Origin: a virus
Virus record (IMG/VR): IMGVR_UViG_3300025789_000068
Coordinates: 1-44,033 of that record
DNA: 44,033 bases
Reading direction: 5' to 3' (one strand)
Both the position numbers and the translations under genes were made by a program. The notes beneath the pieces are model-generated. The model did not search any database, was not told the origin of the DNA, and saw only the letters and a program-made list of their open reading frames with translations. Shown here piece after piece: positions 1 to 44,033 of the stretch (position 1 is the stretch's first letter; each line of letters opens with the position of its first letter).

Positions 1-354
1 AATTTATCCGATGAATTAAATGTTGATTTGCTGAGTAAGGTTGTATTTGCCTTCTCTCCTGACATACTACTCAGCCCCCTAGCCTTACCTAGAACGGTCT
101 TAGAACCACTTCTAGAGAGCATACAGACACGTATCAAACCACTTATCACTAGTCGCACACAAAGTCTATGGGACACAATAGAACACCTTAAAAGCCGTCC
201 TACTTTTGAAGAACAGTTCCCTGATACCTATAAAAGAGAAGCAATTCGTGGTAAAGCACATCTTTTAAAATTGGAATCTATTCGCAAAGATGCTAAGATA
301 AAGATGGAAGATATCCTTGTTGGCGATGTCTTGGAATGGTGGAAAAAAATATGA
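1..354 (+). CDS. Unrecognised protein, 5' end missing
   Basis: The frame is open from the first base, so the gene starts before the window; 117 residues remain. The visible part is largely helical and charged, ends in WWKKI, and shows no motif I recognise. Its stop codon TGA overlaps the ATG of the next gene in an ATGA arrangement, so the two are translationally coupled. It lies in the only plus-strand block of the window, upstream of the Trp-rich repeat protein. The function is unknown. Confidence 0.6.
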   Translation, partial: NLSDELNVDLLSKVVFAFSPDILLSPLALPRTVLEPLLESIQTRIKPLITSRTQSLWDTIEHLKSRPTFEEQFPDTYKREAIRGKAHLLKLESIRKDAKIKMEDILVGDVLEWWKKI

Positions 355-1460
355 CTATTATAATGACCCTTCGCAATCCGCTTGATAAAGAGAAATTGCT
401 GCCTGTTTATATTGAGCCTAATAATACCCAATTAGCACAAGATTGGATTGCGGCATTAAAGATAGAATTACAAAAGAATAGTCCAATTGAGAAAAACTAT
501 TGCTGGCATGGTTGGCCAAATGGTGGTCGTAACCTTGAATATCTTTGCAAAGAATTAAGTAAACACACGCAAACCGTATATCATTATAATGACCTTGGTA
601 TATGGCAATCGGCTGGTTTAGATAACATAAAAATTAATACCGTATACACACCAGATACGGTAATGTTACCACTTGCAGATGATCCTGAAAGTGGCGGACC
701 AAATCACGATATTATGAATGAAGTTCATAATTATTTTGAACATCTTCAAGGAACAGTTGAAAATTTAAGTTCTTATTATAAACTTGCGCCACCTAATGTA
801 AAGTATGCCATTCGTCAAATTAATAACCTATGTCATGAGATTGAAACGCTATGTTTAAGTTTACGTAAGCAAAAGTTTAAGCCTGAATGGATTCGTCCAA
901 GTCAGATTACTACTTTTTTAAATGCTACCCGTTATAATTTAACCGCAAAACATCGTGAAGGTTTTATAAGCAATGGGCATGATCGCAAGTTTGCGCATGT
1001 TTACATGCATTGGACACAAATTGGTAAAACACTTATGGAAGTGTTTCGTGATGAGGGTGCGCCAACTTTAGATCAGGCAACTTGCGATGCTATCACACAC
1101 TTACAGTATTACAGTGGTGAGTTTGACGTTGAATGGGGTCGTGATGTTTGTTATGGTAAACATAGTTGGCATACACACGAACAAGATGCTTTTAACGCAT
1201 GGCTGCGTCATGAGGGTTATGATCCCACTGATCCTAATTTAAGTTTAGGATATCTTGAGATTGCTGCGGTTGACTTGATGCGTAGTTTTGGTACCACAAA
1301 TGAAAGTGACATTTGGACATTGATGGGGAATTATTTGGATATCTATAGTTTAGAAGTAGATGGCGTTAAAGCTGTTTATGATTATAGTTGGAGCGATGCG
1401 AACCACGAGCAACGCCAGCTATCATACTTGATGCCAGGTTATAATAGCCACAATGTTTGA
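351..1460 (+). CDS. Conserved-looking hypothetical protein (369 aa)
   Basis: I do not recognise a domain with confidence. The protein is soluble-looking, rich in His, Trp and Tyr, with an N-terminal half suggestive of an alpha/beta fold and a central NEVHNYFEHLQG segment. An ATG also exists 15 bases earlier, but 351 is preferred because a GGTGGAA sequence sits just before it and the ATG overlaps the previous stop as ATGA. Its own stop overlaps the next start by 8 bases. The three plus-strand genes therefore form one operon. The role may be linked to the surface-sugar genes that converge on this block, which is inference from position only. Confidence 0.7.
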   Translation: MTIIMTLRNPLDKEKLLPVYIEPNNTQLAQDWIAALKIELQKNSPIEKNYCWHGWPNGGRNLEYLCKELSKHTQTVYHYNDLGIWQSAGLDNIKINTVYTPDTVMLPLADDPESGGPNHDIMNEVHNYFEHLQGTVENLSSYYKLAPPNVKYAIRQINNLCHEIETLCLSLRKQKFKPEWIRPSQITTFLNATRYNLTAKHREGFISNGHDRKFAHVYMHWTQIGKTLMEVFRDEGAPTLDQATCDAITHLQYYSGEFDVEWGRDVCYGKHSWHTHEQDAFNAWLRHEGYDPTDPNLSLGYLEIAAVDLMRSFGTTNESDIWTLMGNYLDIYSLEVDGVKAVYDYSWSDANHEQRQLSYLMPGYNSHNV

Positions 1461-4161
1461 CACTTACTGGTATGATTACGATGATTGTACGGATATTAAA
1501 GAACTAATTGCCAAAGCCGTTGCTGCTAGTCGCACAGACTATGTATGGTTGCGTCATCGTGCGGTAGATTATACTAATTTTAATTTACGTTACATGCCGC
1601 ATCGTCATCAAACTCATATGTTACATGCATGGGCAAGTCATAATAATCCACAATGTTATACAACTTGGTTAATACCCATCGATAATAATAGTGAAATGTG
1701 CTATCATGGTGGTATATTACCTATCATAACACCGCCGCTGTGGAATACAAGTGATCAGATTCAGTATGATGGTTTCAATTTTAATTGGTATCCTGATGTA
1801 TGGGATTGGAACAAGCAGCATCATTTTGCAATGAATGGCACCACACAGTTATCCTATACAAGTGTGGGAAATGGTGCGGAGATAAAATATCATACTTCTA
1901 AATTAAAATTCAATGGCATTGGTATGTTGTATAATATCAATGATATAGATAATTCACCCTATGAATGGAATTGGATTTTAGATAGTCGCATAGATTATAC
2001 AGATTTTAATTTTGATTGGCTCCCTGATGCATGGGATGCAGATAAAATTCATGAGTTCTGCATGTGGGGCGCTGAACAATTATCTTATACACGATTAATG
2101 CGTAAGAATTGCAGCAATGAGCGAGTATATCATCATTCATATCTGCTATTCAAAGATATTCCTAAATTAACTGAGACCATTCCTATTGATAGTGAATGGG
2201 TATGGATAATAGACGAGCGCATAGATTACAGCAATTTTAACTTTAATTGGTTGCCAGATGCATGGGACATCAATAAAACACATGCCTTTGCTATGAACGG
2301 CACTGAACAATTATGTTATACGTTTTTGCATAATACCAAAGTTCCAAGCAACGAAATAAAATATCATGATGCAAAGTTAAAATTTGATCCAAGCAAGCCA
2401 AATGATGAATGGGTTTGGGAAAAAGATGAGCGTATAGACTATGGCAACTTTGATTTTAGTTGGTTGCCAGATGAATGGGATACGGATAAAACACATGTAT
2501 TCTGTATGGCTGGTACGCAGCATCTTGGATACACCAAACTTATCAATACAAAGAATAAAAATCCTAAAACCGTATATCATCGAAGTGATTTACATTTTTT
2601 ACCACAAGTTCGTCCTGTTATCTACTGGCAAGATTATACAAACACATTTAACTTAGAAACGTTGCAAACACTTGCAATGGGTAATGAGTGGACATGGATT
2701 GCTGATCGTCGTATTGATTATAGCCAATGGGATTTTGAATGGTTGCCCGATGGTTGGGATACTAATTACATCCATGCCTTTACAATGGCTGACAAAGAAC
2801 AATTAAGTTATACGGTTCTTATTCATCGTAATGCTATTACAAATTTTATTGATTACAAATATCATCAATCATCATTAAAATTTAATGATACACATGCTGA
2901 TATGTGTTTCTTGAACACTAATTCATTTGATAATCCATATACACCAGATTTTCAAGTTCGTCTTATTACCACAATGGAAGAATCTATTAAGGCTGCAGTA
3001 AAGAAGTGCAACCGTGAGTGGCTATGGATTTACAGCGATGTCTGTGAATATGATGGATTTGATTGGAACTGGTTGCCTGACCTTGACCAACGTGATCAGA
3101 TACATTGCTGGCCGAGTGGAACATGTGAGAAGGGCGATACATTCTTAATCCATGTTCCTAGTTTTAATGCGGACAAGTTAAAATTTAATTTTGATCATGC
3201 ACCACTACAGCGTAAACGCTGGCCTGTTATTTCTGTCACTGACAATTGCTTGGCATGGGACTTGAACAATTATCCACGTAATCGTGGAATTTATACGGTA
3301 TATTCTTATACTGGATTTGTAGATTATCCAGATGTTTGTCTATGGGATAAGCGACCTGTTGTCAGTATTAACCGTAGTAATAGTACCTGTCTTGTGCCAC
3401 GTGATTGCATTGTTGATAAAGAAATATACGAATATCCACATCTGCTTCGTTATCCTGAGTATGGTACAGATATTCCTATTGATGTAATCTTCATTGATAA
3501 TAAAGAAAGTTGCGCAACCGATAACTGGAATAGGTTACTAACCGTTTATCCTAGTGCAAAGTCAATCAGTGGAATTAATAATAGGCTAGAAGCATATCGG
3601 GCGGCAGCGTTTCAAAGCGATACACCATGGTTTATTGCTGTGTTTGCCAAGTGCTATGTATTAGATAATTTTGCAGAACTAAATTGGCAACCAGATTTCT
3701 GGCAAGAACCTAAACATTATATCTTTCATAATCGTAATCTTAATACAGGATTAGAATATGGACATATGGCACCTATTGCATATCATTGTCAACTCATGTA
3801 CGAGAATAGAGGTGGACTTGATATGACACTTGCTCAACGTCATACTACTGTGCCAATCACTATAAGTGAAACTAATCTTGAAGGTGATGATTGGTTAACT
3901 TGGCGAACCGCATTTCGTGAAGTTATTAAGATACTGCATTATGGCAGAGAAAATCCTAGCGTAGAGAATGAATATCGTCTATGGGCATGGCGTAATGTTG
4001 CCAAATGTAATAATGCTTCGATGCAACAGTTGGCAGTAAAACATGCAGAAGAATATTATGCGGTAAGTGGTGGTAACGAAGAAGCATTGATACTAACAAG
4101 CGAATGGGATTGGCTGTACGAACACTATTCTCGTCTTATACCGCAGCCAATACAGTTGTAA
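1453..4161 (+). CDS. Large Trp/Asp-rich seven-repeat protein, possible glycan-related enzyme
   Basis: The 902-residue protein carries about seven imperfect repeats of 50-110 residues, starting near residues 30, 103, 170, 248, 319, 412 and 522. The core pattern is EW-W-x-DxRIDYxxFNFxWLPDxWD, then HxFxMxGxEQLSYT, then KYHxxxLKF. The first and last copies are the most diverged. From about residue 593 follows a non-repeated domain containing PWFIAVFAK, PKHYIFHNRN and TAFREVIK segments, which resembles C-terminal domains of uncharacterised marine phage proteins; a GT-A-like fold is possible but no clear DxD is seen. The 3' end overlaps the opposite-strand aminotransferase gene by 26 bp. Neighbouring sugar genes make a role in glycan binding or modification plausible, but this is inference. 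Confidence 0.75.
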   Translation: MFDTYWYDYDDCTDIKELIAKAVAASRTDYVWLRHRAVDYTNFNLRYMPHRHQTHMLHAWASHNNPQCYTTWLIPIDNNSEMCYHGGILPIITPPLWNTSDQIQYDGFNFNWYPDVWDWNKQHHFAMNGTTQLSYTSVGNGAEIKYHTSKLKFNGIGMLYNINDIDNSPYEWNWILDSRIDYTDFNFDWLPDAWDADKIHEFCMWGAEQLSYTRLMRKNCSNERVYHHSYLLFKDIPKLTETIPIDSEWVWIIDERIDYSNFNFNWLPDAWDINKTHAFAMNGTEQLCYTFLHNTKVPSNEIKYHDAKLKFDPSKPNDEWVWEKDERIDYGNFDFSWLPDEWDTDKTHVFCMAGTQHLGYTKLINTKNKNPKTVYHRSDLHFLPQVRPVIYWQDYTNTFNLETLQTLAMGNEWTWIADRRIDYSQWDFEWLPDGWDTNYIHAFTMADKEQLSYTVLIHRNAITNFIDYKYHQSSLKFNDTHADMCFLNTNSFDNPYTPDFQVRLITTMEESIKAAVKKCNREWLWIYSDVCEYDGFDWNWLPDLDQRDQIHCWPSGTCEKGDTFLIHVPSFNADKLKFNFDHAPLQRKRWPVISVTDNCLAWDLNNYPRNRGIYTVYSYTGFVDYPDVCLWDKRPVVSINRSNSTCLVPRDCIVDKEIYEYPHLLRYPEYGTDIPIDVIFIDNKESCATDNWNRLLTVYPSAKSISGINNRLEAYRAAAFQSDTPWFIAVFAKCYVLDNFAELNWQPDFWQEPKHYIFHNRNLNTGLEYGHMAPIAYHCQLMYENRGGLDMTLAQRHTTVPITISETNLEGDDWLTWRTAFREVIKILHYGRENPSVENEYRLWAWRNVAKCNNASMQQLAVKHAEEYYAVSGGNEEALILTSEWDWLYEHYSRLIPQPIQL

Positions 4162-5236
4162 TAACATAATCTACATCATCATTACTTAAATGAGTATGGG
4201 ATGGTAAACTAATAATTTTACCAGTTAATGATTCACTGCGTGAACAACCATGTGTATTCCAATGTGCGGCGAACAATTCATTGTGTAATGGAAATTTATA
4301 ATGACTACTGAAACCAATCTGTGCATTATGCAATGCGTTACAGGTTTCCTCATAGTTTGGCGTTATAATAGGAAACACATACCAATTATATAAATTTTGG
4401 TAAGCAAATTGTGGCATTGTAATACTATTATGATTATAAAATGCATCACAGTATTTTTTAATAATTTGAATTTTTCTGTCAACCATTAAATTATAATTTG
4501 GAATATTTGCCGCAACCAATGCTGATTGCATACTTGTTATACGTGATGTTGTTCCAATATAATTTATTTTTCCATCTGTTCCATATTGTGATTTTCCGTT
4601 AGTGCAAATTGAATCTAATTTCGCAACATCAATTTTATTTGTTATTATTGCTCCACCACCAGCACTTCCGCCAAAATTTTTATAAGCATTGAAACTTATG
4701 CATACGGCATCTGCTATAGTTTGATCATACTGTGGGGTGGTAATACAAAAACTTTGGGCAGCGTCTATGATTAATTTAAGGTTTCGAGCATCACACCATT
4801 TCCTCAATTTATAGATATCGCAGCCCTGACCGTACAAATCAACAACAATAACTGCACTTATTTCTTGTGGATATAAGTTATAAACACGATCAAGATCATC
4901 TAAATCCATTAACCAACTATTATCTATATCAACAAATGTAGGTATGCAAGATGCACCTATTACAGCCTGTGCAGTCGCTGCATATGTCAATGTTGGAATT
5001 AATACTCGTGAGTTTTTTGGTAAATCCAATGCTAACATAGTTGCATGCATCGCAGCAGTGCACGAACTTGTAAGTTGAACATCTGCATTATTGTAAAGAC
5101 CACTGATGAATTTTTTTAATAGTATTTCATGTTGACCACGATAAACTTCACCATATTGCAACGTAAAATTTATATTTTTTAAAACAAGTTCTTTATTATC
5201 ACGAAATTGTTCTGGTAAATCGCTAAAATTTATCAT
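4136..5236 (-). CDS. DegT/DnrJ/EryC1/StrS-family PLP aminotransferase
   Basis: This 366-residue protein has the fold-type I sugar aminotransferase signature. The N-terminal SSCTAAMHATMLAL segment (about 57-70) is the cofactor-phosphate region, PTLTYAATAQAV follows, DAAQSF (about 158-163) supplies the Asp that contacts the pyridine nitrogen, and SFNAYKNFGG places the probable PLP-binding lysine at K186. Family members transaminate keto sugars of nucleotide sugars for surface polysaccharides. The length is normal. The start overlaps the epimerase stop as ATGA, so the pair is coupled and likely acts in one pathway. The last 26 bp overlap tail to tail with the plus-strand repeat protein. The exact sugar substrate cannot be told. 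Confidence 0.9.
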   Translation of the reverse strand: MINFSDLPEQFRDNKELVLKNINFTLQYGEVYRGQHEILLKKFISGLYNNADVQLTSSCTAAMHATMLALDLPKNSRVLIPTLTYAATAQAVIGASCIPTFVDIDNSWLMDLDDLDRVYNLYPQEISAVIVVDLYGQGCDIYKLRKWCDARNLKLIIDAAQSFCITTPQYDQTIADAVCISFNAYKNFGGSAGGGAIITNKIDVAKLDSICTNGKSQYGTDGKINYIGTTSRITSMQSALVAANIPNYNLMVDRKIQIIKKYCDAFYNHNSITMPQFAYQNLYNWYVFPIITPNYEETCNALHNAQIGFSSHYKFPLHNELFAAHWNTHGCSRSESLTGKIISLPSHTHLSNDDVDYVITTVLAAV

Positions 5237-6105
5237 ATAAGTTTCTGTATACCGTTTTCTAAATTAAACTTTGGCGTATATCCAAGATACTGTACTGCCT
5301 TACGAGTATCCATGGCACCACGTTTTGGCATATTAAATGGTACACCATCACCATACACGATTTCACTTTGTGTGTTGGTCCAACCCTTGATAATGTCAAT
5401 TGCGTCTTGCAGCGTTCTTGCTTGACCATAACTTACGTTGGCAATTAAATTATTGGTATCAAACATTGCAGCATTGGCAATTGCCTGTGCAGTATCTTCT
5501 ACATAGGTAAAATCAAGCGTAGCATGTGGATCATCTACATGAATTGGTTCTTGATTTGCTGCAGCCTTTGCCCATTTAGAAATAACACGATTGCCATCAT
5601 CACGATTGCCATATACAGCAGTTGGACGAATGATTGTCCAACGTTTAGCAATAACTCTGACTAATTGCTCACATTCTTGTTTAGCCTTACCATAATCATT
5701 GATTGGTTTTAATGGCGCATCTTCACTAATTACACCGCCCCAATCACCATATACCATGCTGCTAGAAATATAAACCATCTTGGCATTTGGATATGCAGTC
5801 AGTAAATGCGTCGTGCTTTGAACAGTGTTGCGCCAAGCAGCATAATGGTCTTTGGCAAAAGTTGCTTGATTTGGCTCGCCTGCAAGATGAACAATCACAT
5901 CTACGTCTTGAATGATTGTGCTAGCACAATCCGCATTAACCCAGTCATCATATGCAAATTCCATATAACGACCACGAGCAAGATATAAGTTAGTGTTAAT
6001 AAAACGCAAGTCATCAATGATAGTAACCTCGTGACCACTATCTTTAAGACGTTTTACAACATGATGTCCAATAAAACCAAAACCACCTGTTACTAATATG
6101 TGCAT
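5233..6105 (-). CDS. NAD-dependent nucleotide-sugar epimerase/dehydratase (extended SDR)
   Basis: The 290-residue protein opens with the Rossmann glycine motif TGGFGFIGHHV (about residues 6-16). It has HLAGEPNQ in the NAD-binding region, a Ser-rich SSSMVYG near residues 114-120 and the catalytic pair Y138-x3-K142 in DYGKAK. These are marks of the extended SDR family that includes UDP-glucose 4-epimerase and related dehydratases. It is somewhat short compared with GalE (about 340 residues). It starts one base after the thymidylate synthase stop and overlaps the aminotransferase gene by 4 bases. Together with the aminotransferase it could make an amino sugar for decoration of phage or host surface; the substrate is unknown. 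Confidence 0.92.
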   Translation of the reverse strand: MHILVTGGFGFIGHHVVKRLKDSGHEVTIIDDLRFINTNLYLARGRYMEFAYDDWVNADCASTIIQDVDVIVHLAGEPNQATFAKDHYAAWRNTVQSTTHLLTAYPNAKMVYISSSMVYGDWGGVISEDAPLKPINDYGKAKQECEQLVRVIAKRWTIIRPTAVYGNRDDGNRVISKWAKAAANQEPIHVDDPHATLDFTYVEDTAQAIANAAMFDTNNLIANVSYGQARTLQDAIDIIKGWTNTQSEIVYGDGVPFNMPKRGAMDTRKAVQYLGYTPKFNLENGIQKLI

Positions 6106-6106
6106 G

Positions 6107-6949
6107 TTAGACCGCCATTTCTGCTGCGATTGCTGGATGATGTTTATAATTCATCAAACGAATATCTTCTATTTGTGCTGACCATACATCTTTAACATCA
6201 CTTAAATCAAGGTGAGGAAGCGCATATGGACGACGAGCGATTTGTTCTTTGACCTGTTCAATGTGGTTATTATAGATATGAACATCGCCAAATGTTAGGA
6301 TAAGTTCACCTACCGATGCACCAATTGTCTTTGCAATAAGATGAGTTAAGAGCGCATAACTTGCAATGTTGAATGGAACACCGAGAAATATATCGGCACT
6401 GCGCTGATACATCTGGCAACTTAAAACATTATTACGGATATAAAATTGTGCAAACATGTGGCATGGTGGCAGTGCCATCTCTTTTAATTCAGCAGGATTC
6501 CATGCTGTTAAAATATGCCGACGACCAGTGGGATCACGCTGCAACCCATCAATGAGTTCCGCTAACTGGTCAATTTCACCATCATTTACATCACGCCAAT
6601 GACGCCACTGTACACCATATACACGGCCCAAATCGCCATGATAAAGAGAATTTGGAAGCCAATAGCCTGCGTTAGCATTTGCAGTCCAAATGGTTTTCTT
6701 TGCTGCATCTCTTGTGCCATATTGTATCTCTGCCAATCGTCGCTCATCACCGCTTCCCTCAATAAACCATAACAGTTCACTTACCATAGATTTCCATGCT
6801 AATTTTTTGGTTGTTACTGCTGGGAAACCATAAGCAAGATTAAATCTTAACTGCTCGCCAAACATACTTAGCGTACCAACGCCAGTTCTATCTGTGCTTT
6901 GGATACCTTCTAATAAAATTTTTGAACATAGTTGATTATAATTTTGCAT
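6107..6949 (-). CDS. thyA: Thymidylate synthase (ThyA type)
   Basis: This is a full-length 280-residue ThyA. It converts dUMP to dTMP using methylene-tetrahydrofolate. Hallmarks are DRTGVGTLSMFG near the N-terminus, LPPCHMFAQFY with the catalytic C163, the SADIFLGVPFNIASYA folate/nucleotide segment and the GDVHIYNNH motif. The start lies inside the end of the DHFR gene (14-base overlap), so the two folate enzymes are coupled as in the T4 frd-td pair. No intron interrupts it, unlike T4 td. It supplies dTTP for phage DNA synthesis. Confidence 0.97.
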   Translation of the reverse strand: MQNYNQLCSKILLEGIQSTDRTGVGTLSMFGEQLRFNLAYGFPAVTTKKLAWKSMVSELLWFIEGSGDERRLAEIQYGTRDAAKKTIWTANANAGYWLPNSLYHGDLGRVYGVQWRHWRDVNDGEIDQLAELIDGLQRDPTGRRHILTAWNPAELKEMALPPCHMFAQFYIRNNVLSCQMYQRSADIFLGVPFNIASYALLTHLIAKTIGASVGELILTFGDVHIYNNHIEQVKEQIARRPYALPHLDLSDVKDVWSAQIEDIRLMNYKHHPAIAAEMAV

Positions 6950-7436
6950 GTCGTTTCCACACCTGAAATATTTTATCTTTGCCGTAAGTTTCCCAATCCA
7001 TTTGGAAATTATGTAGTAATTCTACCACATCTACACTTACATCGCAATTATAATTATCATCAAATGTGGTCAAATATATCTGTTCAAATAGGTGTTTGGT
7101 GCTGTCAATAAGTTTGGCACCACCTATAATCCATATATCTTTGTTGGGATTGTTTGCTTTTATAACGGAAATACTTTGTTCAATATAATTGCCATGAATG
7201 ATAGTATGAGCATCACGAAAACTATCAACTGATCGATTTGTTACAACGCAACAATGACGATCTGGCAAAGGCTTGGGCATTTTTGGATCAAGCCATGTGT
7301 TGCTGCCCATAACAACAATATGTCCTTTGGTGTTCGAGGAAAACCATTGCATATCTTGCTTGTCATGTGGCCATGGCAGTGAGCCATTTTGTCCAAGCCC
7401 ACCGTTCTTATCTACCGCAAAGATTGCTTTAATCAT
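6936..7436 (-). CDS. folA: Dihydrofolate reductase
   Basis: The 166-residue protein matches the normal DHFR length. It shows GGLGQNGSLPWP followed by an acidic residue (substrate-binding loop and catalytic Asp region), HIVVMGSNTW for NADPH contacts and IWIIGGAKL with the GG turn. DHFR regenerates tetrahydrofolate consumed by thymidylate synthase, which is the next gene and overlaps it. The ATG shares one base with the upstream stop (TAATG). The arrangement points to one co-transcribed nucleotide-metabolism unit. Confidence 0.95.
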   Translation of the reverse strand: MIKAIFAVDKNGGLGQNGSLPWPHDKQDMQWFSSNTKGHIVVMGSNTWLDPKMPKPLPDRHCCVVTNRSVDSFRDAHTIIHGNYIEQSISVIKANNPNKDIWIIGGAKLIDSTKHLFEQIYLTTFDDNYNCDVSVDVVELLHNFQMDWETYGKDKIFQVWKRHAKL

Positions 7437-7741
7437 TAGTCCAATAACTTATTTGTTTTTGGTTCAACTTCATCTGCAATGGCAGTTAGGTTAATATGAA
7501 AGTCAACACAATCAATATCATCGTCGTGGATATCTAAAAAATCTTCAATGTGGCTTTCAATTTCATGCAATTTATAATTATTATTAATCATATCAACTAC
7601 ATCAAATGTTGTGACATTATCATTTTTAAATAACACAACTACTTCTTTAATGAACCTGATGGGAACATTTGTAACTTCAATACTTGAAATTAAATGTTCC
7701 CACCGTTCATAAAAATCCTCGCTGAAATTAAGATCAGACAC
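7436..7741 (-). CDS. Small acidic hypothetical protein, GTG start
   Basis: The 101-residue protein is acidic (DIHDDDIDCVD near the middle) and predicted mostly helical. No domain is recognised. Translation most likely begins at GTG 7741, which overlaps the stop of the upstream gene by 8 bases; no good ribosome site precedes it, so coupling is probable. Size, acidity and helix content recall the T4 late co-activator gp33, but I see no motif that settles this. Confidence 0.7.
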   Translation of the reverse strand: MSDLNFSEDFYERWEHLISSIEVTNVPIRFIKEVVVLFKNDNVTTFDVVDMINNNYKLHEIESHIEDFLDIHDDDIDCVDFHINLTAIADEVEPKTNKLLD

Positions 7742-8423
7742 GAGTTACTGTCTTAGCGGTCTTTGTCTTAGTGACCTTTGGCGCTACTGTCTTTGCCTTT
7801 GCTTCTGGTTGCTTGTCACCAGCAAGATTACTAATCTGCTGCTGCATTGCTTGCATAGTCTGCATCATCTGCATCATGACAGCAGTCATGTCAGGCTGTG
7901 CTGGCGCAGCAGCAACGGGTGCCACAACTTCAACAGGAGCCTTGGCACCGTTCATTTCATTTAGGCTTACGCTTTCTGCAACCTGACTGTCTGTAAGTGC
8001 ATCCTTTGATGGATCAGCATAACCTTGCTTATTTTCCATACGATCAAGACGTGCAATCGCATCTGGTCCCTTGCCAACTTCACCTAGCAACTTGGTAAGT
8101 TCATCAAGACGCATGCTGCTCTTGCTATTTGGTGTAACCATTACGTTTGCAGCAGGAACACGCTTTAGATAACCTTCGCCACTTAGTGCTTCTAGCATGT
8201 TATTGCCATCTGCCATCATGCGACGCTCTAGGATATCACGAAATTCCCATGCTTGCTGACCTTCGTCACTTTCAAGAACCTTCATGATGTCATCATGATA
8301 CTTGCTTGGCATAATTTCACTATAGATAACCACTGCCATATGTGACTCGTCGCCACTTAGTTGACGTTGAACAATGATAGCCTTCTTGCTATTAACTGTT
8401 CCTACGTGTTTGAAAAAACTCAT
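7734..8423 (-). CDS. Conserved T4-like phage hypothetical protein with Ala/Lys-rich tail
   Basis: The 229-residue protein has a compact N-terminal domain (about 1-125, beginning MSFFKHVG) and a low-complexity C-terminal half with MMQMMQTMQAMQQQ, likely a short coiled coil, then a Lys/Thr/Ala-rich basic tail. The N-terminal half resembles a conserved protein of T4-like cyanophages whose function I do not know. The ATG overlaps the upstream stop as ATGA, so it is coupled to the small protein before it. Confidence 0.75.
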   Translation of the reverse strand: MSFFKHVGTVNSKKAIIVQRQLSGDESHMAVVIYSEIMPSKYHDDIMKVLESDEGQQAWEFRDILERRMMADGNNMLEALSGEGYLKRVPAANVMVTPNSKSSMRLDELTKLLGEVGKGPDAIARLDRMENKQGYADPSKDALTDSQVAESVSLNEMNGAKAPVEVVAPVAAAPAQPDMTAVMMQMMQTMQAMQQQISNLAGDKQPEAKAKTVAPKVTKTKTAKTVTRV

Positions 8424-8632
8424 TGACTTACTTCCTCTGTTGGTTGTTCTGCTGCTGGTGTGCTAGCAACAATAAAGGCTTTGACCTTATCATATAGTGC
8501 ACCAACGCTGCTTAATTCTTCTGCACGAAATGCACCACGTTGCGACACAACTTCTACAATTTGAAGAAGTGAAGCAATGTCTGAAATTGCAAGATTGGTT
8601 TGTACAGTTGTGTTTGTTTCGGTATCGCTCAT
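8420..8632 (-). CDS. Small conserved phage protein (70 aa)
   Basis: The short helical protein contains a central RGAFRAEELSSVGALYDK segment, similar to a small family I recall from T4-like marine phages without a known role. The reading frame extends 13 codons further upstream, but ATG 8632 is chosen because GGAG sits 7 bases before it. A GTTAAATA late-promoter-like element lies about 25 bases upstream, so it may head the operon that runs through DHFR and thymidylate synthase to the aminotransferase. Confidence 0.8.
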   Translation of the reverse strand: MSDTETNTTVQTNLAISDIASLLQIVEVVSQRGAFRAEELSSVGALYDKVKAFIVASTPAAEQPTEEVSQ

Positions 8633-8655
8633 AGTATTCTCCGTAATTATATATG

Positions 8656-8663
8656 TATTTAAC
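8656..8663 (-). promoter_or_regulatory. Late-promoter-like element GTTAAATA
   Basis: The minus strand reads GTTAAATA about 24 bases before the 70-aa gene, matching six of eight positions of the T4 late consensus TATAAATA. The spacing leaves room for a short leader with the GGAG ribosome site. Confidence 0.45.
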
Positions 8664-8673
8664 TCAAACAAAG

Positions 8674-8698
8674 AAGGGCTAGAAATTTTCTAGCCCTT
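8674..8698 (-). terminator. Hairpin terminator after the zincin/VWA gene
   Basis: GGGCTAGAAA pairs with TTTCTAGCCC (8676-8696), 8-10 bp of stem with a very small loop, placed 8 bases after the stop of the VWA gene. On the minus strand it is followed by TTCTTTGTTT. The arrangement fits an intrinsic terminator separating the ATPase module from the folate operon. Confidence 0.75.
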
Positions 8699-8703
8699 TA
8701 TTA

Positions 8704-9966
8704 TCAATCTTCGTAGTAGGCGTGGATGCCAAATGGTGGTTCAATGGTCTTGTTATACTTGTTATGGATAATCCACACCGTATCACAATAGTTTTCATCG
8801 CCCCATGAACCATATGGTTCGCCATCAGTGAACACGATGAACAGTTTAGGCTCAACGCCTTCATGTTTCATCCACGTCCAGTTGGCATCAAAGTCAGTGC
8901 CGCCAAAACCTGCTGGTTCATAGTTTACAAGGTCATCACCTGTTGAAGTATCATAATCTTGTGGGTTATGAACAGATGTATCAAAACACCAAATCTTTAC
9001 CTTGTAGTCATCATATGACTGCATGATACCGTTGATTTCACCAAAGAAATTATTCAACTGCTCTTGACCAATAGAGCCACTAGTATCAATTGCAACGCAA
9101 ACATCAATTGCTTGATCCTTGCGCATGTTAGGCAGAACAAAACCCTGTGAGAACATCTTCTTGTTAGGAATAGTCCACGTGTAATCATTCTTAACCGTAG
9201 ACTGGATTTGTTGTGTGATAAGTTCACGCCAGTTGATCTTGGGTTGCGTGAGTTCATTGATCATGCGCTTGATATTGCTAGGTGTATTGCCAGCACCAGC
9301 CGATGCTGCAGCAGCAAGCATAGCTTCCTTAAACTCGTCCTTGACAGCCTGACGTTCTTCTGGTGTCAGCGGGTTAGGGCGACCGTTGCCCTTGCCATCC
9401 TTGTCATCCTTATCACCACCGCCACCCTTGCCTTGTGAACCATCCATATGTTCGTCAAGCAACTGGTCAAGCAAATCTTCAATGTTGATCTGCTTGGCAT
9501 TCTTGATAAGGTCATCATAGACCTGTTCAAAGTTCCACTCGTCATACTTGCGATCATAAAGAACAGGCACAACCGTAATTTTTTGACCAAGGTTGTACTT
9601 GATGCAATCGGCATTGACAACATAGTCCATGGCAATGTTGGCAAGGTCACGGTTGTAACCACGACCACGGTTCATATGGTCATAAGCGCAATGAAGCAAC
9701 TCATGGCAGAACAAGAACATCATTTGATTGGTAGGAAGTTTAAGGATAAACTCACTGTTGTAGTAGAAGTGACGACCATCGGTAGCAGCAGTTGTCAACC
9801 AACTGTCAGCGTTCTTAAGAGTAAGACGCATGGCAAGATTGCCAAAGAAGGGTTGCTTAAGCACAAGGGCAATACGAGCCTTTAGAATAGCCTGACGTGC
9901 TGCTTCGTCTTGAACCGCATCAATTGTCTCGCTGAGTTTGCCAGCACCTTGTTTGATCTTAGCCAT
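8704..9966 (-). CDS. Zincin-like/VWA protein (DUF2201-like), partner of the MoxR ATPase
   Basis: The 420-residue protein has two visible parts. The N-terminal half holds H88-E-L-L-H92, an HExxH zinc-peptidase motif in a helix followed by AYDHMNRGRG. A Gly/Asp-rich linker (about 180-205) follows. The C-terminal half is a VWA domain with the metal-binding motif D294-T-S-G-S298 and a later FTDGEPYG. This layout is that of DUF2201 putative metallopeptidase/VWA proteins, which usually occur beside MoxR AAA+ ATPases, as here. ATG 9966 is preferred because GGAG lies 9 bases upstream; an in-frame ATG at 9972 is only 3 bases from it. It has its own promoter. What the pair acts on in infection is unknown. 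Confidence 0.87.
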   Translation of the reverse strand: MAKIKQGAGKLSETIDAVQDEAARQAILKARIALVLKQPFFGNLAMRLTLKNADSWLTTAATDGRHFYYNSEFILKLPTNQMMFLFCHELLHCAYDHMNRGRGYNRDLANIAMDYVVNADCIKYNLGQKITVVPVLYDRKYDEWNFEQVYDDLIKNAKQINIEDLLDQLLDEHMDGSQGKGGGGDKDDKDGKGNGRPNPLTPEERQAVKDEFKEAMLAAAASAGAGNTPSNIKRMINELTQPKINWRELITQQIQSTVKNDYTWTIPNKKMFSQGFVLPNMRKDQAIDVCVAIDTSGSIGQEQLNNFFGEINGIMQSYDDYKVKIWCFDTSVHNPQDYDTSTGDDLVNYEPAGFGGTDFDANWTWMKHEGVEPKLFIVFTDGEPYGSWGDENYCDTVWIIHNKYNKTIEPPFGIHAYYED

Positions 9967-9993
9967 AATCATGTTCTCCAATGTTTATAACTT

Positions 9994-10021
9994 ATAATAG
10001 CATAATATAGTGGTTTGTCAA
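9994..10021 (-). promoter_or_regulatory. Sigma70-like promoter for the zincin/VWA gene
   Basis: The -35 TTGACA (10021-10016) and -10 TATTAT (9999-9994) are 16 bp apart on the minus strand, directly after the T-run of the MoxR terminator. The start codon follows about 28 bases downstream. Confidence 0.75.
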
Positions 10022-10023
10022 GA

Positions 10024-10060
10024 GAAAAAAATAGGGGAGCAGTTGCGGCTGCTCCCCTAT
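10024..10060 (-). terminator. Strong intrinsic terminator after the MoxR-like gene
   Basis: A 12-bp perfect stem (ATAGGGGAGCAG pairing with CTGCTCCCCTAT, 10031-10042 and 10049-10060) with a 6-base loop is followed on the minus strand by a run of seven T residues. It sits 38 bases after the ATPase stop. A second weaker hairpin, CTCGCCC with GGGCGAG (10063-10069 and 10088-10094), lies between the stop and this terminator. Confidence 0.92.
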
Positions 10061-10097
10061 AACTCGCCCTCACTGATGGAGAACGATGGGGCGAGAA

Positions 10098-11228
10098 TTA
10101 ATCACGCACAGCGGCGAGGATATAGTCACCGTTCTTTGCATGGTAATCCTTGTAGTTCTTCAAGCGGCTAGTCTTCATAGGCAACTTGTAGTTACGAAGG
10201 ATAGTAGCAAGCATCATGACTTGCAACTCAGTGTCCATGTTATCAAGGTAGAAACGGAACACATTGTCAAGTTCTTCGTGCCATGCAACGATATCGTTTT
10301 CTTTCATACGCTCGCCACCACGCTTGTCAAACGAGTCCTTCAACTCATAGCAGCAAGAGACCGTGAGAGAGTACTTGGCACCAATTTCTTTGGTACGCAA
10401 ATCCTTGACCTTACCGCTCAGGATGTCACTGGGGTTAGGCATTTGGCTTGCAACCTTACGATGGGCAGCAAACTTGAGTGCAACACCTTCGCCAACCGTA
10501 CCAGACACAAGGTCATTGAGTTCGGTATCGTTAAGGTCTTCTTGTAGCAACTCGCTGACAAACGACCATGAACGAGGCGTAGCAAACGATGCACCGCTTG
10601 AGCGAGGATCAAAGTTGAACAAGTCGTTCTTGTTACAAGTGACATACGCAACCACATCAGGATTGATGGCATGGTTGATAGCCCAATCATTCCACGACTC
10701 AAAGTCAACACGCAAGTTCAAGTGAACAAAACGGTTGGCAAGTGGCGATGGCATACGATAGACTACACCACGGTCAGTGTCACGGTTACCAGCAGCAACG
10801 ATAACAACATTCTCAGGCAACTCATAGGTGCCAACACGACGATTGAGAACCAACTGGTAAGCAGCAGCCTGTGTTGCTGGTGCAGCACTGTTCATTTCGT
10901 CAAGGAACAGGAATACTACAGGATACTGAGCAGCCTCTTCCTTAGAAGGAAGATCAGGCGGAGCATTCCACATAGCATTGCCAACAGTAGGATTATAGTA
11001 GAGAACGCCCTTCAAGTCGGATGGGTCCATGAGTGCAAGACGCAAGTCATACAACTTACCACCCATGCTTTCGCAAAGGTCTGCAACGAGTTCGGACTTG
11101 CCGATACCAGGCGCACCCCAAAGGAATACAGGACGCTTGCGACGAGCGCAAACCATAACCTCACGCTTTGCAGCAGCGAGGGTAACCGTGCGCACTTCTG
11201 AAAGTGCATTGTCAGTGTTCTTAGCCAT
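10098..11228 (-). CDS. MoxR-like AAA+ ATPase
   Basis: The 376-residue protein is an AAA+ ATPase. Walker A is GAPGIGKSEL (G38 to L47, K44 catalytic), Walker B is FLFLDEMNSA (D110, E111), sensor 1 lies in VVAAGNRDTD, and an arginine-finger-like LANRFVH follows. The family uses ATP to remodel or load metal into VWA-domain partners; the zincin/VWA protein encoded next is the obvious partner. The ATG is preceded by GGAG with an 8-base spacer and by its own TTGACA promoter, and a strong terminator closes the unit, so the two partners are separate transcripts or linked only by read-through. Confidence 0.93.
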   Translation of the reverse strand: MAKNTDNALSEVRTVTLAAAKREVMVCARRKRPVFLWGAPGIGKSELVADLCESMGGKLYDLRLALMDPSDLKGVLYYNPTVGNAMWNAPPDLPSKEEAAQYPVVFLFLDEMNSAAPATQAAAYQLVLNRRVGTYELPENVVIVAAGNRDTDRGVVYRMPSPLANRFVHLNLRVDFESWNDWAINHAINPDVVAYVTCNKNDLFNFDPRSSGASFATPRSWSFVSELLQEDLNDTELNDLVSGTVGEGVALKFAAHRKVASQMPNPSDILSGKVKDLRTKEIGAKYSLTVSCCYELKDSFDKRGGERMKENDIVAWHEELDNVFRFYLDNMDTELQVMMLATILRNYKLPMKTSRLKNYKDYHAKNGDYILAAVRD

Positions 11229-11257
11229 TGTGTTTCTCCATCAGTTGACTATAATTT

Positions 11258-11285
11258 AATATAGCATATTATTTGTAGTTGTCAA
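11258..11285 (-). promoter_or_regulatory. Sigma70-like promoter for the MoxR-like gene
   Basis: TTGACA (11285-11280) and TATATT (11263-11258) are 16 bp apart. The TAA stop of the upstream 108-aa gene lies 10 bases before the -35 box. The -10 region is part of a CTATA/TATAG inverted repeat. Confidence 0.82.
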
Positions 11286-11293
11286 GCACTTTT

Positions 11294-11620
11294 TTACAGC
11301 GCACCCGTCCAACGGATGCAGTCAAGTTTACCCTCAAGAACATTGCCACGAGCAAAGTTCATAGCAGGAGCCTTCCAAGAGGCAGGCTTCAAGATATCGC
11401 CAGCACGGAACTTGCCACCATCCTTCTTAACCACGAAAGAATGCACCGAATTACGCTGAACAATCTTGAAATACTTGCTGCCTTCTTCAATACGGAGTGA
11501 GGCATTATATTCTTCAATCATCTTGGCGACGATTGGATCACTGGTGCGATTGCCATTCCACGCAAGATAATCGGCTTTTGACTTTTCAATGATAGCGGCG
11601 AGACCAGATTGCATATCCAT
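11294..11620 (-). CDS. Small conserved phage protein with KPASWKAPA motif
   Basis: The 108-residue protein has a helical N-terminal third and a beta-rich C-terminal part with YFKIVQ, HSFVV and GDILKPASWKAPAMNFARGN. The last segment is typical of a small protein found in many tailed phages, of unknown function. GGAG lies 7 bases before ATG 11620. It has its own promoter and ends directly in the promoter of the MoxR-like gene. Confidence 0.82.
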   Translation of the reverse strand: MDMQSGLAAIIEKSKADYLAWNGNRTSDPIVAKMIEEYNASLRIEEGSKYFKIVQRNSVHSFVVKKDGGKFRAGDILKPASWKAPAMNFARGNVLEGKLDCIRWTGAL

Positions 11621-11649
11621 GGGAAATCTCCGTTGCTGTTTATATTATA

Positions 11650-11677
11650 ACAATAACACAGAATTAGGGTATGTCAA
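11650..11677 (-). promoter_or_regulatory. Sigma70-like promoter for the 108-aa gene
   Basis: TTGACA (11677-11672) is followed after 16 bp by TATTGT at the place where its sister promoters have TATATT. The TGA inside TTGACA is also the stop codon of the preceding 84-aa gene. The -10 is weak, so the true hexamer could be shifted. Confidence 0.68.
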
Positions 11678-11928
11678 GCACTTTTTGGTTTATTTAACAT
11701 CATTTCTTTTATAAGAAATTTGGCGATATTTAACTGCTGACGGATAAATTCATCAACATTTGGGGACGGAATTGATGAATTTTTTCTATCCATCATTTCC
11801 TGACAATCGGAAAGGATACTCATGACAACCATTTCCGTGCCAATCACTTTGGCAGAGAGGCTGTTGATATATTGGTCACGGATATCGGCTCTAGACATGC
11901 CGTAGCAGATTTGTTCAGAATTCGTCAT
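11674..11928 (-). CDS. Small hypothetical protein ending within a promoter
   Basis: The 84-residue helical protein has no recognised domain. GGAG precedes ATG 11928 by about 8 bases. Its final codons encode KPKSA and the stop TGA is the central part of the next promoter's -35 box TTGACA. Its own promoter is nearly identical to that of the next upstream gene. Confidence 0.72.
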   Translation of the reverse strand: MTNSEQICYGMSRADIRDQYINSLSAKVIGTEMVVMSILSDCQEMMDRKNSSIPSPNVDEFIRQQLNIAKFLIKEMMLNKPKSA

Positions 11929-11940
11929 GTGTATCTCTCC

Positions 11941-11995
11941 ATTGCTTATATTACTAATATAACACAGATTTAAAGGCTGTCAAGCACTTTTTATC
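11941..11995 (-). repeat. Promoter repeat block, copy 1
   Basis: This block and the one at 12284-12338 share 24 identical bases at the gene-proximal end, then GATTTA and TGTCAAGCACTTTTT, differing only in about seven bases between. The repeat contains the whole promoter from the -35 box to just before the ribosome site, as if one promoter cassette had been copied. Confidence 0.85.
11956..11983 (-). promoter_or_regulatory. Sigma70-like promoter for the 84-aa gene
   Basis: TTGACA (11983-11978) and TATATT (11961-11956) are 16 bp apart. The -10 sits in a perfect 8+1+8 palindrome, TTATATTA-G-TAATATAA on the minus strand (11946-11962). Confidence 0.85.
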
Positions 11996-12272
11996 AGATA
12001 ATTGAACCATCGTGGTAAAGACGGTTAAACTCACGAATAGCAAAATAGTTAATTCGCTTACCAGTTTTAGTAGGAACTTTACCGCCTGTGACAATACCAT
12101 ATTGGCGACCACGCTCATAGCACCACTGTGCGGCACCGTGAGAAGCAGTTTCCCACTTGTCATAATCAGGATCAAATGGACGACCTGCTACCGCATCTTG
12201 TACACCTTTGGTAAAATAACGGTTATGAAGGATAGTGGAAATCTTAGCCTTACGGGTGCTTACTTGTGCCAT
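11994..12272 (-). CDS. Small hypothetical protein (92 aa)
   Basis: The basic protein has no recognised domain; it contains GVQDAVAGRPFDPDYDKW and AAQWCYERGRQYG segments that recall small phage proteins of unknown role. GGAG lies 7 bases before ATG 12272. It is a single-gene unit with its own promoter and no hairpin after its stop. Confidence 0.75.
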   Translation of the reverse strand: MAQVSTRKAKISTILHNRYFTKGVQDAVAGRPFDPDYDKWETASHGAAQWCYERGRQYGIVTGGKVPTKTGKRINYFAIREFNRLYHDGSII

Positions 12273-12283
12273 TTTGCCGCTCC

Positions 12284-12338
12284 ATTGCTTATATTACTAA
12301 TATAACATGGATTTAGGGGTTGTCAAGCACTTTTTTTG
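12284..12338 (-). repeat. Promoter repeat block, copy 2
   Basis: This is the second copy of the block at 11941-11995, in the same orientation and at the same place relative to a start codon. The copies flank the 92-aa gene. Confidence 0.85.
12299..12326 (-). promoter_or_regulatory. Sigma70-like promoter for the 92-aa gene
   Basis: TTGACA (12326-12321) and TATATT (12304-12299) are 16 bp apart. The TGA of the -35 box is the stop codon of the upstream 217-aa gene. The same 17-base palindrome covers the -10 (12289-12305). Confidence 0.85.
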
Positions 12339-12976
12339 ATCCGCACATAGTGCAAACGGGTCTGATTATTGTCATCATGCTTGTGAATTCGAGCCGAAAC
12401 AGCGATAATATCGCCCCGTTTTAACTGTTCTGCGAGCGGAAAACAGACTAAATTCTGGTCAGCAGTAAGGGCGGTATGATACCATTTGTTATAGTTGGCA
12501 CTATAAACCGCTGATTTGATGGTCAAATCTGCTTCAATATTGTCGCCAACCTTGCCAATATGACGGCTAGTTTCGCCAATAATACGCAGTTCATCCTGCG
12601 CTTTTTCACGCCCAATTGCGTTAAAATAGGAGTTAGGAACGCTGGCAACTAGTGCCAAGGTCTTGAAATCCTTAGCATTAATTGCTTTTTGTTCTGTCAA
12701 CAGCACTAAGTTTTTCCAATAATCGTGGAGAGTGCCAGCAATAAGTTCAATCATTTTGCTATCAAGATACTCTAGAATTTGATCAGCAATTTCAATGTCT
12801 TGTGGCAAATGGTCAAAGTTTACCATATCTGGATTGAGAAATTCACGCATAAGTGCGCCGTTAGAAAGTTCACCTTCCTTGGCATCATAACGTTTAATAT
12901 ACTTTCCATTAACCCGTTGGGCGGCTACGGCGGCGGTCATGGCATCTTTAAGGGAAATCGTATCGTTGTCGGACAT
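12323..12976 (-). CDS. Hypothetical protein with possible OB-like C-terminal domain
   Basis: The 217-residue protein is helical up to about residue 145 and then beta-rich, with ADLTIKSAVYSANY, NLVCFPLAEQLKRGDIIAVSARIHKH and TRLHYVRIKKS. The alternation of strands and basic residues is compatible with an OB-like or nucleic-acid-binding fold, but no family is recognised. An ATG at 12991 is in frame, but it is part of the ribosome site; ATG 12976 has GGAG 9 bases upstream and is preferred. The stop lies within the next promoter. Confidence 0.75.
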   Translation of the reverse strand: MSDNDTISLKDAMTAAVAAQRVNGKYIKRYDAKEGELSNGALMREFLNPDMVNFDHLPQDIEIADQILEYLDSKMIELIAGTLHDYWKNLVLLTEQKAINAKDFKTLALVASVPNSYFNAIGREKAQDELRIIGETSRHIGKVGDNIEADLTIKSAVYSANYNKWYHTALTADQNLVCFPLAEQLKRGDIIAVSARIHKHDDNNQTRLHYVRIKKSA

Positions 12977-13006
12977 ATGCCAGTTCTCCATTTCGTCTAT
13001 ATTATG

Positions 13007-13034
13007 AATATAACATAGAATTATAGTATGTCAA
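13007..13034 (-). promoter_or_regulatory. Sigma70-like promoter for the 217-aa gene
   Basis: TTGACA (13034-13029) and TATATT (13012-13007) are 16 bp apart. The TGA in the -35 box ends the upstream gene, and the -10 forms a 6+3+6 palindrome (12998-13012). Confidence 0.83.
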
Positions 13035-13411
13035 GACATATTTTGAATGGCTTGCCCCAAATTCCCACCACATAGTTCTAACATCACAGAGAGTTCACCG
13101 TCCATGAGGAATAGTTCGCCCTTACTCATTTGATAAAACCAAGGATGTGCATGATAACGATCCATTAGCACTAATTCTTTGCCATTAATTTGATATTTTC
13201 GTCTATCAATCTGATGTTCATAAAATTTGTAACCAACATTCCGCATCAATTCAAATGCAGTATTATTGAGCCTGTATCCAAAGTTTTTGTTATTATTATA
13301 CCAATAAAGAATATAGATATTTTTTTGATTTATATGAGGAACAAACGCATCTTCGCCATGAGCAAGATGAAATAATTCGTGTGTCCACTCTTGTTTAGAT
13401 TTTGGTTCCAT
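13031..13411 (-). CDS. Conserved phage hypothetical protein (126 aa)
   Basis: The protein contains NIYILYWYNNN, GYRLNNTAFELM and HPWFYQM segments that resemble a family common in marine T4-like phages, with no known function. Its start lies inside the end of the upstream gene (17-base overlap). The end is fused to a TTGACA promoter through a shared TGA. Confidence 0.8.
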   Translation of the reverse strand: MEPKSKQEWTHELFHLAHGEDAFVPHINQKNIYILYWYNNNKNFGYRLNNTAFELMRNVGYKFYEHQIDRRKYQINGKELVLMDRYHAHPWFYQMSKGELFLMDGELSVMLELCGGNLGQAIQNMS

Positions 13412-13706
13412 TTGCCACTATGGGGTAAATTACTGGCCCACTATTGAGCAACACTACGCTAAACTTATTGGTTTTAAACTGAATGTTAAGTTTCTTGCAA
13501 AGATTGATTGCATGGCCAGGATTAGAAAAACTTGTTTTCTTATACTTTGGTCCAGCGTAAGTAGCAAGCATACTTGTTGTTTTAAAGTTAATAGGTTTGT
13601 TATCTAAGAAAATAGCCCAAATCCCTTCACTTGCTAAGATTTGATCACTCTTATAATTTGCCTTATTAGTAACTTCTAATAGAATATTTGGCTTTGGTCT
13701 ACTCAT
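13395..13706 (-). CDS. Conserved phage hypothetical protein (103 aa)
   Basis: The basic, mixed alpha/beta protein starts MSRPKPNILLEV and has GPKYKKTSFSNPGHA in the middle. These motifs are shared by a small uncharacterised family in marine T4-like phages. A GATAAATA element lies about 20 bases upstream of ATG 13706. It overlaps the 126-aa gene, so both form one unit. Confidence 0.82.
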   Translation of the reverse strand: MSRPKPNILLEVTNKANYKSDQILASEGIWAIFLDNKPINFKTTSMLATYAGPKYKKTSFSNPGHAINLCKKLNIQFKTNKFSVVLLNSGPVIYPIVANGTKI

Positions 13707-13726
13707 TGATTGTATCCATACATAAT

Positions 13727-13734
13727 TATTTATC
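13727..13734 (-). promoter_or_regulatory. Late-promoter-like element GATAAATA
   Basis: The minus strand reads GATAAATA about 20 bases before ATG 13706 in a 45-base gap, close to the T4 late consensus. Confidence 0.5.
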
Positions 13735-13750
13735 TAATTATATAGGGGTA

Positions 13751-13972
13751 TTAAAAACTTTCGCCAACAAGTTGCACTTCAATAACTGCATTTTCTGCAT
13801 TTTCTCGTAGGTCTGCAATTTCATTTTGCAATTCCATAAGATGTGCCAACAAATCGGTTAGTTCTCTGGTAAGATTTAAGATGGTTTCTTTATCAATAAT
13901 CAAACCATTATTGTTTACATTTTGACCACGGTTAACAAACTCACGGATATAGTGCGTATTAGGCTGTCTCAT
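13751..13972 (-). CDS. Small coiled-coil protein (73 aa)
   Basis: Residues 25-65 form a heptad-like helix rich in Leu, Glu and Asn (LTRELTDLLAHLMELQNEI). No family is recognised. The start overlaps the upstream gene by 14 bases. Confidence 0.65.
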   Translation of the reverse strand: MRQPNTHYIREFVNRGQNVNNNGLIIDKETILNLTRELTDLLAHLMELQNEIADLRENAENAVIEVQLVGESF

Positions 13973-14438
13973 TGTTCATGATCCTTAGACGCTCTTGCTG
14001 TTCTAACTTAGTCTTGAATGGACCCTCATACTCATACCGCTGTAACGTGATTAACTTTGGCATAAACTCGCCAACAAATAGTTTGTTATACTTGACAATA
14101 TAATAACCAGCACAATAGAATGAACTGCTTTTATCATTTTTAGTGTATAGCGGAAGTCTAAGTTTTACATTCCATAGTGTATTATGTGGAGTGTGGTTTG
14201 TGGGAAAACCATATACTTCACCATCAACGGTCTTAGATTTTAATTCACGAGTTCTGCGAACAATAGAGATATTTTTCTTCTCTACCATTTCTGCCATAGA
14301 AGGAAATACTTCTACAACATCACTAACGGTGCAACGAACGCCACTCGTAGTTTGCGCAATGTTTCCAATGCGTTCACCCGCATCGTTTTCAATAATCCAA
14401 AAACGATTTTCTACAATGTTTTTAGCCTTGAGTATCAT
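13959..14438 (-). CDS. Conserved phage hypothetical protein (159 aa)
   Basis: The protein starts MILKAKNIVENRFWII and contains GERIGNIAQTTSGV, TVDGEVYGFPTN and YCAGYYIVKYNK, giving a beta-rich pattern with a basic, polar C-terminus. It is similar in layout to uncharacterised proteins in T4-like marine phages that begin with an IL-x-GERIGNI-type hairpin. It overlaps both neighbours by 14-17 bases, so the chain from the exonuclease down to the 73-aa gene is translationally linked. Confidence 0.78.
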   Translation of the reverse strand: MILKAKNIVENRFWIIENDAGERIGNIAQTTSGVRCTVSDVVEVFPSMAEMVEKKNISIVRRTRELKSKTVDGEVYGFPTNHTPHNTLWNVKLRLPLYTKNDKSSSFYCAGYYIVKYNKLFVGEFMPKLITLQRYEYEGPFKTKLEQQERLRIMNNETA

Positions 14439-14631
14439 CTTTTATTTTTCCTTCGATCATGTCAAACAACGAATTATATTCACTACGAACTTCAATAAAC
14501 GAAGCCCAACCAATTGCAGCAACGATATCCATTAGAACACGATCTTGGTCAAGGTTCCAATAGTGAAAAATCTCATATCCAAAGAAAATGAGAATTACCC
14601 ATGGAAAGTATTTTACAAAAAAATTACGCAT
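14422..14631 (-). CDS. Small single-pass membrane protein
   Basis: The 69-residue protein opens with RNFFVKYF and one hydrophobic helix (about residues 10-24, WVILIFFGY), and a second weak hydrophobic stretch near 37-45. The C-terminal part is acidic. It is probably an inner-membrane protein of unknown role. It overlaps the exonuclease end by 8 bases. Confidence 0.7.
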   Translation of the reverse strand: MRNFFVKYFPWVILIFFGYEIFHYWNLDQDRVLMDIVAAIGWASFIEVRSEYNSLFDMIEGKIKDDTQG

Positions 14632-15625
14632 GTGTGGTATCCTTTACAAGTGATTTGCTTAAAATGTCGGCAAGTGATGTAACGCTTTCACTTATCCGAT
14701 TGAGTTCATATTTTGCACAGAATTTGATCAACTGTGTGCCAATCTGTGATTTGGTTTTTGGTTCTACTGCGAGCAACGCCACATCGATTGCATTGCGAAT
14801 ATCTTCTGGTTGAGCAGTAAGGTCAACAAGGACACGGTTCTCTTCATAACGGTCAAGCACACGATGTTCTACACCATTATGGTCAACCCACCGCTGCAAC
14901 ATCATATTGTTCCATGCATAACCCTTACGGCTGCGGTCAGCATATGCTTCTTCTAGTCCAACCTTCTTCTTGGTTCCTTTGCTGCGAACACCAGGATAAG
15001 CACTCATGATATGGTCAGTAGGATCGCCACGCATACACTTTTCAAATAGTACAAACTTAGGATCACCAACGGTCTTGCGTTCTTTGGTTTTCTTATCAAC
15101 AACAGGCTTGCCATTGTCATCAAAGAAACCTTCTAGGGTAATATAGTTATTGGTTAACCCATTATAAATGGTAACCTTGTCGCTTAACAACTGGTGAAAG
15201 TCGCTGTCATTGCTAAAGATAATATGTTCATCATTAGGGTGAAGTGCAGTCCAACGAGCAATAACATCATCTGCTTCTGCTCGTTCTACACGAATAACAC
15301 TGCAATTAGTGCGTTCATCAATCCACTTGGTAAACTCTGCATATACTTCCCAAAACTCTGCATCTTCTTCGGCTTCACGAACGCTCATCTTGTTCTTAAC
15401 AACCTGACGATTTGCCTTATAGGTTGTATTGTGATCCTTGCGCCAACTACGAGCCTCAAGTGCAAATATAATATGGTCAGGCTTATGCAAGCGATGAACC
15501 TTGAGAAGCCCTGTAAAGGTAATATGTAGTGCAAGACCAAGTTTGGTCCATGTATCTGCACCACGAGGAACACTGTGACGTGCACGTGCGAATAGATTTG
15601 CTGTATCTACGAGAAGATATTTCAT
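14624..15625 (-). CDS. 5'-3' exonuclease / RNase H (FEN1-like)
   Basis: The 333-residue protein is a PIN/FEN-family nuclease like T4 RNase H. Metal-binding acids are visible at D7 (LVDTANLF), E117-x-D119-D120 (RAEADDVI) and D140-x-D142 (SNDSDFHQLL). The helical-arch motif is Y69-K-A-N-R73. A later GDPTDHIMSAYPGVRSKG fits the helix-hairpin-helix region. Such enzymes remove RNA primers and flaps during lagging-strand synthesis. The conserved N-terminus begins right at ATG 15625, which lies only 6 bases after a -10 box, so the mRNA may be leaderless. Confidence 0.9.
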   Translation of the reverse strand: MKYLLVDTANLFARARHSVPRGADTWTKLGLALHITFTGLLKVHRLHKPDHIIFALEARSWRKDHNTTYKANRQVVKNKMSVREAEEDAEFWEVYAEFTKWIDERTNCSVIRVERAEADDVIARWTALHPNDEHIIFSNDSDFHQLLSDKVTIYNGLTNNYITLEGFFDDNGKPVVDKKTKERKTVGDPKFVLFEKCMRGDPTDHIMSAYPGVRSKGTKKKVGLEEAYADRSRKGYAWNNMMLQRWVDHNGVEHRVLDRYEENRVLVDLTAQPEDIRNAIDVALLAVEPKTKSQIGTQLIKFCAKYELNRISESVTSLADILSKSLVKDTTHA

Positions 15626-15631
15626 GATACT

Positions 15632-15660
15632 AATATAGTCTCTTATTGGAGGATTGTCAA
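15632..15660 (-). promoter_or_regulatory. Sigma70-like promoter abutting the exonuclease start
   Basis: TTGACA (15660-15655) and TATATT (15637-15632) are 17 bp apart. The ATG begins 6 bases after the -10, so transcription would start at or near the start codon, and no ribosome site is present. Confidence 0.77.
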
Positions 15661-15663
15661 GTA

Positions 15664-16122
15664 TTAACTTATTTCGCTGCGACCATCGCCAACATCACGA
15701 CGATTTACATAGCGAGAGCCATCTGTGGTTGTTGGCGGATTGGCTGGTGGTGGATTGCTTGCAAGAATGTTACGAGCAACATCATTTAACCACGCATCTA
15801 CAAGTGCTTCTGGATTGACGCCATTGTAGCCATTCTGGCGTAGCATTTCAATAAACTCTGCATTCCAATCAAGTTCCATACTTCCAACTTGTGGATTAGC
15901 AGGATCAAAGTCAAACTTAAGAACACGAACTTCTGGTTCAACTTCTGGTTGAGTTTTTACAACAGGTTCCTCAACAACCTTTTTAACACGAGGCTTACGT
16001 GGTTTCTTGGGCTTTGGTGCTTCACTAGTTTGAGTAGAGGCTGGTGGTGCGCTTACTATTACAGTAGTGGCGTCAGCGTCGTTATTTTTTGATTTACCAA
16101 ATAATTTATCGAGGAATCCCAT
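15664..16122 (-). CDS. Conserved phage protein with basic Pro/Lys linker
   Basis: The 152-residue protein begins MGFLDKLFGKSK, a probable amphipathic helix, followed by a disordered linker with KPKKPRKPRVKK and a folded C-terminal domain with KFDFDPANPQVGSMELDWN and a helical GYNGVNPEALVDAWLND. The last segment resembles a conserved protein of T4-like cyanophages with unknown role. ATG 16122 is preferred over the longer frame because AAGGT lies 6 bases upstream. Confidence 0.8.
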   Translation of the reverse strand: MGFLDKLFGKSKNNDADATTVIVSAPPASTQTSEAPKPKKPRKPRVKKVVEEPVVKTQPEVEPEVRVLKFDFDPANPQVGSMELDWNAEFIEMLRQNGYNGVNPEALVDAWLNDVARNILASNPPPANPPTTTDGSRYVNRRDVGDGRSEIS

Positions 16123-16130
16123 ATTATACC

Positions 16131-16433
16131 TTATTGTTGATAGCAGCGTTTCTGGCGACCCATATAGTTGCCCCATTGATCATATACTGGTTCAAGGCGG
16201 CAAAATACCTGTGGTTGATATGGTTGACCATAATACTGCTGTTGGTTTTGTTCAGCCATGCCGCCCAAAATACCACCGATAATAAGACCACCAACCATCG
16301 GAGCAACCCAATTGTTACCACCGCCACCACCATGATAATGACCATAATCACGACGATCACGCCATTCGGCATGCGCTGCCGTTGCTGAAATTAATGTTGC
16401 GGCTGCAAGTAGGATTGCTAGGGTCTTACGCAT
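16131..16433 (-). CDS. Secreted glycine-zipper-like protein with signal peptide
   Basis: The 100-residue protein has a textbook Sec signal peptide: MRKT, a hydrophobic core LAILLAAATLISAT, then AHA before E22, a probable signal peptidase I site. The mature part is His/Gly/Asp-rich, then APMVGGLIIGGILGGM, a glycine-zipper-type membrane segment, and a C-terminus with Tyr, Gln and two Cys. Placement in the periplasm or envelope is likely. It has its own promoter and GGAG 7 bases before ATG 16433, which decides the start over an upstream frame. A host-derived envelope protein or a superinfection factor are options; neither is shown. Confidence 0.82.
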   Translation of the reverse strand: MRKTLAILLAAATLISATAAHAEWRDRRDYGHYHGGGGGNNWVAPMVGGLIIGGILGGMAEQNQQQYYGQPYQPQVFCRLEPVYDQWGNYMGRQKRCYQQ

Positions 16434-16458
16434 GGTGGTTCTCCAATTGACTATAACC

Positions 16459-16486
16459 AATATAACATATTTATTGGCTTTGTCAA
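16459..16486 (-). promoter_or_regulatory. Sigma70-like promoter for the secreted protein gene
   Basis: TTGACA (16486-16481) and TATATT (16464-16459) are 16 bp apart, and GGAG follows about 15 bases downstream. Confidence 0.83.
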
Positions 16487-16489
16487 GGG

Positions 16490-16729
16490 TTAATTTAATC
16501 TATTTTTCGCTTCAAATTCCGCAATAACTTGTTCAGCATTGCCGGTTAACACCGCATAAGTTTCTTCTAAATCTTCAATTTCTGGTGCTTCAGTTTCCAG
16601 ATACTCATAGATTTCAGCAATAGGAATCTTGTCTCTGCCTAATGCAGTTTGATCCCTAATGTATTTTAATATAAGATATTCAACTTCTTCTTCGGTAATG
16701 TCAATCTCTAAAAATTCTTCTTCGGTCAT
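16490..16729 (-). CDS. Small very acidic protein
   Basis: The 79-residue protein opens MTEEEFLEIDITEEEVEYL and is strongly acidic and helical throughout. No family is recognised. The ATG overlaps the upstream stop by one base. Acidic phage proteins of this size often bind host proteins or mimic DNA, but there is no direct evidence here. Confidence 0.7.
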   Translation of the reverse strand: MTEEEFLEIDITEEEVEYLILKYIRDQTALGRDKIPIAEIYEYLETEAPEIEDLEETYAVLTGNAEQVIAEFEAKNRLN

Positions 16730-17031
16730 TAGCGACTACTCAAAATGTATTGAACGATGATTTCACTTAACCGCTCACCTAGTTCTTCACTATCATTGAT
16801 AACATGAAGTTCATTAAGACCACGATCTTTACGATCATCATACCGATGAAACTCTACAATGTAACCACCATTGGCAACATGTAGTTTCATATTGATACCA
16901 TCGGCACCAATTTTGTTTGAATTTATTAATCTTGAATTCTCACCAGTATAAATCAAGTTGTGCTGTGCTTTTTGTTCTGCTTCCCAAGCCCTCTTTGCTT
17001 GTTTTTGAAACCACTTATCAAACAACTTCAT
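16729..17031 (-). CDS. Conserved phage hypothetical protein (100 aa)
   Basis: After a basic helical N-terminus (about 1-25), the protein contains MKLHVANGGYIVEFHRYDDRKDRGLNELHVI, split here as a beta hairpin around GGYIVEF and a basic turn, then an amphipathic helix. This resembles a small family in T4-like phages of unknown role. It overlaps the cupin gene by 4 bases. Confidence 0.78.
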   Translation of the reverse strand: MKLFDKWFQKQAKRAWEAEQKAQHNLIYTGENSRLINSNKIGADGINMKLHVANGGYIVEFHRYDDRKDRGLNELHVINDSEELGERLSEIIVQYILSSR

Positions 17032-17375
17032 TGGAATCGCCTTTCAATATCATCTTCTCTACAAGCCTCGCCATATTGTGTTTCAATAATAACAAGTGGT
17101 TCCTTGCCAATATTAATAACTTGGTGCCAGTTACCAACTGGAATTTTAATAGTTTCATTTGCCTGTAAAACTTCGGTTCGGTCATTATACATTGTATCGC
17201 TATGATTTGTAACAACTCTGGCAACACCACTTTGCACAACCCAAAACTCACTGCGCTTGCTGTGCTTTTGATAACTCAAGCAATGGCTTGGTTTTACAAC
17301 CAGTTGTTTTACTTTAACATTGCCAGTATCATATAGGATTGTAAAATGTCCCCAAATTCTTTCTTCACTAATCAT
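17028..17375 (-). CDS. Cupin protein, type II phosphomannose isomerase C-terminal domain-like
   Basis: The 115-residue protein matches the cupin half of ManC/type II mannose-6-phosphate isomerase in order: WGHF near the start, KVKQLVVKPSHCLSYQKH (beta strand and first metal His), RSEFWVVQSGVARV (cupin motif 1), IPVGNWHQVIN (cupin motif 2) and ETQYGEACREDDIERR at the end. The N-terminal guanylyltransferase domain of bifunctional enzymes is absent. Such a domain interconverts mannose-6-phosphate and fructose-6-phosphate, feeding nucleotide-sugar synthesis. It overlaps both neighbours by 4-8 bases. A role with the sugar genes at 4-6 kb is possible. Confidence 0.87.
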   Translation of the reverse strand: MISEERIWGHFTILYDTGNVKVKQLVVKPSHCLSYQKHSKRSEFWVVQSGVARVVTNHSDTMYNDRTEVLQANETIKIPVGNWHQVINIGKEPLVIIETQYGEACREDDIERRFQ

Positions 17376-17664
17376 TATACTTCTCTCTTTGCATAGGTAA
17401 TTTCATGGCAGCAAACGCTGCTGCTTCATTATTATGAAATTGTATATGAACCTTGTCTAAACCGCAAGTTAAAAATGAAAAATCTTCACCATATCGGTAA
17501 CCTGCTTCGCCCAAGGCATTGCAGATAATACAAGCAGCTTCTACATCCTGATAGTTGGCGTTGAGTGCACCGCCTTCTCCGTTGTATTCTGGTCCAGTAT
17601 TGTATCTGGTTCTATCAGTAAGTGCTTTGCTTGGAAATTCAAGTATGAGGGGTTTTTTTAACAT
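17368..17664 (-). CDS. Small hypothetical protein, paralogue of the next gene (copy A)
   Basis: The 98-residue protein has a FPSKAL-x-NTGPEYNG start and a YRYGEDFSFLTCGLDKV segment followed by an acidic, Ala-rich end. The same layout appears in the adjacent upstream protein (RNGQDYVFLQLDNGKE). The two are probably diverged tandem copies. No function is known. The start overlaps the upstream stop by 7 bases. Confidence 0.7.
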   Translation of the reverse strand: MLKKPLILEFPSKALTDRTRYNTGPEYNGEGGALNANYQDVEAACIICNALGEAGYRYGEDFSFLTCGLDKVHIQFHNNEAAAFAAMKLPMQREKYND

Positions 17665-17924
17665 GCATATGCCAACATAAAAAAACTTACATGTTCTTCA
17701 TCAGCAAACATAACAGGTAATTCCTTACCATTATCAAGTTGAAGAAACACATAATCTTGACCATTGCGTAGTCCATAACGATTAAAAATCTCTTTTAATT
17801 GTTGCATTGCTATGCTACGCTTGTTCCACAGCCCATATCTAGGCCCACCGTTTAACGATGCAAGTGGAAACCTTGCTATCTTAGATTCATCTTTATTGTA
17901 AAATGACGTATCTAGATTTGGCAC
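17658..17924 (-). CDS. Small hypothetical protein, paralogue of the previous gene (copy B)
   Basis: The protein (88 residues from GTG 17924) shares with copy A a FPLASLNGGPRYG start, a helix, RNGQDYVFLQL and an acidic DEEH segment before a final hydrophobic helix. The start is uncertain: GTG 17924 has GGGA 7 bases upstream, while a TTG at 17930 is in frame. The start region carries one arm of a 15-bp inverted repeat. Confidence 0.6.
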   Translation of the reverse strand: MPNLDTSFYNKDESKIARFPLASLNGGPRYGLWNKRSIAMQQLKEIFNRYGLRNGQDYVFLQLDNGKELPVMFADEEHVSFFMLAYAC

Positions 17925-17933
17925 TGGCAAGTC
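17919..17933. repeat. Left arm of a 15-bp perfect inverted repeat
   Basis: TGGCACTGGCAAGTC here is the exact reverse complement of the 15 bases at 18202-18216. The arms flank the 72-aa gene. In a transcript they could pair and close a loop around that gene. Confidence 0.85.
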
Positions 17934-17940
17934 CCGTTAA

Positions 17941-18159
17941 TTAGTGAGCAGTTGACTGAGGACGCTCTGCAAATACAGCAGCATCCACGTCCCAATTATT
18001 TTTTACATATTCATTACGACGCAGTTTTTCAAACTGGTTGAATGGTGTATTACGACGGTAAAGGTCGCTTTCATCAAACCTGTATCCATAGTCTCGGCAG
18101 AAATCACGATAGTTCTCCAAATCACGGAAAACACGGGCTACATTTGAATTATTAATCAT
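17941..18159 (-). CDS. Small conserved phage protein (72 aa)
   Basis: The protein contains NVARVFRDLENYRDFCRDYGYRF near its N-terminus and NEYVKNNWDVDAAVF near its end, similar to a small conserved T4-like phage family of unknown function. The arms of a 15-bp inverted repeat bracket it. A sigma70-like promoter lies about 65 bases upstream, leaving an unusually long leader. Confidence 0.78.
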   Translation of the reverse strand: MINNSNVARVFRDLENYRDFCRDYGYRFDESDLYRRNTPFNQFEKLRRNEYVKNNWDVDAAVFAERPQSTAH

Positions 18160-18201
18160 TCGTTTTTCTCTTTTTTATTAGAGGTTAATATTATTATGGA
18201 C

Positions 18202-18216
18202 GACTTGCCAGTGCCA
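18202..18216. repeat. Right arm of a 15-bp perfect inverted repeat
   Basis: GACTTGCCAGTGCCA pairs with the arm at 17919-17933. It lies in the leader between the promoter at 18225-18253 and the 72-aa start codon. Confidence 0.85.
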
Positions 18217-18224
18217 TAGTTTTT

Positions 18225-18253
18225 ATATTAGACTAGTTTCTTATCTTTGTCAA
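18225..18253 (-). promoter_or_regulatory. Sigma70-like promoter for the 72-aa gene
   Basis: TTGACA (18253-18248) and TAATAT (18230-18225) are 17 bp apart. The -35 lies within the last codons of the 97-aa gene. The leader to ATG 18159 is about 60 bases and holds an inverted-repeat arm. Confidence 0.75.
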
Positions 18254-18521
18254 GTAAATTATTATAATGATTTATAGCATCTTGGAGACGTATCACACTT
18301 TTTTCGGTCAAATATACATCGTCCCACACCAATTCTGTTCCAAAAATATATTTTAAGGCTGACCAGCAACGTTTAAAAAAATTCTTCCAATTATGTGCCT
18401 GAATTTCAATGATAAAATCAGGTGCCACATCATCCCAATCAAATACTGTTACACGAATAATATGTTCTGGTGCATGACATTCACATTCAAGAAATACTGC
18501 TTTATCACTAGGTTCTAACAT
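18228..18521 (-). CDS. Conserved phage hypothetical protein (97 aa)
   Basis: The protein has FLECECHAPEHIIRVTVFDW with two close Cys and a HAPEH motif, then IIEIQAHNWKNFFKRCWSALKYIFG. This pattern matches a small protein seen in many tailed phages, with unknown function; the Cys/His cluster may bind metal. It follows the sliding clamp by 3 bases, with AAAGG before its ATG, and is co-transcribed with it. Confidence 0.82.
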   Translation of the reverse strand: MLEPSDKAVFLECECHAPEHIIRVTVFDWDDVAPDFIIEIQAHNWKNFFKRCWSALKYIFGTELVWDDVYLTEKSVIRLQDAINHYNNLLDKDKKLV

Positions 18522-18524
18522 TGA

Positions 18525-19253
18525 TTATGCCTTTGCGGGTAGAAGATATTCATACTTAATAAGACCGCTGTCAACAGTAATTTTGGCTACGCCATCATCA
18601 CTAAACTGAATACTCTTATCGCCATGAAGATTAAGGATTGATAAGAATAAACCAACTGGCCACGACCAATTCTTGGTAAGTTTGCCGCTAATACCACTTT
18701 GGAATACAAAGTTACCAGCATGAGTTGAATGGTCACCAAAATAGAATTTTAGATCGGTGCCTTCGGTCTTTACGGTAAACATCTTTTCTTCGCTGTTTGC
18801 CTGACTTTGAAACTTAAGGCGTTGAATGTTGGTAACGCTTGGCTGCATGGTAATATTCCAATTGGCACCCTTAAACTTAACAGTCTTCAACTTTTCATTG
18901 ACAGTTTCAGTTGTCATAAAACGATAATCGTTCTTGAAATCACCTGCAGCATTTTCAAAATGCAAACCAACTGGAACAACATCGCCATTACGAGGTTGAG
19001 TTACCACTGTAATTGTTTCATTCTCTTTATATTCAGGAATGTTAATAATAGTATTGAGTTTTGTCAAATTTGGCATACCGAATACACCGCTAAATGCTGC
19101 ATTAACAGTGTTAAATGTTGCATTAAGAATAACGCTGCGGTCATCGCTTACGCTTTCAATAACCGTGCTTTGGTCCGTGCCAGTTACCTTGATCGTATCG
19201 ATAACGCCAAGTGCTTGTGTATGCGCAACGATATCTGTGAGAAAATCTTTCAT
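18525..19253 (-). CDS. Sliding clamp, DNA polymerase processivity factor (gp45-like)
   Basis: The 242-residue protein is close to the 228 residues of T4 gp45. It starts with a helix, followed by regularly spaced beta strands, and ends in IKYEYLLPAKA, which fits the last strand of a clamp. No enzymatic motif exists in this family, so the call rests on length, strand pattern, resemblance to T4-like clamps and location in the replication block beside the polymerase. As a trimeric ring it would tether the polymerase and in T4 also activates late promoters. It has the best promoter of the window and AAAGGT before ATG 19253. Confidence 0.8.
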   Translation of the reverse strand: MKDFLTDIVAHTQALGVIDTIKVTGTDQSTVIESVSDDRSVILNATFNTVNAAFSGVFGMPNLTKLNTIINIPEYKENETITVVTQPRNGDVVPVGLHFENAAGDFKNDYRFMTTETVNEKLKTVKFKGANWNITMQPSVTNIQRLKFQSQANSEEKMFTVKTEGTDLKFYFGDHSTHAGNFVFQSGISGKLTKNWSWPVGLFLSILNLHGDKSIQFSDDGVAKITVDSGLIKYEYLLPAKA

Positions 19254-19273
19254 GTGTTTTTACCTTTTCTTTG

Positions 19274-19302
19274 ATTATACTAAATGTTTGATTAGATGTC
19301 AA
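19274..19302 (-). promoter_or_regulatory. Consensus sigma70 promoter for the sliding clamp
   Basis: TTGACA (19302-19297) and TATAAT (19279-19274) match both consensus hexamers exactly with a 17-bp spacer. The -35 lies inside the end of the methyltransferase gene. Confidence 0.9.
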
Positions 19303-20137
19303 CTATTTCTGCAACACTACCACTTATTTTTATTCTAGGTGGAACATCGCCTGGCTTCTTAACGATAATATAACTACTACGTGCTTGTTGAATCTTATAA
19401 CTGTCTAATTCAAAACCTAATTTTACTAATTCATTGATTAAATTTTTATAATCAATTACACCAAAATCTAGATTAATATTATATCGTATTGCCCATGCCT
19501 CATCATGTGGAATAAAATTAAAGATAAATTTCCCACCACTGTATAACAACTTGTAAATTTCTTTTGCCCATGTATGAATATACCATTCATCGCAATAGAA
19601 AAATTCATTGAAACAATAAACTAGTCCAAATGATTCTTGGGGAAGATGTGATACATCATAATCATTTACTGTATATTTTAACAGTCTACGATTTTCATAG
19701 AAATCATTTTGTAATATATTTCCTGCTTCATCACAAATCTCCATATAACGATCTGCAATATAAAGTGGTTCTGCTGCTACTGCATACGGTAAAAATTGTC
19801 CAGTGCCTGGAAATAATTCTAATACAGGTATATTTTGTGCAATGTTTGCGGTAATTGTTCCAAGTAAATTTTGAACATCATCTTCATGAAGTTTATTAAT
19901 TGTAACAAATTCTCGGCGCATGTCCAAATCTTTTATAAGCAAATTATCAGTCATTAACCGACTTTTTGCCAACATACGCATTTTAGCATATTGTAAAGTA
20001 TCATCCAATTCAAGCAATAGTTTATCAAATGCTCGTAGCGTGTTCGTATAATTTCCATGCGCAGTTCCAAAACTTTCGTAAAATCTACGATGTTTTATGA
20101 TATCTTCATACATTTCAAATGATTGTGTAATATCCAT
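19292..20137 (-). CDS. Class I SAM-dependent methyltransferase-like protein
   Basis: The 281-residue protein has a helical N-terminal region (1-100) and a Rossmann-like domain with motif I VLELFPGTGQF (V105 to F115), an acidic end of strand 2 (ADRY), and a strand-4 region GLVYCFNEFFY followed by a helix and LLYSGGKFIFNF. This is the layout of class I methyltransferases that act on small molecules or proteins. The substrate is unknown. GAGGA lies before ATG 20137, which follows the polymerase stop by 5 bases. It is an unexpected gene between polymerase and clamp. Confidence 0.8.
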   Translation of the reverse strand: MDITQSFEMYEDIIKHRRFYESFGTAHGNYTNTLRAFDKLLLELDDTLQYAKMRMLAKSRLMTDNLLIKDLDMRREFVTINKLHEDDVQNLLGTITANIAQNIPVLELFPGTGQFLPYAVAAEPLYIADRYMEICDEAGNILQNDFYENRRLLKYTVNDYDVSHLPQESFGLVYCFNEFFYCDEWYIHTWAKEIYKLLYSGGKFIFNFIPHDEAWAIRYNINLDFGVIDYKNLINELVKLGFELDSYKIQQARSSYIIVKKPGDVPPRIKISGSVAEIVDI

Positions 20138-20142
20138 GGCAA

Positions 20143-22806
20143 TTATTCCTCAAACGCAAATAGGCTAGTAAATGTATTGGTAATGTTGGTTGTATTGGTG
20201 ATATCCCAATCCAACACGTCAAGCAGATTTTCTACCTTCTGTGTAACGATTGTATCTTCCATTAGGTCTTGGTCAAATGGCATATCCTTAAACCATTGGG
20301 GAATACGTGATTCATCGGTTGGATAGCCAATGCTGGTTAACCCAAGCGGATTATCACGCAGTTTACATACAATAGTCTTCATACCATCCGTAATCTCAAT
20401 TGAGCGAGAATCACTGTGCATTTTGCGGAGATTATTCCAGTTAATCGCCGCACGAACGTGACCTGGCATATTAGCACGACCCTGCTTCTTTTCTAACGCA
20501 CCATAATAGGTAAGTTTGTTAACACGCTTTGGTGTTCCTTTTTCCCAACTTGGTAGGTCTTTGAAGATATATTTGAACTGACGAACTTCTTCAATGATTT
20601 GTTCACGACCTGCACCATCTAAAACTTTTTTCAAGATGTCAGCAAGAAAGTCTTGAACAACCTTTGGAGTATCCGACCGTTTAAGGTCAAGCCCCATTGC
20701 CTTCATCTTGCCAGTTTTGCCGTCCACATCAAGACGTTTGTTTTCAAGATCATAGATAAGAACTGCATATCGTTTCTTGGTAATAAACAATCCACGAGAT
20801 GCTACAAGTTCACGACCACCCTTAATGATGGCACCAAGTTCTGGTGTAGTATGAAATGCTTCATACATGAACTTTGGAAAGGTTAAGTTTACTTGGTCAC
20901 CAATGGAATCATATAGTTGAACACAAACTTCCTTGTTCCATTCCATACGCCCACTTTCAACTTCATCTTTAATTGCTGGCCACGCAGTGAAATATACCGA
21001 ATCGGTATCACCATAGATAATGCTTTCACCAAGATGGTCATATGTTCCCATAATCAACTGATTAACGGTGGCATCCATATGCTTTGCAATCGTGCGACCA
21101 CACAACGTAGTGCTTTGACCGATGCGTTGGTCAAAGAAGCGACAGCCTGCGTTAAGAATAGCGCCATAGAGTGAGTTCAAGTTAATCTTCTTAACCAACT
21201 GACGCTTATCCCAGAACGCAATTTCCTTTGCATCCTTGGCATCTTTCTTCTTGGCTTGCAATTCTTTACGCTCACTATACCAACGCTCAAGCAAACTTGG
21301 AATAATACCCTGATGCTCAAGATTAAAGATAGTTCCATTGGCACTTAATGCCCATGGCGCATAGTTGTCAAAGATCATGTCATATATCTGTGCGGCACTA
21401 TAAACTTCGCTCTTGCCATCTGCCCATTCAATTGTAATTTCCACACCAATGTCTCGGCGCATAACTGCTTCGTATTCAATGGAAGCAAATAGTCCTTCCC
21501 ATGCAGCGGCAATACTTTTGCCTTCATCAAGTTTAGCGGCAAGATGAGCATCTGTCATAACAGGACGCAACTGTCCAACAATAGTTTCTGGACCCATGTT
21601 AAGTGCACGAATCACACTTGGATACAGTGAGTTAATATCAATTGCGCCAATCCAATCATGCAATCCTTTCTTTGGATATGCAACATAGGCACCAGCAACC
21701 TGAGTATTGATTTCATCACTACGTGGACGACGATTAGGAACCACCATGCCACGACGATGCGCTTCATTAATAATTGCCTGATCCGTCACCGCTACTGCGC
21801 CCATAGTTGTTTGCAGCAACACTGTATTATCGTGGGCAATTTCATTTGCTAGATCAAGGAAGCGAAGTTTCTTATCTAGTTTATTGAGAAGCGCAACGTC
21901 CTGACGAGAGTATGCAAGGAATGTCTCGTAATCACGGTTATACAACTGGTCAAGAGACCCTTCATATGCGGTTTTACGCTCATTCAATTCATATTCGCCA
22001 ATGGCATCAAGGCTATAGGAATGGCGCTCTTCATAGGTATACTTGCGATACAACACCATATAATCAAGATGAACACGACCTACCAAGTCAAATGTCTTAC
22101 TCATCTTGCCATACTTCTCGTATTCACGTTCTTTAGGAAACTGGTCCCAAAGACAGAAACGACGAGTATCATCCTTGCTCAGCACACGAGCAACACGATT
22201 AACAGTATAGGGAATATCAAATCCTTCGCTGTTCCATCCACTTAACACATCAGCATCATCGATAAGTTCAAGAAAAGTAAGCAATAATTCCCTTTCACTT
22301 TCAAAGTTGAAAGTGTTCTCAAACTTAGCAGCGATAGCATTGGCTTCATCCATCGTCATTGACTTTGGAGGTAGCGCAAGCGTTATTAACTGATCTAACC
22401 AGTCAAGATATACTGTAATAGCAGTAATCTTGGTGAATGGATCATCGGGGGTGCTGTATCCACGGACACTATCAAAGTCCGTCTCGATATCGAAGAAGGC
22501 TGTTTGAAGTTGTGGTGAATCTTTGCCAAGATAGTTGTTGGCTAAACAGCGAAAGATTGGATTAATATCGGCTTCGTAAATCTTCTTGTTGCTGTGAATA
22601 GCAAGTTCTTTACGAAAGTCCTTGCTACTACGGCATTTTACAAGTTTAACAGGCGTATCAAAGATACTCTTATGCGAACCATTTTGGTCATCGTAGTAGA
22701 ATATATAATCTACGTCATAGTCTTTGTAGATGCGTTTACCATCTACTCGCTCAACAACGAATACTTTTTCTTTCTGTCGGTCGAGTAGTGCATCTACATA
22801 TGCCAT
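20143..22806 (-). CDS. Family B replicative DNA polymerase (T4 gp43-like)
   Basis: The 887-residue enzyme is full length compared with T4 gp43 (898). The proofreading domain shows Exo I FFDIETD (D106, E108), Exo II GWNSEGFDIPY and Exo III YSRQDVALL. The polymerase domain shows motif A DINSLYPS (D390), motif B KKINLNSLYG (from K539) and motif C YGDTDSVYF (D600, D602), followed by KKRYAVLIYD. All catalytic residues are present, so both synthesis and 3'-5' proofreading are expected. The ATG shares one base with the upstream stop, coupling it to the DsbA-like gene. No intein or intron interrupts it. Confidence 0.98.
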   Translation of the reverse strand: MAYVDALLDRQKEKVFVVERVDGKRIYKDYDVDYIFYYDDQNGSHKSIFDTPVKLVKCRSSKDFRKELAIHSNKKIYEADINPIFRCLANNYLGKDSPQLQTAFFDIETDFDSVRGYSTPDDPFTKITAITVYLDWLDQLITLALPPKSMTMDEANAIAAKFENTFNFESERELLLTFLELIDDADVLSGWNSEGFDIPYTVNRVARVLSKDDTRRFCLWDQFPKEREYEKYGKMSKTFDLVGRVHLDYMVLYRKYTYEERHSYSLDAIGEYELNERKTAYEGSLDQLYNRDYETFLAYSRQDVALLNKLDKKLRFLDLANEIAHDNTVLLQTTMGAVAVTDQAIINEAHRRGMVVPNRRPRSDEINTQVAGAYVAYPKKGLHDWIGAIDINSLYPSVIRALNMGPETIVGQLRPVMTDAHLAAKLDEGKSIAAAWEGLFASIEYEAVMRRDIGVEITIEWADGKSEVYSAAQIYDMIFDNYAPWALSANGTIFNLEHQGIIPSLLERWYSERKELQAKKKDAKDAKEIAFWDKRQLVKKINLNSLYGAILNAGCRFFDQRIGQSTTLCGRTIAKHMDATVNQLIMGTYDHLGESIIYGDTDSVYFTAWPAIKDEVESGRMEWNKEVCVQLYDSIGDQVNLTFPKFMYEAFHTTPELGAIIKGGRELVASRGLFITKKRYAVLIYDLENKRLDVDGKTGKMKAMGLDLKRSDTPKVVQDFLADILKKVLDGAGREQIIEEVRQFKYIFKDLPSWEKGTPKRVNKLTYYGALEKKQGRANMPGHVRAAINWNNLRKMHSDSRSIEITDGMKTIVCKLRDNPLGLTSIGYPTDESRIPQWFKDMPFDQDLMEDTIVTQKVENLLDVLDWDITNTTNITNTFTSLFAFEE

Positions 22807-23075
22807 TATTGTTCGTTATCCAAGTTGTTAGTGCTGTTAAGAATGCTTTCAATAATATCAAGGTCTTCACGAGCCTTGTCAAAGTCACGCTTCTGTGCCA
22901 TCTTAATTGCCTTCTTAAGCAGATTTGGCTTGATATTCATTTCTTCTGCGATAGCACTAATAGTATCATTAAGTCCGCCTGTCAAAACCTCTACTTCGGT
23001 CATTACAGACATGCTTTCGCTCATCAATTGCTTAAGTTTCGTGCGTTCCTCTGCACTAAAGTTTCTCGTTGTCAC
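22806..23075 (-). CDS. DsbA-like double-stranded DNA-binding protein
   Basis: The 89-residue helical protein resembles the T4 DsbA family (89 residues in T4) in length and layout: an N-terminal helix with TKLKQLMSESM, a GGLNDTISAIAEEMNIKPNLLKKAI helix-turn-helix-like segment and an acidic end. In T4 the protein binds DNA near late promoters. The start is GTG 23075, supported by AAGGAG 6 bases before it. Similarity is by pattern only. The stop shares one base with the polymerase start. Confidence 0.6.
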   Translation of the reverse strand: MTTRNFSAEERTKLKQLMSESMSVMTEVEVLTGGLNDTISAIAEEMNIKPNLLKKAIKMAQKRDFDKAREDLDIIESILNSTNNLDNEQ

Positions 23076-23493
23076 TCTCTTCTCCTTGCTTGTAAAGTTC
23101 TAATAGGGTATGGTATTGTTCATAGGCATCCTTTAGCGTAGGATACTTTTCTGTGAAATATGGATCATCTGCGATAATCATCATCTTATCTGCAATCATC
23201 ATAACAGTTTTATACAATTTATCAAGGTTTATTTCATTGTGATTAGTTCTAATAATTGCATCACCTTTATCTTGTGGTGTAATTTGCAATTCTTTACCCA
23301 TTATTGATACTGATGGACTTCCAGTAGTCCCCCAACTCATAGAACCGCTATTTGTTAGATATCCAGCGCCACCGTTACCACCACCACCGCCACCGCCAGA
23401 AATTGTATAGGTTGTAGATGAACCAATTGCACCAACAGCACCAATTTGGGTATAAACTGTATTAGATTGATTTGGGACGGTTTTGACGGTCAT
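23056..23493 (-). CDS. Glycine-rich late protein with helical C-terminus
   Basis: The 145-residue protein has a polar N-terminus with a run of seven glycines near residues 34-40, a middle SVSIMGKELQITP strand, and a C-terminal helical domain with NLDKLYKTVMMIADKMMII. The C-terminal part resembles an uncharacterised T4-like structural-module protein. It overlaps the DsbA-like gene by 20 bases and the upstream gene by 32. Confidence 0.75.
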   Translation of the reverse strand: MTVKTVPNQSNTVYTQIGAVGAIGSSTTYTISGGGGGGGNGGAGYLTNSGSMSWGTTGSPSVSIMGKELQITPQDKGDAIIRTNHNEINLDKLYKTVMMIADKMMIIADDPYFTEKYPTLKDAYEQYHTLLELYKQGEESDNEKL

Positions 23494-23815
23494 GCTTTAA
23501 TTTAACAGCATATCGGTCTGGAGTCAATTTATATTTTGCAATAAACGCATTATGAAGGTCTTTTGGATCAACTTCAAACTCACGGCATATTTGTTGCATC
23601 ATGCTATCAATGCCATCATAGTCAGTGCGTTCTGCGCCATCAAGTGTGCTTGCAAGACGCTCAACAGCGTTTCCCATATTCATCTTATCACTACCTTGAA
23701 CAACAGTATCATATTTCCATCTGGCCGCAAGCAATCCCCTCGCACCAGCACTTACAGGATGACGACCTTGAATAGTAGTGCTCATTGTTGCTTCGGTAAT
23801 TTCTTTAATACGCAT
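23462..23815 (-). CDS. Small basic protein with capsid-targeting-like N-terminus
   Basis: The 117-residue protein starts MRIKEITEA, where ITE followed by Ala fits a gp21-type prohead-protease site and a T4 capsid-targeting peptide. The remainder has a helical domain and a basic C-terminal tail (KLKHDRQNRPKS). A GGTAAATA element lies 5 bases before the ATG. Packaging in the head is inference. Confidence 0.72.
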   Translation of the reverse strand: MRIKEITEATMSTTIQGRHPVSAGARGLLAARWKYDTVVQGSDKMNMGNAVERLASTLDGAERTDYDGIDSMMQQICREFEVDPKDLHNAFIAKYKLTPDRYAVKLKHDRQNRPKSI

Positions 23816-23819
23816 AGTA

Positions 23820-24542
23820 TTATTTACCTAAATCTTTCAGTATCATATCAGTTAATTTCTTATGTGCATCACGATTTGGATGAACTGCTATAAAATTTTT
23901 ATGTGATTCTTGTGCAGTTTCCCACGCAATACATGTCTCTATTTCATTAACCATTCTTTTATCATTGAGATATTTTTCGTAATCTTCAATAATTTTTCTA
24001 GTATGAAACCAAGTATTATAGGGTTGCTTTACATCCATAATAATGTTATTCCATGATTCAATTATATTATTATAAAATGTATAATTTCTTATAATCGGAT
24101 GAACTGGACTTAACCCACCAATAATATAAAATGGAATATTAAATGTATCATATATTTTTTGAGCAGCAGAATACGTTAAATTAAACCAATCTTCTAGTAT
24201 ATTATCATACGCATTATAATCATTTTTATTGTATGTTGTTATATCATAATTCCATAGGTCTTGATCATCTGGAAATGGACTATATTGATAGATATTTCGT
24301 AATGGTTCAGTTTGTATCCAAATAATGTGGTCAAACTTTTCTTTTTTTAAAGTATCATTGATCAATCTTAGTTGTCGTAGATTATTATCACCTGTACATG
24401 ATTGATTAATTACATAATGATTTGCTTCTTTAAGATATTGTGATAGTCCATCATGAGAAATGATAGTTGTTTTTTTCTCTATACTTTCTGGTGAAAATTC
24501 ACCACAACCCCAACTATCACCTGCTATTAGAAATTTTACCAT
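23820..24542 (-). CDS. SGNH/GDSL-type hydrolase-like protein
   Basis: The 240-residue protein has AGDSWGCGE at residues 7-15 with the nucleophile Ser at S10 (block I), G51-D-N-N54 (block III type), a strand DHIIWIQTEPL and a C-terminal HPNRDAH with H221 as the candidate catalytic His. These fit an SGNH esterase, which removes acyl groups from sugars or lipids. The usual Asp three residues before the catalytic His is not evident (Ile there), so activity is uncertain. It sits among capsid-related genes. Confidence 0.75.
   Translation of the reverse strand: MVKFLIAGDSWGCGEFSPESIEKKTTIISHDGLSQYLKEANHYVINQSCTGDNNLRQLRLINDTLKKEKFDHIIWIQTEPLRNIYQYSPFPDDQDLWNYDITTYNKNDYNAYDNILEDWFNLTYSAAQKIYDTFNIPFYIIGGLSPVHPIIRNYTFYNNIIESWNNIIMDVKQPYNTWFHTRKIIEDYEKYLNDKRMVNEIETCIAWETAQESHKNFIAVHPNRDAHKKLTDMILKDLGK
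23821..23828 (-). promoter_or_regulatory. TAAATA element next to start codon
   Basis: GGTAAATA on the minus strand ends 5 bases before ATG 23815 and includes the stop of the SGNH-like gene. It may be a late promoter with almost no leader, or only an A/T-rich stop region. Confidence 0.35.
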
Positions 24543-24738
24543 TTGGGTCCATTATTGGTGGTACACCTAACTTATTAGTTTTATTGCCAAACTTTGCGGC
24601 TTGTTTTTGCGTTTCACCTGGATGAATATCAACCGTTAGCGCATTGGCATAACGAGGGTCACGTGCTGCCTTTTTATTAGGAGGAACAACACCTACACCA
24701 GCGGCTTCATCAAGGTCAAATAATTCGGTTAATAACAT
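24517..24738 (-). CDS. Small conserved phage protein with Alt-like targeting peptide
   Basis: The 73-residue protein begins MLLTELFDLDEA followed by AGVGVVPPNKKAARDPRY. LDE before Ala-Ala fits a prohead-protease site, and the N-terminus resembles the start of T4 Alt (from memory, MELITELFDED). The body has DPRYANALTVDIHPGETQ and AAKFGNKTNKLG, a basic segment I recall from marine T4-like phages. It overlaps the SGNH-like gene by 26 bases. Confidence 0.78.
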   Translation of the reverse strand: MLLTELFDLDEAAGVGVVPPNKKAARDPRYANALTVDIHPGETQKQAAKFGNKTNKLGVPPIMDPNGKISNSR

Positions 24739-24743
24739 TCAAA

Positions 24744-25595
24744 TCACCACTTACGGCAGGACCAATAACGAGCCTTTGTGCGGGGACCTGGATTCTCACA
24801 ATGGTGTCTAGCACGGAAACTTTTACGACGTTTTGGATTTGACTTTTTAATCCTCATATTTGGGTCTCCGAAGTTTACCTTTTTTACATTGCCTGTTTTA
24901 GGGTCTTTAACGAAGACAGCAAATTTTTTAACATCCCCTCTATGGGGTTTATTCAATTGAACCTTACGACCATGATATTCTGCTTCTGCTACGATTGACT
25001 CATACAAGTCATCCATAAAGAAGCGAACTTCCTTGCCATTTTTATTAAGAACGATATCATCATCGTCTTCGGCAATATCCCAACCCATATTGCTTAACAT
25101 CTTTACGGCTTGTGCATGTTTGCCTTCATCGCCATGCCACCACATCTTTGCTAAACGCTTTAATGTTTGTGGATTATCTTGTAGTGAAACTACTTCACCT
25201 TCGTCAATACTTTCACCATAATCTTTGCGATCACCATTTTCATGATAACCTTTGGTGTATGCTTCAATTTCATGAGGATCAGTTAACTTTTGTTGTTCAT
25301 GACCGCCGTGTTCAGTTGGGATTAACTTATGTGGTTTATGTGAACGACCATAATAAGAATCAGCACGACCACGATCATATGGAGTACCATGCTTGTGCTC
25401 AACATCATCAAGGCTTTCTAGTACCTTAAACAATTTTTCATCGCCAAGCAGAGTGATACTATCATCACTCATTTCCATAATCTCGGTATCTACTTCTAGT
25501 ACATTACCAAATTCAAGATAAACACCATCGCCAATCATTGGGCGATCTTCTGCAATGGCAGTAAGTTTTTCAATTATGGAACGCATATCACTCAT
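24744..25595 (-). CDS. Multi-domain late protein with basic Cys C-terminus
   Basis: The 283-residue protein starts MSDMRSIIEKLTAIAED; ATG 25595 is chosen because AGGA lies 8 bases before it. It has three parts: an N-terminal domain (about 18-70), a middle YDRGRADSYYGRSHKPHK and YTKGYHENGDRKDYG region, and a strongly basic C-terminal domain with PKRRKSFRARHHC and KARYWSCRKW. Candidate protease sites are AIAE-D near residue 16, SIDE-G in the middle, and IVAE-A just before the C-terminal domain. The order suggests release of a small DNA-binding-like basic domain in the head. Confidence 0.75.
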   Translation of the reverse strand: MSDMRSIIEKLTAIAEDRPMIGDGVYLEFGNVLEVDTEIMEMSDDSITLLGDEKLFKVLESLDDVEHKHGTPYDRGRADSYYGRSHKPHKLIPTEHGGHEQQKLTDPHEIEAYTKGYHENGDRKDYGESIDEGEVVSLQDNPQTLKRLAKMWWHGDEGKHAQAVKMLSNMGWDIAEDDDDIVLNKNGKEVRFFMDDLYESIVAEAEYHGRKVQLNKPHRGDVKKFAVFVKDPKTGNVKKVNFGDPNMRIKKSNPKRRKSFRARHHCENPGPRTKARYWSCRKW

Positions 25596-25612
25596 GTTAT
25601 AAATCCTATTAT

Positions 25613-25620
25613 TATTTAGA
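25613..25620 (-). promoter_or_regulatory. Late-promoter-like element TCTAAATA
   Basis: The element overlaps the stop codon of the radical SAM gene and lies 17 bases before ATG 25595, giving room for a short leader with AGGA. Confidence 0.5.
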
Positions 25621-26875
25621 CGATTAAGTATGGAAATAGTGAACGCCAATCTGTATTACGGCGATGATCTAACTCATCCAAGTACTTGTGCAAGTATGTT
25701 ATTTTCTTATCATCTTGCTTACAATTTGCTTGTAACATTCGTTGATGTCCTATCATTCTGGTAATTGCTTCTTGGCGTTGTTCTTGATTAGTTTGCATTG
25801 CAGAAAGTATGTTAGTAAAGTCATTTTCCCACATACTATAATCATATATTTGTGGATGTTGATACGGCATACCATCTACGAATTGAAAATAATGACCAAT
25901 ATGTCTATGCACACTATATTTGTTTATTTTTTGTATTAGTTCTGGCATAGTTTTGATAGTCATGGCAGTCATAGTTTGGTTTACATTCAACCATAGCCAA
26001 GATTCATCTTGCAGTGCTGCATATTCAAAGTATTCTTCAAGTTTTTCTAAATTTAAACCACTCCGAACATATTCTTGCTGTGGTCCCCAGCAATCTATGC
26101 TGCATGTTAAATCAAATCGCCCAATATTCTTTGCTGTGGCATAATCTTTAATGCGATTCATATATGAATAAAAATGTTTTTCAGGAGCATTAAAGTTACT
26201 GAATATATTAAGTTGTAGCGTTGGATTTGGTTTACGTTCAATTATATCAAACACACTTTCTATAAGACGATGTTGAATGAAAGTTTCACCACCCAATAAA
26301 TGTAGTCGTCCTAAATTTTGAATATTATCTTCTAACCATGCAAGAAAATCTGTAAAGTATTTTTCAGTAAGAGAATTTGTATTTTGTTTAAAATATTGAC
26401 CACCAATGTTTACTTGTACTGGTCCATGCTGTTTGTTCTCTGCTTCAATTTTACTGCTTAAATTTTCATTACAGTAGATACATGCTAAGTTGCAAGTATT
26501 TTGAGCAAATATCTCTACAATCTTTGGTGTAACATGGGTAGCAAGTGGATTATCTTTTAACTCTGGCGGATTATAACCACCAAGTTCATTGTTATGTTGG
26601 CGATCACTCCACCCACCAGCATCTTCTATATTCTTGCAATACTCACAGCCACGACCTGTTGCTGGCCACTCACCACGCAACATTGCCTCACGGTCTTCTA
26701 TTTTTTGTGGTAAATTATGAAAGTTAGCAAAGTTATTAGGGTCTATGGGATGTGCCTTTACCCGATGGCAACTACTACTCTTGCCTTCATTTAACCAGAT
26801 GGTGCTCCATGTCCATTTACTTTGACATGCAGTTGCTGTCTTGATAGGAAACTTATCATTATAATTATTGGTCAT
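25616..26875 (-). CDS. Radical SAM enzyme, twitch-domain type
   Basis: The 419-residue protein has the radical SAM cluster motif CNLACIYC (C128, C132, C135), followed by a conserved HLLGGETFIQ (GGE-like motif for SAM binding) and IFSNFN and SIDCWG strands. N-terminal C36 in SSCHR and C77/C80 in GRGCEYCKN resemble an extra cluster, as in twitch-domain radical SAM proteins of aquatic phages. The substrate is unknown. It lies within the capsid-related block, so it could modify a peptide or a packaged protein, which is inference. Confidence 0.87.
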   Translation of the reverse strand: MTNNYNDKFPIKTATACQSKWTWSTIWLNEGKSSSCHRVKAHPIDPNNFANFHNLPQKIEDREAMLRGEWPATGRGCEYCKNIEDAGGWSDRQHNNELGGYNPPELKDNPLATHVTPKIVEIFAQNTCNLACIYCNENLSSKIEAENKQHGPVQVNIGGQYFKQNTNSLTEKYFTDFLAWLEDNIQNLGRLHLLGGETFIQHRLIESVFDIIERKPNPTLQLNIFSNFNAPEKHFYSYMNRIKDYATAKNIGRFDLTCSIDCWGPQQEYVRSGLNLEKLEEYFEYAALQDESWLWLNVNQTMTAMTIKTMPELIQKINKYSVHRHIGHYFQFVDGMPYQHPQIYDYSMWENDFTNILSAMQTNQEQRQEAITRMIGHQRMLQANCKQDDKKITYLHKYLDELDHRRNTDWRSLFPYLIV

Positions 26876-26882
26876 ATAGTAG

Positions 26883-27368
26883 TTATGACTTTGCTTTGGT
26901 GCTCACACGAATTGGTGCCTTGCCACTGCCGCCAGTATCTTTACCGCCACGACCTGCTGCGTTCTGTGCTTTGCGCTTACGAGTTACTGCACTTTTCTTT
27001 GCAGATGCACTCATACGACGTGCTTTTGCTGCTGGTACGCACTTGGCATAACCACTTTTACTGCCACTTGTGCCGCATGGTGGATGCTTGCCACCAACTT
27101 TCTTACCAATATTAACCCACTTATCTTTAAACCATTTGTGAAGATTGCCACTTGCTTCTGGTAGCACTAAATTACCACAGTGCATGCAATAATCAACTTG
27201 TTCAAGCAGCACGCTTTCTGTAATAGGGTCACAGCGTAGTTCTGTGCTTTCACTACGTTTCTTTTTATTCTTGACGCAGTTTGGATACTTCTTTCCAAAC
27301 ATTGTTTTCATGCCTTCTTTGTGATAGCCTGCCCAACATGCTTCGCCAAGAACATCTTCCATCTTCAT
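26883..27368 (-). CDS. Basic Cys-containing protein (DUF5872-like) with targeting peptide
   Basis: The 161-residue protein starts MKMEDVLGEACWAGYHKEGM. LGE before Ala is a candidate prohead-protease site. A first small domain has CWAGYHKEGMKTMFGKKYPNC, then VLLEQVDYCMHCGN (LLE before Gln is another candidate), then the DUF5872-type segment HKWFKDKWVNIG, CGTSGSKSGYAKCVPAAKA and a basic RKRKAQNAAG tail. This family occurs in T4-like phages and is rich in Lys and Arg. DNA condensation inside the head is a reasonable but untested role. It overlaps the upstream gene by 4 bases. Confidence 0.82.
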   Translation of the reverse strand: MKMEDVLGEACWAGYHKEGMKTMFGKKYPNCVKNKKKRSESTELRCDPITESVLLEQVDYCMHCGNLVLPEASGNLHKWFKDKWVNIGKKVGGKHPPCGTSGSKSGYAKCVPAAKARRMSASAKKSAVTRKRKAQNAAGRGGKDTGGSGKAPIRVSTKAKS

Positions 27369-28243
27369 TTGGATTTATTTCCCCAGTTCTTGGAACCAGC
27401 CTTGCGACATTTAACTAACGCACCACTTGCATAAGCACTTGGCCATACTTTATAACGGCTCTTTACTTTATAATAGCAAGCATCTTTCTTTTCATCTACT
27501 CGTGATTCTGGTAGCATACGTCCGCCACAGTGTGGGCAACTTTCTTCTACATGATCATGAGCAGCACTGCCAACGATTTCATTATAGTTGTCCATGCAAA
27601 GATAATCATGATTCTTGCTTAGGGCAATCATCTTTTCTGCAACATCATGCAAGTCTAAATCAGTCTTGGCATCTTCACGAGCATATTCCATCATACGAAG
27701 TAGTAGTGGAATATCCATACTGACTGTATCAGTCTTGTCGGCTTCCATTACACTTTCATTGTGCTTTGGCTTCTTGCCACGCTTCTTCATATTGATTGCA
27801 ATGGCTGCTTGTTGTGCAGGACTGCTTGCTTCTTTTACAATGTATTTTGGTATATCTTGTAGTCTTTTTAATTCTGCAATTAATTTAGATATTTCTGCTC
27901 TTATTTTTTTAAATTCTTGATTTGAGTGAACTTTGTTGCTTGTTGCATAGATATCATTGATATTTTTTCTATTATCTGGATCACCAATTGGACGAGATAA
28001 CTCTTTTGAACGTGCTTCTAAATTTCTGTAGCGACTGTTAATATCATGTTGATACTTTAATAATTCAAAATTTGGAATTACTTCTGGACGAGGATCACTA
28101 TCTTTAACTATTATAAATCCTCTGTGTGATCCTAATTGAACTACTTTTGTTCCAGGCATTTTTTGTGATCGATCATACACTAGTTTTATATTTGTAGTTG
28201 GTGGATAATTATTTGCTTCAAGAACAATCTCAGTTGATTTCAT
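27365..28243 (-). CDS. Multi-domain late protein with KVWPSAYASG C-terminal domain
   Basis: The 292-residue protein begins MKSTEIVLEA, a targeting-like peptide with VLE before Ala. Further candidate sites are IVKE-A near residue 138, VME-A near 164 and RVDE-K near 250. A Cys pair CPHCGG and a final basic domain with KVKSRYKVWPSAYASGALVKCRKAG follow; this last motif is common in T4-like phage proteins. The domains look like separate units that could be cut apart. The ATG follows the previous stop by one base. Confidence 0.8.
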   Translation of the reverse strand: MKSTEIVLEANNYPPTTNIKLVYDRSQKMPGTKVVQLGSHRGFIIVKDSDPRPEVIPNFELLKYQHDINSRYRNLEARSKELSRPIGDPDNRKNINDIYATSNKVHSNQEFKKIRAEISKLIAELKRLQDIPKYIVKEASSPAQQAAIAINMKKRGKKPKHNESVMEADKTDTVSMDIPLLLRMMEYAREDAKTDLDLHDVAEKMIALSKNHDYLCMDNYNEIVGSAAHDHVEESCPHCGGRMLPESRVDEKKDACYYKVKSRYKVWPSAYASGALVKCRKAGSKNWGNKSK

Positions 28244-28244
28244 A

Positions 28245-29177
28245 TTAGTTGCCGCCTACCATCTTTTTACCTGGTGTGCCTTTGTCAGTGCCTTTCCAGT
28301 AGCCAGTAAATTTTGGACCAGTTTCACCTTTAGCTTCCGTTTTACGCTTTTTCTTTTTCTGGTTATAGGTTCCGCCAAATAGTGAACCAACATTATTACT
28401 ACCCGCACCACCGTTCATAGCACCCACTGCCATGCCACCAGCAGAACTTGCGCCAGCACTTGCACTTTCACCAATTACATGAAAGCCTGCTTGTTGTTTA
28501 CTTTTAACTTGTGATGCTGGTACCATAATAGCCTGACCTTGTACATTGCCATTGGTATCAATCTTGCCCATCTTCACCATGCCAGGAGTTTTAGTAGCGC
28601 CTGGTGGTGTATTTGGTTTACCACCTGGTGTGCCATTGTTGGCAGTAGGCTGTGGTGTTCCCATTTGCTGACCTTGTGGTGGTTGCAATTGACCTGGTAC
28701 TTGTGGGTCTTCCATCATTTCTTCTTCTGGATAGCGCATTTCATAATCCATATAATCAAATACGCTTTCAATATAATCTGCGGCACGAGTTAGTTTGCGC
28801 TGCACCCACCCATCTAGTCCACGCTCTTCGCCTACATTCTTTAGCATCTCATGCAACATGATTGCTAACTTTGCTGTGCGATAAAGATCAGCACGAGCCA
28901 TATGAACTTCATTATCACGAGGTTCTTCGCTATAGCGTGAACCCATTGCATAAGATTGTTGTGGCGATTGGCTAACAATCTCACAATCACATTCCGCAAG
29001 ACTTGTAATAGTTTCTGGTAATTTTATTAGATAACGACCAGTAGGTAATTTCCATACAGAAGTTCCACTAAAACGTTGTAATAATTTTTCTGCATCATCG
29101 TAATTTACAATGACAGGTTTGCCATCTTTGTATAATATTTTTCCATATATTGAACTATTGTGAACTTCATAACCCAT
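28245..29177 (-). CDS. Late protein with Gly/Ala linker and basic KFTGYWKG tail
   Basis: The 310-residue protein has an N-terminal beta-rich part, a helical domain with VHMARADLYRTAKLAIMLHE and LDGWVQRKLTRAADYIESV (about 95-140), a long Pro/Gly/Gln low-complexity linker, then IGE before Ser (candidate site), a Gly/Ala-rich region, a KKKKRK cluster and PKFTGYWKGTDKGTPGKKM. The last motif recurs in phage proteins of the DUF5872-like group. A basic DNA-binding end and a structural helix domain suggest a head protein. Confidence 0.78.
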   Translation of the reverse strand: MGYEVHNSSIYGKILYKDGKPVIVNYDDAEKLLQRFSGTSVWKLPTGRYLIKLPETITSLAECDCEIVSQSPQQSYAMGSRYSEEPRDNEVHMARADLYRTAKLAIMLHEMLKNVGEERGLDGWVQRKLTRAADYIESVFDYMDYEMRYPEEEMMEDPQVPGQLQPPQGQQMGTPQPTANNGTPGGKPNTPPGATKTPGMVKMGKIDTNGNVQGQAIMVPASQVKSKQQAGFHVIGESASAGASSAGGMAVGAMNGGAGSNNVGSLFGGTYNQKKKKRKTEAKGETGPKFTGYWKGTDKGTPGKKMVGGN

Positions 29178-29195
29178 GGTGGATATACCTCTAAG

Positions 29196-29537
29196 TTATT
29201 TATTTCTTTTCTCAATGGTCAACCTGATTAAAATATTTCCAGTACGAATATTTGTTCTACCTTTAATTAAAATATTATAAGTTTTGTCGTTAATAATAAT
29301 TTTTTTAAGTATTAGCTTTTTATCACCTAATTCTTCAACAAATATATTATGTGTATCTTTATTAAGTTTTACGATAAATGTATCGCACAATGCTTCATTC
29401 GTGTTTAACATGGGTAAACTGCGTTCGCTTATTAATTGATTGTCAACAAATATTCTATATACGATTTCACCATCGTTATAATCATACGATTCGGGAACCA
29501 ATACAAGTGAAATCTTATAATCTTTTTCTTCTAACAA
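29196..29537 (-). CDS. Beta-rich hypothetical protein, TTG start
   Basis: The 113-residue protein has alternating strands (YKISLVLV, IVYRIFVDNQLI, KLILKKIIIND) like a beta sandwich, comparable to the protein at 42135-42620. The start is TTG 29537, which overlaps the upstream stop TAG by 7 bases; no in-frame ATG is near, so coupling is likely. No function is known. Confidence 0.6.
   Translation of the reverse strand: MLEEKDYKISLVLVPESYDYNDGEIVYRIFVDNQLISERSLPMLNTNEALCDTFIVKLNKDTHNIFVEELGDKKLILKKIIINDKTYNILIKGRTNIRTGNILIRLTIEKRNK
29197..29204 (-). promoter_or_regulatory. Late-promoter-like element AATAAATA
   Basis: AATAAATA overlaps the stop of the 113-aa gene and lies about 20 bases before ATG 29177, with GAGG in between. 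Confidence 0.45.
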
Positions 29538-29797
29538 TTAAACACCGCAACTAAATCCTTATATAATTTATTGCTGCGTGCTCGCTGCTGTAGGTTTTCA
29601 CTGTTTTTTATTTTGTTGATTTTTGCACTCAAGCGGCGTAAATCGCTGCGAGTAAGTTTTCTGCGCATTTTCTTGCGTAGAAATGACAAAGCCTGTCGTT
29701 TTAAATTGACAGGCTGTTGGTATATTGTGGCTTGTTGGAATTCTTCCCAAAGTTCGGTAACTTCATCCCAAGTGTCAAGGGTTTGTGTGTCATACAT
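29531..29797 (-). CDS. Small basic helical protein
   Basis: The 88-residue protein has an acidic N-terminus (TWDEVTELWEEF) and a Lys/Arg-rich helical second half with LRKKMRRKLTRSDLRRLSAK. GAGGGA lies a few bases before ATG 29797. No family is recognised; nucleic-acid binding is plausible. Confidence 0.7.
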   Translation of the reverse strand: MYDTQTLDTWDEVTELWEEFQQATIYQQPVNLKRQALSFLRKKMRRKLTRSDLRRLSAKINKIKNSENLQQRARSNKLYKDLVAVFNC

Positions 29798-29807
29798 AGT
29801 AGTTCCC

Positions 29808-30338
29808 TCATGCTAATTCTCCCTGTTTAGCAAAACGCTTAAGTGTTTGCGCAACACGGGCGAAATTCTTGTCTTCATATTTGATACCAATGCCACCAGC
29901 CATCTGCCATTGTGCTATGTTTTTACCATAGTCATCAACAAGAATGTTGGATACGCCACGCTCATTAGTAGCAAACTGTGCTTTATTATGTGTTAATTCA
30001 ATTCCGCTTGGTAGCATATCACTAAGGTGCATGTTGATCCAAGCACGCTTTCCACTTTCGCTGCGACTGTCGCCAGCCAATGGAGTAGAACAAATATAGT
30101 ATTCACCAAATGTTTCTTTGACTGTGCGAACAAGTTCCCTTGCATGAGGAAGTAAGGGAAGGTCTACCCAAAATGTAGGATGGTCTCGCACAAGTTGTAG
30201 TTTGGCTTCTGGGTTATCAATATCTTTATAGTGGTCCTTGCCATCAAGCCTAGCCCACTCACCAAAGAAGTCAGCCAATACGCCATCCATGTCTAGATAA
30301 ACTTTGAACTCTGTTTTGACGACTTCATCTATACGCAT
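29808..30338 (-). CDS. HAD-like 5'-nucleotidase/phosphatase
   Basis: The 176-residue protein shows the HAD motif I D16-M-D18-G-V-L-A-D-F, a Thr/Ser motif II (YYICSTPLAGD) and a late VDDYGKN acid motif, the layout of phage 5'(3')-deoxyribonucleotidases. The start MRIDEVVKTE has IDE before Val, a possible processing site. The frame opens at 30365 with an ATG, but 30338 keeps the phage-like N-terminus and follows AGGATAAATA. Two upstream elements, a TTGACT/TATGAT promoter and GATAAATA, could drive it early and late. Confidence 0.8.
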   Translation of the reverse strand: MRIDEVVKTEFKVYLDMDGVLADFFGEWARLDGKDHYKDIDNPEAKLQLVRDHPTFWVDLPLLPHARELVRTVKETFGEYYICSTPLAGDSRSESGKRAWINMHLSDMLPSGIELTHNKAQFATNERGVSNILVDDYGKNIAQWQMAGGIGIKYEDKNFARVAQTLKRFAKQGELA

Positions 30339-30343
30339 ACGAT

Positions 30344-30351
30344 TATTTATC
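30344..30351 (-). promoter_or_regulatory. Late-promoter-like element GATAAATA
   Basis: GATAAATA ends 5 bases before ATG 30338, beside AGGA. Its closeness to the start leaves the leader question open. Confidence 0.4.
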
Positions 30352-30370
30352 CTGATTTTGACCATGCTAC

Positions 30371-30398
30371 ATCATAGCATATTCTGTGGATAAGTCAA
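30371..30398 (-). promoter_or_regulatory. Sigma70-like promoter for the HAD gene
   Basis: TTGACT (30398-30393) and TATGAT (30376-30371) are 16 bp apart. The gap between the giant gene and the HAD gene holds little else. It is the only promoter of this type in the capsid-related block. Confidence 0.65.
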
Positions 30399-30405
30399 GT
30401 CTTAA

Positions 30406-33400
30406 TTACGATAGTTGTCTTACGGTCCAACCAGTTCCCAACGAACTACTATAATTAATTGTGAAATAACTCAATGCATTTTGATAGTTATTGAAATGCG
30501 AGTCATCGGTTAACTGCTCGCCATCGCCGCTAAACAGTGCATACGTGCCACTGCCGCCAGGATTTCTAATAGCAGGTGTGTTATTAGTTACAGTAATGTT
30601 AGGATCATCTGCCCAACTTGGGGTTCCAGAAGCAGGTTGATTTACAATAGCCTCGCCTGGTCCCATATAGAACAATTCTTGTTCATCAGTATTTGGCGCA
30701 ATTGTATATAACGCAATACCACGCAAGCCACCAATAGTTCCGCCCCAACGCATTACAGTGCTATATGCTCGTTGGAAATTATTGGCAAATTCTATTGCCT
30801 GTTGCGGAGTAGGCGCACCAAATCTATGAACTTCACCGCCTGTATCGGTATATTTTATAACATATCGTCCTGAACGTTGATTGCCACTTGCGGTGTCTTG
30901 TGCAGTCTGTGTGGCGGTTGGTGGCAGTGATGGAGCACGGTCTTCACCACGAGTTGTAATACGCATAACTTCATCACGCATATAACTCAATGAGTATTCA
31001 TCCAACACTCGCACAGCAAAACGGTCTTGGGGCAAGCCACTTACACCCCAGTATTTTTCTGCTACTGGAATAGCCATCTTTGTTATTTCACTGCTGTATG
31101 TAGTATACAAATCAACGCCAGGTATATAGACCAGTGTTACACTATCTGTTTCATTTTGGTGTGTAGAATAATATTGAACACGAACCATACTATAACCAGG
31201 ATAGCGTAGGTTTATATCACTCAGCGGCATTTGACGAGCGTTAGCAAACTTTACTGCTGCCTCAATCATATCATATGGCGCAGTGCCGTTGATTTTTACT
31301 ACTTGCTCGCCGTCTTCATTTTCCAAGAAACCATCAACTGGACCAGACCCAAGTGGTGCAACAGGCTTACGACGCTCTTGAGCAGTGCGTAATTCTTTTA
31401 CAAGTTGTTCTTTGTCAATAGCGCCAGCAGTATATTTGGCAAATAATTGCATAGTATTATCTTTTTCACTAATGCCACCGCTTACAAACTTATACAGTTT
31501 CTTTTGATATTCTTGACGAGCATCATCTGGATCAGCGGCTGCTCCCATAACACGAACATAGCGCAACATAGTCTTGCGGATTTCTTCATATTGCTCAAAG
31601 TAATTACCGCCAGCACTACGGAACTCAATATAGTTTGGCTTGATGTTTACACTTACATAACGGTCGCCACGAGGAACTAACAGTTTATTGATTTCTTTTT
31701 TGGCAATATCTTCCAATCCACCACGCATCTTATCAAGGATATCAGGAATATTCTTTCTGCCACTTCTGCCACGCACTTCACGCTTGGCTTGGTCAAAACT
31801 ACTCTTTGTCCATCGTGAACCAGCACGACCAAATGCTTTTAACACATACTCATCACCAAGCAACATAATCACTTTAAGATGGTCAATGTTTTCCATTGTT
31901 TGATTAGGGATACTAACACCAATATGGAAACCAGTTGTGCGATTAGTATAATAATCATTGCTCTTTGCCCAACTGAATACATTCTCTAACGCAGCCAAAC
32001 CATCTTCTAGGTTCATTGGAGGTGATACAAGTTCAATACCGCCATCGCCATCATCATTTGGACTATCTAGAGAACTATCTGGTTCAAATATCCAAGTGCT
32101 TTCATCACGGGTAGCACCGTGATACCCGCCACTTGCTCGTGCTTTATAACCAGTTGTGCGTCTAAAATCATCAACAACATCGCCAATGTCTGTTGTTGGT
32201 TCTTCTCTACTGCTGCTAAATGTATAATATGGCCATGACAGCGATTCACGGGTATTGCGATTTACCCAACGCATAAAGTCATACATATCATCAATGCTAT
32301 TGCGACTTATGAATCTACCCCAAGTATATTCTTCGTTTTCTTCCATCCAAGCGGTGCGAACATTATCTTTGGCATCATCAAGTTCTCGCTCACTTGCCTC
32401 GTCCGCAGGAGTATCGCCTAATTCTTCTTGAACTGCGTCTTTGTAATCATCAGTGCCTTCAAATTCATTATCATAGGTTTCATATTGGTATTCACTAAAT
32501 GCTTCATAGAACGATTCTAATGCACTTTCAACATCACTGCGGGTATTGATATCACTACCACCAGTAAAGAAGTTCATAACATCACGCTGACGATCACGAT
32601 AGGATGCGCTGCTTGGAAACTCTTCGTTGGCATCCATATCCTCTTCTTCTTCCTCTTCGCCTTCTTCACCGCCAAGACCAGGAATATACATTTCAGTTTC
32701 AAAACCAACCTTCATACTCTGGGCGAATGGAGTATCGGCAAACTTTTCAAGAGATGTAGGACTCATATTGATTTCGTTTAGGATACTTTCTTCAATACTT
32801 TCGTCTCTATTTGGAACTTCTGCCAATTGCCAAGGTGCTGCCAAATTATGTTCCTCGGCATAACTTACAGCATAACGACGAGCACCAGTTACACTTGCAG
32901 CGTTAAAGGTATGAACAACACGACTTTCACTGTCCAAAATATTATATGTTGTGCCATTTGTAGCAGTAATGTTAGAAGATGTGGCGGTTGCATTTGCTGG
33001 AATAGCATTGCCCGCAATATCATAACCACGATCTATTTCTAACTGTGAATATTGGCGAGGTGGTTGCGCTGCTGTTGGCTGTGAGGTTGGTATACCACGA
33101 ATTAGTTGACCATTTAAGTCCCAGGTACTGTTATTTCCCGGCGATCTAATAGCAATATTAGCCACATCAATATGGTTCTGTTCTGCCCATCTTCTTGCGT
33201 TTTGTGATGCGCCATAAAAACCTGCTGCCTGAAATGATACTATTTCTCGACCATTACTTCTACTTACGATACTATAAAGGGAATCACTTGATGCTGTTGC
33301 TGCTTGTGGCAATTGTAGTGCCTGTGTACCAGCACCAGGTATTGGTGTATTTGTGTCATCACTTGCAAGGGTTAGAAACCAATCGCTATCACGATAACCG

Positions 33401-35304
33401 TATTCACGGGTCATACGAACAGCAATATCTCGTGCTTGCTCATTATCTGGCGCACGAAACTGTGATACAGCCTGTTGATTGTTTGCTAAGCGAATGATAT
33501 ACATTGGTTGCATAGATAATACAGGTCGTTCACCGCCAATTGATAATGGTTGGCGTGTTAGAATATCACCTGCTTGACCATCACGGGTATCTTTTAACGC
33601 AACTAAGTCAAATGAACGACCACTTGCTCGCACTATGCGTGCGGCAATATCATATACATCACTGTAAGTAATTCTTGGAGATACTACAAATTCTTGAATT
33701 ACGCCACCAGTTATACGACTAATAATCTGGAATGTAATACCACCAATTCCATCGTAATCTACATACGGTTCATCATCAGCCGCTAGTTTATCATACGAAT
33801 CACTTGACTGTGGTCGGTCTGCCTTTGCTTTCTTGGCAAAATCACGCTTACTTTGAGCATTTTTAATATAACTTACCAATGCCGTGCGAGGCAGATTGCC
33901 AGTAGCAAATTGTGTAAAATACTTGATAGTATCAGTTTCATCTTTTTTGTCAGCAGTAAGCAGTTTAGCAAATTTCTTTTGATATTCTTTGCGTTCCATT
34001 TCTGGATGAAGTGCGATATTCATAGCATACACGGTGCGTAGTAGCGTATTCACTACTTCTTCGGTGTCCATACTAAGCCAATCACCGCCAGGTGAACGAA
34101 ACTCTACACGATTTTCTTTAGTATTGATAGAGGTAAATTTATTTGTATAACCATTGTGAATAAGTTTTGATGCTACTGTATTCAAGTTCTGACGCATAGC
34201 ATCAACGGCACGATTTGCCTTATCTGGATTTTGTTTAATAAATGATGCTATCTGATCAAACGCACTAGAGGCATATGAGTTACCAAGACGACCAAACTTT
34301 TCAAGAATATATTTGTCGCCTAAAAATAACGCAAGTTTAACATAATCAAGTTTATCTAACTTATAACCTGGTATAGAGATATTCATATGCAAACCAGTTT
34401 TATCATTGGTATAAGCATTGCCATCTTTTGCCCATGCTTTGACCTTATTAATTTGGTCAATCATAGTTGTAATATCAAGTGGCGGTGATACAAACTCTAA
34501 ACCTTCACCACCCTTACCACGAGTAGGTGATAGGCTGCTATCTGGTTCAACCACATACGCATCCATAGGCTTATTGATACCATGATAAGAATTGCTTTTA
34601 ATAGTTTTCATACCAACAGCACGACGGAAATCACCTACATCAACCGTAGAACGAGTTCTGCGATCATATTCATCAGGTTCAGTCCAGTTTGGCCAAGATA
34701 ACCCAAGATTACCATCACTTGCCAAACCACTCATAGCAGTGTTACCATAGGTATCTTCTAAAAATTGTTCAAGATAACTGTCAATATTATCATCATCTTC
34801 AAGATTATCTACCCAAGTTTGGAAATATCGTGATTTAAACTCTTCATATGGATCAATCGTATCAATTTCTTTAAATAACTCTGCTTGATTAGCATAATCA
34901 CGACCATAGCGTTGGTCAATAAAATCTTGAATACGGGCGCTAGTATAATTATCCCATAGCGGACCTTCAATATAATCGCTCCATTCTTCACGCATCAAAT
35001 CAATCGCACGGTTTACATCACGGCGACTATTGTGATCACCATTAAAGAACTGCATAACATCTTGTGCTAGTGCGTTGAAACTTGCAGTAGAAATATTTTC
35101 ATCTGTGTCATAATCAGGTTCGCTATCAAAATCTTCATAAGGATCATAATCATCATCATCTTCTTCTTCAAGATTAGTGACGATAAGTTCAAACTCAAGA
35201 CCTGCTTTTGCATTTGGAATCTTTGCCACAGCAGCACGTAATGCTGTTGGACTCATGTTTACTTCGTTTAGGATTTCTTCAAGGATCAGGTCTTTGTTTT
35301 TCAT
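30406..35304 (-). CDS. Giant head-type polyprotein with two amidoligase-like domains (1632 aa)
   Basis: ATG 35304 is chosen, giving MKNKDLILEEILNEV; a longer frame runs into the upstream gene. LNE before Val-NMSP at residue 14 and LNE before Ile-NMSP at 844 are candidate prohead-protease sites that divide the protein in two units. Each unit has an amidoligase-like domain: unit A with E37-x-E39, EPD (E253, D255), H306 in TGLHMNI and E401-F-R403; unit B with E869-x-E871, EPD (E1074, D1076), H1127 in TGFHIGV and E1227-F-R. Short beta-alpha modules follow each domain (YxI, about 12 residues, FxA, then a helix). The amidoligase_2 family forms amide bonds using ATP; the substrate here is unknown. 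The protein ends in WTVRQLS. Confidence 0.85.
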   Translation of the reverse strand: MKNKDLILEEILNEVNMSPTALRAAVAKIPNAKAGLEFELIVTNLEEEDDDDYDPYEDFDSEPDYDTDENISTASFNALAQDVMQFFNGDHNSRRDVNRAIDLMREEWSDYIEGPLWDNYTSARIQDFIDQRYGRDYANQAELFKEIDTIDPYEEFKSRYFQTWVDNLEDDDNIDSYLEQFLEDTYGNTAMSGLASDGNLGLSWPNWTEPDEYDRRTRSTVDVGDFRRAVGMKTIKSNSYHGINKPMDAYVVEPDSSLSPTRGKGGEGLEFVSPPLDITTMIDQINKVKAWAKDGNAYTNDKTGLHMNISIPGYKLDKLDYVKLALFLGDKYILEKFGRLGNSYASSAFDQIASFIKQNPDKANRAVDAMRQNLNTVASKLIHNGYTNKFTSINTKENRVEFRSPGGDWLSMDTEEVVNTLLRTVYAMNIALHPEMERKEYQKKFAKLLTADKKDETDTIKYFTQFATGNLPRTALVSYIKNAQSKRDFAKKAKADRPQSSDSYDKLAADDEPYVDYDGIGGITFQIISRITGGVIQEFVVSPRITYSDVYDIAARIVRASGRSFDLVALKDTRDGQAGDILTRQPLSIGGERPVLSMQPMYIIRLANNQQAVSQFRAPDNEQARDIAVRMTREYGYRDSDWFLTLASDDTNTPIPGAGTQALQLPQAATASSDSLYSIVSRSNGREIVSFQAAGFYGASQNARRWAEQNHIDVANIAIRSPGNNSTWDLNGQLIRGIPTSQPTAAQPPRQYSQLEIDRGYDIAGNAIPANATATSSNITATNGTTYNILDSESRVVHTFNAASVTGARRYAVSYAEEHNLAAPWQLAEVPNRDESIEESILNEINMSPTSLEKFADTPFAQSMKVGFETEMYIPGLGGEEGEEEEEEDMDANEEFPSSASYRDRQRDVMNFFTGGSDINTRSDVESALESFYEAFSEYQYETYDNEFEGTDDYKDAVQEELGDTPADEASERELDDAKDNVRTAWMEENEEYTWGRFISRNSIDDMYDFMRWVNRNTRESLSWPYYTFSSSREEPTTDIGDVVDDFRRTTGYKARASGGYHGATRDESTWIFEPDSSLDSPNDDGDGGIELVSPPMNLEDGLAALENVFSWAKSNDYYTNRTTGFHIGVSIPNQTMENIDHLKVIMLLGDEYVLKAFGRAGSRWTKSSFDQAKREVRGRSGRKNIPDILDKMRGGLEDIAKKEINKLLVPRGDRYVSVNIKPNYIEFRSAGGNYFEQYEEIRKTMLRYVRVMGAAADPDDARQEYQKKLYKFVSGGISEKDNTMQLFAKYTAGAIDKEQLVKELRTAQERRKPVAPLGSGPVDGFLENEDGEQVVKINGTAPYDMIEAAVKFANARQMPLSDINLRYPGYSMVRVQYYSTHQNETDSVTLVYIPGVDLYTTYSSEITKMAIPVAEKYWGVSGLPQDRFAVRVLDEYSLSYMRDEVMRITTRGEDRAPSLPPTATQTAQDTASGNQRSGRYVIKYTDTGGEVHRFGAPTPQQAIEFANNFQRAYSTVMRWGGTIGGLRGIALYTIAPNTDEQELFYMGPGEAIVNQPASGTPSWADDPNITVTNNTPAIRNPGGSGTYALFSGDGEQLTDDSHFNNYQNALSYFTINYSSSLGTGWTVRQLS

Positions 35305-35309
35305 GATAT

Positions 35310-35317
35310 TATTTACC
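35310..35317 (-). promoter_or_regulatory. TAAATA element before the 1632-aa gene
   Basis: GGTAAATA ends 5 bases before ATG 35304 in the 16-base gap after the stop of the 1875-aa gene. A separate late transcript would be nearly leaderless; co-transcription is also possible. Confidence 0.4.
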
Positions 35318-35320
35318 CGT

Positions 35321-38300
35321 TTATTGTAGCCATGCACCAGAAGCAGGTTGGTCAAGCACGATTGGTGGTATGCTATGATCATCTGGCTCTAAGTATAAAC
35401 TTTTAGCATCAAAGGTGCTGGAAAGACGATTTGCATATGATTTTGCCCAAGCATATGCTTCACTTGGCGTAGCAAAGCGTTTTGGGTCAGAGAGATTAGA
35501 ACCATATGGTGGGTCGCCAAGCCATACTCTATAAATCTTTGTGCTAGCAACAAATGCTGCTCTTGCTGCTGCATCTGCTTTCTCGGTATGACGCTTCTGC
35601 AAGCGCATCTTCAACACATTTTGGTCAATTAAACCACTGGCATACATAGCAAAGTTTGATAGTTGGTCATCATCTCGTGGAATATTTTTAGAAATGATTT
35701 TATAAAGTTTCTTGGCATATTCTTCACGATATGCTTGTGGATCAGCAGCGATTGCCATTACCTGAACATAACGCAGTACAGTATTTTTGATATCGTCAAT
35801 GTGTTCCATAAAGTTTCCACCAGCACTTCGGAATTCAATATAATTAGATTTAAGATGAACAGATACATACTTGTTGCCGCCACGCATCACACGATTAACA
35901 ATTGATTGCGCTGTTCTTGCTAAATCGTTGCGTAATTCTTTGGCATAATCTTCTGGTCGCACATTACTACTGCGTGATTTAAATAGTTTCTGAACCGCAC
36001 CAAGACTGCTCTTGGTATACTCATTGCTGCCACGATCAAATAGGTCTAGCACATATTGATCACCAAGCAGCATTACTACTTTGAGTGGGTCAATTTTTGA
36101 TTGTAGTTCTTCTGGTAGGCTAACACCAACATGGAAACCAGTTGATTCATTGCCATAATATCCGTTTTGACCTGCCCATTGGAAGAACTTATCAAGTGCC
36201 GCCATGCCTTGTTGTAGCGGCATAGGTGGTGATATAAGTTCAATACCGCTATCATCACCACTAATACTGCTATCAGGCTCAAGAATCCAACTAGTGCCAT
36301 CACGCTCTAAACCATGATATCCAGCACCGTATTTTACCTTTGCTCCAATCACTGCCTTCCAACTAACGGCAAGTTCTTTTACGGTTATTGCCGTAGAGTC
36401 TTGTGGTGGGCTTCCTTTTAGAAATGGGTAAAATACATAATCATTTTGTGGTTGTCCCCATCTCATAAACCAATCACTTATGTTTTTAATATTATATCTT
36501 TTAAGATAAGCCTTCCATAACTCTTCATATTCTTGTGGTGTTGAATCTTCTAACATCTTTTCAATAAAGATTTTGCGAGCGTCTGAAACAACAGTATATC
36601 TATCGGAAGCATTTGGGTTATCTATGATTGCTTGTTTTATTTCTTTTTTAGTTAACATCCACGCACTATTCTTGTCAATATAATTTGCAATCCATTTTAA
36701 ATTTTCTGGTTTTACTATTTCAGTTGATACATCTTTATTCTTCGCCACATATGCGATAAAATTTTGATTTATATCACGAAGTTCAACACGAATATTGCCA
36801 ACATCCTCAGAATCAAGCATATCGCTTTTACTTGCCCATGCTGCTACTTGCATAGCCCAATGTTTTTCAGTTGGAAATGGAGCATCACGACTTAAATCCC
36901 AATTGCTTGGGTCTCTGCGAAACTCATATTGTACACGACTTACGCCACCATAGTCTGCATCTTCATCTTCGTAATCCAAACCTGGCACCAGCATTTCTGC
37001 TTCAAAACCAATAGTCATTGCCTGTGCTTGTGGCGTAGCAGCAAACTTCGCCAATGAACTCGGTGACATATTCACTTCATCAAGGTCATCAACATACGCT
37101 AATTTACTATTGCCAGTATCTGGCTGAACCCAACGGTCCCAAGGAAAAACCGCTACCTGACGGTCAGGATAATCATTACCACCGCCTACAGTTCCTATGA
37201 TAGAACCAGCGTGTTCGCCAACAGAACTTGGACCAAGCAACTGCATAAACTTTGTTTTTTCTTGTGGCATGGTAAAATCATGACTTGAAGTTGCATTTCC
37301 TCTATTGCCATCATAAACATCTACGGCAATATGTGGTCTTGATAGTGCAGATGCTGCATAAACTCTATATAATTTTTTAAGACCACTTAATGTTCCTTCT
37401 AGAAAAAATGTATTGGGAAGATTTACAAAACGAACATATCCTTGGGTAAATGCTTCTTCATATCCATCAATGTCGTTATCATAAAGCCACGACAGATGTT
37501 CTTCTGAACCAACATAAACAACTTTACGATTAGGCAATATCCAACCATGTGTTTCATTTGTATCAAGTGCTTCTTCTACACTTTCTTTCTGTAAGGCTTC
37601 TGCATCCCACTTCTTGTGTAGGAACATCAATAAATCTTTTACATTATTGGCACCAATTTTACGCATTGCTGCGATAATTTTAGTAGCCTCTGGATAACCA
37701 CTGCTACCTGGCTTGCGAGCATTGCTTATTTCATTACGCAGCCCAAGATCATCACTAAATTGACCACCAGTATAATATGTTAAACTATAACGCAAGTCAT
37801 TTGCTCGTTTAGATAATTCACTGCGTTTCTTCTTAAACAGCAATTCTAACCACGGCTCTAACATTCGTTTTCCATACTCGGAAACTCTATTATTGCTTGT
37901 TATTTTTTGTCCACGAAGCAAATCTTGCGCACCACTTACTGGAACTGCCTTTTTAATATTTTGTAATCGCCAATCATTTGCATCTGTATAAAGATAAGTT
38001 GGCAATCCACGCTTCTTGGCAGCAATCATCACTGATCGTGCTTCTGGACTTATATAATCACCACGTTCTTTCAGCAGAATATGAACTGCGGTAATAGCAT
38101 CTGCTGGCATAGTTGGCTCACGAGAGAAGATACGATCTTCGCTCTCACTATGACGGTCGCCTCTATAAAATCCTGCCCAATAATCAATTGCCTTACTTGG
38201 ATAACGACGATTAAACCAGTTGCCATCAAGGTTAAACATAACCGCATAATCACCAGTTAGTTCATGATAGCCACCTACTTTACTGCGTGTTGTAGATAGG

Positions 38301-40948
38301 AAATATTCATAGCCTTTTGGAGCATATTGTGCTTCTACATTACCAGTAGAAATGCTTAACTTAAACTCATTGTTTCTAAGAATATCTAATGCTGCTCCAC
38401 CATCTCTGGTATAATGGAACAACACTGGTGATGCTGCTTCGTCAAGTTGTGATTCTGTTTGCAATTCACCTTGGGGCTGTGCTGCTATTTGCGACTGTGG
38501 TCCAAGCAGTTTCATAAACTCTCGTTTTTGTTCAGGTATTGCAAGTGTAATATTTTTATTCTGGTCTGCTATGTCAATATAAACATGTGAACCCGCTGGC
38601 ATTGATAGCACTGTTTGTGCATATATACGATAGTGTTTACGCAATCCATTAAGATTGCCATTCAAACTTAACGACTGCATTGAGCCACGAGTATCGGTAA
38701 TAAATCTTACCCAGTCTTGGGCGAACATTTCCTTGTCCATTGCATCCATCGTAACATCATCATATTTGCTGATTATACCAGCATTGCGTAGATAACCTAT
38801 ATGACCGTCCCATATACTATGTCCATTGCCAAAGTTAACATAACCTACAAGCCCATCATCTTCAATCCAACCGCCATACATGTCATTGCGTAGTAACGCT
38901 TCATCTAAATCTTTACGATGACTACGCTTATAATATGAACACCAACCGTTTGCCGCAATCTTGCCACTAACAGCACTACAACCATGCGGAGGACGCCACA
39001 TAGTGCAGTGATCACAACGCTGACCATTGCGAGGCATTGCCTGATACTTTGCTTCGGCTTTGGTTGATTTTTCTGTGGCTTCATTGACTTTGTTTTTGCT
39101 AATTTCTTCGATGTCACTGTCAGGAACTAATCTTGCGGGTATACTATCTTTTTTAAGTGTTTTATAAGCCCAAAATCTATGATGACCATCTAATACTTGA
39201 TACCCACCTTTGTATTTGCGGACTAAAATAGGTGGTATATTTTCATTCTTCTCTAGACCATCTATAATTTTCGCAACATTTGCTTGGGCTTTTGGTAATT
39301 TCATCTTTGTATCAGGTTCAAACCCAACAAGTTCTTTTGTAGGAATGTTGATAATCGGCAATGAATCAAACCCGCTATCATCTACTTCTGCACCAAAATA
39401 GTCTGGATCAGTATATAGTTTTACTTTACCTTCGTTCGCCAAGTCAGGTGCAACCATGTAACTATTCTTGCTGCCTGGTGGAAACTCAAAACGCTGCGCA
39501 CCCTTCTCACGAGCAGCAGCACGAGCCTTCTTAAACTCCAGTGTCCACCAGCGACGATTGGCATAATCCTTATTGCCCATATAGGCTTTTGGATCAGTAA
39601 TGCGCAACTCTGCCCATTGGTCAGGAGTTAGGTCTTCATCTAATTCATACTTTGGCAAACCATACAGATCAAGGTCTATACCATGTGTAGAACCGTAATA
39701 GGTATCATCTACATTAGGTTTATATGGCTCACGACCACGCTTGACAAGTTTAGGATTATCACCCCAATCGCCACCAATACCTGGTGCTTCGGTGACGATA
39801 CCCATTGCCTTCAACATAGCACGAGCAACTACACGATCTTTTTCTTTTTCTACTTCTGGCAACTGTGCGTAAGTTTGTTGGGCAAGAGCATAACGCTTCT
39901 TTTTCTTATCCATTATAGTCGGGATATCTAACTGCAATTTTCCCATATAATCAGCCACGGCAGTCTTATTCCAACCATCGTGGATAGCGTTGGCAATTGC
40001 TTCTATATCAGTGATACCACTATCAATCATACGCTTTGCAGCAGTGGCACTTTCAATGTTTGCCAACCAACCAAAGTTGTTGCCAGGTGTAGATAACCCA
40101 TAGTGATAGGCATCATCTAGTACTTTATCACTAATGTGTGCAAGTTGATCAACTGTCAGGTTAATACTTTCTGGAATACCTAATTTTTTATTTCGTTTTT
40201 TATTTTTGCCTGTATGTAGATAGGCATGTGGCACTTTTGTATTTTTCTTGCCATATACATCGCCAATAGTAAAAAGTTTACTTGGCTTCTTTCCAATTCC
40301 ATAATTTACATCAGGTGCAGACTCTGACATGCTTTCGTTAAAAGATTCATTTGCAGTCGGGTCTTCTGGTAAATTAAGACCTAAACGCACAGTTTGGAAT
40401 AGCGTTTTACCATCAACAACGAGGTTTTGTGGAACTTGGGTTGCTCTTTCAAAGGCATCTGGATCACCGTCTTTTGCTGCTTGTCTGGCATTTGTTGCAG
40501 AAGTTAAACGAGGACTTTCCATAAATGTTAATGGATTAAAACTATAAAATCCATGCCCCATTTCTTTGTTATTATATTTTTCCAGAACTGGGCGCATGTT
40601 TGCAATATCATCTTCACCAGCAATAAATGTAGCCGAACGGAAACCTTTGTTATAAAGATATGTTGCTGCTTCTAAAAATGTTTTTACTGATGGGTCTTCA
40701 ACAATATGATTTTTTGTTTCTGGATATAGCGCATAAATCCACTTCAATTTTGTTTGATAATCAAGCGGGTTTTTCTTGGAATCTTGACTTTTACTAAAAA
40801 ATAATGCCCAAGCACCATTTTTTGCTGATGTAGATACTGTTGAAATTACACCTTTATGGCCATAATGGGGAGGATTACTTCTCATAAATGCAAAACTTAC
40901 ATGAGGACCAGATGCTTCGGCAAAGTTAGTGCGTGTTGTTAGGGTCAT
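35321..40948 (-). CDS. Giant modular head-type polyprotein with nucleotidyltransferase, ParB-like, ART-like and amidoligase-like domains (1875 aa)
   Basis: Domains in order: FAE-A near residue 11 (targeting-like peptide); HxGH nucleotidyltransferase (H28-x-G-H31 and S150-x-T-x-x-R155); RyR-like helical segment (about 290-385, with LPEVEKEKDR); site IVTE387; ParB-like domain with LDGHHRFWAY (D587 to Y595); site VNE623; a four-Cys domain (C645, C648, C657, C670) ending GWCSYYKR; site LDE683; GWI domain copy 1 (684-837); site LDE837; a domain with LFHYT (H845), FLSTTRSK (S885) and E937, tentatively ADP-ribosyltransferase-like; site VEE1126; GWI domain copy 2; site LDE1291; amidoligase-like domain (E1316, E1318, E1557-P-D1559, E1570, H1606, E1705-F-R1707) and a final beta-alpha module. 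Protease sites fall between the domains. Confidence 0.85.
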   Translation of the reverse strand: MTLTTRTNFAEASGPHVSFAFMRSNPPHYGHKGVISTVSTSAKNGAWALFFSKSQDSKKNPLDYQTKLKWIYALYPETKNHIVEDPSVKTFLEAATYLYNKGFRSATFIAGEDDIANMRPVLEKYNNKEMGHGFYSFNPLTFMESPRLTSATNARQAAKDGDPDAFERATQVPQNLVVDGKTLFQTVRLGLNLPEDPTANESFNESMSESAPDVNYGIGKKPSKLFTIGDVYGKKNTKVPHAYLHTGKNKKRNKKLGIPESINLTVDQLAHISDKVLDDAYHYGLSTPGNNFGWLANIESATAAKRMIDSGITDIEAIANAIHDGWNKTAVADYMGKLQLDIPTIMDKKKKRYALAQQTYAQLPEVEKEKDRVVARAMLKAMGIVTEAPGIGGDWGDNPKLVKRGREPYKPNVDDTYYGSTHGIDLDLYGLPKYELDEDLTPDQWAELRITDPKAYMGNKDYANRRWWTLEFKKARAAAREKGAQRFEFPPGSKNSYMVAPDLANEGKVKLYTDPDYFGAEVDDSGFDSLPIINIPTKELVGFEPDTKMKLPKAQANVAKIIDGLEKNENIPPILVRKYKGGYQVLDGHHRFWAYKTLKKDSIPARLVPDSDIEEISKNKVNEATEKSTKAEAKYQAMPRNGQRCDHCTMWRPPHGCSAVSGKIAANGWCSYYKRSHRKDLDEALLRNDMYGGWIEDDGLVGYVNFGNGHSIWDGHIGYLRNAGIISKYDDVTMDAMDKEMFAQDWVRFITDTRGSMQSLSLNGNLNGLRKHYRIYAQTVLSMPAGSHVYIDIADQNKNITLAIPEQKREFMKLLGPQSQIAAQPQGELQTESQLDEAASPVLFHYTRDGGAALDILRNNEFKLSISTGNVEAQYAPKGYEYFLSTTRSKVGGYHELTGDYAVMFNLDGNWFNRRYPSKAIDYWAGFYRGDRHSESEDRIFSREPTMPADAITAVHILLKERGDYISPEARSVMIAAKKRGLPTYLYTDANDWRLQNIKKAVPVSGAQDLLRGQKITSNNRVSEYGKRMLEPWLELLFKKKRSELSKRANDLRYSLTYYTGGQFSDDLGLRNEISNARKPGSSGYPEATKIIAAMRKIGANNVKDLLMFLHKKWDAEALQKESVEEALDTNETHGWILPNRKVVYVGSEEHLSWLYDNDIDGYEEAFTQGYVRFVNLPNTFFLEGTLSGLKKLYRVYAASALSRPHIAVDVYDGNRGNATSSHDFTMPQEKTKFMQLLGPSSVGEHAGSIIGTVGGGNDYPDRQVAVFPWDRWVQPDTGNSKLAYVDDLDEVNMSPSSLAKFAATPQAQAMTIGFEAEMLVPGLDYEDEDADYGGVSRVQYEFRRDPSNWDLSRDAPFPTEKHWAMQVAAWASKSDMLDSEDVGNIRVELRDINQNFIAYVAKNKDVSTEIVKPENLKWIANYIDKNSAWMLTKKEIKQAIIDNPNASDRYTVVSDARKIFIEKMLEDSTPQEYEELWKAYLKRYNIKNISDWFMRWGQPQNDYVFYPFLKGSPPQDSTAITVKELAVSWKAVIGAKVKYGAGYHGLERDGTSWILEPDSSISGDDSGIELISPPMPLQQGMAALDKFFQWAGQNGYYGNESTGFHVGVSLPEELQSKIDPLKVVMLLGDQYVLDLFDRGSNEYTKSSLGAVQKLFKSRSSNVRPEDYAKELRNDLARTAQSIVNRVMRGGNKYVSVHLKSNYIEFRSAGGNFMEHIDDIKNTVLRYVQVMAIAADPQAYREEYAKKLYKIISKNIPRDDDQLSNFAMYASGLIDQNVLKMRLQKRHTEKADAAARAAFVASTKIYRVWLGDPPYGSNLSDPKRFATPSEAYAWAKSYANRLSSTFDAKSLYLEPDDHSIPPIVLDQPASGAWLQ

Positions 40949-40957
40949 TATATTATC

Positions 40958-40976
40958 CAGATAAAATATTTATCTG
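40958..40976 (-). promoter_or_regulatory. Late-promoter-like GATAAATA inside a small hairpin
   Basis: GATAAATA (40974-40967) lies about 18 bases before ATG 40948. It is part of CAGATAAA-3 bases-TTTATCTG, an 8-bp inverted repeat covering 40958-40976, so it could also fold in the leader RNA. Confidence 0.55.
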
Positions 40977-40991
40977 TATACTGAACTGCGG

Positions 40992-42119
40992 TTAATTTGG
41001 TGTCCAGCGGTGTCTCGGAACTAATTTTATATTTGGTTGACCAAATTGAACATAGCCCTCACCGCCAGGAACTCCACGGGTTGATTGCTGTATGTCTGAA
41101 GATTCTTTATCAATTTGGTCAATGATTTGGTTTTTTACATCACGAAGGTTTTCTAATATCGCAAAAGTAGCAATAAAACCTTTTTGATTTTGCGCAATCC
41201 AATCTGTAATTTTCTGTTGCATCGGCGCAGATTGTTTGCTGCTACCTTGCAACCAAGATGCAAATGTATTTGCAAGGTCTGAAACTTTTCCTTGCCTTAC
41301 CATGGTATTATTAAAGTTATATAAAACACCTTTAAATCCTGCCATCTTCATAGCAGCAAGTCGTTCATCATTGAGAAAATTATCAATTGCGGTTTTATTA
41401 ACTGCAACATACTTTTGTAGGTCTTGTAGTTTCTTTGTATCAATCTTAACAGGTTGTTGTGCATATCGTGGACCTAACACAATTAGTCCTTGTGTCTTAT
41501 TAAATGGCGTAAAGTCATCAATAGGTTGTTGTTGGTCATCGCCTATACCAAATTGCGGAAAATATGCATGTCCTACAACGGCTGCAATTGCCTTTGAAAT
41601 GCGTTGCCCAAGTTCAGTAGATGTAGGAACACTATATTGAACATTGTTTGGAGTAAAAGTATATGCGTTATTTTCTAGCGGTGGACGACGCATAAACAAC
41701 AAATCACCATAAACATATCCACGAAAATCTCTAGGAGTTGCTGCCTCAAATAACGCCCATAAACTGGCATATTCATTGGCAAAGCGCATGCGTTCGTCTT
41801 GCTTATCTGGTGCAACATTGCCAGTGTTCATAATAAATTTTACAAGTTCTTGTGGACTATTGCTTTTACCACTGCCGTCTGGCTTTAACCAACCATTATG
41901 TCCAACCATGATGAATTTGCCATCAGGTTCACGCCCCCAATATACTTGCGGTTTGCCGTCCCACTTCCAACGAATGGTTTGTGGATTACTAGCAAGTGTT
42001 GAAAGACGAGAAATGGCAGTATTAGCACCACTGCTGCCATCAATAAGAACAAGGTCTTCTACATGTTGAAATGCACGACCAACTTTTGGGGCTTCGCTAA
42101 TAATCTGATTTATGAACAT
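40992..42119 (-). CDS. Ligase-like nucleotidyltransferase (DUF6267-like) with targeting peptide
   Basis: The 375-residue protein starts MFINQIISEAPKVG; ISE before Ala is a candidate prohead-protease site and the peptide is similar to T4 capsid-targeting sequences. At K52 is KWDGK, matching the KxDG nucleotide-binding motif I of ATP-dependent DNA/RNA ligases, followed by VYWGREPDG and later YVYGDLLF (motif III-like) and AYTFTPNNVQY. These features resemble the uncharacterised phage family DUF6267. No clear ligase OB domain is seen. A ligase or nucleotidyl transfer to an unknown target is possible. ATG 42119 is used in preference to a TTG at 42122. Confidence 0.78.
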   Translation of the reverse strand: MFINQIISEAPKVGRAFQHVEDLVLIDGSSGANTAISRLSTLASNPQTIRWKWDGKPQVYWGREPDGKFIMVGHNGWLKPDGSGKSNSPQELVKFIMNTGNVAPDKQDERMRFANEYASLWALFEAATPRDFRGYVYGDLLFMRRPPLENNAYTFTPNNVQYSVPTSTELGQRISKAIAAVVGHAYFPQFGIGDDQQQPIDDFTPFNKTQGLIVLGPRYAQQPVKIDTKKLQDLQKYVAVNKTAIDNFLNDERLAAMKMAGFKGVLYNFNNTMVRQGKVSDLANTFASWLQGSSKQSAPMQQKITDWIAQNQKGFIATFAILENLRDVKNQIIDQIDKESSDIQQSTRGVPGGEGYVQFGQPNIKLVPRHRWTPN

Positions 42120-42123
42120 CAAA

Positions 42124-42131
42124 TATTTATA
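42124..42131 (-). promoter_or_regulatory. Exact T4-type late promoter TATAAATA
   Basis: TATAAATA on the minus strand matches the T4 late consensus in all eight positions. It ends 4 bases before ATG 42119 of the ligase-like gene, so transcription would begin at or inside the start codon. Confidence 0.65.
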
Positions 42132-42134
42132 GAT

Positions 42135-42620
42135 TTACAAATTTTCTAAAAACCACATATAGGTAGGAACAGAGAACTTCAAACGATACTCGCCATTATA
42201 ACCGATATTGGTATATTTGTCAGGCAGAGGTGTTTCATCGTATTGTGGTTTTGAATCAACAATGCCTGTTTGCTTATGGAAATTGCCAAGTGAATAGAAC
42301 AGATAATCTAATTCAATTTCATCCATTTCTATTTGTTTAATATTAAGTAATTGATCTGAGATAATATTACCACTATCATCAACCGTAGTATGCTTTGGCA
42401 ATTTACCACCTAATCTAATCTTAAGAGTATGATCACCTTCTGGTAAGTCAAGAGAAAAAGATATAATTTTCTCTTCGCCGTTATTAGATTTTTCTTCTAC
42501 AACACCGTATGATTGAACTGCATCATCAATTAATACTTCATACTTCGGTGGAGCATTGTGCCAGATACTATCTAGCACAATTTTAAATTCTACTAATTCT
42601 GTATCTGGCACATCACTCAT
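42135..42620 (-). CDS. Beta-sandwich protein, carbohydrate-binding-like
   Basis: The 161-residue protein has a regular strand pattern: VEFKIVLDSIWH, PKYEVLIDD, KIISFSLDLPEGDHTLKIRLGG, IKQIEMDEIELDYL, then a polar C-terminus with a conserved-looking FLENL end. The GDHTLKIRL hairpin and IEMDEIELD strand resemble calcium-dependent carbohydrate-binding modules. The role may be in a tail or head decoration. AGGACTAAACA precedes ATG 42620. Confidence 0.68.
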   Translation of the reverse strand: MSDVPDTELVEFKIVLDSIWHNAPPKYEVLIDDAVQSYGVVEEKSNNGEEKIISFSLDLPEGDHTLKIRLGGKLPKHTTVDDSGNIISDQLLNIKQIEMDEIELDYLFYSLGNFHKQTGIVDSKPQYDETPLPDKYTNIGYNGEYRLKFSVPTYMWFLENL

Positions 42621-42623
42621 TGT

Positions 42624-43499
42624 TTAGTCCTTTTTCTTGCCTAGTTTTAACTTAATAGGCTGTGGTGCAGCAGTAGGTGCGGCTGGTGCAGCCTGTGGTT
42701 GACTTTGTGGATCAAGATGGTGAGGTCCACCATTTGACGTTTGATTAGTCAATACCTTTTTAAGTTCTTCAACATTGCCTTCATACTTGTGATAGCCAGT
42801 GTGGTCAAGTTTAATGCCAGTATCAGCAAAAATCTTACCACCTGCAAGACGCCATAGATAACAGAATGTCCAATCTTCACTTAGATAATTGTCATCCTTG
42901 TCAATCATGGTATCAAATAGCCCATACATAAGTGGCTCATACTGCGCACCAATGCCAATATTATCACGATACTTCAATTCTGGGTGTAAATTAATCAACT
43001 GCTCAATTACATGACGCTTTACCATCATAAAACCAGTTCCAAGTGTACTAACTTCAACAAGATCACCCATAACAACTGGATTTGGAACCGTATTAATTAC
43101 ATAACGAATTGGAATACGCTTCATCGGATACACACCACCAACAACATCCTGATTGGCGAGTAGTAAACGAATAATTGCTTCTGGATCAAATCCAAGGTCA
43201 ACGTCAATAAACATTAGGTGAGTTGCTGCTTGGTTGTACAAGAACTTTGCAACAAGGTTATTACGACCACGAGTAATAAGTGATTCATTGACCATAGTAT
43301 CAATACTATAGTTAAGACCCATCTTGCCAGCAATAATACCAAACTTAATCATTGCAATAAAGGTGGCTTCATTACAAAGACCACCATACATTGGCAGACA
43401 GAAATGAATATGTTGCTTGCGTAGAAAATCTAGGGCTTCTGGAGGTAGTCCAAACGTAGCGTCATTAGGCTGTTGCTGAGCAGTTGTATCGTCGTTCAT
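42624..43499 (-). CDS. Glycosyltransferase, GT-A type
   Basis: The 291-residue protein has a GT-A-like beginning (FCLPMYGGLCNEATF), a TRGRNNLVAKF segment, a clear DxD in FIDVDLGF (D99, D101), VVGGVYPMKR and a later LSEDWTFCYLWR with an E-D pair. The family is common in T4-like aquatic phages and likely transfers a sugar from an NDP-sugar donor to a capsid, tail or host target. The last 40 residues are a Pro/Ala/Gln linker and a basic KLKLGKKKD tail. It may use sugars made by the operon at 4-6 kb. Confidence 0.88.
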   Translation of the reverse strand: MNDDTTAQQQPNDATFGLPPEALDFLRKQHIHFCLPMYGGLCNEATFIAMIKFGIIAGKMGLNYSIDTMVNESLITRGRNNLVAKFLYNQAATHLMFIDVDLGFDPEAIIRLLLANQDVVGGVYPMKRIPIRYVINTVPNPVVMGDLVEVSTLGTGFMMVKRHVIEQLINLHPELKYRDNIGIGAQYEPLMYGLFDTMIDKDDNYLSEDWTFCYLWRLAGGKIFADTGIKLDHTGYHKYEGNVEELKKVLTNQTSNGGPHHLDPQSQPQAAPAAPTAAPQPIKLKLGKKKD

Positions 43500-43525
43500 T
43501 GATTATCTCTTTCGTTAATTGAGTA

Positions 43526-43897
43526 TTATGTATTATATAGCACTCGTGATATCACGCCACCAGAAAAATTTGTAATATGTGCACGACACCAAACAAAGTT
43601 GCCACTAAAGTTAAAATAATATCCACCACTAACAGGATTAGTGCCATCACCAACTGCGGTAGATGTAACATCAAACCAATCTGTTTCAGTTGGATTGGTA
43701 ACTAGGGTTGCTTGGAATTTAATTACGCCAACAAAGGCACTTAACAAATAACTGACAGTATGCAAACCATCTGTATAACCATAGTATCCATTGCCTTTGA
43801 ACTTGTTGCTACTCCAAGTAGTGCTTACACCATCATACGGGGGGTAAACTTGTCCATAACTTGTTGCACTTAATACTACGGTTGGTAAACTAGCCAT
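43526..43897 (-). CDS. Small structural-type protein (123 aa)
   Basis: The protein is beta-rich, rich in Gly, Thr, Tyr and Phe, with YGYTDGLHTVSYLLSAF, FQATLVTNP, WFDVTSTA and FSGNFVWCRAHI. This pattern resembles small head or fibre-linked proteins of T4-like cyanophages. The ATG overlaps the stop of the upstream gene by 8 bases. Confidence 0.72.
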   Translation of the reverse strand: MASLPTVVLSATSYGQVYPPYDGVSTTWSSNKFKGNGYYGYTDGLHTVSYLLSAFVGVIKFQATLVTNPTETDWFDVTSTAVGDGTNPVSGGYYFNFSGNFVWCRAHITNFSGGVISRVLYNT

Positions 43898-44033
43898 TAT
43901 TTTCCACTTCTACTAAACATTTATCACCAGCAAGTTCTTGAATAACTGCAACCAACTGGTCTACTGTATCGCTATCTAGTTTTGTGTCAGCAGTTTGTTT
44001 GTCTGCAACTAGTTGTGATACTTTAATTGTAAT
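43890..44033 (-). CDS. Partial protein, N-terminus outside the window
   Basis: The frame is open to the window edge; only the last 47 residues are seen. They include VSQLVADKQTADTKLD and LVAVIQELAGDK, an acidic helical end. It is coupled to the structural-type protein gene by an 8-base overlap. No function can be given. Confidence 0.65.
   Translation of the reverse strand: MTIKVSQLVADKQTADTKLDSDTVDQLVAVIQELAGDKCLVEVENNG

Follow-up and report, generated by a model that had tools for sequence, protein, structure and literature searches.

The window analysed here is the 44,033-base IMG/VR record IMGVR_UViG_3300025789_000068, taken from a freshwater virus of bacteria. An open reading frame with an ATG start at positions 35321-40948 (minus strand, as are all its modules) encodes a protein of 1875 amino acids. 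Judged from its homologs, one with 72% identity (L002) and others that are longer or shorter (L003, L005, L010 and L011), the open reading frame is real and under selection. It was annotated from the gene call and the homolog comparison as a putative modular head-cargo polyprotein.

The chain begins with MTLTTRTNFAE/A (slash, predicted cut; residues 1-11, 40916-40948), a putative capsid-targeting-type N-terminal peptide with the first cut site, assigned by motif and homologs and disordered in the structural model. A cytidyltransferase / NMN adenylyltransferase-like module follows (residues 12-195, 40364-40915; phrog_3041, 6e-35, with a fold match to NaMN adenylyltransferases). The linker behind it (residues 196-260, 40169-40363) carries several xE sites (195, 205, 209 and 260) and is mostly missing from L002 and L010. 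Residues 261-387 (39788-40168) were delimited by domain scan, alignment and model as a helical module with a weak RyR match, ending at VTE387/A. Next comes a small APGIGGDW..LDE module (residues 388-438, 39635-39787), absent from L002, where the gap is bounded by two sites. The module at residues 439-623 (39080-39634) ends at VNE623/A and has profile and fold matches to the ParB N-terminal / sulfiredoxin-like fold, spanning residues 509-617. A small four-cysteine HiPIP-like module (RCDHC..GC..WC; residues 624-683, 38900-39079) ends at LDE683/A; its match to the HiPIP-type iron-sulfur family is weak (NF041615, 1e-9, residues 624-673) and lies under the curated cut-off.

Two copies of a GWI module, 41% identical to each other, occupy residues 684-837 (38438-38899; absent from L002, L003 and L005) and 1127-1245 (37214-37570; absent from L002 and L003). 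A search for relatives of this module returned only the near-identical L001. Between the copies lies a module named FHYT here from its start (residues 838-1126, 37571-38437), which belongs to a phage family without a library match, was defined by homologs and is folded in the model. Its matches are to phage proteins only. The initial guess of an ADP-ribosyltransferase was dropped, as Pfam, PHROGs and NCBIfam gave the module no match and the PDB, with its solved structures, no similar fold. It is found widely among large uncultured phages (L134-L211). A short GTVGGG piece, placed by alignment and model, extends from VGE1245/H to LDE1291/V (residues 1246-1291, 37076-37213). The chain closes with an amidoligase-like module that starts VNMSP and has a C-terminal extension (residues 1292-1875, 35324-37075); family matches cover residues 1292-1800. 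Scans with Pfam, PHROGs and NCBIfam revealed no peptidase domain embedded in the protein. It shares one property of polyvalent proteins, a single chain of at least two unrelated domains that are shuffled between relatives, but lacks the embedded peptidase expected where self-processing is proposed.

The earlier note had listed candidate I/L/V-x-E sites at residues 387, 623, 683, 837, 1126 and 1291 and a further FAE-A near residue 11. Every Glu is correct in the translation, the sites being FAE11/A, VTE387/A, VNE623/A, LDE683/A, LDE837/A, VEE1126/A and LDE1291/V. LDE438/D, VGE1245/H and a cluster at 195-260 had been overlooked. At P3 the sites have V and F as well as I and L. The raw number of [ILV]xE motifs in the protein is at chance level (20 vs 19.4 in shuffled sequences) and was rejected as evidence; it is the positions that carry the argument. 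The longer motif [ILVF]xE-A occurs 7 times against 1.96 in shuffles, a number reached by 3 of 1000 shuffles. In 9 of 15 cases the edge of a homology block is no more than 10 residues from an [ILVF]xE, compared with 28% for random positions (p=0.01); with a filter on P1' the figures are 8 of 15 and 19% (p=0.003). The edges were taken as the ends of BLAST blocks, because global pairwise alignments were full of spurious gaps where the amidoligase part diverges. The window protein and L010 reach significance in the edge test, while several other homologs fall short when taken alone, and as sequence evidence it is considered moderate. The sequences entering the counts are related, so that the trials are not independent and the p-values overstate independence.

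The homologs differ from the window protein by whole modules. L002 lacks residues 388-438 and about 684-834, and a short unrelated stretch replaces residues 1126-1243; L003 lacks about 684-831 and 1126-1244 as clean deletions. Entire modules are thus missing between two sites in both. Different insertions and module orders are seen in L010, L005 and L011, in chains of up to 2845 amino acids. Gain, loss and swap of modules in the relatives are thus located mostly at the sites. Junctions without the motif also occur (TNE/A in L005 and L113, QSE/H in L011). The edge test and the conserved module borders bear out the view that the sites fall between unlike domains. Protease-type sites that stand between domains and are conserved across relatives, as here, are one of the features required of a polyprotein.

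Several modules alternate between fused and stand-alone forms, and this alternation is regarded as stronger sequence evidence than the edge test. The FHYT sample comprised 48 distinct contexts from uncultured phages, one of them a truncated copy that could not be judged. All fused contexts (17/17) and all stand-alone ones that could be judged (30/30) have [ILVF]xE directly before the module; an equal-width window elsewhere in the same proteins contains it in 4.4%. The stand-alone form is MRATEFLIE/RATDVL-FHYT and similar, the fused form SQINE/RATDIV-YHYT. Amidoligase units start immediately after [ILV]xE in all 33 distinct starts, whether N-terminal (for example MRLLEIYKNQDITE/ and MKLRDVNPQPPVLVEQQLDE/) or inside a long chain. 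This count leaves out one pattern match, in the C-terminal half of an L034 protein, which is not a unit start. The NPAQQ peptide module is found alone (MKIKDIILE/A, MRFNEIISE/A, MILGDFFSE/A) and fused (SVEE/A, LLNE/A, SIDE/A). N-terminal copies of module 1, the cytidyltransferase, have [ILVF]xE 4-14 residues before the core in 45/45 cases. Fused forms were seen mainly in uncultured phages, and the cultured Atu_ph07 (Agrobacterium) and SCTP-2 (Salicola) share the leaders. Genome-wide enrichment of the N-terminal motif is small in G004 (17/338 open reading frames vs about 2-3% in most inner bins) and borderline across the window (8/16 vs 6/30, p=0.04).

Further small modules were noted among the relatives. 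The pattern (S/N)PAQQAAIAIxMKKxGKKPK directly follows N-terminal leaders and is also seen behind inner [ILV]xE sites, in the window gene at 27365-28243 and in L005, L031, L034, L064, L151, L200 and L270. A small CWxGYxxxGMK..PNCV module is present at 26883-27368 and in L011, L020, L025, L037, L049 and L031, often immediately after a leader such as MRYKEILE/A; several copies have no site.

Leaders of the same type are carried by neighbouring genes on the minus strand. The next gene (30406-35304) is a second candidate polyprotein that starts MKNKDLILEEILNE/VNMSP and holds two amidoligase units, each after LNE. Upstream of the giant gene lies a DUF6267 gene with the leader MFINQIISE/A (40992-42119). 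The others are a deoxyribonucleotidase-like gene (29808-30338, leader MRIDE/V), a gene at 27365-28243 (leader MKSTEIVLE/A, with inner sites VKE/ASSPAQQ, VME/A and VEE/S), a gene at 26883-27368 (MKMEDVLGE/ACWAGY) and a gene at 23462-23815 (MRIKEITE/A). At 24744-25649 a C-terminal AEYHGRKVQLNKP.. module (phrog_7595) stands after VAE/A, and the cytidyltransferase protein of Melnitz closes with a similar stretch. Positions 4136-7436 contain sugar aminotransferase, epimerase, thymidylate synthase and dihydrofolate reductase genes, which are ordinary metabolic genes by look only.

To place the sites in structures, AlphaFold models built from 24 and 34 sequences were used. Sites 11, 623, 1126, 1245 and 1291 lie in low-confidence linkers adjoining confidently folded domains, and site 837 is at the edge of a low-confidence stretch. 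The motifs that do not mark borders (84, 93, 123, 144, 961 and 1184) are in folded parts. There is no model confidence for residues 200-508 and 654-779, the regions of sites 387, 438 and 683. The placement of the first five, and of 837 at a linker edge, is in keeping with the exposed linkers for which the earlier note proposed to look; around 387, 438 and 683 the models are too poor for a verdict.

A search for a gp21-like protease had also been proposed. No protease gene was found in the 44-kb window itself, and the protease of this exact genome remains unseen. Of 27 contigs with amidoligase relatives, many of them fragments, 11 encode Peptidase_S77, the T4 gp21 family; the positive contigs include G004/L011 and G002/L005, which carry the closest giant homologs. 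The DHP and SSRG motifs, which we take to hold the catalytic His and Ser, are kept in these proteins. All 11 contigs also encode gp23, and the 9 complete copies show L-[KMA]-E/[NS] where the border of the propeptide is expected. Because of this gp23 site in 9 relatives, and judged by sequence alone, the protease of the clade very likely uses LxE. In T4, gp21 cleaves after L/I-x-E, and ten residues at the N-terminus of IPIII are enough for head targeting (PMC9026906).

Phages with and without the protease provide a natural control. In the complete phages SCTP-2 and Atu_ph07, which have Peptidase_S77, FHYT and amidoligase proteins start MNLNE/S and MRWQDISSKKLTE/L. No Peptidase_S77 was found in Dickeya phage JA13 or in Lu11, and their FHYT proteins lack LxE (JA13 start MKPLYHFTQ, Lu11 start MKIQLAVAGSSVLYHL). 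JA13 (L111, MH460460) has two tandem FHYT paralogs, JA13_138 and JA13_139. Pseudomonas phage Lu11 (L289, JQ768459 156980-169839) has a cluster of about 9 genes with near-identical starts, MKIQLA(V/L/T/I)A, which includes FHYT-type proteins. By its sequence, the Lu11 start MKIQLAVA looks like a different, unrelated targeting or cleavage peptide. Leaderless cytidyltransferases were found in P-HM2, Turkey5, Cassandra and HTVC008M, phages that have Peptidase_S77/gp21; not every copy need therefore be cargo.

The leader of T4 IPI is MKTYQEFIAE/A. Homologs of module 1 in cyanophages carry the comparable leaders MKSFLQFLKE/A (S-SCSM1), MKNFSSFLTE/A (S-CREM2), MKKFSAFLKE/A (P-SSM4) and MKLFNQFFKE/A (S-CRM01). 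MTLTTRTNFAE/A of the giant protein also fits a T4-type N-terminal peptide, with F at P3 and not I/L. Mass spectrometry detected the cytidyltransferases of S-SCSM1 (PMC9602691) and S-CREM2 (PMC10665884) in virions; the authors of both studies caution that such proteins may be carry-over from the lysate. Counted by accession order, the amidoligase of Atu_ph07 is listed protein 166, which puts it shortly before the virion-protein cluster of CDS 170-215.

These observations make it highly probable that the 1875-residue protein is a head-targeted cargo polyprotein, cut by a gp21-type prohead protease into about 10-11 pieces that are probably injected; encapsidation, cleavage, injection and function are inferred. 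The proposal in the earlier note that a gp21-like protease cuts a capsid polyprotein is supported in this respect by sequence, relatives and models, but about 10-11 pieces are likelier than the 6-8 it gave. MTLTTRTNFAE would act as the capsid-targeting sequence that brings the chain into the prohead core of a T4-superfamily phage, where the gp21-type protease would cleave after E at [I/L/V/F]-x-E between modules. The products would be the NMN adenylyltransferase-like enzyme, the ParB/sulfiredoxin-like protein, the HiPIP-like peptide, two GWI proteins, FHYT, the amidoligase-like enzyme and small pieces. The released proteins would remain in the head and probably be ejected along with the DNA, for a role early in infection. 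By fusion, one targeting peptide could load many cargo proteins in equal numbers.

The alternative that survives best, though it is improbable, is that the protein is an intact polyvalent protein, packaged or used as one multidomain chain whose xE-rich segments are linkers. Polyvalent proteins form a known group of long, multidomain phage proteins that are injected, and the virion RNA polymerase of N4 is packaged unprocessed (PMC5512222). Linkers need no fixed P3 or P1, yet these are the only positions outside the module that are conserved at the 17 fused FHYT junctions: the entropy is 0.67 bits at P3 (L14, I3) and 0.00 at P1 (E17), against 2.09 at P2, 1.88 at P1' and mostly 2-3 bits in the upstream flank. 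The leader peptides of stand-alone copies end in the same motif, and the absence of any detected embedded peptidase domain also speaks against this alternative. The same junctions bear on a further, quite unlikely possibility, that genes with capsid-targeting sequences were fused and the leftover L-x-E is a relic that is not cut now. Fusion is the likely origin, as several modules have stand-alone copies with leaders; relics would, however, decay together, and here P2 and the flank are randomised beside a kept P3 and P1, while nearly all internal junctions have lost the part of the leader that serves targeting (MRxxEF). That L-x-E is merely part of each module's fold, as a first strand or helix without a protease role, accounts for its constant distance from FHYT and xNMSP but is hardly credible, as the same motif precedes at least 4 unrelated modules, is absent from the FHYT homologs of JA13 and Lu11, where S77 was not found, and has E837 outside the confidently folded part of the model.

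A cargo polyprotein cut by the prohead protease would extend known systems. T4 IPI, IPII, IPIII and Alt likewise carry a short N-terminal targeting peptide ending in I/L-x-E on diverse head cargo, and the relatives possess the same system of Peptidase_S77 protease and LxE-type gp23 propeptide site. Unlike the T4 internal proteins, which have one cargo each, the giant protein strings many unrelated modules behind a single leader and has inner sites that separate them. It resembles the polyvalent proteins of phages and conjugative elements (Iyer et al. 2017, PMC5512222) in its long multidomain chain, enzymes thought to be injected, ParB-type domains and reshuffling. Those proteins have been described as whole or as cut by a metallopeptidase domain of their own (PMC5512222), whereas here a prohead protease is predicted to act in trans. 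In the phiKZ-type phages SPN3US and 201phi2-1, many head proteins are cut after Glu by a diverged gp21 relative, with several cuts per protein, and ejection proteins occur as well; the SPN3US cuts remove propeptides or a protease tail, without dividing one chain into a series of cargo proteins (PMC10052503). The cytidyltransferase / NMNAT of cyanophages S-SCSM1 and S-CREM2, a module-1 homolog with the leader MKxFxxFLxE/A and found in virions, is stand-alone and not the head of a polyprotein. A literature search, which did not cover subscription journals, found no published description of prohead-protease cargo polyproteins.

If true, a double-stranded DNA phage would here be using a polyprotein strategy, with the capsid-maturation protease cutting in trans. 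It seems fairly likely, with less assurance than for the protein itself, that cargo polyproteins serve T4-superfamily phages in lakes and oceans as a general means of loading, in which modules shuttle between stand-alone genes that have a targeting leader and fused forms that keep just the protease site, and a chain of up to 2,845 residues yields an injected set in fixed ratio. A leader or inner L/I/V-x-E before a module would then serve as a sequence rule that predicts head cargo in uncultured phages and reaches families of unknown function such as the FHYT module. This suggests that NAD-related enzymes, amidoligases and others may be delivered with the DNA.
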